64,000 nucleotides of DNA from Dastarcus helophoroides (Eukaryota > Arthropoda > Insecta > Coleoptera > Bothrideridae). The notes under the pieces were generated by a model. The model searched no databases. It worked only from the letters and a program-made list of their open reading frames with translations, and was not told the DNA's origin. The stretch is taken from positions 32,528,411 to 32,592,410 of the forward strand of contig CM053331.1 in NCBI GenBank assembly GCA_028583605.1. Reading direction: 5' to 3'. Position numbers and translations under genes: made by a program. Below are positions 1 to 64,000 of this stretch, piece by piece (the stretch's first letter is position 1; every line of letters starts with the position of its first letter).

Positions 1-1374
1 TATACATAAGAGTGTTAATAGCAGGAAGCACCATAAGTAATGGTACATAGAGCAGATTTTCCGTATAAAAATAACGTGATTTAGCCACATTTACCTTATA
101 CCAAAAGTTGATATTAACAGAGATAGAGGGTGTCAAAGTTGAAAAAAAAATTGTGATTTTTTCGCATAACTGATTTTACTATGAACAAAAAATTTGGCAT
201 AGGGGAGTTTCTTTGGTCAAGAAATTCTAATTTGCTAACAGATTGCCAGTAACTCATAGGGGGTGCCACCTGCGCTACCTTGTATTATTTTAAAGCATCA
301 TAACTTTTTTGTGCCTTTATGCAGACTTATTTTAAATAGATATTTTTATTAACCTACATTTTCTACGTAAAAAAGGTATACTTTCCAAATGTTGATACAA
401 ACAACCGTTTTCAAGATCTTTGCCTTCAAAGTTTGCAGCACGTTTATTTTAAGTTATGTAAATGTGAATTTTTTGCAGTAGGTTCCAAAATAAAAGTAAT
501 AAAACTGACTCTAAAATGGTTTTTATCAAATATTACTCTACTGACATTATTATTACACGAAGCAAATATAAATAAAATATCAAAACAAAATTTATTTTCA
601 AAAATAAGTATGTGGGGAATGGCTTTTTTCATGTAAAAGGATTGTAAACAATTAAAAATCTGGCTGTCTTTTATTGAAATTCATCTTTAAATATCTGCTT
701 TGACCACACAGATTATTAAAATTTTCTTGTAAAACTCAGTCATCATATCTCGCATCTCTGTGTTAGAAAATAAATTACGTCCTAATTTTTTGAATTTTCT
801 TTATTAAGATTTTCAAAATTTAGATAAAAATATTATCAGCAAAGTAATATTTGACATAAATAACTTTCAAAGCTGTCTGATGATTACTTTTTTTCAAGTC
901 TACTTCGAAAATTTAACATCCTGGTAATTTAAAACCAAGACACGTCAAGCTTTAAAGGCAAATATCTTGGAAACAGTTGCTGGAATCAACGTTTAGAAAG
1001 TACACCCTTTTTACGTAAAAAATATAGGGAAATAAAATAACCCATTTAAAATAATATACGTGGGTGCACAAAAAAGTTATGATGTTTTAGAGTTATGCAG
1101 AATAGCGCAGGTAGCGCCCCATATCAGCTGTTAATAATATGTTAGCTAATTAAAGTTTGTTGACTTAAGAAACCCCCTTGTTCCAAATGTTGTACTTATA
1201 TTACAATTCATTTCATAGTTATACAGAAAAATCAAAATTTTTTTTCAACTTTGATACCCTGTATCTCTGTTAATATCAATTTTGGTATAAGGTAAATGTA
1301 CCTACATCACATTATTTTTATTCGAAAAATCCACCATTGCTCTGTGTACCATTACTTATGGCGACCCTGTATAT
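1..1374. repeat. Giant imperfect palindrome (foldback element)
   Basis: The left half read forward matches the right half read in reverse complement almost to the centre near 690. Paired landmarks are CCATAAGTAATGG at about 32-44 with CCATTACTTATGG at about 1348-1360, GTGCCACCTGCGCTACC near 263 with the reversed form near 1110, and the TTACGTAAA blocks near 365 and 1012. The arms are diverged by substitutions and short indels and the centre is the least conserved part. The right end reads, in reverse, TATACAGGGTCGCC, like the TACAGGGTG ends seen again near 59.7 and 60.0 kb. The left edge lies at or before the window start. The two small overlapping ORFs in the centre are not supported as genes. 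Confidence 0.85.
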
Positions 1375-1466
1375 GATCCATGAAAATATATCTGACCCAA
1401 AGGCCTCTTTAATACTCAAACTTTGGTTGATTTTTATCCGCGGTCAAAAAAGGTTGTCGACCCCTG
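1375..1466. mobile_element. Terminal end of a hAT-like transposon
   Basis: The segment ends AAAGGTTGTCGACCCCTG, whose reverse complement begins CAGGGGTCGACAACC, a terminus typical of hAT-superfamily DNA transposons. The opposite terminus is not visible upstream, so the element is truncated, interrupted by the foldback repeat, or extends beyond position 1. No transposase coding is visible. Confidence 0.5.
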
Positions 1467-1559
1467 ATTTAGACTAATATTATAAAGAGACAACTTCTGA
1501 TCGACTGAAAAACTTCTAAATATTGTTTTATAAGCTAAAGATAAAATCTTCGAACGCAA

Positions 1560-2170
1560 TTTTGGCTCCATTAGACAAAATTTTGAGAGGTTGAAAGGTC
1601 GAAAAAAAAGAAAATTTAAAACTTCGAGAAAGTTAAAGTTTTAAAAAAAAAAGCAAGATTTTTAAAAAGTTAAAAATTATGAAACCAAGCCAAAACTTTA
1701 TAAAGGGCTCAAACTTAAAAAAAAAAACGAAATATTAAATTTTTTTTAGAAATTTAGACCAACGGTCGAAATTTAGAACAAAGGTCGAAATTTTCAAAAA
1801 AAAGATAGCTTTCAAAAAAGGTCTTAATTTTGGAAAACAATCGAACATTTGAAAAATTGAAATTTTCGATAAAAGTGAAAATTACGAAAGAGAACAAAAT
1901 ATTCGAAGTTGACATTTTGAAAAACTAAAAAATTGCAAAAAAAAACTTACCAAGAAAAATGTTTCAAAATTTGAAGAGAAATATGACACTGAAGAAAAAT
2001 CGAAGTTTTGAAAAAAATAATAAAAAATTATTGAGAAAAAGACATAATTCTAAATAAATATTTGGAAGATACATTACTTAATTTTTTAAAAATTCATAAA
2101 AGGTGAATATTTTAATAAGGTGAAATGTTTCCAAAAAAGTAAAATTTTTTAAAAGTCAAAATCCACAAGT
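1560..2170. repeat. Degenerate A-rich GTCGAAATTT satellite block
   Basis: Irregular repeats of GTCGAAATTT, TTGAAAAA and related words on an A-rich strand, without coding signal. It is an old, decayed block of the same low-complexity family that recurs through most of the window and is best preserved at 53.9-56.6 kb. Confidence 0.75.
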
Positions 2171-2918
2171 TTCTAATGCCTGTGATGATTCAAAAGCGAT
2201 TGGTTTATAATTTAAGAAAAGAGTAGGTATTAACGACTAAATTTTAGGCACTCAAAATGTGATATTTAATGCAGCATGATGAGTAAAACACAAACGCATC
2301 CCTCATTCACCCATCAGAGCACATATTTCACTGCCACATTAAATGTAGAATCGTTAAACACCAGTTTGTCGACATAAACCATCATAAATCAACATTCCGG
2401 TAATCTTAGTGGATCGGGAACTAAGGCCGAAGCACTGATAAGCTATTTGAATTCAGATTTGTCTTAATTCGAAGCTCCAGGAATAATGGTAATATATTCA
2501 GTGCTTCAGCTTCATCCCTCAAGACAAATATTGTTAATTTCAGGTTGGATATTTCATTCACAAACAGGAAGGAATTATATTGACAGTGCTTAATATTGCG
2601 AACACGATGGGAATCCTAACTTATTAACTTGTATGGATTAGTTTTAGGTATAATCAAAAAGATGGATTTATCTGCACCGAATTGGACTTATATCATCAGT
2701 TATGTACCACGTACTAAATTTTCAGAAAGTAACGTATCTGATAAAAAAATTGGACTTTTACGACCAAATTGCTTTACAAAAATTCTGCCATATTTTTTTA
2801 TTAATTTATCCTAATCATTTTTCTTATTATCATCAATTTTAATAAAAATCTATTAAGAAAAAAGTTAAGTCAACCACTCCAGGTCTTGCAAGGCTTTCAT
2901 ACAGAGTTACCATGCACT
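2171..2918. other. Unique AT-rich stretch, no gene seen
   Basis: Non-repetitive sequence between the first A-rich block and the hAT element starting at 2927. A 61-codon open frame at 2629-2814 has no recognisable domain. I see no RNA gene or splice-bounded exon here; it is probably intronic or intergenic. Confidence 0.5.
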
Positions 2919-3390
2919 TTCTGCAGCAGGGGCGGCCTTTGGGGGTGGCAAGCAGGGCAACCGCCCGGGGCCTCGCTCTTGTAAGGGGCCTCGCGCACTC
3001 GCTCAATAGTACAAATTCTAATGTTCATTTGAATTTCGAGCCTTAACTGCGCATTATAAAACTGGACTCGCTGCTCCCTTGCGTGGTAGTTATCGCGCTG
3101 ATATCTGTCTCATTCGCTCCAATGAATGTTCCTTTCCTTCTCTTTCACATTGCCCAAATTTCGTACCAGTACCACAAGTGCTGCCAACTGCAAGGGCTAA
3201 ACAAAATCTAATAGTACTCCATTTTCTACGTGTTTACGGTTCGGGGAATTCCCGTGTTTCATTTCAGCTGTCAACTGTCGTCGGATTATGCTTTTATATT
3301 AGAGCAGTCATCATTTCTAAATCCCTGAGCCTTTTAAGACATTAATGCACCTTAGTTATTATGATTAATAGTTTATTTTTCTGTTTAAAA

Positions 3391-3470
3391 ATTGAAGGAC
3401 AAAACTTGTCCCCTGAAGCCAAGAAGGATTTTTTTGAAGATACCCAAGGACCGGTCCTTTCCACCAAAAA
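3391..3470. repeat. Copy of a dispersed TTGTCCCCTGAA/GACCGGTCC repeat
   Basis: The words ACTTGTCCCCTGAAGCCAAG and GGACCGGTCC match sequences near 33.1-33.26 kb and 45.58-45.65 kb, where they sit beside the GATGATAGC hairpin motif. Here the motif itself is absent, so this is a partial copy inside the hAT element. Confidence 0.55.
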
Positions 3471-3619
3471 AAATCTTTGAGTTTATTAATTTTTCTTAGT
3501 TTCCAATAAACAATTTTAAAAGTCCAAATATATTTATTTATGACTTTGCATTTCTAGTCAAGCATCATCATTGAAATTTATAAGCGTAGGCAGGATTTAG
3601 TTCAGGGAGGGACAAGAAT

Positions 3620-6060
3620 CATTTTGAAAAATTGATAAAAAAAGAAAACCGGAAAACGTTCCGAGTATATGTATATCTTCATTTAACAGCATGAACTGAG
3701 TAATCGAATTTTCAGATTAACTTAGAAAACAGTCAGAAAATTGAATCTAAAATAAAAACCGATCCTTTCGGAAAACTTTAAAAACTATCTAAATTTCGAA
3801 GATTTCAAAAAATACCGTCGAAATGTCGAGAAAAAGGTTGAAACCTCTTAAAGAAAAGTGAACATTTTCAAGAGAAATTTAAATTTTGAAAGAGACGAGA
3901 AAAACGAATTTTGGGAAAAAAATGGAATGTTTAGAAATTCGTGTTTAAAATAAAATTCTAACCTTTCGAAAAATCTCAAAAATTGTTGAAAATTCGAAAA
4001 AATTATATTTTTAAAGGTGGAATTTTGTAAAAAAAAGATGTAATTTTCAAAAAAAGTTGGAACTTTGGGAAAAATTTTTCACTGTAAACGGAAATTTTCA
4101 GAAACATAAAACATCCCTATTTCTAGTACGAGTCAAAATTTCCAGAATAAGACAACTTTTGAGAAACATGAAATTTTCGGAAAATTAAATTTGAAAAAAA
4201 ATCAGAAGGAAAACGAATATTAAAAAAATGAAAATTCAATTTTGAGGGAAAAATGTAGAATTAAGTCATAATTTCCAAAGTGACCAATTTTTTTGAAAAA
4301 ACCCTATTTTGGGAAAGGATTTCTTAGAAAACCGGAATTGAATAAAAACCCAACCTTTCAGAAGAACTCGAAATTTCTAAATATGCCAAAATATTTCCAA
4401 AGACCAAATGTTGTGAAAAAATTTGCAATTTCCAAAAACGCTTTTCTCGAAATGTTTACTTTTTTATTCCAATTTTGACATAATATTTAAATTTCAATAA
4501 AGATATTGAACGTACAAGAAATCTTTTTCTCTAAATTACCCAAAAATATTTTTGGCAACATTTTAATTTTTGATAATATGTCGACCTAATTTAGAGAAAA
4601 CAGATGTATTTCGAGAAAACTGAAATTTAAAGGAAAAGCCAATTTCGAGGAAAAAGTCCAGAAAGTTCCAGAAACTAAAACATGGCATTTTGAAATAAAA
4701 GTCAATATTTCGAAAATAAGGTGAAATATGAAGATGAAATTTCTAGTCAAATTTAAAAAAGTCAAAATTTAAAGAAAAGACAAATATTCAGAAAAGTGGC
4801 CTAATTTTGACAGAAAAAATGATTTCCGAAAGAAGAGCCCGAAAGTGGAATTTTGAGAATAAAGTCGAAATTTCTGAAAAGACGAAATTAAACTAATTTT
4901 AAGAGAAATTCAAAACTTTTAGCAAAGTTGAATATCGAATTTTGATATAAAAATATCGGGAAAAAAGTATATTTTAAGAAACCTGCTAAAAGTTCTGAAA
5001 AATCAAATTCCAAATGATCAAAATCTTCAGAAAAATCCGATGTTAATAAAAATAAAGGAATTAAAAAAACGAAATCTCTGAAAAGCAGTCGACATTTCTA
5101 GAAAAACTACCAACTGAAGTATCAAAGGCCGAAATTTTCCAGAAAAAATTCAAACCTAAAGAAAAAGTGCAACTTTGAGAATAGCCGTCCGTTTGTGGAA
5201 AAAACGAGTCTTGAAAAAAAAGTCCAAATTTTAAGAAAAGTACGAATTTCCATAAAAAATATTCAGTTTTCCGGAAACATACAGGATGAGATTTCAGGAT
5301 AATTTTAAATTTGCGAACAAAAGGCGGCTTTTGAGAAAAATATCAAAGTTTCGATTTTTCTAAATTTGTTTTTTTTTGGAAATTTCGATTTTTTTCCCTT
5401 GAAAAACAAAAAAAAGGTTGAAATTTTGAGAAAAAAGGCAAAATTTAGTAAACACTCGAAATTCTTCAGAGAGAGTCAAATTTTGTCGAAATTTTGGAAA
5501 AAGGACAAATTTTGAGAAAAATGTAATTTCTAGATTTTTCTCTTGAGCGCTTGAATCAGAAGCAGACATGCGCCCTGTTTTGTCCTACCCTGAGTCAGAA
5601 AATGTCCAATATTGAAATAATCTTCGAAATTTTGAGAAACAAGTTGTATTTCTCCATTCCAGGGGAAATTCTCTCGGAATTTTTGTCTTTTTACAAAATT
5701 TCTAAAAAAGCCATTATAAAAATGTCCAGATAAATATTGTTATCAAAAAATTGATCAAGTTTTAAACAAAAGGGTGAATCTTGATAAAAAAAGTCGAAAT
5801 TTTCAGAAAATCAAAATTTAAAGAGAAGTCGAAGTTTCCGGAAAAAACTAATTTTGAGAAATGATAGAATTTCGAAAAATGAAACGATGAATTTTGAGAT
5901 AAAAATTTGAAGTTGGATTTTGATAAAATAAATCGAATTATAGGAATACATTTGAAATTTCCAAAGAAATTTATGAAAAAAGACGAATTTCGTGAAATAA
6001 GTCGAAATTTCGAGAAAATATCAATAGCTTAAAGAAGGACGACTTTTGTCAAATGGAAAT
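3620..6060. repeat. A-rich GTCGAAATTT satellite inside the hAT element
   Basis: Continuous degenerate repeats such as GTCGAAATTT, TTTTGAGAAAAA and TTCCAGAAAAA on the + strand. The block lies inside the boundaries of the 2927-6244 hAT copy. The segment 5545-5650 is closely similar to 32030-32100 (shared GAAAATGTCCAATATTGA and TTCGAAATTTTGAGAAACAA), suggesting a sibling copy there. Open frames in this block are low-complexity shadows. Confidence 0.8.
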
Positions 6061-6249
6061 TTTTTAGAGAAAGTCTCCTTAGTTCAATATAAATTTTCCT
6101 CAACCACACTAGCTGAGGGGGGGGGAGCAAGAGCCCTACTCTGCCCTATTCTGACTACGTCTATGTTAAAACTAATTCCACAAAGACGAGGGCCTCTTAA
6201 AGATCTACTCGCCCAGAGCTTCACAGTGGCTAAGGCCGCCCCTGTTCTG

Positions 6250-6683
6250 CAGGACCGGTTCTAGAGTTTTGAGCACCCCAGGTAAAACAAAATTTGGCGC
6301 CCTTTCATTCAAGAATATAACGTTTGCTGAAAATTAAAAAAAAAGTAGTAAAAAAAGGCAACTAATCAAAATTACACAGTAAAGAACCGTGGACAAAATT
6401 TATTTATTTAAAAAATAATACAATAGTTATTTACTTACAAGTGATGCTATTCCTATTACATACGAGTGACATACAAAATTTGTGTAATGCTATTTGTCAA
6501 AAATTAATATTATTAAAGTAAAACAATTTATTGTTTGCTAAAAAATTGATGTCTCATAAAAAATGATCAATTTTAATTTATAAAATCTAAAAAATAATGA
6601 ATGTAAAAATATATTTTATTTTTATATTGGCATTCCTCAAAATTTGGTGCCCCGGGTCTTGCCCGCTCCTTTATCCGGCGCTG
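6250..6683. mobile_element. Short non-autonomous hAT-like element
   Basis: The left end reads CAGGACCGGTTCTAGAG and the right end, reversed, CAGCGCCGGATAAAGGAG. Both are followed by GCACC/GGCACC-type subterminal sequence, and the right half contains GCCCCGGGTCTTGCCC. This layout is usual for hAT elements beginning CAGGGCCGGATTAAGG. The flanks CTGTTCTG and ACTTTCTG share 5 of 8 bases, a decayed target duplication at best. It abuts the end of the larger hAT element and overlaps its target duplication. There is no coding capacity. Confidence 0.65.
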
Positions 6684-6722
6684 ACTTTCTGCTTTGGCAC
6701 TCTTCATAACTATTAAACTAAA

Positions 6723-6807
6723 TTAACAATAAATACAACAAGAAACGTCGTATTAATTGTTAATACATCGTGCAATTTTTTATATTTCTTGTTGTATTTA
6801 TTGTTAA
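6723..6807. repeat. 23-bp perfect inverted repeat (hairpin)
   Basis: TTAACAATAAATACAACAAG AAA at 6723-6745 is the exact reverse complement of 6785-6807, with a spacer of 39 bases that itself contains TATTAATTGTTAATA. It is either a tiny foldback element or the ends of a short MITE. No flanking duplication was recognised. Confidence 0.7.
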
Positions 6808-7009
6808 CACAGTTTAAACGTTATAAACATTGAAAAATTCCATATAGTATATAGTAAGGGTTTGAAATGTCAAGTGGTGTTTTTTTTAAGTGTTTCGCCC
6901 CTTGTTACTGAATTACTAAGCTCAAGATAGTCTTGTTTTTATTCCAGTCTTTGCAGCTGTATGATTTTGTGAAATAATCTCAGCTACTTATTTAATTGAG
7001 AAGAATTTT

Positions 7010-8030
7010 TTGGAAATTTCCAATTTTATTTTTTTCTGGGGATTTCGATATTTTCTTAAAACACGTCTTTTTTTAGAATTTACTCTTTAAGTTTGAGGTG
7101 AAGTTTTCTACTTTTTTTTTGAAATATCTACCTTTCTCTCAAAATTTCGCCTTTCCTCTGAAAATTCGTCTCTATTTTTACAGCTTTTTTTTTAATTTTT
7201 GAAAATTTTAATGCTTCTTAGGTTTGTTTTCTAAAAAATTATGACTCAATTCTCAAATTTGGCCTTTGCCTCATAATTTGGAATTTTTCCTCAAAATTTA
7301 AAATGTTATGTTTCTGCTAGTGTCGGTTTTGTTCCCGAAATTCGTCATTTCTTTTTATTTTGGTTAGAATATCGACTTTTTCGACATTTGTTTTCTTTTT
7401 GGTTTTGAAATTTCCACTTTAATTTTTAAAACTCAGATCTATTTTTCCAAAATTCAACTTTTACTAACAAATTATAAATTTTTTAAGGTATTTAAATAAA
7501 GAAAGCTGGAAAAGGACTTGTCTAAGGAATCGTATTTGGAAAAGTACTGCGAAAGACAAATTTTGAAAAAAAACCTTGAAATTCGAACTTTCAAAAAATG
7601 AATTTTTAAGAAAATTGGTAAATTTTAAAAGACCGAATTTTTAAAATAACCTTGAAACTTGGGGAACATTGTCGAATTTTAGAAAACGTCCAGATTTTTT
7701 AAAAATAAAGTCATATTTAAAAATAAAATGAATTTTACTGAATAAAATTTTAAAAAATAAACAAATGAAGAAATCTGTAAAAAAAAAAATCGATTATTGT
7801 AAAAAAAAGTCAAAATGTTAAAAGCATCTTTGAAATTTTCTTGCATTTCCCACAAAAAGACGAGATAAAAAACCTAAAATCTAAAAAGTAGAAAAAGGAA
7901 CCGAATTTGGTGAAAAATTGTACAACTTTGAAAGAAAAGACAAATTTTGCAAGTAAACTGAAGCTTTGAGAAATTTGTTTTACTTAATTTTCAAAAGCAA
8001 GACAAATTTTAAGAAAAAAAAAATTATAAT
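7010..8030. repeat. Decayed satellite block, T-rich then A-rich
   Basis: From 7010 to about 7450 the GTCGAAATTT family is on the opposite strand (AATTTCGAC-like, T-rich); from about 7500 it is A-rich. The same strand switch occurs inside the hAT elements at 18.3-25.7 kb. Confidence 0.65.
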
Positions 8031-8300
8031 ATAACAAATTTCAAGATATTTCAAAAAAAATCTTTTCCCAACCTTTCAGAGGTTTCTCTCAGTTGAGGAG
8101 AAGTACAAATAAATGAGGGCGGCGACTAACATCCACCCCCCATTTAACCACCACCACCCGCAGTTTTTTTTATATATTTTTATTTCATTTTGCCCCCCAC
8201 ATGTTTTTCATTTTTAATTTGCCCCCCTCATTTTTTAATTTGCCTCTCGACATTTTTTTCATTTTTTAATTTGCCCCCTCCATCTCCCCCCAATTTTCTG
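8031..8300. repeat. Pyrimidine-rich segment, copy 1 of a local duplication
   Basis: AATATAACAAATTTCAAGAT, then TTTCTCTCAGTTGAGGA, then GGCGACTAACATCCAC, then runs of C alternating with CATTTTT. The same order of words recurs at 10420-10770. The C-runs recur every 25-35 bp. No coding is supported. Confidence 0.75.
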
Positions 8301-8379
8301 AGAAATATGAAGTAACTGAAGACAAAAAAAAACACAAAAAAGTTGAAATTTGTGGAAAAGTTTGTATTCGGAATCACTA

Positions 8380-8588
8380 AAGCACTGAACTAAACACTGT
8401 GGCTTGTGATTAAGTCCAAAGAAGGTTTCACCCCTTTAACACATCGGCAATTAAATAAATAATTACGCGATACGTATTTCGCCAGCAGAACTGGCATTTT
8501 CAAGCGCACTAATCTAAAAAGATTAGCAAAAGATGCATCGACGTCATCTGCATTGAGATTCAAATCGATACTGGCGGTCTTTTGCTTT
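8380..8588. other. Unique segment with Penelope/hammerhead-like tail motif
   Basis: GC-richer than its surroundings. Read on the minus strand it contains CTTGAAAATGCCAG, then CTGGCGAAATACGT, i.e. a short stem (GCCAG/CTGGC) followed by GAAA. This resembles the hairpin-GAAA tail motifs of Penelope-like retroelements, but it does not match the hammerhead core CUGANGA. It runs directly into the palindrome at 8589. Confidence 0.35.
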
Positions 8589-8744
8589 CTTGATAGCTCC
8601 GATAAATGAAACGCGTTTTATGTAAACTTAACGACGTTTATTGAGTGAACTGACATCGCCGAGATCTGGTCGGCGATGTCAGTTCACTTAATAAAAGTCG
8701 TTAAGTTTTCGTAAAAACGCGTTTCATTTATCGGAGCTATCAAG
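8589..8744. repeat. Long hairpin, about 74-bp arms
   Basis: The left arm (8589-8662) begins CTTGATAGCTCCGATAAATG and ends GACATCGCCGA. After a 7-base loop (GATCTGG, 8663-8669) the right arm runs from TCGGCGATGTC to CATTTATCGGAGCTATCAAG. Only a few mismatches or indels interrupt the pairing. It is a well-preserved inverted duplication, much younger than the satellite around it, and could form a very stable hairpin in DNA or RNA. Confidence 0.9.
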
Positions 8745-10065
8745 ACCTGATAGTGATCCCGAACAGTTTGGAAATTTTGAGAAAAAGATCGAAATTTTCC
8801 AAAGAAGGATAAATTTTTAAAAAAAGGCACATTTTGAGAGTAAATTGAAATTTCGAGAATAAAACAAATTTACAAAAGGTAAAATGACACTTAAAAAAAA
8901 CTCAATGACAAAAAGTCAAAGTTCTGAAAAATATCAAGAAAACGGAAAAAAGTGAATATAAAAAAGTGGAAATTCACACAAAAATTTCGAAACTTTGAAA
9001 AAAATGTCGAAATTTCCCAGAAACACGTAAATTTAAAAAAAAATTGCAATTTTCAAAATAAACTGAAATGTTGGGAATAAAACCAATAAGGATAACTAAT
9101 AAAACAACAACAAAATCAAAATTCTGAGAATAAGAAACCTGAAAAAAATTAAATATTAAAGTCGTCATTCGCAGAAAAATTTCGACATTTCAAAAAAAAA
9201 TCCAGAGAAAGTTTTTTTATAAAAAGAAGTCGAATTTGGTAAATAAATTTTTCTGAACAAATTTAAAGAAAAATGAAATTTAAAAAGGCGAAATACGCGT
9301 AAATATTTCGAAATTTAAAAAAAAAGTCGAAATTTTGGAAACAAAGTTACATATTTATACAAAAGAGCAAATTTTGAGAAAAGAATGTTTTAACAAAAAA
9401 AATCTGAAAAAATAAATAGAAAAAAGTTGAAATTCATGGAAAAATTTTGGGAGAAAGGTTAAAATGTTCCAGAGAAGGTTAAATTTTTATTAAAAGAGGT
9501 CGAATTTTGGGCAACTTAAAATGACAGCTTACAAAATGATAAAGGCCGAAATTTCGGGAAAGGAGAACCTAAAAAAATTAAATATAGAAAAAAATTAAAA
9601 TTCCCAGAAAAAGTTGGAAATTTCAAGAAAAGAAAGAAATATCCAGGAGAAGATTTTTATTAAGAAAAAAGCGAACTTTAAGAATAAATTTGAATTCCGA
9701 GAACAAGCCAAATTCAAATAACTTAAAATAGAACTTAAAAAAAATTTAAATTTTGATCAAAATATTAAAAATTTTGAGAAATTTGAAGGAATTTCTAAAA
9801 ATTTTGGAAAAAACTTGAAATTTCGAGAGAAAGTTCAAAATTTCTACAAAAAAGTAAAATATCCTAATTTGTTCAAAAAATCGAAACTTGAGAATAAACT
9901 GTACGGCTTTAAAGGAAAAGACAAATTTTGAAAGAATTCACAATTTTCCAAAAAATGTCGAACTTTAAGAAAGTTAACATTTACCTGATTACAAATTTTA
10001 AGCAAAAAGACTTCAACTTTGAGAATAAATTCAGACTCCCAAAAAAATAGAATGCCGAGAAAAAA

Positions 10066-10093
10066 GATGACATTTTGAAGACAAAATGTCATC
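10066..10093. repeat. 12-bp perfect hairpin
   Basis: GATGACATTTTG (10066-10077) and CAAAATGTCATC (10082-10093) are exact reverse complements around an AAGA loop. A second, longer hairpin follows 34 bases downstream. Confidence 0.75.
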
Positions 10094-10127
10094 ATTTTTT
10101 TTTAATTCTTTCAAAATTTGTTGTTCA

Positions 10128-10211
10128 TCAGAATTCCGAATTTTTTCTCCAAAATTTGAGATCATTTTTTTAAATGATTTCAAATTTTGGAGAAAAAATT
10201 CGGAATTCTGA
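10128..10211. repeat. About 38-bp hairpin
   Basis: The left arm starts TCAGAATTCCGAATTTTTTC and the right arm ends GAAAAAATTCGGAATTCTGA, pairing inward to ATCATTT/AAATGAT around a short T-rich loop. Near-perfect pairing implies recent formation inside the old A-rich block. Confidence 0.85.
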
Positions 10212-10419
10212 TAACAGGACGAAATAGAAAAATTGAAATTTTCGGAAATAATTGAAGTTTTAGAAAAATGATAAAATCACAGCAAACTAAAAATACTCAA
10301 ATTTTCAAGAAAAAAGTGTCAAAAGACAAGTTAAAATTTTCCATATAATGTAAAATTTTAAAAAAAAAGTAAGGTAAACTGGGCAGCTATGGGGGACTGT
10401 TGACAGAACTGAAAACTTA

Positions 10420-10770
10420 AAACTATGATATAACAAATTTCACGATATTAAAAAAAAATTCTTTTTCCAACTTTCAGCGGTTTCTCTCAGTTGAGGAATA
10501 GTACAAATAATTGAGGATGGCGACTAACATCCACTCCCCCCCCCTCCTTTTAACCACCACTACCCCCAATTTTTCTTTTTTATATCTTTTCATTTCAACC
10601 CACCCCCAATTTTTTTTTCATATATTCATTTTGCCCCTCCATTTTTTCATACTTTCATTAGACCCAGAAATTTTCCTTTTTACATATTTTCGTTTTACTC
10701 CCCCTCCCCACAGTTTTTGCCCCCTTCCCGATTTTTGCCCTCCTCCATTTCCTTTCTTATACATTTTCTT
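10420..10770. repeat. Pyrimidine-rich segment, copy 2 of a local duplication
   Basis: Carries the same series of words as 8031-8300 (TTTCTCTCAGTTGAGGA, GGCGACTAACATCCAC, CACCACTACCCC, then C-runs spaced by CATTTT), about 2.4 kb downstream. It has a longer C/T-rich tail. The 99-codon open frame over it is compositional and not supported as a gene. Confidence 0.75.
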
Positions 10771-13700
10771 TTTGGTTTCCCCATTTTTAAAAGAACGTGT
10801 TAAAAATTAACAAAAAAAAGTTGAAATTCTCAAAAAAATGTCGAAGTTTCTCAGAGATTAAATAATAAAAAAAAATGAAGTTTGAGAAAAAGGTCGAAAT
10901 TTCCCAGTTAAATTAAAACCGAACTTTGAAATAAATTGAAATTTTGATAATAAGACAAGTTCATAAAAGTTATATGATAATAAAAAAATTAAACCACAAA
11001 AAACCAAATTTCTGAGAAATATGAACAAACCTGAAAAATATTAAACATAAAGAAGTCGAATTTTCCAGAAAAAGTTCGGCATTTCAAGCAGAAGGTCGAA
11101 ATTTCCTAGAAAAAATTCCCTTTTAACAAAAAAAGTCGAACTTTAAAAATATTTTTTCGAGAATAAGACAAAACCAAATTATTTAAAATATAACTTTTAA
11201 AAAAGTTAAATTTCAACAAAAATGTCAAAGAATTTTTTTAAATAAAAGTCGAAATTTTGACAGAAAGTACAAATTTTGTAGAAAAAAGTCGAATTTTCTA
11301 ATTTGATAAAAGAAAATCGAACATTGATAATTAATTGAATGGAAACAAGTCGAACTTTTTCTCGAAATGTTGACTTCTTTTCTCAAATTTCTACAGTTTG
11401 TTCATATTTCTCAAAATTTTGAGGAAAATTATACAACTTCAAAAAGGAAGACAAATTTTGAAAGTAAACTCGAGGCTTAAAAAAGTACGTTTTAGAGGAA
11501 AAAGATGAAATTTTTTAAAAACTGATCTCAAATTTTAAAAGAAAAAGGCAAATTTGAAGAAAAGCTCAAAATTTCTAGAACAAAAAGTATTAAAAGAAGT
11601 GATTATTTCGGAAAAATCATATTTTGGAAAAATTAGTAAATATTTTTGAAAAAAAAACGGATTAAAAACTTGAAATTTCTAGAAAAGTGTCAAGTGTTAA
11701 GTTTAAATTTTTCTAACAAAAAATAAATAATAATAATATAATTATAAATATATAATAATAAATAAATAAATTGTAAGGCAAATGAATAAATGTTGAGAAT
11801 AAAATCAAACTATAGAAAGGAAAATATCTTTCGAGAGAAAAGTCAAATTTTGCAAAAACCGCGAATTTCGGGAACAAGTCAAATTTACAGAGTTTTATTT
11901 AAATAGGAGTCGAAATTTTGAAAAAAGGTATACATTTTAGAAACGTCGTAAAATTCGGAAATGAAACGAATTTTGAAAGAAAAATTTTTGGAGAAAAAGT
12001 ACAAAATTTCTGGAGAAAAGTCACAATTTAGAACTCAATGAAAAATGTCATTTATTAGAAGCGAACTCGGATTTGGGAAATAAATCGAAATTTAAAAAAA
12101 GGAAGAATTTTGAGGAAAAATGGACACTGCCTCAAAATTTCCAGTTTATTACTTTTTCAAGATTTTGAGTCATTTAATAAAAAATGGAAATATAGCGAAA
12201 AGTAAATTCTTGACGAATTAAACTTCGAAAAAGTCTAATTAAAAAAGGTATACATTCTCAGAAAATGTCAAATTTTTAAGATAAGCTAAAAAATTACACA
12301 AATATTAAATTTTCGACAAGAACAGTCAAAATTTTAACAAAATTGAAAAAATTTTTGAAAAAATCAAATTTTATAAAAATAGTCAAAATTTTGAAAGAAA
12401 CTTCGTAATTTGCTAGCATTTTCAAGAATAAAATAAGATTAAAAACCTAAAATATAAAAAAAAAATTATGACAAATTGTACAAATTCAAAAGAAAAGACA
12501 TTTTGAAAATAAATTCAAAATCTTGAGAAAATTATTGAACTCAATTTTCAAGAGGAAGTCCTATTTTTAAAAAAAAATCAATCTTTTCAAGAATAAAATG
12601 AAAAGATAAATTCCAACAAAACGTCAAAAAATTCTGATTAATATAAAAAAAACCTAAAAAAATGGATACAAAAAACATCGAAACTTGCATAAAAATTTTG
12701 AAATTTCGAGAAATTTCCCAGAAGACGTTAAATTTTTATAAAAAAAACTCAGAATCTGAGATTATATTAAAACGAGAATAAGACACATTAAAAAAAAATT
12801 AAAATGACACTTTATAAAGAAACTTAACAACAAAAAACCAATTCAGAGAAATATGAACAGACTTACAAAAAATTAAATACAAAAAAGAACACATTTCCAG
12901 AAATAGTTATACATTTTTAGATCGAAATTTCGTAGGGAAAGTTAAAAAAAAAAGTCGAACTATGAGAACAAATTGAAATATCGAGAATAAGACAAATTTA
13001 AATGACTTAAAATACAATACCTACTTAAAAAAAAGTTATATTCTCGACAAAAATGTTAAAATTGTGAAAAATATGGAAAAATCCGTAAGGAATTTAAAAA
13101 AAAGTCGAAATTTTAATATCTCTCTGAAGATGATAGCTTGGCTATCGAAACGCGTTAGAGCAACCTTTATTGTGCTTTTTTAATCTTTCTTATTTTCACA
13201 AGATTTGTATTTCAATTTTCGAAATTTCCTCATTTTATAAAAAAAAGATCGAACCTTGAGAATGAATTGAACGAAAACAAAACGAAATGAAAGGGTTTTA
13301 AAATAATCCAAAATGTTTCATTTTGCGTAAAATTGTATGACTTCGAAAGAAAAGGCAAAATTTTGAAAGTAAACTGAAGATTTTAAGAAAATTTTCGATC
13401 TTTAGAAGCCAAAATTTTTTGACACTTCTCCAAATTCGTATTTCTCAAAATTTGTTTGTTTGTCCAACATTAAATCAACACTAAAATGAAAAAAGCAAAA
13501 GTTTTGAGGATTTGTGAGGATTTTCGACAATTCGAGAAAAATATTTCTTTTAAATTTCAACTAGTTTCTCCAGATTTCAAGATTAAATATGTCAAAATTC
13601 AACTAAGAAAGTAAAGAGTTTGAAAAAAGATTTTTAGACATTTCTATTCTTTTCTCGAAATTCGTTTTTTTCCAAAAATTGTTTTCAAAATTTCCTTAGG

Positions 13701-13999
13701 AATTTCTCGAGAAAAAGCTTAAAATTTATAAAAAATACTAAAATTATTTTTTTAAAAATAGAAATTTTGAAATATTTCTGGGATCTCTATTTTTCTTCCC
13801 TAAAAATTTGATAATTTAATTAAAAAGAAAAACAATTCTTGCCTGTTAAAAATGTTCGAAAAATCATAGAAAGTTTAAACTAAAAATTCAAGAGTAAAAG
13901 TTTCGAGAAAATACCTAATATTCCAAATATCTTTCCTAAAATCTCGACTTTAAAAACGTATCTTTGACCTGACAATTTGAAACTTTCGACTGAGTTTCG
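10771..13999. repeat. Degenerate A-rich satellite, with local strand switches
   Basis: Continues the GTCGAAATTT family. At 12700-12717 the sequence gives GAA-TTC-GAA-TTC boxes, each separated by two bases. T-rich islands near 11.37, 12.13 and 13.4-13.7 kb show local inversion of the repeat strand. (TAA)n-like sequence occurs at 11.72-11.77 kb. There is no gene. Confidence 0.7.
13120..13215 (+). repeat. Penelope-like CTGAAGA hairpin motif, copy 1
   Basis: CTCT-CTGAAGA-T-GATAGC-TTG-GCTATC-GAAA-CGCGTT-AGAG at 13120-13160. A perfect 6-bp stem (GATAGC/GCTATC) is followed by GAAA, and outer CTCT/AGAG can pair. The order imitates a hammerhead ribozyme with a palindromic ACGCGT stem III. One extra T lies between the CTGAAGA box and the stem, so it is not canonical. 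The downstream words TTAATCTTTCTT and ACAAGATTTGTATTTCAATT are shared with copies near 33.2 and 45.6 kb. Confidence 0.6.
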
Positions 14000-14669
14000 A
14001 AAAGTTTCAATATAAATTAAGCTTGGATTATTCAAACGTCAATCGTCCCAACAAACGCTTATCTGAACTGCTCACAAACTTCACTATTCCACCCTATTCG
14101 CCCTCAAGTTAATCACTTGTAAATTGACACAAAACTTACATATTGACTGCCAATGTAGACGACTAATTCATCAAAAAATAAACCTAGCCATAAATTAGGA
14201 AGCTTTCTTCAATATACTGGCCTCTGGCATGGATGATATAGTGACTTACAGCTCTCTTCTGTCTTGCATTTAGGTTTTCTTTTGTTCCTGGCGAAAGCCC
14301 CTTATAGGGAGGACAAAACGTCGCGCAACTTTTAGCAGTTTCTTGACACAATCGAATCCTGGGTTTATATCCAGATCAAAAAGCGTTGGAGAGAAACCAT
14401 ACGATGGCTTCACTTCCAAGAGATGGTCAAGCTTGAAAGTCTGATAATTCAACAAGATACTGTCAATATAATCCCATGTCTGGTGCAAACAATTATAACA
14501 CCAAATTTGTAATTTTGTTCAATTTGAGTGATGACACCGATGACGAATTAAGATCTATTTGGTTAGGTCTATATCCAACCTGAGTCACCCTAGTTATAGT
14601 ATAGAACCAATATTTAAAGACTAACCAGCTTCAGGTGTAATCTGAGCGCTTTTGCTTAAAATTTTTCAG
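14000..14669. other. Unique sequence upstream of the exon
   Basis: Non-repetitive, with normal base composition for the window. A 72-codon minus-strand frame (14270-14488) lacks a recognisable domain. The 3' end (TTTTGCTTAAAATTTTTCAG) is a plausible intron acceptor for the exon at 14670. Confidence 0.55.
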
Positions 14670-14810
14670 GGAGGTTCGATGCCGAACACCAGCAGTAGCG
14701 TGCCGTTCCTGCTGAGTAGCAGCATGCAGAGCATCAGGTCTCGGCGTCCTAGTGCAGTGCTGGGCGGCTCTCAGGGCTCAGGCCTGCTTCAACAATTAGG
14801 CAGCGGCATG
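14670..14810 (+). CDS. Internal coding exon of an unidentified host gene
   Basis: A 141-bp island, clearly GC-richer than everything around it, bounded by a pyrimidine-rich acceptor (ATTTTTCAG) and a strong donor (ATG|GTAAGA). Only one frame is open; the other two hit TGA and TAG early. Both boundaries fall between codons, so it is a phase 0-0 exon of 47 codons. The peptide is serine-, glycine- and leucine-rich. It contains MPNTSSSVPFLLSSSMQS, a basic SIRSRRPSAVLGG (RRPS is a possible basophilic kinase site) and a GSGLLQQLGSGM end. No known domain is recognised; it is probably a disordered linker exon, possibly alternatively spliced. I cannot name the gene. It is the only strong coding signal of host type in the window; partner exons must lie outside it or be too short to see. 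Confidence 0.72.
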
Positions 14811-15540
14811 GTAAGACTCACCTCTTCACACCAACCGGCCAACGGCAGAACGTTCTCTAGTAGCTCGGTTAGAAAATGCCCCTCCTTGAATATTACGTTT
14901 AGCTGAACGTACGTACGTATCCATCAAAAAACGTATAACATTATCATTCTAATTAACCTCTTGTCTATACGTATTGTTTACAGTATCACACTCCTGCTTA
15001 AATCACACACTCTTTCTCTATTCATCTTGTTTTGTTTTTTGTTTCGTTTCATCGTGCATTCACATTCACCTTGCGGGGGCTATTTATTGGTATATTGTAG
15101 ACTTCACTTAGGTAAGAGACAAACGCGCGAAAGCGGAAAACATCGACCTGCTTTACAACCACTGAGAAAAAACTTCTGAACTTTCAACTGAAAAGTGCAA
15201 AACTTGAAATTTGTAAAAATGTAATCGTGGATTGTCCATAAGACAAACTAGGCCTGGCCTTTGAGGGAGCACTCAAATCAGCTTGGAGGCCTAAAACGCT
15301 GTCAACATATAATTCTTCACTGAATTAACCAGTATTATTGTGTTAAATACTGACAGGTGTTGTTGGAGATTAAAATTTCAGTAAAAATCTAAAATCCATC
15401 AGTAATATTTTGTTCTTCCACCATAATCGTACCTTCATACTGGTACTTAATGGACTGAATATGCTACAGATTTTCAGAACTGACCAGATGCTTCGTCTGA
15501 AACTAATAAATTAGAATATCTTCGTCATAATCATTCGCCG
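14811..15540. other. Probable intron downstream of the exon
   Basis: Begins with the donor GTAAGACTC. It continues the open frame for about 30 codons before a stop, which would be read only if the intron were retained. The rest is T-rich, non-repetitive DNA including ACGTACGTACGTA at about 14909-14921, then passes into satellite A. Confidence 0.5.
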
Positions 15541-15559
15541 TTGCATTGTTTCAAAACCA

Positions 15560-18317
15560 ATCATCCTTAACACTCACCGATGCTTTTGGTGGTCAAAATT
15601 TCAATTAAAAGGGAAAGGTCATCAGTGATATTTTCTTTTTCCACTACAATATTGTCTTCGTATCATACATTTTTCTAAGTTGTACCCTATCAAATGGTTA
15701 TGCTAAAGATCCTTTCAACTAACCAGAAGCTTCATTTGAAGCTAAATCGCCAACAGAATCTTACGTATTCGGACACAATCGATTCATCTTAATAATCAAT
15801 TGGTGATAAGAATTTCAATAAAAAAGAAAAGTTTATCAGTAATATTTTCTTTTTCCACTATCATTTTGTCTTTATGTGGCACATTTTTTAAAACTATATC
15901 TTATCAATATATCTTAATGATCATTTGGTGTTCAAAATTTCAATAAAAATCAAAAGTTCATCAGTTATACGTTCTTTCTCCACTATAATTTTGTCTTCAA
16001 GTGGAACATTTTTCTAAGGTGTACCCAATCGATCTCTCTTAATAACCATCTGGTGGTCAAACTTTCAACAAAAATTAAAGGCTCATCAATAACACTTTCT
16101 TTTTCCACTATAATTTTGTCTTCATGTGGTACATTTTTCTAAGGTGTACCCTATCGATCTATCTTAATAATTCTTTGGTGATCAATATTTCATTAAAAAA
16201 GGAAAGTTCATCAGTAATATTTGCTTTTTCCACTATTATTTTGTCTTCATGTAGTACATTTTTTTAGCTATACCCTATCAATCTATCTTAATAACCATTT
16301 GGTGGTCAACATTTCAACAAAAATTAAAATTTCATCAGTAATACGTTCTTTTTCCACTATAATTTTATCTTCAACTGAAACATTTTTCTAAGGTGTACCC
16401 AATCGATCTCTCTTAATAACCATCTGGTGGTCAAATTTTTAACAAAAATTAAAGGCTCATCAATAATACTTTCTTTTTTCACTATAATTTTGTCTTCATG
16501 TGGTACATTTTTCTAAGGTGTATCCTATCGATCCATCTTAATAATCCTTAGGTGATCAAAATTTCATTGAGAAAGGAAAGTTCATCAGTAATATTTGCTT
16601 TTTCCACTATTATTTTGTCTTCATGTGGTACATTTTTTTATAACTATATCCTATCAATCTATCATAATAACCATTTGGTGGTCAACATTTCAACGAAAAT
16701 CGAAAGTGCATCAGTAATACTTTTTTTTTCTACTTTAATGTTGTCTTCATGTGGTACATCCTTTCTATTTTCTAAGGTGTACCCGATCGATCTATCTTAA
16801 TAACCATTTGGTGGTCATAATTTTATTGGAAAAGAAAAGTGCATCAGTAATATTTTTTTTCCACTATCATTTTGTCTTCATGTGGGTCATTTTTTAGGAC
16901 TATGTCCTATCAATCCATCTTGATAACTATTTGGTAGCCAAAATTTTAATGAAAATCAAAAGTGTATCAGTAATAGTTTTTTTCCATTGTAGTTTTGTCT
17001 TTATGTGGTGCATTATTATAAGGTATGGTTGACCTTAATGGTCATTTGGTGGTCAAAATTTCAATAAAAAACAAAAGTTTATCAGCAATATTTTCTTTTT
17101 CCACTATAATTTTATCTTCATGTGGTACATTTTTCCAAGCTGTTCCTGGATTGATCTTAATGGTTATTTGGTGTTCAAAATTTTAATGAAAAACGAAAAC
17201 TCATCAGTAATATTTTCTTTTTCCATTATAATTTTGTCTTCATGTGGTACATTATTCTAAGGTATGGTTGACCTTAATGGTCATTTGGTGGTCAAAATTT
17301 CAATGAAAAATGAAAGTGTATCAGCAATATTTTCTTTTTCCACTATAATTTTATCTTCATGTGGTACATTTTTCCAAGCTGTTCCTAGATTGATCTTAAT
17401 GGTTATTTGGTGTTCAAAATTTTAATGAAAAACGAAAGTTCATCAGTAATATTTTCTTCTTCCATTAAAATTTTATCTTCATGTAGTACATTTTTCTAAG
17501 CTGTAACTTATCCATTAATTGTGCCAGAAACACAAGAAATTAATCAGAAGCTTCATTTGAAACTAAACAGCATATCGTCGTATAATCCCATGTATTCGGA
17601 CACAATCATCCATCTTGATAATCATTTGATGGCCAAAATGTCAATGAAAAACGAAAGTCCATCAATAATATTTTCTTTTTCCACTCGATTTTCGTCTTCA
17701 TGTGGTACACTTTTCTAAGCTGTACCTGGATGGATCTTAATGATCGTTTGGTGGTCAAAACTTCAATGAAAGAGGAAAATTGATCAGTAATATTTTTCCA
17801 CTACAATTTTGTCTTCACGTGGTACATTCCTCTAAGCTGTACCTGGATTCATCTCAATGGTCGTTTGGTGGTCAAACTGTCAATGAAAAAGTAAAGTTCA
17901 TCAGTAATATTTTCTTTTTCCACTATAATTTTATCTTCATGTGATACATTTTCCCAAGCTGTAACTGGATTGATCTTAATGGTTATTTGGTGGTCAAAAT
18001 TTTAATCAAACGCGAAAGTTCATCAGTAATATTTTCTTTTTCCATTCGAATTTTGTCTTCAAGTGGTACCTTTTTCTAAGCTTCGTTTGATCTTAATGGT
18101 CATTTGGTGGTCACAGTTTCAATGAAAAACGAAGGTTCATCAGTAATATTTTCTTCTTCCACTATAATTTTATCTTCATGTGGTACATTTTTCCAAGCTG
18201 TACCTGGATAGATCTGAATGGTTATTTGGTGGTCAAAACTTCAATGAAAGAGGAAAGTTCATCGGTAATATTTTCTTTTTCCACTATTATTTTGTCTTTA
18301 TGTGGTACATTTTTTAA
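15560..18317. repeat. Satellite A, about 122-bp tandem repeat (left part)
   Basis: More than twenty head-to-tail copies of a unit with the landmarks CTTAATAACCATTTGGTGGT, AAAGTTCATCAGTAATA, TTTTCCACTATAATTTTGTC and TTCATGTGGTACATTTTTC. Spacing between successive TCATGTGGTACAT landmarks is about 120-128 bp. Copies are moderately diverged and the left edge (15.4-15.7 kb) decays gradually. Small open frames in it are by-products of the periodic sequence. The array is split at 18326 by a hAT element and resumes at 20869. Confidence 0.9.
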
Positions 18318-18325
18318 GCTATATC

Positions 18326-20860
18326 CAGTGGCGGCTGACGTAAAGGCACTATGGAACTGCAGCGCCCCCAATTTCACTTACGAGTTTTTTTCTCAACATT
18401 TTCTGAAGAGTTTTCATTACAAAATTTCTTGTAGAAATTTTAAATTGCCTCTGATTTCTTTTTATATAAATTTTAGGTTTCTTTCACGAAGTTCAGACAT
18501 TTAAAAACCTATTTTATTTTTAATTTTGATCTAAATCATATTTTTAAAAACTAATTTTTGTAAAAGTTTTGAGGAAAAAATCAATATTTCGAGCAGGAAT
18601 TAAAATGTTAAGAAAAAAACTCAAATTTCTTTGAAAATGGCAACATTTTGAGAATATAATTACAATTTTTTAAAAAAATCTAAATTCAACTCATGTCGCA
18701 TTTTACTATTTCCCTAAAAAATAAGTTAATATGGTATCTTCGAATTTTTACCTTAAATCTCATTTTATATAAAAATTTTCAGTTTTTTTCAGATATTTCG
18801 ATATTTTTAGGAAACTTTGATTTTTTCTTCGGTTTCCATTTTTCCTAAATATTTTATAAAAAGAAATTTTCCTGAAATTTCCATTTTTTCTAAAAGTGTG
18901 ATTCTTAAAATGTCTTCTAGAAATTTCAACTTCTCCAGATTTTTCTTTATGTTCCTTTAATTTGCTTCAAAAATATCAAGCTTTTCCACAACACTTTGAC
19001 AATTTAAAGTTTATTTTATTTTGTAGTTTTAGCAAAAAATGTTTGGAAAAAACCCTGAAAGCTCTAAAAATTTCAACATTTTGGGAAAAACAAAAAATTT
19101 CGACTTTTTTGTAAAAATATTTCAATTTTTTTTTAAATTTCGATTTTTTTCTCTAAGAAATTTTGCTTTTTTTCCTATGAAATTTATATTTTTCTCTAAA
19201 CATTTTATACAAAGAATTTTTTTTGAAATTTCGATTGTTTTGTTTTGGAAATTTAAAAGTTTTTTAACAAAATTTTAATATTTTAAAGTTGATTTTATTT
19301 TGTAATTTTGGAAATTGAAAATTATTAAGTATAAATTTAGGAAAAATAAATTTCAAATCTGCATAAAAATAAGAAAACTTTGGGAAAAATATTGAAATTT
19401 AAAAAAAATGAACCTTGTAAGTTTCAACCTTTTTTAGAATTTTAAATAAAAGGTTTTCAGAAATGTCTGACTTAAAAAAAAATCACAATTTTTAAATAAA
19501 GGATGGACAGTTTGCAAAAAATATCAAAATTTTGAAAATAGTTGAAATTAAAAAATAGGCAAAATCTTCAAGTTTTCCAAAAATTTAAAATTTTGGAAAA
19601 TGGCTAAAATTTTGAAAAATTCAAACTTTTGAAAGAGGCCGGAATTTTCAACAAAGTGGCAATTAAAATAAAAAGTCGATAATTTCAAAAAAGTGCAGAT
19701 TTAAGAAAAGGTTAAGATGTTCAATAAAGAAAGTCGAAATTTGTTGACAAGGCAAACATTTTCAAAATCTTTCAAATTTCCAAAAGAAGTCAAAATTTTA
19801 CAAAAAAAGTTTTTAAAAAGGAAAGGTCGAAATTTATAGTCGAAATTAAAAAAATATCAACATTTGCAAAAGATTTGAGAATTTTTATCGAATTTAGGAA
19901 ATAATTCGAAATTTTAAAAAAGTTTAAATTTTGAATGGTTGGGAAAGTTGCCCTCAACTTTTCAATAAAAATCAAAATTTTTGAAACCGGAATATTGAAA
20001 ACAAGTGAACATTATCAAATAGATCGAGGTTTTCAAAAGTCGAAATATTGAGAAGTTAAAATTTTGCAAAAAGTTTAAATTTTTGGTAGTTAAAATTGTG
20101 AATCAAAGTGGAACAATTTTTTAAAAAGTTGTAGGTCAAAAAAATTAAGATTTTGAAAAATGTCAAACATTTCATAAAATTTCATTTTCATAAAATCGAA
20201 ATTTTGAAGACATTTCGAAAATTAAGAAGTAGCGACATTTTCAACAAGGGAAATCAAAAAATAATCGAAAGTTTGCAAAAAAAAGTCAAAATTTTGAAAA
20301 ATAGTTAACATTTAAATAAGAACCGGTCGAAAATATCGAGAATCGAAATTTTCGATAAAAAAAAATTATAATTTTTCAAGAAAAAATATAAACGAAGATG
20401 AAATTTAGAAAAAAGTCGAAAATTTAAAAAGTCAAAAGTCCAGTTTTGAAAAAATTTGCATTTTCAGAAAAAGTAAGAATTTTCGAATGGTAAAAATTTT
20501 TAAAAATTTAATAATTAATTAAAAAAAAATACAAAAAAGACAACACCAAAAAGTCTAAATATTTACGAAAATACGGAAATTTTTAAAAGAGTATTCAGTG
20601 TTTTTCAGAAAATCAATATTTAAAAATAAAATAAGTTCGTAATTACAAAATAATCTAAATTTTCCAATGCAGTCGAAATGTGGAAAAAAATCCAACCTTT
20701 CATTTTCAATAGTTTTTATTGTCAAGTTTTTAAAGAAATCTAAAATTTTTGAAAGTAACGTTTTGAAAATGTCGAAATTTTCAGTCGAAATCTTAAAAAT
20801 TTCAAAAAGGTTAAACATTGTCGCAGCACCCCCATTAGTTTTTGTTACGAGCCGCCACTG
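18326..20860. mobile_element. Non-autonomous hAT element inserted in satellite A
   Basis: Ends read CAGTGGCGGCTGACG and CGAGCCGCCACTG. The flanks GCTATATC (18318-18325) and GCTATGTC (20861-20868) are an 8-bp target duplication with one mismatch, and the satellite resumes in register after the element. The 2.5-kb interior has no transposase. Subterminal sequence (GGAACTGCAGCGCCCCCAA on the left, GCAGCACCCCCATTAG on the right) is followed by GTCGAAATTT-type satellite, T-rich to about 19.25 kb and A-rich from 19.32 to 20.82 kb, so the two halves are in inverse orientation. It is a member of the same family as 21710-25686, in opposite orientation. Confidence 0.9.
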
Positions 20861-20868
20861 GCTATGTC

Positions 20869-21655
20869 CTATCAATCTATCTTAATAACCATTTGGTGGC
20901 GAATATTTTAACGAAAATTGAAAGTTTATCAGTGATACGTTTTTTTTCCACTATAATTTTGTCTTCAAGTGAAACATTTTTCTAAGGTGTACTCAATCGA
21001 TCTTTCTTAATAACCATTTGGTGGTCAAACTTTCAACAAAAATTGAAAGTTTATCAATAATACTTTCTTTTTTCACTATAATTTTGTCTTCATTTGGTAC
21101 ATTTTTCTAAGGTGTACCTTGTCGATCTATCTTAATAATCCTTTGGTGGTCAAAATTTCATTGAAAAAAAAAAGTTCATCAGTAATATTTGCTTTTTCTG
21201 TTATCATTTTGTCTTCATGTGGTACATTTTTTATAGCTATATCCTATCAATCTATCTTAATAACCATTTGGTGGTTTCAACGAAAATCGAAAGTACATCA
21301 GTAATACTTTCTTTTTCTACTTTAATGTTGTCTTTAAGTGGTTCATTTTTCTAAGGTATGCCCACGGCCGTCTTAAGTAAGATAGAGTTAGATAGAGTTG
21401 ACCGTGGTATGCCCTATTGATGTATCCTAATAACCATTTTATTATAAAAGAAACGTTCATCAGTAATATTTTCTGTTTCCACAATCCTTTTGTCATCATA
21501 TGGTACATTTTTCTAAGCTATGCCTTATCGATCTATCTTAATAATTATTTGGTAGTCAAAATTTGAATCGAAACCGAAGGTTCATCAGTAATACTTTCTT
21601 TTTCCTCTATAATTTGGTCTTCGTGTGGTACATTTTTCTAGGCTGTACCTTATCG
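20869..21655. repeat. Satellite A, right part
   Basis: Six to seven further copies of the 122-bp unit (TATCAATCTATCTTAATAAC, TTCATCAGTAATA, GGTACATTTTTC) continue the array interrupted by the hAT element. At 21361-21409 one unit carries an extra segment bounded by CCACGG and CCGTGG with GATAGAGTTAGATAGAGTT inside, possibly a tiny insertion. Confidence 0.9.
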
Positions 21656-21709
21656 AATGTGATGCTGGAATGGCGAGCGATTCGGAAACTCTAACATGAT
21701 AGTGCACTG
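21656..21709. other. Short unique spacer ending in a target duplication
   Basis: Non-satellite sequence between array A and the next hAT element. Its last eight bases GTGCACTG (21702-21709) match GTGGACTG (25687-25694) at 7 of 8 positions, the target duplication of the following element. Confidence 0.6.
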
Positions 21710-24700
21710 CAGTGGCGGTTCGTAACCAAAACTAATGGAGGTCTGCGACAATGTTTAGCGTTTTATGTTTGGTCAAAAATGTCGATTTCTTCAAAATTTT
21801 AACTTTATAAAATGTTACTAAATATTTCAACCTTTTCAAAATATAACTTTTTGAAAATTTTAGATTTCTTAGAAAACTTGACACTGAACATTTTTGAATA
21901 ATGTCGCGCTTTTTGAAAGACTAGATTTTTTCCAAATTTCGATTGTATTCCAAAATTTAGACTCTTTTCTTGTAATTTCAACCTTATTTTATTTTTAAGT
22001 ATTGACTTTTCCTAAAATCTGTGTATACTCTTTTAAAAATATCTCCATTTTATAAAATATTTCAACTTTTCGGTGTTTTGTTTTTTTGTAGTTTTTTTGA
22101 AAATCAAGCACATTTTTTCAAAATTTTCGAACTTTGAAAATTTTTACTTTTTCTGAAAATGTAAAATTTTTTAAAACTGGACTTTTGATGTTTTTAAATT
22201 TTCGATCTTTTTCAAAATGTTATCATTTTTTCTTTTTAAAAATTATAATATTTTTATTGAAAATTTCGCTTCTTATTAGTCCCGACTGTTTTCTTAATGA
22301 CAAACATTTTTCAAAATTTTGACTATTTTTGCAAAGTTTTGATTTTTTGAAATGGGAATATTTTATAAAATTTTGATTTTTTTCACATTTTTGACTATTT
22401 TTGTTTTTTTTTTTTAAATTTGGCTATTTTTAAATTTTCGAAATTCTTTTAAAATTTCAATTTTTTTTTAAATCTTGAGGTTTTATGAAAAGTTTAACAT
22501 TTTTTCAAAAATTTTAATTTTGTTGACCTAAAATTATAATTTTTTTTAAAAAATCTTCAACTTTGGTTCGAAATTTTAGCTACCAAAAATTTAAACTTTT
22601 ATCAAACTTTTATCTTCTCAATATTTCGGCTTTTGAAAACCTTGATCTATCTGATGATTTTTGACTTGTTTTTAATATTTTGGCTTCGAAAATGTTGGTT
22701 TTTATTGATAATTTGAGTAAAAATTTCCCAATTATTCAAAATTTAAACTTTTTTAAAATTTCGAATTATTCTCAGATCGTTTGAATGTGTCTACTTTTTT
22801 AGAGTTTTGATTGTTTCTTAATTTGGACTATAAAATTTCAACCCATTTGACCCAACTTTCTTCATTTTCAAAGTTTTGACTTCCTTTGGAAATTTAAAAT
22901 TTTTTGAAAATTTTTACCTTATCCTTAATTCTTTTATATATTTTGTATATTTCTCAAAATTTAGAAAGATCAAAGTGTCAAAAAATGTCGATTTTTTTTT
23001 TAAATTTTAAGCTTTTCTTAAATCTGTACTTTTTTTTTAATTTTCGATTTTTTTTAATTCCCACTTTATTGAAAATTTCGATTTTTTGAAATGTTCGAGT
23101 TTTTTTAAATTTTAGCCATTTTTCAAAATTAAAAATGTTTGAAACACTTCAAAATTTCGACTATTTTTTTAAATTTTAACTATTTTTAAAATTTCGACAT
23201 TCCTTGCAAACTGTCGATCCTTTAATTAAAAATTATGATTTTTCTTTTAAGTGGGATATTTCCTAAAAAGCTCATTTTGAAATTATCGACCAATTCGTAA
23301 AATTTCGAATTTCTCTAAAAATTTCGAATCCATTTCAAAACGTCAACTTTTTTTCAACATTTTGATTCTTTATGAAAACTTGGCCCTTTTTTCAAAGGTT
23401 TGAACTTTTTTAAAATAATATTTATAATTTTTCTTCAACATTTCCAATTAAATCTTCAACTTTTAAAATAAAATGAGTTTTTATTTTAAATTTGAACTAC
23501 TCAAAATCTCGACTTTTTCCAAAATTTTACCTTTTCAAAATTGCAACCTTCTTGATAATTATGATTTGTTTCATTATTTTGAGTTTTCTCCAATATTCAG
23601 AAACTCAGCTTCTTTGAAAATTTAATTAAAAACTCTGCAATTTATTTAAAATGTCGATATTTTTCCAAAATTTTGGCTTTTTTCATTCACAAAATCATTG
23701 ACAATATCGACTATTTCAAAAATTAAATTTTTTTAAATATTAATTTTTTTCAAAATCCTTATTTTTTTGGAAATATGACTTTCTATGAAAATTTCGAAAT
23801 TTTTAAAATTGCAAAATTTTAAATTTCGGCTTTTTTGATAACTTTGACTTTATTTTTTATCTTGTAATTTTTTTTCTTTTTTAAATTTAAATTTTTTGTA
23901 TTTAATATTTAATTATTATTATATTAAAATATATTAAAGTAAATATTACTCCTAGTAACAAAAATATCGATTTTTAAAATTGTACAAAGCTTTAAAACAT
24001 ATTTAGAAAAAAAACTTGCACTTTATGTACAAATAAATTGTCAAAATTTAAATTTTAATCTCAAAATATTGAATTCAAGCATTAAATTGTTGAATAATTT
24101 TTTGCAACATTTTGATTGATTTTATTTTCTAAATTTTGAGACCTTTCTTGAAATGTTGACTTTTTTTCTCGAAAATTTCAATAATAGTCGAAATTTTAAG
24201 AATATTTTTGACAATTAATTTATTTTTTAAAATCGTATTTTTCTTTGTTTCCTAAATTGTTCTTTATTTCAAAAATTTTGTATACAAATAACAAACTTCA
24301 ATTTTTTCTAGAAATATTGTCTGCTGCGGATTTTTGTGTTCTTTGCTTTGTTGGATTTGCCTCCGCCTCGAATAGCAGAATAAAGACTAAAATATTGAAA
24401 AATCACGTTTTATAGGAAATCTGTGAACAGCGCAATCTCTAATTCATAACAGGAACATGACAGAAATGTATCGCGACCTACACTAACCGTAAATGTGTTG
24501 TAATCAATTTCCAGTAGATGGCACTGTATCTGTTTTGATTGTGGCCTGTTTTTAGCGGTTTTTCTCATAGCATTCACCTAGAAACAGGCAAGCGTATTAA
24601 ATATTTTAATATAAAATTTAATTCAGCTAATGAGTTAACACAATATTTATTAATTCTGAGGTCACCAGGGCAAGCTAGTACTAAATAATTTTCAGTTTCT

Positions 24701-25686
24701 TATCAAAATTACAAAATAAAAGAAACTTTAAAATATTAACATTTCGTGAAAAACTTTAACATTTCTAAAACAAATTAATAAATTTATAATTTTTACAAAA
24801 AAAATTGTATTTGTATAAAATGTTTAGAGAAAAACAATTTCATGAAAAAAATCAACATTTTTTTAGAGAAAATCGAAATTTGAGAAAAAATTTGAAATAT
24901 CCTTACAAAAAGGTTGAAATTAAATTTTTCAAAAATAATCCATGACTCGGCTGTTATTTTATTTCAGAAAAATATCGAAATACGAAAGGAGTTGAAAATT
25001 AAATTTTTTCTTAAAATTTCTTCATTTTTTCCAAAATGTTGGCATTTTTATAGAAATTTTAGGATTTTTTGCTAAACATTTTTATTAAAATTAGAAAATA
25101 AAATGAACTAAGAAATGTCAAAGTCTAGTGAAAAACTTGACTATTTTAAAGCAAATGAGAGGAACATAAAAAACCTGGAAAGTTGAAATTTCCAGAAGAA
25201 ATTTTAAGGAAAAAATTTTCAGAAAAAATAGGAATTTATAAAAAATTTCTTTTTATAAAATATTTAGGAAAAATGGAAACTTCGCAGAAAAAAATAAAAT
25301 TTTTTTAAATAAATGGAAATATCTAGAAGAAACTCAAAATTTTTATATAAAATTGAGATTTCGAGTAAAAACTGGAATATCGGCAAATTAATTTTTTAGA
25401 GAAATATTAAAATGCAAGAAGAGGTGAATTTAAATGTTACTTTGAAATTTTAATTATTTTACCTTAAAACTTTTAGAAAAATTAGAAAAAAAATTTAAAT
25501 ATGTTTCAAAATCCTGTAAACTTTGTAAAAGAACCTTGACATTTCTATAAAAAGAAATCAGAGAAAATTTAAAATCTCTACACAAAATTGTTTAAGAAAA
25601 AATCTTCGGAAAATTTTGAAAAAAAAACTCGTAAGCGAAATTGGGGGTGCTGCAGTTCCACGGTGCCTATACGCGAGCCGCCACTG
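21710..25686. mobile_element. Non-autonomous hAT element, inverted sibling of 18326-20860
   Basis: The left end CAGTGGCGGTTCGTAACC matches the reverse complement of the right end of the 18326-20860 copy, including ACTAATGG and TGCGACAATGTTTA. The right end (TTGGGGGTGCTGCAGTTCC ... CGCGAGCCGCCACTG) matches the reverse complement of that copy's left end. An imperfect 8-bp target duplication flanks it. The interior is T-rich satellite (21.76-24.25 kb), a non-satellite core (24.30-24.68 kb), then A-rich satellite (24.68-25.64 kb). No transposase reading frame is visible. Confidence 0.88.
24300..24680. other. Unique core of the hAT element
   Basis: Mixed-composition DNA between the T-rich and A-rich halves, with no reading frame of note. 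It contains CCAGTAGATGGCACTGT (24511-24527), similar to the insect CTCF core AGATGGCGC. It may be original transposon sequence or a separate nested insertion. Confidence 0.4.
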
Positions 25687-26839
25687 GTGGACTGTAAATA
25701 TAGCGTACCAACGCACGTTTTTGCGAATGTAAAAATTTAATTTCAAAAATGTTAATTAGAAATCCAGAAAATAGCTCACACCCTTGGTTAGCATTGGGTA
25801 TAGAGAGGAACGATGGAAGTCCCATTGGTCTGCAAGGAACATCTCTTGAAAGAGGATCATAATTTCCTCCTGCAAAAGATCGTTATCTCCTTAATAACCA
25901 CTTGGATAGTTGGGAACTTCCATAAAAGCTTCTTAATAGCGCTTCAAATAAACATCTGGTAAACATCTAATAAAGCTATTTGTACACCTTTAACTTATAA
26001 ATTTGTTATAATATACTTCAATATCGATGTTAAAACACCAAAATTTTCTAAACATCGATAAACATCCCTATGTAAAAGTGTACTAATTATTTGACTGAGA
26101 AATTAGATTTCTTTTGCAATAAAACAATTAAAAGATGCTTGTAAATAAATAATTAGTTAGAATTTGACCCAAGAGAAACAAGTTAATTGATACATTGGAT
26201 ACAATTTCTCACATTAAAAAATATCGACAGTTTAACGTATCTTATTCGTATCGTGTGAAGTGGGCGATGTTTCCGATTTTGCCGTTTGTCAAGCATCGTA
26301 GAGGGTGCTCTAACGAGACAGAAGTGTTAGAAGCATAACAACCAATACACCCCGCGTAATTCTTTTCTGATGTTCCAGTACCAGCTATTCGCCGGACGTC
26401 AATAAACAGCCCTGGACACTGATGATTCGAGCTCGAATTTATTTTTATAGTTTTGTGGATGTAGCAACAAAAGAAAGATAGAAAAATGGCAATCCGAGCG
26501 ACAATCACAGGCGATCGCACAAAGAACCAGTCGCTGACATGTTTAACCGTTTAATGTTATATCTCCATTCAAGTGTTTCTTATCTTTCTATCAATCCTTT
26601 AACTCAATATTTCATATCAATTATGTCTAGAAACTGGCCGGTCAGGTCGACCCGTTGTGTTACGTAGATATTTTTAATCACTGGAAAGCTGCTGGCAGCT
26701 TTTCAGATTTATCTTACAATTAGTTAGACAAAAAATTCTCAGTAGCTTTAAGACAATAAAACCCAATTGATGCGAAAGCTTAAAACAAATTCGATATTAA
26801 TTTATTTGTTGCTGAAGAATTTATTCATTCAAGTCAAAG
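25687..26839. other. Unique AT-rich stretch
   Basis: Non-repetitive DNA with no RNA gene recognised. The 26.23-26.52 kb part is less AT-rich and holds a 92-codon minus-strand frame described separately. 26.63-26.70 kb (GGCCGGTCAGGTCGACCCG) is also GC-richer but not obviously coding. Confidence 0.5.
26242..26520 (-). other. Possible small secreted-protein frame or exon
   Basis: An open frame of 92 codons in a locally GC-richer island. The N-terminal part has a basic start and a hydrophobic run (VIVARIAIFLSFFCCY), like a signal peptide. The rest has cysteines in CPG, GCIGC and RCL contexts, as in small secreted peptides. Against it: the frame opens with GTG rather than ATG, the only nearby upstream ATG is in another frame and closes after 11 codons, and no homologous family is recognised. 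It could be an exon whose start lies upstream, a pseudogene or chance. Confidence 0.22.
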
Positions 26840-27994
26840 GGAAAGTTTAAATTAAAAATAAACCAATTTTGAGAAAAAAAGATACTTCCAGAAAAATAAA
26901 ATATCGTATTTTGAAATGAAGTCGAAATTTCCAAAATGTGGAGAATTTTGAGATGCAAGATTAAATTTCTGAAAAGTCAAATTGAAAAATTCGTAATTTT
27001 CTGAATAAAACGAATGATAAGTAAAATTGCGGAATTTCGAAAAATAATTATTGAAAGAAAAGTCCAAAAACACAATATTGGAAAGTAAGTCGAAATTTCG
27101 AAAAAACCGATTTTGAAAAAAAACGAATCTTACAGAGAAAGGGCTAATTTTGAAGGAAAAATTCAACACTTTGAAAACGAACAATCTTTAAAAAACCTGT
27201 CGAAATTTCGAAAAGACCGATTTAAAAAAAACGAATCTTACAGAAAAAGGGCTAATTTTAAAAGGAAAATTAATAATTTTGAAAACGAACAAACTTTAAA
27301 AAATCTGTCAAAATTTCTGGAAAGTCAGATTCTAAAAGATCTGAATTTTATTAAAAAAGAGGATTGTTGGGAAAATTAACTGATTTCGAAAAAAGCAAAA
27401 GGAGAAAACGATCGAAATTTTGAGAAAAACGTCGAAATAGGGAAAAAATTAGAAATTTTTTTAGGAAAAGTCTAATTTTAAGTAAAAAGTCGATTTTTGC
27501 GAATTAAGTTGAAATTCAGAAGACGAATTTTGAGAAAATTGATCAAAATTCTAAAAAAAAAAAAAATAAATTTCGAGGAAAAACAAATTTGGGGCAAAAA
27601 CGAATTTTAAGTAAAAAACGAATTTTGAGAAAAAAGACGAAATTTCCAGAAAACAATAGAAATCTCGCCCAAATTCTGAGAAAGCAGTTAAATTTTGAGA
27701 ACATTTGTTTATCAGAAAGGCGATTCTAAAAAAAACAGCAGAAATTTTAAGAAAAAGACGAATTTCGATGAAAAAGTAAGATTTTCAAGAACACAAAGGA
27801 TTCGATTTTAAGGTAAAATTGAAATTTCAAAAAAACTGACATATTTTCAGAAAAATATCGAAATTTCAAGAAAAGGACGAAGTGCGAGAAACAGGATTTC
27901 CAAAAACATAGAAGCATCGAAAATAGGAATCGGAATTTCGAAAAAAAGATCGAAAATTCGAGAAAAAAGTCGAAATTCAGTAAAATTCCGAAAT

Positions 27995-28108
<114 letters not shown>

Positions 28109-29774
28109 CAAAAACGTAATGAGCTTTGAAAAAAAGAATCAAATTTTGGAGAAAATGATCCAAATTTCGAGAAAAAAGTCGAAATTCATCAAAATTCTAA
28201 AGTTCCAAAAAATAATCAATTTTTGTCAACATTTATAAAAAAGTCGGATTTTTAGAAAAATAAACAAGATTTCCAAAAACCAAAGATGGTTTTTCAGCAA
28301 GTAAGCGATTTCCGAAACCGCAACAAGCTTTGGAAGAAAGAATAAGATTTTCGAAAAAAATATAGAAATTTCGAGGAAAAAGTAGAAACTCAATAGGGAT
28401 ACTCAATTCCCGAAAAATAATCAAATTTTGTCAAAATTAATAAAAAAAGGCAAATTTTTAGGAAAATAAACGTGATTTCCAAAAACAGACGAGTTTTGAA
28501 AAAAAATCAGGTTTTTGAGAAAATATAGAAATTTCAAGAAAAAAAGTCGAAATTAGTAAAAATTCGAAATTTCCGAGAAAGAAAAATTTTGTCAAAGAAA
28601 AGACGGTTTTCCAAAAAAAACGCGCGATTTCCAAAAACGTAACGAGCTTTGGAAAAAAGGATCAGATTTTCGAAAAAAAGGTCGAAATTTCGATAGAAAA
28701 GTCTAAATTCAGTAAAAATTTTAAATTTTCGGGAAACAGTCAAAATTTAGAAAAAAAGACGAATTTTCAGAGAAATAAACCAGATTTCCAAAATCATACA
28801 AGCTTTCATACAAGGAACCAGAATTTCAAGATAAAGATCGAAAATTCGAGAAAAAAGTTGAAATTCAGTAAATATTCTAAGTTTCCAAGAGAATCAAGTT
28901 GTGTCAAAATTTAGAAAAAAGACGATTTTTCAGAAAAATAAAACAGATTTCCAAAAATACACTAGTTTTGAAAAAGGAAACCAGAATTTCGAGAAAAAGA
29001 TCGACAATTCAAATAAAAGTCGAAAGTTAGTAAAAAAAAATTCCAAGAGAAAGAAAATCAAATTTTGTCAAAAAAAATATGGATTTTCAGAAAAATAACG
29101 TAATTTCTAAAAGCATAAATGTTTTGAAAAAAGAATCAATTTAGGAGAAAATATCGAAATTTTTATTAAAAAAAGTCGAAATTTGGTAAATATTCGAATT
29201 TTCGAGTAAAACTGTCAACATTTAGAAAAAAAATGAGATTCAGAAAAACATACGAGTTTTGAAAAGAAGAATCAAATTTTCAAGAAAAAGGTAAATTTCC
29301 AAGAGATAATTAAATTTTGCCACAATTCTTAGAAAAAGGATGGATTTTTAGAAAAGTAAACGAGATTTCCAAAACATATGAGTTTTGAAAAATAGAATCT
29401 TAATTTTCTATATAAAAATCGAATCTTTGAGAAAAAAGTTGAAATTTGGTAAAAATTCTAAATCTTCGAGAGAGAGAAAAATTTTGTCAAAGACGGTTTT
29501 TCAGAAAAAACACGCGATTTCCAAAAACGTAACGAGCTTCGGAAAAAAGAATCAGATTTTCGAAAAAAAGATGGAAATTTCGAGAAAAAAGTCCAAATTC
29601 ATTAAAAATTTCAAATTTCCAGAAGATAATTAAATGTTGTCAAAATTTAGAAAAAAAAGACGAATTTTCAGAAAAATAAACCAGATTTCCAAAATCGTAC
29701 GAGTTTTGAAAAAATAAACCAGAATGTTGGGGAAAAGATCGACAATCCGAGATATTTAGTAAAAATTCGAAATT

Positions 29775-29783
29775 TTCGAGAGA

Positions 29784-29824
<41 letters not shown>
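29775..29824. repeat. GA microsatellite 2
   Basis: About 50 bp of (GA)n arising at the same satellite position as the 28.0-kb tract (AATTTTCGAGAGAGAGG). Confidence 0.95.
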
Positions 29825-29827
<3 letters not shown>

Positions 29828-30084
29828 CAAATTTTATCAAAGAAAAAATGGATTTGCAAAATAATGTAATTTCTAAAAACATACATGTTTTGAAAAGAAA
29901 TCAATTTTCGAAAAAAACATCGAAATTTCTATTAAAAAAAAAGGTCGAAATTTAGTAAATATTCGAAATTTTCGAGTCAAATTTCATCAAAGTTTAGAGA
30001 TCAAAAAGACGGATTTTTTGAAAAATATCATAATTTCAAGAAAAAGACGAACTTTGAGGAAAATAATGAGATTTCCAAAAATAA

Positions 30085-30099
30085 ACGAGAGAGTGAGAA

Positions 30100-30152
<53 letters not shown>

Positions 30153-30606
30153 TGGGCGAGAGAGAGAGAGAAAGGAGAGAGAGAGAGAGAAAGAGAGAGA
30201 GAGGAGAGAGAGAGAGAAGTAGAGAGAAAGAAGGAGATAGGGAGAGAGAGAGAGAGAGAGGGAAAGGAGAAAGGGAGGAGAGAGAGGGGGGGGGGAAGAA
30301 AGAGAAACAGAGAGAAGGGAGAGAGGGAGACAGAGAGAGTGAGAGAGAGACAAAGAGAGTAAGAGACAGAGAGAGTGAGAGACAGAGAGAGAGAGAGAGA
30401 GAAAAAAAGAGAGAGAAAAAGAGATAGAGAGAGAGAGATGAAAAAAAGAAGAGAGAGAAGAGGGAAAGGAGAGAGAGAGAGAGAGAAAAAGAGAAATAGA
30501 GAGAGGGGAGAGAGGGAGACAGAAAGAGTGAGAGAGATACAAAGAGAGTGAGAAAGAATGAGAGAAATAGAGAGAGAAATGCGAGATGAAAGAAGGAAGA
30601 GAAAGA

Positions 30607-30654
<48 letters not shown>

Positions 30655-30984
30655 GCGAGATATAAGAAGGAAGAGAGAGAGGAGAGAAAGGAGAGCGAGA
30701 GAGAGAAAGAGAAACAGAGAGAGGGGAAAGAGGGAAACAGAGAGAGAGTGAGAGAGATACAAAGAGAGTGAGAGAGAGAGAGTGAGAGAAATAGAGAGAC
30801 AGAGAGAGAGAGATAAATGCGAAATGAAAGAAGAAAGAGAAAGAAGAGAGAGACAGAGAGAGAGAGAGAGAGAAATGCGAGATATAAGAAGGAAGAGAGA
30901 GAAGAGAGAAAGGAGAGAGAGAGAGAGGGTGAGAGACAGAGAGAGTGAGACAAAGAGAGAGAGAAAAAAAAGAGAGAAAAAGAG

Positions 30985-31015
<31 letters not shown>

Positions 31016-31213
31016 AATGCGAGATGAAAGAAGGAAGAGAGAGAAGAGAGAAAGAAGAGAGAGAGAGAGAGAAATAGAGAGAGAGGAGAGAGGGAGACAG
31101 AGAGAGAGTGAGAGAGATACAAAAGGAGTGAAAGAGAGAGAGAGAATGAGAGAAATAGAGAGAGAAAAAAAGAGAGAAAGAAATGTGAGATGAAAGAAGG
31201 AAGAGAAAGAAGA

Positions 31214-31253
<40 letters not shown>

Positions 31254-31397
31254 AATGCGAGATATAAGAAGGAAGAGAGAGAAGAGAGAAAGGAGAGAGA
31301 GAGAAGAGAGAAAGGAGAGAAGAGAGAAAGGAGAGAGAGAGAAGAGAGAAAGGAGAGAGAAGAGAGAGATAGAGAGAGAGAAAGAGAGAGAGAGAGA
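30085..31397. repeat. 1.3-kb purine GA tract with internal higher-order repeats
   Basis: Almost pure G/A on the + strand, with internal words repeated at intervals: AAATGCGAGATGAAAGAAGG, AAATGCGAGATATAAGAAGG and GTGAGAGAGATACAAAGAGAG. The tract has therefore expanded by duplication of longer segments as well as dinucleotide slippage. Very long serine-leucine frames on the minus strand and arginine-glutamate frames on the plus strand are artefacts. The homopurine/homopyrimidine strand can in principle form triplex (H-DNA). Confidence 0.95.
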
Positions 31398-33086
31398 ATT
31401 ACATTTTGTCAAAGAAGACGGATTTTCAGACAAATAAACGAGACTTCCAAAAACATACGAGTTTTGAAAAACAGAATCAAATTTTCGAGAAAAAAATCAA
31501 AATTTTGAGAATAAAGTCGAAATTTAGTAAAATATCAACATTTTCGAGAATCAAATTTGGCAAAATAAGAAAAAAAGACAGGTATTTCGAAAAATATCGA
31601 AATTTATGGTAAATAAAAAGAGAAGAATTTGTTAAAAAATATTAGATTTTAGATAAAAAGATCGGAATTTCGAAAAGAAAGTCGAAATTTAGTAGAAATT
31701 CGAAATTTTTGAGTCAAATTTTGTAAAAATTTGGAATAAACGTAGGATTTTCAGAAAAATATCGAAATTTAAAAAAAGACAAAATTCGAGAAAAATAACA
31801 TTTCCAAAAACACATTAGTTTTGAAAAAAGTAATCAGGATTTCGAGAAAAAGATCGAAATTTCGGGAATAAAGTCGAAATTTAGTGAAGATTTAAAATTT
31901 TCGAGAGAAAATCGAGTTTTGTTAAAATTTATAAAAAAGGGCAAATTTCGAAAGACTGTCGAAATTTCCAGAAAAGTCTTAACCTTTCGGATGAATATTT
32001 ATTTTTTCTAGACTGCTTGAGGCAACCTACCCCACCGTGAGGTTAGAAAATGTCCAATATTGAGATAAACTTCGAAATTTTGAGAAACAAGTTAGAATTT
32101 CATGAAAATTGGTTTAAAAAACAGTTGAAATTTTTATGAAATTTTTATTTTTTAAAAAAACTTTCCAAAAATATTTTCCAAAATTACCAAATAACTATTA
32201 TTTCCAAATTTTTTGCTTTTTTATTACAAGATCAAACAAATTTCGGATAAATTGATAAACATATCGTAATTTTCAGGAATTCAGATTTTAAAAAAGTTGA
32301 AATTTTCAGAAAGAGGCGAATTTTGAAAATGGCAAAATTGCGTACAAAAAAAGTCGAACGAAAAGTTTTAGATTTTGATAAAGGAAAGAGAATGTTAAGA
32401 ATACATTGTAAAATTTAGGGAAATGACAACTGTTTGAGAAAAGAAGATGGAAATTTTTGGAAAAGCTTCTGCCAGTTGGATAAACATTTCCGATTAACTG
32501 CATGAGCCAATGCCCTATTCTAACTACACTGTGCGACAAAACACAATTTTTATAGTAAATTTTGATTTTTTTCTGAAAATTTGGGCTTTTCTTCGATTTT
32601 TCAAGTTTAAATTTCAATTTTGAAATTATGGCCAATTTTCTTAAAAAATGGGGAATGTTAAAGTTTTCTTAAAATTTTGAGAAAAAAAGTCGAAGTTTCG
32701 AAATTAAGAACGAAATTTCGAATAAAAAAATGAAAATTTTTAGGGAAATCCTAAATTATGCACTTATAATTAAAAAAAATATTTCAGGAAAGAAAGTGAA
32801 AATTGATTTTTTTTTATCTTCCCGAAAAACTTTGTAATGGACATTGGAAATTTGTAATGGACATTGGAAATTTTGTAGAAAGTTTTTTAAAAATTCCGTC
32901 TCGAATTGTTGATCCTAATTTCATAAATCGAGGTTTTCTTTCAACATTTTTAGTATTTCTCTAGAAATTTTGATTTTATAAAAAAAGTTTTCGAAATGTT
33001 GAGTTGAAAATAAAAAAAATTCAGTGTGTCTTTGTTTTGTAAACTTCCAGTTAGTTCTTGAATTTTCGACTATTTTAAAAACTCCA

Positions 33087-33270
33087 AAAAAATTGATGTA
33101 CAAGTCTTGTCCCCTGAAACCAAGAAAGATCAAAAATCTATCTCTCTGAAGATGATGGCTTGACTATCGAAAAGAGTTACAGCAGTTAGTCTTTCTTGGT
33201 TTCAAGGGACAAGATTTGTACATCAATTTTTGAAGATAACCAAAGACCAGTCCGTTTCACCAAAATTAAA
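33087..33270 (+). repeat. Penelope-like motif inside a 45-50-bp inverted repeat, copy 2
   Basis: The left arm (about 33088-33132) contains ATGTACAAGTCTTGTCCCC and ACCAAGAAAGAT. The right arm (about 33189-33236) contains the reverse complements ATCTTTCTTGGT-like and GGGACAAGATTTGTACATCA. Between the arms lies CTCTCTGAAGATGATGGCTT, then GACTATCGAAAAGAGTT, a degraded form of the 13.12-kb motif. Further downstream GATAACCAAAGACCAGTCCG is shared with 45.62-45.65 kb. It is likely the tail-to-tail remains of a short retroelement. Confidence 0.6.
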
Positions 33271-33279
33271 AACTCCTAG

Positions 33280-33904
33280 TTAACACATTTCATCATTAAT
33301 CTTGTTACTAAAGTTGAAAATTTGCTTCACCAAAGATCCAAGAAACAAAATTAGGTGTTCAGTACAGAAGTTAAAAAAACCGAAGTTTTATAATTGACTC
33401 AATTGGGTTTTAATCATAGGCTTTTAGCTATTTCAGAATTTCATCAACAATGGGTCGATCTGATCCGAACAACCGTGACGTTGTGTCTTTGCACCGACGG
33501 GGAAAGAGAGTTCCCGAAATCGCCTAAAATTTTGGTGCACTATGAAGCCTTTGAAAATTATCCTTGACAATCTGATAGATATACAATTTCATATTTTTCA
33601 TAACGATATTACGTGAAATCTTGAGTGTCTGCATGCAATCTATTCAATTACGTTGGATTTTGTGTTTATGTTGGGCAAAATGTAAGATCGAGAAATATTT
33701 CATGTATAACTTCACCTTGGACACTTGTGTCACTTGTATCTTTTTCCCTTTTCGGATTAAGTAGGGAAATTGAACCATAACTTCGGCGACCTAATTCCGC
33801 CTACTGGGTTAAGATATAGACGCGGATTACTTATTGAAAAAAAGGACTTCGTATAAGCAAGGGTTCTTAAAGAATTGTCTGGTAATGGAAAAATAAAATT
33901 CTGA
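33280..33904. other. Unique stretch containing a Tc1/mariner scrap
   Basis: Non-repetitive apart from the 33450-33527 fragment. No other coding or RNA feature is recognised. Confidence 0.5.
33450..33527 (+). pseudogene. Tc1/mariner-like transposase N-terminal fragment
   Basis: ATG followed by 24 codons and TAA, giving MGRSDPNNRDVVSLHRRGKR then VPEIA. The pattern (hydrophobic-x-x-L-x-x-x-G-K-x-x-x-E-I-A) is the first helix-turn-helix of Tc1/mariner-type or other homeodomain-like transposases, where it recognises the terminal inverted repeat. The frame stops just after the first helix pair, and no catalytic DDE region follows, so it is a dead scrap. GC content is above the surroundings. Confidence 0.45.
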
Positions 33905-34310
33905 CTACATGTTACATGCTACGTGTTACATAGTGTGACATGTTAGATAGTGTTACATGTTACACTATGTAACACTATGTTACATAGCGTAACGTGTTAC
34001 ATTACGAAACTATGTTACATGATATAACATGTTACATGTGATGTGTTAGGCTATGAAACATAGTGTTACATGGTGTAACATGTTACAAGATGTAACATAG
34101 TGTTACATAGTGTAACATCGTGTTACATCGTGTAACATCGTGTTACATCGTGTTACATCGTGTAACACTATGTAAAACTATGTTACATGGTGCAACATCT
34201 TACACTATGTAACCTATGTTACACCATGTAACATGGTGTAACATATTACCCTAGGTAACATTACACTATGTTACATGTCACACTATGTAACATGTAACAT
34301 TACTTTACAT
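33905..34310. repeat. Palindromic TGTTACA/TGTAACA minisatellite
   Basis: About 400 bp built from the words TGTTACAT, AGTGTAACA, ACTATGTAAC and CATGTTACA in alternating orientation. GTTAC and GTAAC are reverse complements, so the array can pair with itself at many registers and with either strand. Unit length is irregular (about 9-18 bp). It is unrelated to the other repeats of the window. Confidence 0.9.
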
Positions 34311-35389
34311 ATAAAAGCACAGATTCATTTTGTAAGCAAGTACTTCAGAAACGATTTCACCAACTGTTCATTAATATGGGCAGATGTTAGGAATTTTTTT
34401 ATTGATGTCATATCGACAGAAGTGAACATTGTTAAAGATTGTGAAACATCTAAGCTCGTTCTTCTACCAGATAATTTTTGTAAACTACTCATTGTCAGTT
34501 TTAGACATGACCGGATAACTATTTTATCCAAAATCAAATATTATTTCTTAGCATATTATTCCTATGGCTCTAATCATTAATCATTTGAGTATATATTGTC
34601 AAAGTAGCCACGCCTTTCTAATGATAGAATTTGATTTATGTAACCTTTAATGGACAAGTTTTATCCTGGGTATTTTTGATAAATTACGTGTCTTAAGAAA
34701 ATTACCTTATAATATTGAGTTTCCTGTAGAAAGCAATGAGAATAATAACGCTCCTCATGCTTAAAGCCACCATTATTTCCTAGATAAAAAAGGTAAGCAA
34801 ATTCTATTAAATTATAATTTTAATATCTTAGAAACTGGGCTCGATAAGCCGAAATTAAAAAAAAAATGTGGTATAAAATGCATCCCAATTTTTTATGTAA
34901 TTTTCAAAGAACCATAACTTAGTGATTTTGAAAACAATATGTAATTGAAATTTTTATAGATAACTGGAATCTTTTAAATCGTTTTCTCGTATCATTGAGT
35001 TTCAGGCCAAAATCATACAAAAAAATAATTAAAAATCATGGGAAGTTTAAGAAAAAATCCAATTTATAAAAGAACGTTCAAAGTTTGGATTTTAAAAATG
35101 TGGAAGTTTAAATTTTAAAGTCAAAATGATGGAATCATTTTGGTAGCAAAAATAAAACTGAATTTTAATTTTAATTCAAAAATTTAGTTGAAAAATAACG
35201 GCAAATAACATTTCCGAATGTTACGAGAAAATAGTCAAAAATTTAAAATGCAAACCCAGAAGGTGAAACCTGAAAAAGACGAATTTCCAGTGTAACCTTG
35301 AGTTTGTAATTCTAAATTATAAAAACTAAAGCTTTCGAAAAAAATCTAAATTTTTTAAAACATTAAAAGCTTGGAATTTAAGTCGAAGA
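34311..35389. other. Unique AT-rich stretch
   Basis: No repeat until about 35.0 kb, where weak A-rich words appear. Frames at 34275-34580 (+) and 34325-34537 (-) overlap each other and match no domain I recognise. Neither is supported as a gene. Confidence 0.45.
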
Positions 35390-35399
35390 TTGAAGAACA

Positions 35400-38300
35400 A
35401 AATAAAAATTGAGTTATTTCAGTTGTTTTGTCATGAACTATTATTTAAAATTCACAAATGCCCTTTGGAACACCAAAAGCAAAATAATTTTATGCTAAAA
35501 AGTTGGGTAACTGATGATTCATCAGTATTGCAGTTGTTTTCCCATGAAACCTTCTCTAAAATTTACAAATGCCTCTTGGACCATCAAAAGCAAAATAATG
35601 TTATGCTAAAAAGTTAGGTAATTGGTGGTTCATCAATATTGCAGTTGCTTTCCCATGAAACTTTCTCTAAAATTCGCAAATTTTCTCATGAAACACCCTG
35701 ATCAAAATAATTTTGAGTTAAAATGTTGGGCTTTTGGTAGTTTATCAGTATCTCAATTGTTTTTCCATGAAGCATTCTCTTCTTTAAGAGTCAGAGACAA
35801 AATAATGTCATGGTATTTGGTGGACATCTGGCAGTTGTTTTTTCATCAAATCTAAAGTCGCAAGTGTTTTGAGCTAAACGTTTTAAATTTAGTAGTTCAT
35901 CTATGTTTCAATTGTTTGTTCAAGAAAAATTCACGAATATGCTCGTGGAGGTTCTTAGTCAAAATAATATTGTATTAAAAAGTTGAGTATTTGGTGGTTC
36001 ATCAGTAAAGCAGTTGTTTTCCATGAAACCATCTCTAATTTCTCACAAATGTTTTCATGGAGCATCCTGTTCAAAACAATAATTTAAGTGTTAAAATGCT
36101 GGACACTGGGTAGTTCATCAGTATTTCAATTATTTTACCAGGAAACATTCTCTTCTTGGATAGTCACAGGCAAACTAATGTTATGTTAAAAAGTTGGGTA
36201 TGTGTTGGTTCATCGTACTGGTTTTCTCATCAAATGTCCTAAAGTCACAAATGTTTTAAGCTAAACTTTAGACCTTTAATAATTCATTAGTATTTTGTTT
36301 GTTAACAAAAAATTTACTAATGTGCTTTTGGTGGTCCATAAGCAAACTAATATTGTGCTAAAGAGTTGGTTATTTGATGGTTCATCAGTATTGCAGTTTT
36401 TTACCCAGAAAATCTTTTCTAAAATTCGTAAATGTTCTCATGTAGCACCTTGCTCAAAATAATTATGACCTAAAATGTTGTACACTTGCTGGTTCTTTGG
36501 TATTTCAATTGCTTTGCCACAAAACATTTTCTTCTTGGAGAATCGTAGGCAAAATAATGTTATGTTAGAAAGCCAGGTATTTGATGGATCATCTGGTAGT
36601 TGTTTTTCGTAAAATCTCTAAAAATCGCAAATGACTTAAGCTGAACATTTGGTATTTAGTAGTTTATCACTACTTCAACCCTTTGTTCACGAAAACTTCG
36701 CAAGAGAGATCCATAGGCAAAATAATATTGTGCTAAAAAGTCGGTTATTTGGTGGTTTGTCAGTATTTCAGTTGTTTTTCCATGAAATCTTCTCTAAAGT
36801 TTGCAAATGTTCTCATGGTGCATCCTGCTCAAAATAAACTTTAGCTAAGATATTAGACATTTGGTAGTTCATCGGCATTCCAATTGTTTTGCCACGAAAC
36901 ATTCTCTGGTTTTTCAATCACAAAGTAATGTGATGGTAAAAAAAATGTGATGGTAAAAAATTAGGTATTTCATCTGGCACATCTCGTAGTTATTTTCCCA
37001 TAGAACCTCTAAAAGCCGTAAATGTTTTGATAAAAAAGTTGACTATTTAGCAGTTAATCAGTATTTCAATTGCTCCTGGAATTCTATGGGCAAAATAATG
37101 TTGTTTTAAGAGGTTGGGTTTTTGATGGTTCATTAGTATTGCAGTTGTTTTCCTATGAAATCCTCTTTAAAATTTTCAAATGTTCTCATGGAGCATCCTA
37201 ATCAAAATACTTTTGAATTAAAATGTTGAACATTTGGTGATTCATCAATATTTTAACTCTTTGCCACGAAATATTCTCTTCTTGGTGAATCATAGCCAAA
37301 ATAATGTAATGTCAAAAAGTTTGATTTTTGTGGCACATCTGGCAGTTGTTTACCCATAAGATCTCTAAAATGTTGTGGGCCTTTGATAATTCATCAGTAT
37401 TTTAATTATTTGTTTAAATATGCTCTTGGAGGTAAAATAAAATTGTGTTAAAAAGTTGGGTATTTGGTGATTCATCAGTACTGCAGTCGTTTTTCCATGA
37501 AATAACCTTTAAAATTCTCACAAATGTTCTCATGAAGCATCCCGAATAAATTAATTTTGAGCTAAAGTGTTGGAGATTTGGTAGTTCATCAATATTTTTA
37601 TTGTTTTGCCACGCAACAATCTTCTTTTGATCAATCACAGGCAAAGTAATAATATGGTAAAAAATTAGATATTTGGTGGTTCATTTGGCACATCTGATAG
37701 TTTAGTTTTTTCCCATAAAATCTTTAAAGGTCGTAAATATTTTGGGTACTTAGCAGTTTATCAGGATTTCTATTGTTTGTTTACGAAAAATTCACAAATG
37801 GGCCCCTGGAATTCTTTGGGCAAAATAATGTTATTTTAAAAGATTAAGTTTTTGATGGTTCATCAGTATTGCAGTTGTTTTTTCCATAAAATTCTCTATA
37901 AAATTTTCAAATGTTCTCATGGAGCATCCTGATCAAAATACTTTTGAATTCAAATATTGAACGTTTGGTAGTTCATCAATATTTTAACTGTTTTGCCACG
38001 AAACATTCTCTTCTTGGTGAATCATAGCCAAAATAATGTTATTTCAAAAAGTTGGGTTTTTGTAGCACATATAGTAGTTGTTTACTTATGAAATTTCCAA
38101 AAGTCTCAAATGTTGTGAGCTAAACGTTGGGCATTCGATAATTCATCAGTATTTCAATTATTTGTTTTGGGTATTTGGTGATTCATCAATACTGCAGTTG
38201 TTTTCTCATAAAATAACTTCTAAAATTCTTACAAATATTCTCATGGAGCATCCCGAATAAAATAATTTTGAGCTAAAGTGTTGGAGATTTGATAGTTCAT

Positions 38301-40480
38301 TAATATTTTAATTGTTTTGCCACGCAACAATCTCCTTTTTATCAATCACAGGCAAAGTAATAATATGGTAAAAAATTAGATATTTGGTGGTTCATTTGGC
38401 ACATCTGGTAGTTTAGTTTTTTCCCATAAAATCTTTAAAGGTCATAAAAATTTTGGGTACTGGTTCATTTTTTTTTCATAAAATCCTCTATAAAATTTTC
38501 AAATGTTCTCATGGAGCATCCTGATCAAAATACTTTTGAATTCAAAAATTGAACGTTTGGTAGTTCATCAATATTTTAACTGTTTGCCACAAAATATTCT
38601 GTTCTTGGTGACTCGTAGCCAAAATAATGTTATGTCAAAAAGTATGGTTTTTGTGGGACATTTAGCAGTTGTTTACTTATGAAATCACTAAAAGTCTCAA
38701 ATGTTTTGAGCTAAACGTTGGGCATTTGAGAACTCATCAGTATTTCAATTATTTGTTGACGAAAAATTCACAAATGTGCTCTTGGAGCTCCATAGGCAAA
38801 ATAAAATTGTGTTAAAAAGTTTGGTATTTAGTGTTTCATCAGTACTGCAGTTGTTTTCTCATGAAATAACCTCTAACATTCTCACAAATGTTCTCATGGA
38901 GCACCCTGATTAAAATAACAATTTAGAGTTGAAATGTTGGATATTGGGTAGTTTATCAGAATTTTAATTGTTTGTTAACGAAAAATTGATAAATGCGCTC
39001 TTGGAGGTCGATAAGCAAAATAATATTGTACTAAAAAGTTGGTTATTTGGTGGTTCATCAGTATTGCAGTCGTTTTCCCATAAAATCTTTTCTAAAATTC
39101 GCAAATGTTCTCATGGAGCATCCTGCCCAAATAGATTTGAGCTAAAATGTTGGACATTTGGTAGTTCATCAGTATTCCAATTGTTTTGCCACGGAACATT
39201 CTCTTCCTGAAGAATCTCAGGCAAAATAATGTGTTAAAAAGTTTGGCATTTGGTGATTCATGTGGCAGTTGTTTTCCCATGAAATATCTAAAGGTCGCAA
39301 ATGGTTTGAGCTAAACGTTAGACTTTTAATAATTTATAAGTATTTCAATTGTTTCTTAACGAAAAATTCACAAATGTGCTTTTGGAGGTCCATAGGCAAA
39401 ATAAAATTGTGTTAAAAAGTTTGGTATTTAGTGGTTCATCAGTACTGCAGTTGTTTTCTCATGAAATAACCTCTAACATTCTCACAAATGTTCTCATGGA
39501 GCACCCTGATTAAAATAACAATTTAGAGTTGAAATGTTGGACATTGGGTAGTTTATCAGCATTTCAATTGTTTGTTAACGAAAAATTGATAAATGCGCTC
39601 TTGGAGGTCGATAAGCAAAATAATATTGTACTAAAAAGTTGGTTATTTGGAGGTTCATCAGTATTGCAGTTGTTTTCCCATGAAATCTTTTCTAAAATTA
39701 GCAAATGTTCTCGTGGAGCATCCTGCAAAAAATAGATTTGAGCTAAAATGTTGGACATTTGGTAGTTCATCAGTATTTTAGTTGTTTTGCCACGAAACAT
39801 TCTCTTCCTGATGAATCTCAGGCAAAATAATGTGTTAAAAAGTTTTTTTATTTGGTGATTCATGTGGCAGTTGTTTTCCCATGAAATATCTAAAAGTCGC
39901 AAATGTTTTGAGTTAAACGTTAGACTTTTAATAATTCATAAGTATTTCAATTGTTTGTTAACGAAAAATTCACAAATGTGCTTTTGAAGGTCCATAGGCA
40001 AAATAATATTGTAGTAAAATGTTGGTTACTTGGTGGTTTATCAGTATCGCAGCTGTTTTCTCATGAAATCTTCCTTAAATTTCTCAAATGTTCTCATGGA
40101 CCATCCTAATTAAAATAACTTTAAACTAAAATGTTGGACATTTGGTAGTTCATCAGTATTTTAGTTGTTTTGCCACAAAACCTACTCTTCTTGGACAATC
40201 ACAAGCAAAGTAATGTGATGGTAAAAAATTAGGTATTTGGTGTTTAAAAGTTGATTCCTTGGTGGCTCATCTGACACTTGCTTTCTCATGAAATCTCTAA
40301 AAGGTGCAAATGGTGCAAATGTTTTAAGCTAAAAGTATTTCAATTGTTTGTTCACGATAAATTCTCTAAAATTCACAAATGTGCTCTTAGAAGTTCATAA
40401 GCAAAATAATATTGTGTTAAAAAGTTACATATTTGATGGTTCACCAATATTGCAGTTATTTTCTCATGAATTTTTTCCTG
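35400..40480. repeat. Satellite B, about 100-bp sub-units in higher-order repeats
   Basis: Five kilobases of related sub-units of roughly 75-115 bp. Landmarks are TTTGGTGGTTCATCAGTATT, GCAGTTGTTTTCCCATGAAA, AAATGTTCTCATGGAGCATC, TTTTGCCACGAAACATTCTC, GTTAACGAAAAATTCACAAA and GGCAAAATAATATTGTG. The order of sub-unit types is itself repeated (higher-order repeat), clearest at 38.75-39.95 kb and, less exactly, at 37.08-37.41 versus 37.81-38.17 kb. The frames over it are repeat shadows. Confidence 0.92.
38750..39949. repeat. Recent 600-bp tandem duplication in satellite B
   Basis: Positions 38881-38940 and 39481-39540 are identical, and 38761-38880 and 38941-39120 match 39361-39480 and 39541-39720 with only a few substitutions, at an offset of exactly 600 bp. 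Copies elsewhere in the array are far more diverged, so this pair is the youngest event. Confidence 0.92.
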
Positions 40481-43400
40481 CAAAATTATTTAAATTCAAA
40501 ATTTCAAAAGAAAAATCAAAATTTTTAAAAGGCCAAAATTATGAATATTTTGATATGAAAACAGGAGATTTTAAAACAAAAGTGTATAAGAAATAAACTC
40601 GAAATTTTAATTTAAAAAAAAGACAAAAATTAAAAGCTTAAAGTTAAAACTTCGAAAAAAACATCTCGAAGTCAAAGCCGATATTTTGCTGTTGGAAATT
40701 TACTAAATTTTCTAATGTAAATCAACATTTTCAATTAAGAATAGAAGCTCCTAAAAAAAATTCAATTTCCAAAACGAAGTTTTAAAAATAAAACTGAACT
40801 GAAGGTGTAAACTTGTAATTATACGAAATAACATTTAAAAAGCAAATTAAAAGGTACAAAAAATTTTGACTGAAGGGCTGACATTTCAAAAAAAAGTGAG
40901 AAATAGTAATTTTGAGGAAAACTATGAAACATATTTGGTTTAAAGCGAAAATCTAGAAAAAATATACTTTAAACTTGAAATTTCAAAAGTTTCGTGCTTT
41001 GAAGTGGAAGTTTTGATAGAATCAAAACCATCAAATTTTGAGTTTACAATCAAAAAAGTCCAAAGAAAAACACTAAAATTGTTCTCCCAGAATGTTGAAA
41101 AAAAAACTTAAAATTTGAAATAAAAATTTCGAAATTTATAAAACAGTTAACGCAAAATTTTTAAAATATCAAATAAAAACAAAATGTTTTGAAAGGAAAA
41201 GGAAAAATTTGGAGGAAAGATTTATAAAATTATTTTCTAAGCACTTTGAATTTAAAGAGAAATAGAGGTAAACATTTCGAGTTAAAACCCAAAGAAAAAT
41301 TTAAATTTCCAAAAAAACAAAATTATAGAAAGACTTTTAAAACCTGAAATTTGAAATAATGCAAAAAAAATTGAATTTTCAAAATGAATGTGGGCAAGGA
41401 AATAAAATTTAAATATAACGAAAGAAATTGAAACTTTAAATTAGAGCCAAAGGGAAAGTTAAACAGGTAAATTGATACTAAATAAGCGAGTCAAAATTTC
41501 ATAACATTTCTAAAATAAAGTAAAAATTTCTCTAAAAGGTTTCGGGTATAAAGTCAAAATTTCAGGAGAAAAACTCAAAATTGCAAGTTTAAGGTTGAAA
41601 TTTTGCATATAAATTGCAATTTTGACAAAAATGGGGGAAACTTTCAGTTAAAATTTAAGAAAAAAAGTGAAATATTTGAAAAACATGATAATAATAAAAT
41701 CTTTTGAAAAAATAACGTTTTGGTTTGTCAACAATTTAAAAGGTAAAATGGAAAAGTGGAAGAAAAAACTCGTGTTATTTTTCTTTACGACCATATTTCT
41801 TCAAGTTGGAGCATTCTAAAAATTGTTTTAAAAATTTGGGCCTTGCATTTTTGAAATCAATTTCGCAAAATAAATTTTCAAGAATAAATTGAATATTTAT
41901 TAAAAAATGTTGAGCATTTGTAGTTCAAAATTGAAGGTTTATGATAAAAGGTTCGAGTTTAATTTCGAAACATTATAAAGTAAATAAAAACAAAAAATAG
42001 ACTTTCAGCTCGAAATTTCGAAAAATGGTCCAAAATTTCAAAAAATTGTCCAAAATTTCGATGTAATGGACATTTCAGAGGGACACCTAAATTTATGAAA
42101 AAAAAAAACATTTCTCGCAATTTTAAGAGATAAACTTGACCTTTAGAGATTAATGTCAGAATACTCAATAAGAAATCGAAGTGTATAAAAAATTAAAAAT
42201 TTTTAATAAGTCGGAAGTTGAAAAAAATTGAAACTTAATAATTAAAATTTCGAATTTATAAACTTCAAATATTTCAAATAACCCACAATTTTTAGTATCT
42301 CCTTTTGAAGTTCGAGTTCCCAATAAAATTAAAAAATAAATGGATTAACTTGGATTCCTGAAAAAAAAATTTCAGTCATTCACCCTTTTAAAAAAAATTG
42401 AGTTTGGACACTAAAGTTCTAGAAAAAAGTTAGACTTTGTAATTCAGGTTCAAGGTTTTTGTTATTTCAAGCTTTGACTTGGAAATTTTATTTTCGGACT
42501 GGAACTTTAGCCGTCAGCTTCAAATTGTTCGTAAATAAAAATAAGTTTGAAAAAAACACTCAGCATTTCGAGGTTAAGCTCAAAATGTTAATGTCTTTTG
42601 ACAATTTTCTTCTTTATTTTAGGCCACCTTAACAGTTATAATTAAGTGTGAATTTTAAAAAATTTCAGTTTCTGAAAAACTCTAAAATTTAAAAAAATGA
42701 AGTTTGGGTTTTAACACGAAATTTTGACAACAAAGAAACTTTGTTGACTTTAATGCTGCGGCCGCACTGAAGGTTGTTTGCCTGGAGGGTAGAGAGTAGC
42801 AAGTCGCCAGCATATTCCACTTTTACTCAAAGGCTTAGCCGAAATGTGGAAATTAATATCGAAATTTCAAAACGTTTTAAATATTTCGGTTTTTCTTTTA
42901 TAATTTTGGTTTTTTGTAATATTTTTTTCTCAGAATTTGAATTTTTTTTATAGAAGCTTTAAATTAAAGCGCGAAATAAAAAGAGAAAGTGTTAAATTTA
43001 AACTCCACGTTTTAGGAAAATGACCAGAATTTAAAAAAAAAATCGAAATATTTGTGCAAGTTTTCTAAAAAAAGTCGAATTTATTATAGACTTTTCACTG
43101 ATAAATTTGGGTTTTTTTGGAATTTAAACTTTTTTTTCCCACAATTCCTTATCTAAATTTGCAAAGCTAAACGTTTTTTTTTTCTAAAATTAAGACTTAA
43201 GGCAACATTTTGATGTAACGTTAAAACGTTAAAAGATTTTTTTTTACAAAATCTTGAGACAAAACAGAAAATTATAAGTCTAAACTTGGAATTTTGATAA
43301 AAATTTTAATTATCCAATTTATATTCGAATGTTCAAAATTTCTTCATAGATCACACAGTTGAAAATAAATCAAAACTACAGTTTTTTTGAAGTTTTGGTT

Positions 43401-44660
43401 CACTCAAAATTTAGACTTTTAAAAAAATGTTGATCTTTTTCTTTTGAAATTTAAACTTTTTTCTAGACATTTTAAATTAAAAAAAAGTTTTTATGTTTAA
43501 ACTCCAACTAAAGTCGATATTTCGAGATTGAAATTGGGTCCATATTTTTTATAATAATTCGGTCTTGTTTTTTCCATTTTTAAACCTAAATTTTTTAGGA
43601 GAAAACTGGAATAAAGAGCTCAATGAAAAAGTGTTTATGGTAGATTTAAAAATTTAAAGAAAAGGTAACCAATATCCAAATTAAGATAAAAAATTTGTGA
43701 AAAAATCGAAATACTTGAAAAAAGCTTGAGTTTTAGAAAAACAATTGGATTTTAATTCTTGGTAAAGAAGTTTTTAAATTGAAATCTATGTTTTATGAGA
43801 AAAAAGTAAAACATTTTAGGAAAAAACGAAATTCTGACATAAAATATTAAAGAATTTCACAAAGTAGAATTAAAAACATATCAATTAATCAAATGATTGA
43901 AAACAAAAGCTTGCAATTTTTTTATATAATCTCAAAATCTTCAGAAAAAATCAAGATTTTTAGTAAAAATAAAAATCTTCATTAATTTTATTTAACATTT
44001 ATGCGACCAATAGGAGTCTACCATGAAGAATAAAAATGAAAATGTTATGGTAAACATGTAAACAATCGTACCCTTAATTAGGAATAAGGGAAAGAAAATA
44101 TTCTAAGTTTACTCTTAAAATTTTGCATATAATTTCAAAATTACGAATTTAAATTAATATTCCCTCCATTTTTCTTAAAATATCTACTTTGAAATACCAA
44201 AATTATTAACAAATTCGAAGTATCGACATTTTGACCAAATCCTACAGAGAAAAGATCGTGATTATACGAATCGAAATTGCAGGAAATATTTATATCTAAC
44301 AATTTAAGATCCCCACAGAAATATAAGAAAAAAAAGTTCATGCATCGTAAATAATCTGATTTTAGGACAAAAATTAGGTTACAGTTTGGAATTGACTAGA
44401 GATTTCAAAATAAAGACGAAATTATGGGGTTGAAGTTGAATTTTGAGAAAAAAAGTTTAGAAAACCAGTTTTCATTTCTAAACTCAATATTTTTCAAATT
44501 TCTAAGCTATGGTCGAACTTTTGAAAAAAAAAGACAAAGTCTTATAAAGGAAATATCCCGTTTAAACTAAGAAGTTTAAAAAATGTACGAAGTTTAAGAA
44601 AATCTCCAGAAAACCTGAACTTTACAAAAAAAAATATTTTGCAAGGGAAGGTTTTAAAAA
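40481..44660. repeat. Very decayed A-rich satellite block
   Basis: GTCGAAATTT-family words are still recognisable (AAAATTTCGA, TTGAAATTT) but with little periodicity, so this is the oldest block of the family. 42.88-43.6 kb is partly T-rich. No gene is seen. Confidence 0.6.
42750..42840. other. GC-richer island in the decayed block
   Basis: CTGCGGCCGCACTGAAGG then TTTGCCTGGAGGGTAGAGAG stands out by composition. There is no long frame and no transposon terminus recognised. It may be a remnant of an inserted element. Confidence 0.3.
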
Positions 44661-45245
44661 GAACTCGCCCTGGATTAATATTTGTATGCTGTTTTTAATT
44701 TATACTGGCCCGATACAAATTTTTCTTTATTCTTTGGCCTATTCTAGAAAAAGCTTGCCCATCATTGTCCTGTTCAAATAGCCAGCTTCACGTAAATCGC
44801 ACAAATAAGATTTTTCTTACTTTATATTTTTATTATACATTTAAGTTAAAGGGGTGTAACGTGAAAGGTTAAGAATGTTCCTTAATGACTCCAGTGATGG
44901 AATATTACATAATTGTACGTAAGGATAACATTCAATTACCGGAAACGTACAAAAGAACAGTAGGATAATCCTGAAACAACAAAGCATGTGAAGTAACACA
45001 TTCAAGGGTGCAAAAGCATCAAAGCTTTTCATACTCAGTTAATTGAATAGGGTAACTATTGTTGACATGAAGATTAAACTGTTCTTGACTCCCGCTTAAA
45101 GTTTAAACAATTTAGTAGCAACATACACAGACTGTAACATAATATGACTAAGAAATAAATTTCCCTACAATTGACACGACTGATATGAAATTTAAAAGTA
45201 TTTCGGACGTCATTCCACGACACCAATTTTATCTAATATAATCCC
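44661..45245. other. Unique stretch, no gene seen
   Basis: Ordinary AT-rich DNA without repeats. A 63-codon minus frame at 44841-45032 has no recognisable domain. Confidence 0.45.
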
Positions 45246-45554
45246 ATGGAAGCGCCACCTGTAAAATCTTTTAAAAATCATATCAGTCCTGTTTCAAAAT
45301 TTAAAATGTTTTTAAAATGTTTCCAATTATCTAATTATCTAATGTTTTCAGAAATCTTAACAATAATTTATTTTGTAAAAGTCCAACCTGTCAATGAAAT
45401 GAAAAAAGATAATAAAAAAATAGACTGGTTTAGAAACCACTTAAGCAAAAACAAATATCGAAATACGTTGAATGAAATATTAATCGATATTTCGTTGAAT
45501 GAAAACATTAATCCAACGTTTAACGATGATAGCTTGGCTATCGAAACGCCTTAG
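45246..45554 (+). other. 102-codon frame ending in the GATGATAGC motif
   Basis: ATG-initiated frame, lysine- and asparagine-rich (MKKDNKKIDWFRNHLSKNKY near the middle), closing as FNDDSLAIETP-stop. Its last codons are the repeat motif GATGATAGCTTGGCTATCGA shared with 13.13 and 33.14 kb. It could be a remnant of a small ORF of the same retroelement or a chance frame. No family is recognised. Confidence 0.25.
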
Positions 45555-45660
45555 AGCAACCTTTGTTATGATTTTTAATCTTTCTTGGTTTCAAGGGACA
45601 AGATTTGTATTTTAATTTTGGAGATAACCAATGACCAGTCCGTTCTACCAAAGAAAAAAT
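45520..45660 (+). repeat. Penelope-like GATGATAGC motif, copy 3
   Basis: GATAGC-TTG-GCTATC followed by GAAACGCCTTAGAGCAACC, then TCTTTCTTGGTTTCAAGGGA, CAAGATTTGTATTTTAATTT and GATAACCAATGACCAGTCCG. The CTGAAGA box is missing upstream (AACGATG instead). The downstream order matches the 33.2-kb copy. Confidence 0.6.
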
Positions 45661-45664
45661 CATT

Positions 45665-46560
45665 TAACGTCAGCAAGCAACAAAAAAATCGCTCAATTTT
45701 ACGCGTAACCGATCCAGTACTGACTGAAACAGAATTCCTAATTTGAACTGATACATAAATAAGAAAGTATGCTGCTAGAGGGCTTTTAGAAGATGAGAGT
45801 ATCGAGCACGTGATGTGTCACTGCCCGGCACTAGCATCAATCAAAGGATCCACACTGGGGGACTTCTGGCCTAGTGTGGCCAGTTTGAGAGAGGCGCATT
45901 TAAGGGACGTTCTTCAGTTTGGGTGGCTGAATGAATGACCAAGGACATCTTAATCACGGGGATAACACAATGGGCCCGGAAAGAGTGGCCTAATCTTTAG
46001 ACAAGCCACAACGAATCCAGAATCCAGAAAGAAAATATGCTTGTCTGTCTCTCTGTTTGATGACTTTTCACGGCTCAATTACTGAACCGAATTTGACGAA
46101 AATTCGTACAGAGGTTCCTTGAAACTAGTCGTTTAAGGGCAGTAAGCAACAATTGCTCAATTTTCCGCGAGACCGATACAGTACTGACTGAGACAGAATT
46201 CCTAACTCGAACTGATACATAAATAAGAAAGTATGTTTGTCTGCCTCTCTATTTGATGACTTTTCAGGGCTCAATTACTGAATAGATTTCGACCAAAATT
46301 AATACAGAGGTTACTTGAATTTAGGGATAATCAATAGGGTACGTTTTATTCCGAAAACTTGAACTGATACATAAATAAAAAAATATGCTTGCCTGTCTCT
46401 CTGTTTGCTGACTTTTCACGACTCAATTACTGAACCGATTTCAACGAAAATTGGTACAGATGTTCCTTGAAACTAGATTATGTTTTATCCCGAAAAACTG
46501 TTCTTGACATTTTCAAACTAAGAAAGTAGTAGATAAAAATTTAACGGTGTGGCCTAACAT
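45665..46560 (+). repeat. Tandem dispersed repeat with TGACTTTTCACGGCTCAATT units
   Basis: GAACTGATACATAAATAAGA, then TGTCTGTCTCTCTGTTTGAT, then TTTTCACGGCTCAATTACTG, then AACCGATTT-ACGAAAATT-GTACAGAGGTTCCTTGAAAC. This series occurs at about 46.03, 46.22 and 46.38 kb, and a weaker copy lies at 47.59-47.71 kb. A second shared piece (CAGTACTGACTGAGACAGAATTCC-like) occurs at 45.71 and 46.17 kb. The first copy is split by a LINE tail. Confidence 0.75.
45774..46029 (+). mobile_element. 5'-truncated non-LTR retrotransposon (LINE) tail
   Basis: An open frame from 45774 to a TGA at 45936-45938 encodes the end of an ORF2 protein. It contains EDESIEHVMCHCPALASI, whose H-x-x-C-x-C spacing resembles the C-terminal cysteine knuckle region of Jockey/I/R1-group LINEs, then LGDFWPSVASLREAHLRD. 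A short 3' untranslated region follows. The flanks AGAAAGTATGCT (45762-45773) and AGAAAATATGCT (46030-46041) are a 12-bp target duplication with one mismatch, showing insertion into the tandem repeat above. Severe 5' truncation is usual for LINEs. Confidence 0.75.
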
Positions 46561-46651
46561 CCTAGAGTGTAACTTCGCTATCTAACATTATTCTACAACA
46601 ACCGTTCAACTTAAAACAGTTTTTTGTGGAGCATCAGCTCATTATTTAGGC

Positions 46652-46936
46652 CAGTGTTTCCCAACCGATGTGTCACGACACACTGTTGTGTCACCAGAAG
46701 CTCCCAGAGGTGTCAATAAATTATGGGATATGAGATAATAAAATTTTCAAATATATAACTTTTTTTTACTCATAAAAATGTGTAGATCAAAGGTAGGTTG
46801 CCAAAAATTAATTGGGCGCTCATGAGAATATTATTTTGGTCGTCAAAAGTTTCTTAAACGAGTAATGTGCATCGCTCTTTTTTTATACAATACCAAAAGT
46901 GTGTCGCTTCCGAAAAAAAAAGATTGAGAAACACCC
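46652..46936. mobile_element. hAT-type MITE
   Basis: Starts CAGTGTTTCCCAACCGATG and ends with GATTGAGAAACAC, near-reverse complement of the start. CAGTGTTTCCCAACC is a common hAT terminus. Internally GTGTCACGACACACTGTTGT forms a small hairpin. No matching 8-bp flanks are visible, so the right boundary is approximate. It has no coding capacity. Confidence 0.65.
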
Positions 46937-46939
46937 AAC

Positions 46940-47840
46940 AATGTTTCCAAGGACTAATCAATAAAAAATTTCTCGATCTTGCATCCCAAAAGGTGATAGG
47001 TAGGGTTACGTTGTCGATCCATTAATTTGTATGTAATTTTCGAATCCTGCTGTGATTCCCTGTCGGATTAGCTTGGTGTATATCCTTCCGATGGTTGTGC
47101 CATTTGCTCAATGTTGTCGCTCAGAGAAGCTGAACGTTGTTTGTCGCCTGGAGCGCGAACGTTCAGATTCCTCTGCGCATTTCTCAATTTTATTTATGTA
47201 AATAGGAAAAGTGTATAGAGTTTTTTCAATTTATCAATCAATATTACGTGTTTACCATTCGACAATCTTGTATTTGCACAATTTAAACATCATTTCTTTA
47301 AACTATAAAATGTCAATACACTAAATGTACTAACAATAAAATTACCAATTCTCGACCTTTCATATCAATTGCATCAACTTAAAATCGATGGCTGAATTAC
47401 CAAGTCGTTTCGTCAGATGATGTGACATATCGAAATTGAAAAGACAATCATGTGAAACAATCTTCTTTTTGGAAGCCAAAAATCATTTTTTATTAAATGA
47501 ATTCTGCATGCAGTCTTTGTTGGGACCACTTTTCTTATGAAGTAAATAAATTCAAACGCAATTCTAACCCTAACTAATTGTACTCGTATTTAAATGCGAA
47601 AGTGTTTGTCCTCCTTCCGCGGCTCAATTACTAAAGCGATTTTAACGAACATTTGTATAGACTACCTTGTAACACGGGATCTTTAGTAGGATACGTCTTA
47701 ACCCCGAAAAGTGTTCCAAATGCTCCCAAACTAATATTATATTCAGAAAGAATAAATCAGCTTTCTTGATGTTCCACGTCAATAGATGGCTGGACAAAGA
47801 CGACAGTGCCATCTATCTCGATAGGGCGAACTTTGATACT
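46940..47840. other. Unique stretch before satellite C
   Basis: Non-repetitive except for the weak 47.59-47.71 kb copy of the CTCAATTACT repeat. CTGAACGTT and AACGTTCAG near 47.13-47.17 kb can pair. ACAGTGCCATCTA at 47803-47815 is the reverse complement of a 13-mer at 24.51 kb. No coding is seen. Confidence 0.45.
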
Positions 47841-48740
47841 CCGATTTATAGCTAGAAACTCGCTAGGCACATATGATCATATCAGCGAATTTGAACAAAA
47901 CAGCATTCTGCAACTCTTTAAAGCTGTGCAATTACAACTACAACAGTACAATTTATACCTAGAGACTTGTTAGGCAGCTAAATATACATATGATCGCATC
48001 AGCGAATTTAAACAAAACATCAATCTACAAGCTGTATGAACTCTTTAAAGTTGTCTTCTACAAATACAACAGTACAATTTATAGCTAAAAACTCGCTAGG
48101 CAGTTAAATAAACATATGATCGTATCAGTGAATTTGAACATAACATCATTCTGCAACCTACACGAACTCTTTAAAGCTGTGTAGCTACAACTACAACAGT
48201 ACAATTTATAGCTAGAAACTCGCTAGGCAGCTAAATACATATATGAACGTATCGTATCAGAGAATTTGAACAAAACATCATTCTGCAACCTGCACGAACT
48301 CTTTAAAGCTGTATAGCTACAACTATAAGAGTACAATTTATAGCTAAAAACTCGCTAGGCAGCTAAATACACATATGATCGTATCGGAGAATTTGAACAA
48401 AACATCATTCTGCAACCTGCACGAACTCTTTATAGCTGTGTAGCTACAATTGCAACAGTACAATTTATAGCTAGAAACTCGCTAGGCAGCTAAATGTACA
48501 TATGATCGTATCGGAGAATTTGAACAAAACATCATTCTGCAACCTGCACGAACTCTTTAAAGCTGTGTAGCTACAACTACAACAGTACAATTTATAGCTA
48601 AAAACTCGCTAGACAGCTAAATGTACATATGATCGTATCAGCGAATTTGAACAAAACATCATTCTGCAACCTGCACGAACTCTTTAAAGCTGTGTAGCTA
48701 CAATTGCAACAGTACAATTTATAACTAGAAACTCGCTAGG
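47840..48740. repeat. Satellite C, about 127-bp tandem repeat
   Basis: Seven to eight copies of a unit with TATAGCTAGAAACTCGCTAG, GCAGCTAAATACACATATGA, TCGTATCAGCGAATTTGAAC, AAAACATCATTCTGCAACCT, GCACGAACTCTTTAAAGCTG and TGTAGCTACAACTACAACAG. Landmark GCTAGAAACTCGCTAGGC or its variants occur near 47849, 47957, 48082, 48212, 48340, 48470, 48596 and 48724. Copies are closely similar, so the array is fairly young. The last unit is cut by a hAT end at 48741. Confidence 0.93.
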
Positions 48741-48800
48741 CCGGGGTTCGGCAAACCGCAGCTCGCGAACCGCATGCGGCTCTTTAGAAGACAATGACGG
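48741..48800. mobile_element. Left terminus of a hAT-like element
   Basis: CCGGGGTTCGGCAAACCGCA, then GCTCGCGAACCGCATGCGGC and TCTTTAGAAG, fits the widespread hAT terminus CAGGGGTCGGCAACC-GCGGCTCGCGAGCCGCATGC, with A-to-C at base 2. It interrupts satellite C and is followed directly by A-rich satellite. The matching right end was not found. Confidence 0.65.
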
Positions 48801-49779
48801 CTCTAAAAAATAAATAAATAAAAACTAGAGTGGACAGACACGCAAAAATGAATACTCATTAAACAAGTGACCTACTAAAGTCGAAATTTCCAAAAAATAC
48901 TTTTCTAGGAATTTTCACATTTTGCTTAAATTTTGACAAAAAAAATATGATTTCAAGAAGTATTTTTCCGAAATTTTTGATTGATTTGTATTAACATTTT
49001 GAAAAAACACATGAATTTTGAAATTTCTAGAAAAAGGCCAATTTGGAAAGTCGAAATTTCTAAAATATATTTTTTCCATGATTTTACTTTCTTATTTGTA
49101 AATTTTTTACAGTCTTGAAATTTCGTGAAAAAAAGTTGAATTACTTTTGTGAAAAAAATATCTAAATTTTCAGAAACAGTAAATATCAAAGTTCGAAATA
49201 AAAGCTGATATTTCACGAAAAAGATGAATTTTGAGAAAATGGAAGAGATTTCGATAAAATTGAGAAAAAAAGAAAGACTTCGAAAAAATTGAGAAATAGG
49301 AAGATTTCGAAAAAATTGAGAAAAAGAAAATATTTCGAAAAAGATGATTTATCAAAAGTTCTCAAAAAAAGGTAAAATTTTAGAAAAAAAAACGTAGGAT
49401 TTTGATTGAAACCCGGAACAAATTGAACACCTGAAATTTTTAGACAAATTTGATTTTTTTTTTGAAAACTGTAAAATATCAAAAAGAGAAATTGTAAAAA
49501 TTAACTGGAAGCTTAAAAAAATTTGTCGAACTTTAAAAAAGTCAAAGTTTTTCATTAAAGAAAAACAAAGTCAAATTTTAGGAAAAATTTCAAGGAAAAA
49601 GTCAAAATTTTAAGAAAAGCTCGAAATTTCGACAAAAAATTTGTAATTTTCCAAAGAAATTAAAATTTTGAGAAGAAATTTAAAATTTCGAGGACAAAAC
49701 AATTTTAAAAAAATCCAAATTTTCTCATAAATTCGAATTTTGGGAAAATTGCCAAAATAATTTCAAAAGAAAAGAGAAT

Positions 49780-49850
49780 GTTTATTAATTTTATTTAACA
49801 TTTCTTCGGCCCAGTTTGGAAATATTTAAGTTTTTATTGTTTCTTGCCAA
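49780..49850. repeat. Copy of a dispersed 70-bp sequence
   Basis: TTTATTAATTTTATTTAACA, TTTCTTCGGCCCAGTTTGGA and AATATTTAAGTTTTTATTG are nearly identical to 57795-57865. The conserved stretch is bounded on both sides by unrelated sequence. Confidence 0.8.
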
Positions 49851-50030
49851 TATTCTAAACAGTTTTTGTAATATGATTACGTGATATTTACATTTATTTA
49901 AAAGCGTCACCTCATGACAGTTGACAAAATAAGAGGTTAGTTTATTTTACATAAAATATGAAAAAAAATTCGTTTTTTTGATAAATTATGAAAATATAAA
50001 AATATAAAAAAATACATAAAAAAGGTTGTA

Positions 50031-50067
50031 GCACTGGACATCGATGTTTCGCTCTCGTCAGCAGTGC
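50031..50067 (-). ncRNA. Type I hammerhead-ribozyme-like motif
   Basis: On the minus strand, reading from 50067 down: stem I strand GCACTG, core CTGACGA (fits CUGANGA), minimal stem II GAGC, GAA plus A, then the palindromic stem III ACATCGATGT, cleavage base C (giving the canonical G-U-C triplet), and closing stem I strand CAGTGC. Stem I is a perfect 6-bp helix. Stem III can form 3 bp with a UCGA loop, or pair fully in a dimer. Stem II is only one G-C pair, so a lone molecule may be weak. Hammerheads with short stems occur in Penelope-like and other small retroelements. ACAACC and A/T-rich sequence follow downstream. Confidence 0.65.
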
Positions 50068-53000
50068 ATAACATGGAAAGAATAGAAAAGAGAATGTCGA
50101 TAAAACTTCCAGTTGCGAGAAAAGTATTGAATTTTTAAAAATGGTCAAAATTTTCCAGAGAAAGTTAAATTTTAAGAAAAAAATCAAAGGAAGATGAATT
50201 TCGTTCAAAATAAATGTTAAAATTTCTAAAAAAAAAAAGCCTAATTTTGAAATAAAGATATTTCGAAAAAAATAAATTCGTCAAAATTTTTTAAAAAACG
50301 CAAATTTCGAAAAAGACTTCGAGTTTTGACAATATATTGAAACCCAGAACAAATTTAAAACCTGAAATTTTAAGAAAAATTTAAATGTTGTGAAAAATTG
50401 TAAAATTTCGAAAAGAGAAATTGTAAAAAATTGAAAGCATAAAAAAATTGTCTAACTTTTCAGAAGTCGAAGTTCTTCAGAGTAGAAGAAAATACAAAAT
50501 TTACAATGTTCCAGTGAAAGTTAAATTTTGAGAATAAATTGATATTTCGAGAACAATACGAATTTAAAAAAAACTCCAAATTTTCAGATAAATCGAATTT
50601 AGAGAAAATTAGTAAAATAATTTCGAAGGAAAAGAAAATGTCGATAATACTTCCAGTTTCCAGAAAAGTATTGAATTTTAAAAGAAGGTCAAAATTTCCC
50701 AGAGAAAGCCAAATTTTAAGAAAAAATTTAAATTTTGAGATTTGAAAATAGATAAATTTAGTTCGAAATAGAAGTCAAAATTTCCAGAAAATACCAAATC
50801 CTAAAAAAAGAGATTTCGAGAAAAATGAAATTGTGAAAAGTTTTCAAAAAAGATAAAATAAAAAAAACGTTGAATTTCGACAATAAATTGAAACCCAACA
50901 AATTTAAAACCTGAAATTTTTAGACAAATTGAAATTTTATGAAAAATTGTAAAATTTCGAAAAGAGCAATTGTAAAAAATTGAAAGCTTAGAAAAAATCA
51001 TCGAACTTTTAAAAAGCCGAAGTTTTTCAGAGAAAAAGAAGATAAAAAATTTGCATTTTCCCAGAGAAAGCCAAATTTTAAGAAAAAAATTAAATTTTGA
51101 GATTTGAAAATAGATGAATTTAGTTCGAAATAAAAATTGAAATTTCTAGAAAATAGAATTTAAAAAAAAAAGAGATTTCGAGAAAAATAAATTTGTCAAA
51201 AGTTTTCAAAAAAGATAAAATTTAAAAAAAAAGTCGGGTTTCGCCAATAGATTGAAACCCAGAACAAATTCAAAACCTGAAATTTTTAGACAAATTTAAA
51301 TTTTGTGAAAAATTGTAAAATTTCGAAAAAACAAATTGTAAAAAATTGAAAGCTTAGAAAAAATCGTCGAACTTTTAAAAAGTCGAAGTTTTTCAGAAAA
51401 GAAGAAATAAGAATTTGGATTTTTCCAGAGAAAGCCAAATTTTGAGAATAAATTTGAAATTTCGAGAACAAGACGAGTTAGAAAAAACTCCAAATGTTCA
51501 GATAAATTCGAAATTTGATAAAATTGGCAAAATAATTTCGAAAGAAAAGATAATGTTGATACAACTTCCAGTTTCGAGAAAAATATTGAACTTTAAAGAA
51601 AGGTCAAATTTTAGGAAAAAGAATCAATTTTTGAGATTCGCTCAAACATTTTTGAAAATTGACGAATTTGGCGAAAATATCACAGCTTGCAGAAACAATA
51701 AGATGTCGAATTTTAAAAGTCGAAATTTCAAAATAAAACGAATTTTGCGAACCAAGTTCAAATTTGTAGAAAGTACATAAAAGTTTAAATATTTTATTAA
51801 GGTCAATATTTGGGCAAAATGGCTAAATTTTGAAAAAAGACGAATTTTGAAAGGAATATAAAAATTTCGAGAAGTGTTGAAGGTCAGAATTTCCCAGCGA
51901 TAGTCAAACTTTGAGATTAAGTCAAACATTTTGAAAATATGTAGATAAATTTCATCAAAAAAATCGCAGTTTGCAGAAGCAATAAAATGTCAAACTTTAA
52001 AAGTCGAAATTTCGAAAAAAATCGAATTTCGCTTAACAAGTCCAAATTTGTAGAAAATAAATGAAAGTTTAAATGTTTAGTAAAAGTCACTTTTGGGGAA
52101 AATGCCGAAACTTGTTAAAAGGACAAATTTTAAAAAGTATGTAGAAAGTTCTAGAAAAAAGCCGCAATTTAGAACAAAGTCGAAAAAATGTAATTTTGGA
52201 AAAAGTGAAATTTGAAAATAGATCTAAATTTCGAAAAGAGGAAACTTTGAAAAGAAGGTCGAAGTCTTCAAAAACTATTTTACTTAACATCTCCAATTAA
52301 TTCAAATTTTTACTTTTTTTATTAAAAGATCGATCGAAAAGATAAATGAATGTTTGAGAATTGAGTCGAATCTTCCAGTAAGTCGAATTAAAAAGAAAGT
52401 AAATATTTTTACAAATTGTCGAGTTTTAAGAAGAAAGGAAGATTTGGGGTAAAAGTATAATTTTACGAACCAAATAGATATTAAAAAAGAAGACTAATAT
52501 GGAGAAGAGTTTAAAAAGTCGAAATTTCAAAAAAAAAGGCAATTTTTGAAATAAAGGTCTGAATTTTGAGCAATAAAAGATATTTTGGGCTGAATATATT
52601 TTCCTTTGACTACATGAGCATAGTAAGTATTCAACCGAAATTTTGAAAAAAAAGTTTAACTCGACTGTTATAGAATTAAATGAAGTAAAAAAAAATTCGG
52701 AAAAGTATCGAAATTTTAAGAGAAACTCGGCATCCAGATTTAATATTTAAAGAGAAATAGGTCCAACTTGAAAAAAAACTTCAAACGGGATTTCCAGGAG
52801 AAGTTTTGGGATCAATGTCGAAATTTTGAGAAGAGAAAATCATAAAATCCTAGAAAAAAGAAAGGAAAGTTTTACTTAGGGATTTCGATCCTTTTTTAAA
52901 ATAATCGATTTTCGGATCGATTTGAATCCTAAGCAAAGGAATCGATTCCCCATAAAATTGGGTGCTGAAAGATCGATTTTCGAATAATCGCCTTGTTGAT

Positions 53001-53559
53001 GAAATTTTTAAACATTTCTGGTAGAAGAAAAATTGAATGATAATGATGAATTGGCGTCATATCTCCTATATCAAAAATATCAACTGTAAGCGATACAAAG
53101 ATTAAAATGTTGTGACAAAACATTCAAAAATGGAAATTACGCAATAATTTATAAGCAACACAAAGCTTAAAGAAAATGGCCCCACCATTATGTCCAAATT
53201 TAAATTTAATTTAATTTTGAAAGTTTTTTCTTGAATTTTAAACACTAATATTTATATTTTAATTATTTATTCCTTATTAGAAAGATCCGATGCATATTTA
53301 TTTTCTGCTTTGTTTTTTATTTATGTATTTTTGTTTTTTTTTACGAAGATGTAGAATATACATTCATTTATAAAAATAGATTTAGAAATATGGTTTAAAC
53401 TGGAAATTACGGGATTAAAATGGAAATTTCTTCTTTATTTTCCAAATTTCGAATTTTGTTTGAGGAAATTTCATAGATAAAGTCGAAATTTCGGCTCTAA
53501 TCTGGAAATTTCAATTTTTTTCACGAAATTTGGAGATAAATTGAAATTTCTTATTCTAT

Positions 53560-54270
53560 GGTTAGGTTAGGCAGATGACAGTTTAGCCTCACCAACCCTT
53601 AGAATATAAGACTATATTCTAAGCACCGACTCTTTTACAATTTAATATTGACATTTAGCAGTAGGATACGTTCAGTAAATTCAATTTTTTATTTCCCAAA
53701 ATTTCGAGTTTCTCGACATATGTATGCATGAAGTAGAATTTTCGAGAAAAAAGTCGAAATTTTGAGTTGAAAGTCGACATTTCACAAAAGCGTAGGAAGG
53801 CATTGATTAAAAAAATTATATTTAGAAATTTCTACATTTTACAGAAGCGTAAAAAGGACACTGATTATAAAAAAAAATTTAGGAATTTCGACTTTTTAGT
53901 CAAAATTTCAATTTTTTTTTAAATTTCGACCTTTTTCTTGAAATTTCAGCTTTAAACTCGAAATTTCGACTTTACACTCGAAATTTCGACTTTTTTCTCA
54001 AAAATTCGACTGTTTTTTTGACTTTTTTACTTTTTTCTTAAAATTCCGAGACTTATGTCGAAAATTCGACTTTAATCTCGGAATTTCGACTTTAATATAG
54101 ATTTTTTTTTCGAAATTTCATGAATAAGTCGAAATTTCTATACTCTATGGTCAAATTAAGCAGATGGCAGGTGCGTCCCACCACTCCTCTTTCCCAACAA
54201 TCTTGACAGTTGGTGGTAGGGTGCGTTCAATAATTGCTATTTTTAATTAGCAAATTTTGGTCTTTTTTTT
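53560..54270. repeat. Internal duplication within the 5.2-kb element
   Basis: TCTATGGTTAGGTTAGGCAG, ATGACAG and GTAGGATACGTTCAGTAA at 53.56-53.69 kb correspond to CTATGGTCAAATTAAGCAG, ATGGCAG and GTAGGGTGCGTTCAATAA at 54.14-54.24 kb. Each is followed by the A-rich satellite. Between them the satellite is T-rich (53.89-54.12 kb). Confidence 0.65.
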
Positions 54271-56640
54271 AGGAATTTAGAGATGGAAGTTGAAATTTCG
54301 AGAAAAAAGTTGAAATTTCGAGTTTTAAATGGAAACTCCGTGATTAAGATCAAACTTTCGAGAAAAAAGTCGGAATTTAAGAAAAGAGTCGAGATTTCAA
54401 AAAAAAGTCGAAATTTGAGAAAAAAGTCCAAATTTCTAGAAAAATAGTCGACATCTTGAGTTTAAAGTCGAAATTTTGAGAAAAATGTAGCAGTTTTGAT
54501 ATTATGGTTAAAACTTCGAAAAAAAAGTCGAAAATTGAGAAAAATAAACAAAATTTTGAGAAAAAAGTCTAACTTTTCAGATTAAGGTCGAAATTTCGAG
54601 AAAATAGTCGAAATCTCGATAAAAAGTCGAAATTTTAAAATATTTCAAGAAAAAAGTCGAAATTTACGAAAAAAGACGAAATTTCGAGAAAAAAAGTCGA
54701 AATTTGCGTAAAAAGTTGAAATTTCCATAATAAAAAGGTCGACATTTTGAGTATAAAGTCGGCATTTCGAGAAAAATGTCTAAATTTCGATATTGAGGTT
54801 AAAATTTCGAGATAAAAGTCGATATTTGAGAAAAAGTCGAAATTTCGAAATATTTCGAAAAAAATGTCGAAATTTCGATATTAAGGGCAAAATTTCGAGA
54901 AAAAAGTCGAAATTTGAGAAAAAAAAGAAATTTCGAGAAAGAGGGCGCAATTTTGAGAAAAAAGTGGAAATTTTGAGAAATAAAGTCGAAATTTAAAAAA
55001 AAAAAGTCGGAATTTAAGAAAAGAGTCGAAATTTCAAAAAAAAAGTCGAAATTTGAGAAAAAAGTCGAAATTTCTAGAAAAATAGTCGACATCTTGAGTT
55101 TAAAGTCGAAAAATGTCGAAATTTCGATATTATGGTTAAAACTTCGAAAAAAAAGTCGAAAATTGAGAAAAATAAACAAAATTTTGAGAAAAAAGTCTAA
55201 CTTTTCAGATTAAGGTCGAAATTTCGAGAAAATAGTCGAAATCTCGATAAAAAGTCGAAATTTTAAAATATTTCAAGAAAAAAGTCGAAATTTACGAAAA
55301 AAGACGAAATTTCGAGAAAAAAAGTCGAAATTTGCGTAAAAAGTTGAAATTTTCATAGTAAAAAGGTCGAAATTTTGAGTATAAAGTCGGCATTTCGAGA
55401 AAAATGTCTAAATTTCGATATTGAGGTTAAAATTTCGAGATAAAAGTCGATATTTGAGAAAAAAAACAAAATTGTCAGAAAAAAGTCGAACTTTTCAGAT
55501 TAAGGTCGAAAAATAGTCGAAATTTGAGAATAATGTCTAAATTTCGGGAAAAAGTCGAAATTTCGAAATATTTCGAGGAAAATGTCGAAATTTCGATATT
55601 AAGGGCAAAATTTCGAGAAAAAAGTCGAAATTTGAGAAAAAAAACGAAATTTCGAGAAAAAGGGCGAAATTTCGAGAAAAAAGTCGAAATTTTAAGAAAT
55701 AAAGTAGAAATTTAAAAAAAAAGTCGAAATTTCTAGAAAAATAATCGACATCTTGAGTTTAAAGTCGAAATTTTGAGAAAAATTTGAAATTTCGATCTTA
55801 AGGTTAAAACTTCGAGAAAAAAGTCGAAAATTGAGAAAAAAAAACGAAATGTCGAAAAAAAACGTCGAACTTTTCAGATTAAGGTTGAAATTTCGAGAAA
55901 ATAGTCGAAATTTCGAGAAAAAGTTGAAATTTCATAATATTTCGAGAAAAAAGTCGAAATTTACGAAAAAAGACGAAATTTCGGGAAAAAAAGTCGAAAT
56001 TTGCGTAAAAAGTTGAAATTTCCATAATAAAAAGGTCGAAATTTTTAGTATAAAGTCGAAATTTCGAGAAAAATGTCGAAATTTGGATATTAAGGTTAAA
56101 ATTTCAAAATAAAAGTCGATATTTGAGAAAAAAAACAAAATTGCGAGAAAAAAGTCGAACTTTTCAGAATAAGGTCGAAAAATAGTCGAAATTTGAAAAT
56201 AACGTCGAAATTTCGAGAAAAAGTCGAAATTTCGAAATATTTCGAGAAAAAAGTCGAAATTTGCGAAAAAAAGACGAAATTTCGAAATATTTCGAGAAAA
56301 AAGTCGAAATTTGCGAAAAAATACGAAATTTTAGAAAAAAAAGTCGAAATTTGCGAAAAAAATCCAAATTTCCATAAAAAAAGGTCGAAATTTTGAGTAT
56401 AAAGTCGAAATTTGGAGAAAAATATCGAAATTTCGATATTAAGGGCAAAATTTCGAGAAAAAAGTCAAAATTTGAGATAAAATCGAAATTTCGAGAAAAA
56501 GGGCGAAATTTTGAGAAAAAAGTGGAAATTTTGAGAAATAAAGTCGAAATTTAATAAAAAAAGTCGAAATTTTGAGAAAAAAGTTTAAATTTGAGAAAAA
56601 AGTCGAAGTTTGAGACAAAAAGTCGAAATTTCTAAAAATA
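54270..56640. repeat. Best-preserved GTCGAAATTTCGAGAAAAAA satellite
   Basis: Near-regular repeats of a 20-bp consensus. Exact GAAATTTCGAGAA is seen by eye at 54292, 54590, 54678, 54927, 55218, 55306, 55646, 55666, 55887, 55907, 56058, 56207 and 56485 (starts), with exact 20-bp spacing in two pairs. A longer unit of about 640-660 bp is repeated three times: CTAGAAAAATAGTCGACATC lies near 54435, 55074 and 55733, with matching order of variants around it. Each unit contains the 12-bp palindrome TCGAAATTTCGA and a CpG pair. Reading frames are compositional. Confidence 0.92.
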
Positions 56641-57261
56641 ACATTTTTTTAAAAGTTATTTCTACGCCTTTGTAACATTTCGTTAAATTTCGATTTAAAA
56701 ATTGAAATTTCAACTGTTTTCTAGAAATTTATACTTTAAACACCAAATTTTGACTTTTTTTCGAAATTTTCACATTAAAGTCGAAATTTTGACTTTAATC
56801 TAGGGATTTAGAGGAGAAAAAGGCAACATTTCGTAGTAATTTTTTTCAAATTGATGTCTTTTCTACGCTCTTGTAATTTTTACTTCAAAAAAAAGTAAAT
56901 AAACTTTTTTCAAGTTTTGTGTGTTTATTAAAACGTGTGCAACATGTTCAACCACTAAATAAAAGTTTTTAAGGCGGGCAACAGGTAATAAAATAACGTA
57001 GGGTAATTTTTGTAAATATTTTAACTGCGTATGCACGGAATTTTAACTTCAACATATGGCAACACTGCACCACAGTTATCAGAGACTGACAGTTATCTTT
57101 TCCATTCAATCAACGACATAATGAATGAAAAGAAATGTTAATGCTGCCATCTGTTGGCTTATTAACGTAGCTATTGCTAGTATATGGAAGTGGAGAATAA
57201 CATAACGACATAAATACACTTATATAAAAAATAAAAAAAAATTGTCATTAAATTTACAGTG

Positions 57262-57404
57262 AGGTAAGGTAAATCGATCCGATTCTTAGGATTTTTGAAT
57301 CGTTCGTTAGATCGATCCTATATTTGAGATCGATCTAAAAAATCGACCTTGAGACTTGAAAAAATCGATTTTTCGATTAATCAATCTCAGATCGACATCC
57401 CTAG
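57262..57404. mobile_element. Nested ATCGAT-rich MITE
   Basis: About 140 bp rich in ATCGATC and self-complementary words (GATCGATCC, GAGATCGATC). It ends TCGACATCCCTA, the reverse of TAGGGATGTCGA, a terminus of the same type as the enclosing element. The left boundary near TAAATCGATCCGATT is uncertain. Confidence 0.4.
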
Positions 57405-57794
57405 TTTTATTTCTAACCTAAAAATGTGGTTGACATTTTGAGAAGTAAAACGAAGTATTAAAATAGTTAAAAAATCTTTTAATGGGTCACAAAGGGCAAG
57501 TACAACAATAATCGGGCCATGGCAAAAAAATTTTGGGAAACGATGTTATATGTAATGCAGTACTTCAAAATATTTGGAAAGAGTCGAAATATCGAGATTA
57601 TAACTAAATCATATTTTTTAAAATAAATGAATTAAAATTAAATGTTAAGATAATATATTTTTTTTGTTTTACTTTTCTATTTCAAATTAAAATTCGGAAT
57701 AAAAAACAACAATTTCAAGTTTAAATCCAGAGATTTCAAAAAATGGTCAAAATTTCGAATTTATATGGAAAAATCTCAAAATATTCATTTCAGG

Positions 57795-57865
57795 TTTATT
57801 AATTTTATTTAACATTTCTTCGGCCCAGTTTGGAAATATTTAAATTTTTATTGTTTGAATGCTTT
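57795..57865. repeat. Second copy of the dispersed 70-bp sequence
   Basis: Nearly identical to 49780-49850 (TTTCTTCGGCCCAGTTTGGA). It lies just inside the right terminal repeat of the 5.2-kb element. Confidence 0.8.
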
Positions 57866-58080
57866 GTCGCAACATTTTAACCTTTGTATCAGCAAAAGTT
57901 GATATTTTTGATATACGTGATATGATGCCAATTCATCATTATCATTTAATTTTTCTTTTATTAAAAATGTTTAAAAATTTCACCAATAAATCGATTAATC
58001 GGAAATCGATCTTTCAGCACTCAATTTAATGGGAAATCGATTCAAATATCGATTATTTTAAAAAGGAATCCTCATCCCTA

Positions 58081-59260
58081 ATTCATTCGATAGAAGGTCA
58101 TCGAATATTTACGTGAAAACGACGTTGCCACATCTAATAATTACAGGAAAAATACGATAAAAAACACATTGTTGATAATTATTCGTTAATTACTACAAAC
58201 ACACCCTCTAAAATTGTAGTTCCAAGTATCTAAAATGGTTTACATGTTATTTTTCATCGTATTCTTGATTTTTATTGAAACGTGAACGGTACGTAAAATT
58301 TCAAATGCCAATATTTTTTTGGTTTTCCATAGTTTTTCAAAAATTTAACTGGATCATTATCTTCTACAAACTACCAATATTTCAAATTTTGTTAAATTTT
58401 GAACAATAATTGTAAAATCGACACTAATCGAGAAATTTGGACTTGTTTTTTCTTTCGTTACTAAAAACAAAGAAAATGTTTATTAACATCAAATACCAGA
58501 AGCAATCCTTAAGTATTTAAGGTGTAAGTATATGTAATAGACATGCTGTCAAATTTCCCCATTTCAAAAGCAATAAAATAAATGCTTTTTCTACCGAGAA
58601 TTGTTCCCATTTATTTCGACGTATCCGTGCGGAAAAAATTTCTGATTTCTTTGTATCGATGAAACTGTTTGGTAATTTAGTCTTTTGAATAGATGTAAAT
58701 TAAAAATTCTTAACTATCGGTGTATATAGTTCGATACAGCTAGTCTGTATGTTGTTTGATTGACTATGTAGGTCAGAATTATAATCAAAGACAGCAAGTA
58801 CAAAAAAAAATTAAAATGTAAAAAATTGGACAGCATGAAATGGAGCGCAGCAGGGTGCCTGTAAATTTAGAAAATATATTTGCCTTGATGGGCCCCATTT
58901 GATGTTGAACGTTCTAACTTCCAAATGTTTCAATAATGTAATAACGTTTCAGGTGTTTCGAAACGATGAGAGAATATTAAAAAATGTGATATGTTTCAAC
59001 ATGTGTTTTATTCCGCCATCCCGTTTCCCTTTTTACAAGCCAGACCGACGAAACTGGCACAAGGTGCAAATATTCGAATTTCAAAACATGTTTTCAACTT
59101 ATGTAATCAGTCGGAGCTCTAAGTGGATCGAAGTAAGAGAGATAAACTTATGCTTAATATTATTATTATTCGGTTATCCCTGAAGCTTTCGCTTATCGTG
59201 CCCCCCACACTTATCTCATAATAGACCTGTTCTTTTGAAGAATTCTAGAACCTCCTTTAT
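58081..59260. other. Unique AT-rich stretch with one weak exon-like frame
   Basis: A frame at 58899-59183 contains an internal segment (about 58953-59061) bounded by AACGTTTCAG|GT and CACAAG|GTGCAA, so it could be an exon. Its peptide (FNMCFIPPSRFPFYKPDRR) matches nothing I recognise. No other feature is seen. Confidence 0.3.
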
Positions 59261-59288
59261 GAACCAAAGACCCTATTGTCTTTGGTTC
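59261..59288. repeat. 11-bp perfect hairpin
   Basis: GAACCAAAGAC (59261-59271) pairs with GTCTTTGGTTC (59278-59288) around a CCTATT loop. A 16-bp direct tandem repeat ATGCTTAAAAGGGGTT follows at 59316-59347. Confidence 0.75.
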
Positions 59289-59639
59289 AGTCAGAGCCCA
59301 AAGCTGGAATGTCTTATGCTTAAAAGGGGTTATGCTTAAAAGGGGTTATTTTAAAATTAGAGTTCGACCTGTCTTAGGATCTTAGTCATAAATTTTAAAT
59401 TCCGTAAATAAGGAATGTATGCGTTACTTTTGGACCCTACTGTATTTATTAATTTAACTTTCACTCTATCATTGGTTTGCAAAGTCAAAGCAGTGATAAA
59501 AAAGATGACCTGGTTCAGAAAATGTCGAATTGTTAGGTTTAAAGTAGTACTGTCGATACTTCTCGCGTCGAAACCACATCAAAAGTGTACAGGGTCTTTG
59601 GTTATAAATGCAGCCCTCATTTATCTTTCGAATTATGAT

Positions 59640-60090
59640 AGATACAAAAAAATTTGACTAAAAAAGTTTCTAGATATCTCTTAAATTTTTATTTGAAATA
59701 AGCTTGCGATATACAGGGTGCTACGTTTTTTCAGAATCAAAGTCAACTTTGGTTTTTTAAATGGAATAACCCAATTATTTTTTTATTTTCGAAATTGTCC
59801 AAAAATTCCACATATATTTTATGTAACATACCTATATCTAAATTCAATTGTTTCCGAAATATTGATGCTTATAGATCGCCAATATGATCTTGATTTTTCG
59901 TAAATAATAGATATCTATAAGAAATATTAGATTTAAAAGTTTATAGAAATCGCTTAAATATTTATTTCAAATATGTTTGCTATATACAGGGTGTTTAGCT
60001 TTCCAGAATACAAATCAATTTTGGGTTTTTAAATAGAACATCCGAATTATGTTGTTATATTTGAACTACTTTGATAAGTATTTCATAAGA
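59640..60090. repeat. Tandem TATACAGGGTG repeat, two copies
   Basis: TATACAGGGTGCTACG near 59712 and TATACAGGGTGTTTAG near 59988 head two copies about 276 bp apart. Both carry TTTCTAGATATC/TTTATAGAAATC-like upstream and TCAACTTTGG/TCAATTTTGG-TTTTTAAAT-GAA downstream sequence. A third, shorter hit (TATACAGGGTATTTACAA) lies near 60541. The word also ends the foldback at 1-1374 in reverse. TACAGGGTGTCC-type ends are common in insect short interspersed DNA elements. Confidence 0.65.
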
Positions 60091-60099
60091 CATAGCTTA

Positions 60100-61217
60100 T
60101 TCTTAGACTCAGCAGTTTAAAAATGTTATTACTTAAAAAACTGACAATTTTCTAAACTTAAAACAAAAACCTATAAGTATAACTCTGAAACCGTTTAACA
60201 TAGAAGAAATGGGCCCCTCTTTCCCTTTTTATTATTGATATATTTTGAAATAAGCCAGCTTTTTATGTTACTTCATTTTTTTTATTAAAGTTTTAATCGA
60301 AATGAACTTAGGATCTTATTGACGATTTAAAACCATCAATATTTTCAAAGCACTTAAATTTAGATATGGGATATATTGTATAAAATATATTTTCAGGGGA
60401 ATTCAAAAATAAAAAAGTAATCGGACTGTTCTACTTTAAAAAAAATTCACAGATTTCGCAATCCTTGCAACCAACGGAGACATTGGAAATGATAACACCA
60501 AATAGAAACATAATTAACACTTTATTTAACATACAAGGTTATACAGGGTATTTACAAATTTCAAAGACAACGTTGGCAGTTGATTCGGAATGATAAATAA
60601 ATACGAATTACGAAAAAAAATTAATAAAAAATGTTTACTTTTCGAATTGCAGACTTTCAAAGTTGTTATAAAAAATAATTTAATTAATAATTTCATAACC
60701 TTTTTACCGATCGTGTTGAAATATGAAACCTTTATTTATTTAGATTATTAAGGCTAGAATCTTAGTGACGAAGACCCTTGTTTTATCCGACATCCCTTGT
60801 AATTCACCATGACAATTATCTATGTATCTTCGAAGTAGTAAATAATAATAATTACATAAAATATGTATTGATTTACAACAATACGTATTACGTTAATTCT
60901 GTAATAAACCTTGTGATATTTATTATTATTATTTTGTTGTTGCTTAATTCGTGAAGTGTAATATTGTATAATCTTAAGTATAGATTTTATCTCATCATTT
61001 TTATATGTAATTATTCAGATTACAAGATGCTCTTTTTCAAAAAGTTTCGGACTATAAGGGAGAAGTACTCTATAGTTCACCAAAATTGATTTTCCGATAC
61101 CACCTTCCAAACATTTTTACACGGGTCTACTGCATTCCGAATATTGGCCTAGAAATCTGAACTGCCGATGCCGATCACTATTCGGGTATTTAAATTGATT
61201 GTTGTTAAATATTCGAA
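60100..61217. other. Unique AT-rich stretch, no gene seen
   Basis: No reading frame, RNA or transposon terminus recognised apart from the 60541 TACAGGG word. Runs of AATAATAATTA occur near 60.84-60.93 kb. Confidence 0.45.
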
Positions 61218-61948
61218 GGACCAGTACACTATGAGACGCCGTTCACAACATAATTATTTTTCATGAATATTTAATAAATCAAACAATATATGTAAAATTT
61301 TAAATTATATATTGTTTCGTTCTTGAAATATACTTCATTTCTGTAAAAATGAATATTTATATTCTCCTGATAGAAATTTTACATAAATCTATTTAAATAT
61401 TTTATATGAAAGTTTTATGTGGTTTTAAAAATATTTATATAAACTGTGATACATGAAACGACCGTGAGAGGCGATAGTAGCCGCACGAATCGAGCATGGA
61501 GTATGGTATTATTTATATATCAATTTTATTTTTCGTTGTCGCCACCTGAATCTTGATTATATTTACATATTTATCAATAGCACTAAAATCTGACATAAAA
61601 AGTGACAGCATGCTGCTAATAATAATAACAACAAAATAATAATAAATAAATAATAAAATAAAAAAAGTTTCAAACCTTAATTTAAGTTCCAGCGCTTCTA
61701 GCGCCCGCTACGGTGGTTTGATATATCACACTTTATATAAATATTTTTGAAATCACCTAAAATCTTTATAAGAGATATTTACGAATATTTATATAAAATT
61801 TTTAACAGAAGATTTAAATATCCATATTCATTGAAATTAAATATACTGCAAGAAAGAAATAATATATAATTTCAAATTTAATATAAATTGATTTATTAAA
61901 TATTCATAAAAAATTATTATGCCCTGAACGGCACCTCATACTACACAG
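61218..61948. repeat. Second foldback element, about 240-270-bp arms
   Basis: The left arm (about 61218-61490) begins AGTACACTATGAGACGCCGT and the right arm (about 61690-61948) ends ACGGCACCTCATACTACA. Shared inverted words include ATTAAATATTCATGAAAAAT, AATATATAATTT and ACACTTTATATAAATATTTTT. The inner ends (CCGTGAGAGGCGATAGTAG and CGCTTCTAGCGCCCGCTACG) also pair. The roughly 200-bp loop holds an (AAT)n run. Arms are better matched than in the 1-1374 palindrome. Confidence 0.88.
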
Positions 61949-62252
61949 TGGTTAAAAATTATGTTTCCTGTTTATGGTCTATTGACTACTTTATATTGAA
62001 GTCAGTTAGCTACCGCTTACAAACAAGATATATGATCTACTTATCACAGGGCCAAGATTTAGAAGTAAGAGGTCGACGAATTGATCCAAACAAAATTTTA
62101 AATAATATACAGGCTCTTTTAGTTAACATTTCCACAGCCGATATCTCTGAAAATAAAAAGGACCTATATATTGTATTATAAGTTTAGCATTGTAATGATC
62201 AGATGAATTAACCCTAAGGGTTAGATTAGAGATTTATTTCATAATAGAAATC
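61949..62252. other. Unique stretch with an unrecognised 77-codon frame
   Basis: Frame 61948-62181 (+) ends in IDPNKILNNIQALLVNIS-type sequence, more protein-like than the usual AT-rich frames here, but I recognise no family. It borders the BEL/Pao remains on the opposite strand. Confidence 0.25.
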
Positions 62253-62800
62253 TCAGGTATCTGAGACTAAATTTCCTTGCCCGTTTACACTAGGACACAA
62301 ATATAGCTGAATAAAATTACTAACACTTTTAGCTGAGATCAAATCTGTTGATAAGTCGTTCATATAAAAATTGCGACTGATTATTTTACTTTCTAATGGG
62401 AATTGTTCTTCAGCTTCTTTTGCTATTTTAAGAAACTGGCTGCAAAAAAGGGTGCACAATTGGTGCCGTAAATTACCATTATTAAACAGAAAGTTTTAAT
62501 AAGTCCTTCTTTGCGGATGCCATAAAACTCATTGAAAATCGGTATCATATGGATACCCTTTTTATCATTCTGTACATTTTAGTGATCTTACTTGACAGTA
62601 CAATAGGATAAATTAGAAACGGAACGGAAATCTTCTTGTATTATTGCTTGGGCGATTAAAATGACGTTAAGGCTGACTGCAGATGTGTCTTACCACCTGA
62701 ATTTTATGCTCCTTCACAGTTTGTTTGAACCCCCTGGTTGGATAAGTAGTACAATTCAGAAATTTGTCATTTCGACAAGTGGTCCACACGTGTCATCCCT
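62253..62800 (-). pseudogene. BEL/Pao reverse transcriptase fragment, broken
   Basis: Conserved blocks occur in family order across different frames. These are ELYYLSNQGV (family YYLPHH-V block), SLNVILIAQAIIQEDF (family SLND-L--GP-IQ-DL block), KITKMYRM (family DIEKMYRQI), VIYGTNCAPFFAASFL (family TYGT-SAPFLA) and FYMNDLSTDLISA. In the last the family catalytic Y-V-D-D box reads Y-M-N-D, so one catalytic aspartate is replaced by asparagine. A TGA stop follows KITKMYRMIKRVSI, with a frameshift to the next block. The final open part is 62253-62459. It cannot encode an active enzyme. Confidence 0.78.
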
Positions 62801-63211
62801 ATTTTTTACAAGTTTAAGAATCATTTTATTGACACTGAATGTGCCTCGCCCATTTTTCTTTCGTTTTTGAAAGGCAACGTTACAATGAAGAGACCACAGG
62901 GTGCTCGTAAGTAGTAATTGTAGTAAAAGTGTTATTTCGGGTCTTTTCTTCTTGGGATAAAAGTATTTTGTTTTCAGTTTCCTCTTGATCCTAAAATTTA
63001 TTGCCCCGGTCATGTAATTGTTCTTCCTGACAAGAATTTATGGTCTTTGAATTGCATGTCATATTTTTGTTTCTTTGAATGGACTTTTAAATGACCAGGT
63101 GCATTCAAACCAATTTGTTTTCTTGAAAATGAAGTTAATTTTTTCAAATTTCAATGAAATTTCTAATTACTCCCAAAATAAATTTGTTTCAGTTAATAAA
63201 TCTATATAGAT

Positions 63212-63285
63212 TATTTCGCATTGAAATCAGGATCATCGAAAAAAACATTAGAAGGCAGTTGAATGGCAAATTTATCAATCTTAAA
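63212..63285 (-). pseudogene. BEL/Pao protease-linker fragment
   Basis: AIQLPSNVFFDDPDFNAK followed by a stop resembles the family block LADP-FN just after the aspartic protease, normally continuing into the IDLLIGAD motif. It sits between the gag-like and reverse transcriptase pieces in the expected order and strand. Confidence 0.5.
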
Positions 63286-63499
63286 AATTGAGGTTGGTTC
63301 TGTGATTTTGTTTATCTTATTCCAGATCACACGTGAATTCGTTTAGATGTGATTTGATCCATATGGTACATTACTTCAAACTCTTTTAAAGAAAATTACA
63401 ATTTTTTAACTAATGCTGAAGTAATGATGTTCGCTTGACACTCTGGATTTAACAACGCTGGACATTGTTTAAAGTTACTGCACCTATTTCTAATTAAAA

Positions 63500-63645
63500 C
63501 TAGAGCTGTACTGGTTGTACTGATTGCCATTTTCGCTTTGCATGATCGTTTAATTTTTCGGCTATTATGGGAATAAATAAAATTAATTCCCTTTTTTTGC
63601 CGAAAGCTCTAAAACCTTTAATACAGTTAATTAGTTGTCTTAGAC
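63500..63645 (-). pseudogene. BEL/Pao gag-like fragment
   Basis: Residues QLINCIKGFRAFGK then LILFIPIIAEKLNDHAKRKW fit the BEL gag pattern (AL-ALG ... LI-II--KL----R--W) in spacing and in the conserved K-L and final tryptophan. The downstream cysteine region (QCPALLNPECQ) is in the next frame. Assignment rests on pattern and on its position upstream of the pol pieces. Confidence 0.5.
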
Positions 63646-63660
63646 CGGGTTGTGTGGTTT

Positions 63661-64000
63661 TTGTGAATTAAAAAATGTTTAGGACGGTTGGACCTGTTCT
63701 TTTATTTTAAAGCGGTCTTGCATTTTTTAAATTGAAATATACTCGTATAACCAAATAGACTACGAAATAATTTAAATCAAAATAATATTAAGGCATCTAT
63801 GCTCATGGCTCTTGAAAGAAATATTTTAGTACAAAGCGAAAACAATGAAATATTAAAATATATTTAATCTACAAGCAAAACTTTGTCAACTTTATTGTAA
63901 AAGTAATTTACATTACATACTAAAAATTATAAGTGCAGATATTTTACCACATTCGTTTACTGAGTACTTCAAGACAGTACGTGAATTGGATTTAGGGTAA
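63661..64000. other. AT-rich window end, no feature assigned
   Basis: Where a BEL/Pao 5' LTR and leader would be expected for the minus-strand element, I see no TG...CA-bounded repeat or tRNA primer-binding site that I could confirm. Confidence 0.4.

Follow-up and report, generated by a model that had tools for sequence, protein, structure and literature searches.

A degenerate 20-bp tandem array in a likely DNA transposon of the beetle Dastarcus helophoroides: a predicted curved A-tract lattice and heat-shock-element matches that are likely by-products of the repeat

Introduction

The nearest functional precedent for heat-shock elements (HSEs) multiplied within mobile DNA comes, by analogy, from the Helitrons of Caenorhabditis. 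In C. elegans, 61.4% of the HSEs reside in Helitrons; clusters there exceed 10 per kb and are bound by HSF-1, and the same study reports none of this density in the other bilaterians examined by its authors (PMC6927752). Satellites have been linked to heat as well: human satellite III (SatIII), which is pericentric and of megabase scale, is up-regulated by HSF1 (PMC9032817), while the TCAST1 satellite of Tribolium castaneum is heat-induced and acts via siRNA and H3K9 methylation (PMC4537270). That mobile DNA may itself give rise to a satellite is illustrated by Tetris of Drosophila virilis, a foldback element that seeded one (PMC4079207).

Here, we analysed a stretch of 64,000 nucleotides from Dastarcus helophoroides (contig CM053331.1, positions 32,528,411 to 32,592,410; hereafter the window), in which an initial annotation had described the dominant satellite as a tandem array of perfect HSEs, possibly serving as a sink for heat-shock factor (HSF). 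We find that this satellite is a degenerate array of a 20-bp unit in which runs of A/T follow each other at a periodicity of ~10 bp. In periodic An/Tn clusters (PATCs), too, A/T runs recur about every helical turn. In C. elegans, where they make up 6-10% of the genome, PATCs shield transgenes from silencing (PMC7725773).

Results

Structure of the array and of the element that encloses it

The array extends over 2346 bp (~2.35 kb) and is built from an A-rich 20-bp unit (Table 1). Tandem Repeats Finder described it as 120.7 copies of period 20 with 66% matches and 12% indels, and wraparound alignment to the 20-bp consensus yielded 121 full monomers. The array is a higher-order repeat: besides the block match at an offset of 637 bp listed in Table 1, positions 54356-55333 match 55650-56631 at 81.8%, with an offset of 1294 bp. 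Short blocks of the same repeat lie on both sides in the opposite orientation, the left of which is complementary to the main array, at up to 79% over 135 nt. No match to a 30-base fragment of the repeat was found in IMG/VR or in the GTDB genomes (from which the window's own genome is possibly absent), and literature titles returned for GAAATTTCGA with 'satellite' and by related searches included none on the 20-bp repeat. Neither Rfam at its gathering threshold nor a tRNA scan gave any matches, and Pfam assigned no family, at E-values up to 1, to five short open frames. At 14671-14811, we noted an exon-like open stretch with splice-like borders (recognized by eye), which matched no Pfam family at E-values up to 1.

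The enclosing element, which carries long inverted repeats at both ends as foldback elements do, is likely a DNA transposon. The main array lies between these inverted repeats, and not inside them, where a foldback element would have its tandem repeats. A weaker related inverted-repeat end is found near 57403, and TA borders both ends of the element, which is consistent with a TA target duplication without proving one. We infer that the element was mobile; one copy of it was seen in the window.

Relics of the unit were detected in 119 of the 320 200-bp bins of the window when the pooled 99th percentile of shuffles served as the threshold, and in 161 of the 320 when each bin was judged by its own 20 shuffles (15 expected). 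The segment 2921-6252 is bounded by inverted CAGGGGCGGCCTT ends and encloses degenerate relics of the 20-bp unit. Two elements in opposite orientations, at 18321-20865 and 21713-25690, have common CAGTGGCGG ends (the second pair recognized by eye), hold A/T-rich relics and share an inverted similarity of 71-80%, and an interrupted GA tract of 1.3 kb (30087-31397) is embedded in relic DNA. Other tandem repeats have periods of ~125 bp (15778-18326 and 20868-21357), ~127 bp (47912-48741) and ~111 bp (35415-35780), and a TACATAGTGTAACA-type repeat at 33931-34310 resembles its own reverse complement. Two further inverted repeats were observed, one at 61230-61940 (78% over 252 columns, with 212 nt between the inner arms), which is possibly a small inverted-repeat transposon, and another at 31-1361, whose arms 31-555 and 825-1361 are 75% identical.

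Table 1. Coordinates of the array, its enclosing element and the associated sites within the window
Feature	Position	Strand	Details
Left long inverted repeat of enclosing element	52876..53138	+	Pairs with 57843-58081; 86% over 201 bp
Short opposite-orientation block of 20-bp repeat, left of array	53884..54093	-	Period 20, 10.6 copies, 68% matches
Degenerate 20-bp tandem array	54287..56632	+	Consensus GTCGAAATTTCGAGAAAAAA; ~121 monomers; 16 GAAnnTTCnnGAA sites; A-tracts on a 9.98-bp lattice
Higher-order repeat segment	54363..56002	+	Matches 55000-56631, 85.1%, offset 637 bp
Short opposite-orientation block of 20-bp repeat, right of array	56705..56798	-	Periods 20 and 39; orientation by eye
Right long inverted repeat of enclosing element	57843..58081	-	Pairs with 52876-53138
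Exact GAAATTTCGAGAA copies in the array (starts)	54292, 54590, 54678, 54927, 55218, 55306, 55646, 55666, 55887, 55907, 56058, 56207, 56485
Isolated four-box site outside the array	12700..12717	+	Overlapping hits, both strands

Heat-shock elements and the conservation of their positions

The initial annotation had counted 13 exact copies of GAAATTTCGAGAA at 54270-56640, with two pairs spaced by exactly 20 bp, and we recovered all 13, the pairs being 55646/55666 and 55887/55907. The outlying copies that it placed at 51456 and 12700 are present, the latter with its four boxes, and so is a third one, whose start is 8847 and not 8846. As it had claimed, the array holds canonical three-box HSEs: the sequence definition nGAAnnTTCnnGAAn is satisfied 16 times in the array and 46 times in the window, and 13 of the 16 GAAnnTTCnnGAA sites of the array are the exact 13-mer GAAATTTCGAGAA. 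The enrichment over dinucleotide shuffles, which it had proposed as a check, is pronounced, with 16 GAAnnTTCnnGAA sites in the array versus a mean of 0.46 (largest 3; 200 shuffles), 46 in the whole window versus 3.35 (largest 9; 100 shuffles) and 23 versus 1.96 (largest 6; 200 shuffles) in the window minus the array, the host element and the GA tract. A scan with an HSF matrix, likewise proposed there, agrees (38 sites of at least 8 bits versus 7.7, with generic weights).

In the wraparound alignment of the array, all three boxes are contiguous at 16 places, GAAnnTTC at 31 and TTCnnGAA at 30, and 23 step-like GAA-N7-GAA-N7-GAA triplets are present. The GAA and TTC boxes all fall on one lattice, ~5 bp apart in phase (2.7 for GAA and 8.1 for TTC, with R of 0.78 and 0.77, respectively). 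Nevertheless, the description as a tandem array of perfect HSEs was overstated, with 16 intact sites among ~121 monomers. Moreover, block duplication within this higher-order repeat means that the 13 exact copies cannot be counted as independent: comparing their flanks by eye, we grouped {54590, 55218, 55887}, {54678, 55306} and {54927, 55646, 56485}, which would reduce the 13 copies to about eight lineages, with the rest being copies made by block duplication.

The dinucleotide shuffle was rejected as a decisive control. Outside the array, each of the 20 frames of the unit exceeds the shuffle expectation, at ratios from 1.7 to 67.5 (30 shuffles), with the HSE frame at 12.1; because every frame beats the shuffles, and not that of the HSE alone, a shuffle of this kind makes a poor null for tandem repeats. 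When the comparison was made within the repeat, the positions of the HSE boxes were on the whole no better kept than the other positions of the unit, be it in the array, between block copies or in the dispersed copies. Over the 121 monomers, conservation was 0.803 at the nine HSE-critical positions versus 0.838 at the other eleven, a bootstrapped difference of -0.035 with an interval (-0.059 to -0.011) that is too narrow, because the monomers are kin. Matched by base class, the values in the array were 0.675 versus 0.760 for HSE G/C and 0.866 versus 0.867 for HSE A/T. The C of the middle box (C11) is the least conserved of the 20 unit positions in the array (0.54), and it is also the lowest in the dispersed copies (0.36; 65 stretches, 14.4 kb). 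Intact HSE columns numbered 15, compared to 14.8 expected under independent decay. Ranked by conservation, the HSE frame was 16th of the 20 frames in the array and 11th of 20 in the dispersed copies, and of the 38 comparisons between block copies (counting each pair in both directions), 14 retained an intact HSE, which placed it 14th among the 20 frames. Two results lean slightly towards the HSE, namely the agreement of HSE-critical bases in 303 of 342 block-copy cells, versus 294.5 expected from base-matched positions, and the conservation of HSE A/T positions in the dispersed copies (0.828 versus 0.802 elsewhere). On balance, no feature of the sequence singles out the HSE motif as the part that is preserved.

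A-tract lattice, predicted curvature and coherence

The consensus unit includes two A-tracts ~10 bp apart (AAATTT and AAAAAA), and its best-kept bases are those of the AAATTT core (A7 to T10, 0.92-0.98) together with A18-A19 (0.94 and 0.93). Across the full 2346 bp, the centres of the A-tracts recur with a sharp 9.98-bp period (power 96.2); at exactly 10.0 bp, the power is 45.5, versus a maximum of 5.1 in 100 shuffles. Measured in 200-bp windows, the 10-bp power reaches 34.1 in the array versus 2.0 in shuffles, and 3.4-7.3 versus 1.8-1.95 in five relic regions, where the peaks are broad (8.5-10.25 bp), and the family-free stretch 59400-64000 has no 10-bp signal (1.63 versus 1.66 shuffled). An unrelated degenerate repeat region at 35400-40500 also displays a weak 10-bp A/T periodicity (3.1 versus 1.65 in shuffles); weak periodicity of this kind is not unique to the 20-bp unit. 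Using a curvature model with an assumed value of 18 degrees per A-tract, we obtained a predicted bend per 120 bp of array of 151 degrees for a helical repeat of 10.0 bp and of 82 degrees for one of 10.5 bp, where shuffles averaged 46-48 and peaked at 56 (10.0) and 60 (10.5); in the remainder of the window the prediction is 48 versus 42. The lattice, which is predicted by the model to curve the DNA, is the clearest physical feature of the array.

The comparison of the lattice with shuffles shares the weakness of that of the HSE, as a lattice will arise from any unit in which two A-tracts are spaced by 10 bp. In addition, plain decay from G/C to A/T can explain the lower conservation of G/C, and because such decay alone leaves the A-tracts best kept, their good conservation does not demonstrate selection. 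A separate question is that of coherence: the 10-bp lattice keeps it from one end of the array to the other, even though just 55 of the 123 alignment pieces have a length of exactly 20 bp. A null based on monomer order, in which 0 of 300 trials reached the observed coherence, was rejected as unfairly incoherent, because 30-bp units appear to have been split into 15 + 15 by the alignment. Sequence-anchored cuts gave weaker evidence: re-ordering such pieces in blocks of 1, 2, 3, 5 and 8 matched the observed coherence in 0, 7, 5, 0 and 5 of 400 trials, respectively. Four segments tested singly, which are mutual copies or overlap, gave p values of 0.013-0.038, and the errors in spacing show an anticorrelation (-0.325, p 0.002) that could stem from ambiguous anchors. 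In one comparison of block copies, all eight indels of at least 5 bp deviate from a multiple of 10 by no more than 1 bp, and in an overlapping comparison this is true of four of six. The simplest account of the coherence would be slippage or unequal exchange in half-unit steps of 10 bp; selection on the phase of the lattice is possible, yet not needed. Overall, the evidence for active preservation of the A-tract lattice is moderate.

Discussion

Our main reading, to which we assign a probability of roughly 0.66, is that of a degenerate 20-bp array between the inverted repeats of a likely transposon, with the A-tracts every 10 bp, which would curve the DNA, as its clearest physical feature and the HSE matches as a likely by-product. 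The HSE positions are kept no better than the others and A/T runs recur every 10 bases, which argues that the HSE sites likely arise from the sequence of the repeat itself. The array may have grown by slippage or unequal exchange in steps of ~10 bp, combined with the duplication of 637-657-bp blocks, and growth of this kind would hold the lattice without selection on the heat-shock sites. Older copies of the repeat would have spread with transposons and then decayed into the relics of the window. The intrinsic curvature is predicted to affect nucleosome packing of the array. The 16 intact sites conform to the canonical HSE and are for that reason probably bindable by HSF in vitro, even if the sequence is not kept for HSF.

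A functional role of the HSEs would make the array a platform on which HSF trimers bind upon heat shock, as a sink, as a stress-induced transcription unit or as a heat-responsive enhancer acting on its neighbours. The canonical sites in excess of shuffles, the boxes on a single lattice with their step-like triplets, and the transposon-borne clusters bound by HSF-1 in C. elegans (PMC6927752) are compatible with such a role. We nonetheless regard it as unlikely, given that the HSE positions are less conserved than the rest, with the middle-box C worst kept, that the intact sites stand at the neutral expectation and survive between block copies no better than most frames, and that HSE density peaks at 9 in any 1 kb, under the >10 per kb given in PMC6927752. 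The sink that the initial annotation envisaged is thereby weakened, albeit not refuted, and no feature of the sequence points to one. A more elaborate version, in which curved A-tract DNA and HSE geometry share one 10-bp helical lattice within a transposon-enclosed satellite, so that HSF trimers would load along one face on heat shock, and in which this heat-regulated platform was spread by another kind of element and left relics across much of the host DNA, strikes us as decidedly improbable.

Selection might instead keep the phase of the A-tracts itself, as a signal for chromatin opening or packing comparable to the PATCs of C. elegans. The coherent 9.98-bp lattice, the rarity with which re-ordered pieces match it, the single-segment p values and the anticorrelated spacing errors speak for this idea, but the four segments tested are not separate witnesses, ambiguous anchors are able to yield the anticorrelation, and slippage in 10-bp steps would produce the coherence without selection; we consider it improbable. 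The opposite-orientation blocks could also let transcripts of the array fold into dsRNA that is processed to small RNAs, as in TCAST1, an analogy that we judge very unlikely to hold. It draws on the complementarity of the left block to the main array and on the heat-induced TCAST1 transcripts, which are processed to siRNAs (PMC4537270). However, the terms 'HSF' and 'heat shock element' are absent from the searched main text of that article, so the TCAST1 precedent, as far as that text goes, does not rest on HSEs.

If the array is, as we favour, a curved repeat with incidental HSEs, it is a cautionary case: in a tandem repeat, motif enrichment over shuffles means little unless the other frames of the unit are compared. 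An A-tract lattice that stays coherent over 2.35 kb despite many indels also offers a clear physical prediction, curvature, along with a simple model of growth in 10-bp steps. Should HSF binding prove true, the locus would add another independent example of repeat-bearing mobile DNA that has spread heat-shock sites, and an HSF-loading platform would represent a heat-regulated satellite outside the Caenorhabditis Helitrons and human SatIII.

Among the described systems, the Helitron-borne clusters of Caenorhabditis resemble this locus in their dense NGAANNTTCNNGAAN sites, their repetitive origin and their position within a mobile element; here, the ends that were found are long inverted repeats, HSE density stays below the cluster threshold of >10 per 1-kb window and binding is putative (PMC6927752). 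With human SatIII, the array shares the nature of a tandem satellite with HSE-like matches, whereas it measures 2.35 kb, unlike the pericentric, megabase-scale and HSF1-up-regulated SatIII (PMC9032817). TCAST1 is akin to it as a heat-stress-linked satellite that is also dispersed outside heterochromatin, but differs in its siRNA and H3K9-methylation route, described in a searched text that names neither HSF nor the HSE (PMC4537270). Similar to PATCs, the array has A/T runs at a ~10-bp periodicity, and it departs from them in being a tandem satellite with a defined unit (PMC7725773). Finally, as in Tetris, the tandem repeats belong to an element that has long inverted repeats; the ~220-bp repeats of Tetris lie within these, whereas in D. 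helophoroides a 20-bp array lies between them (PMC4079207).
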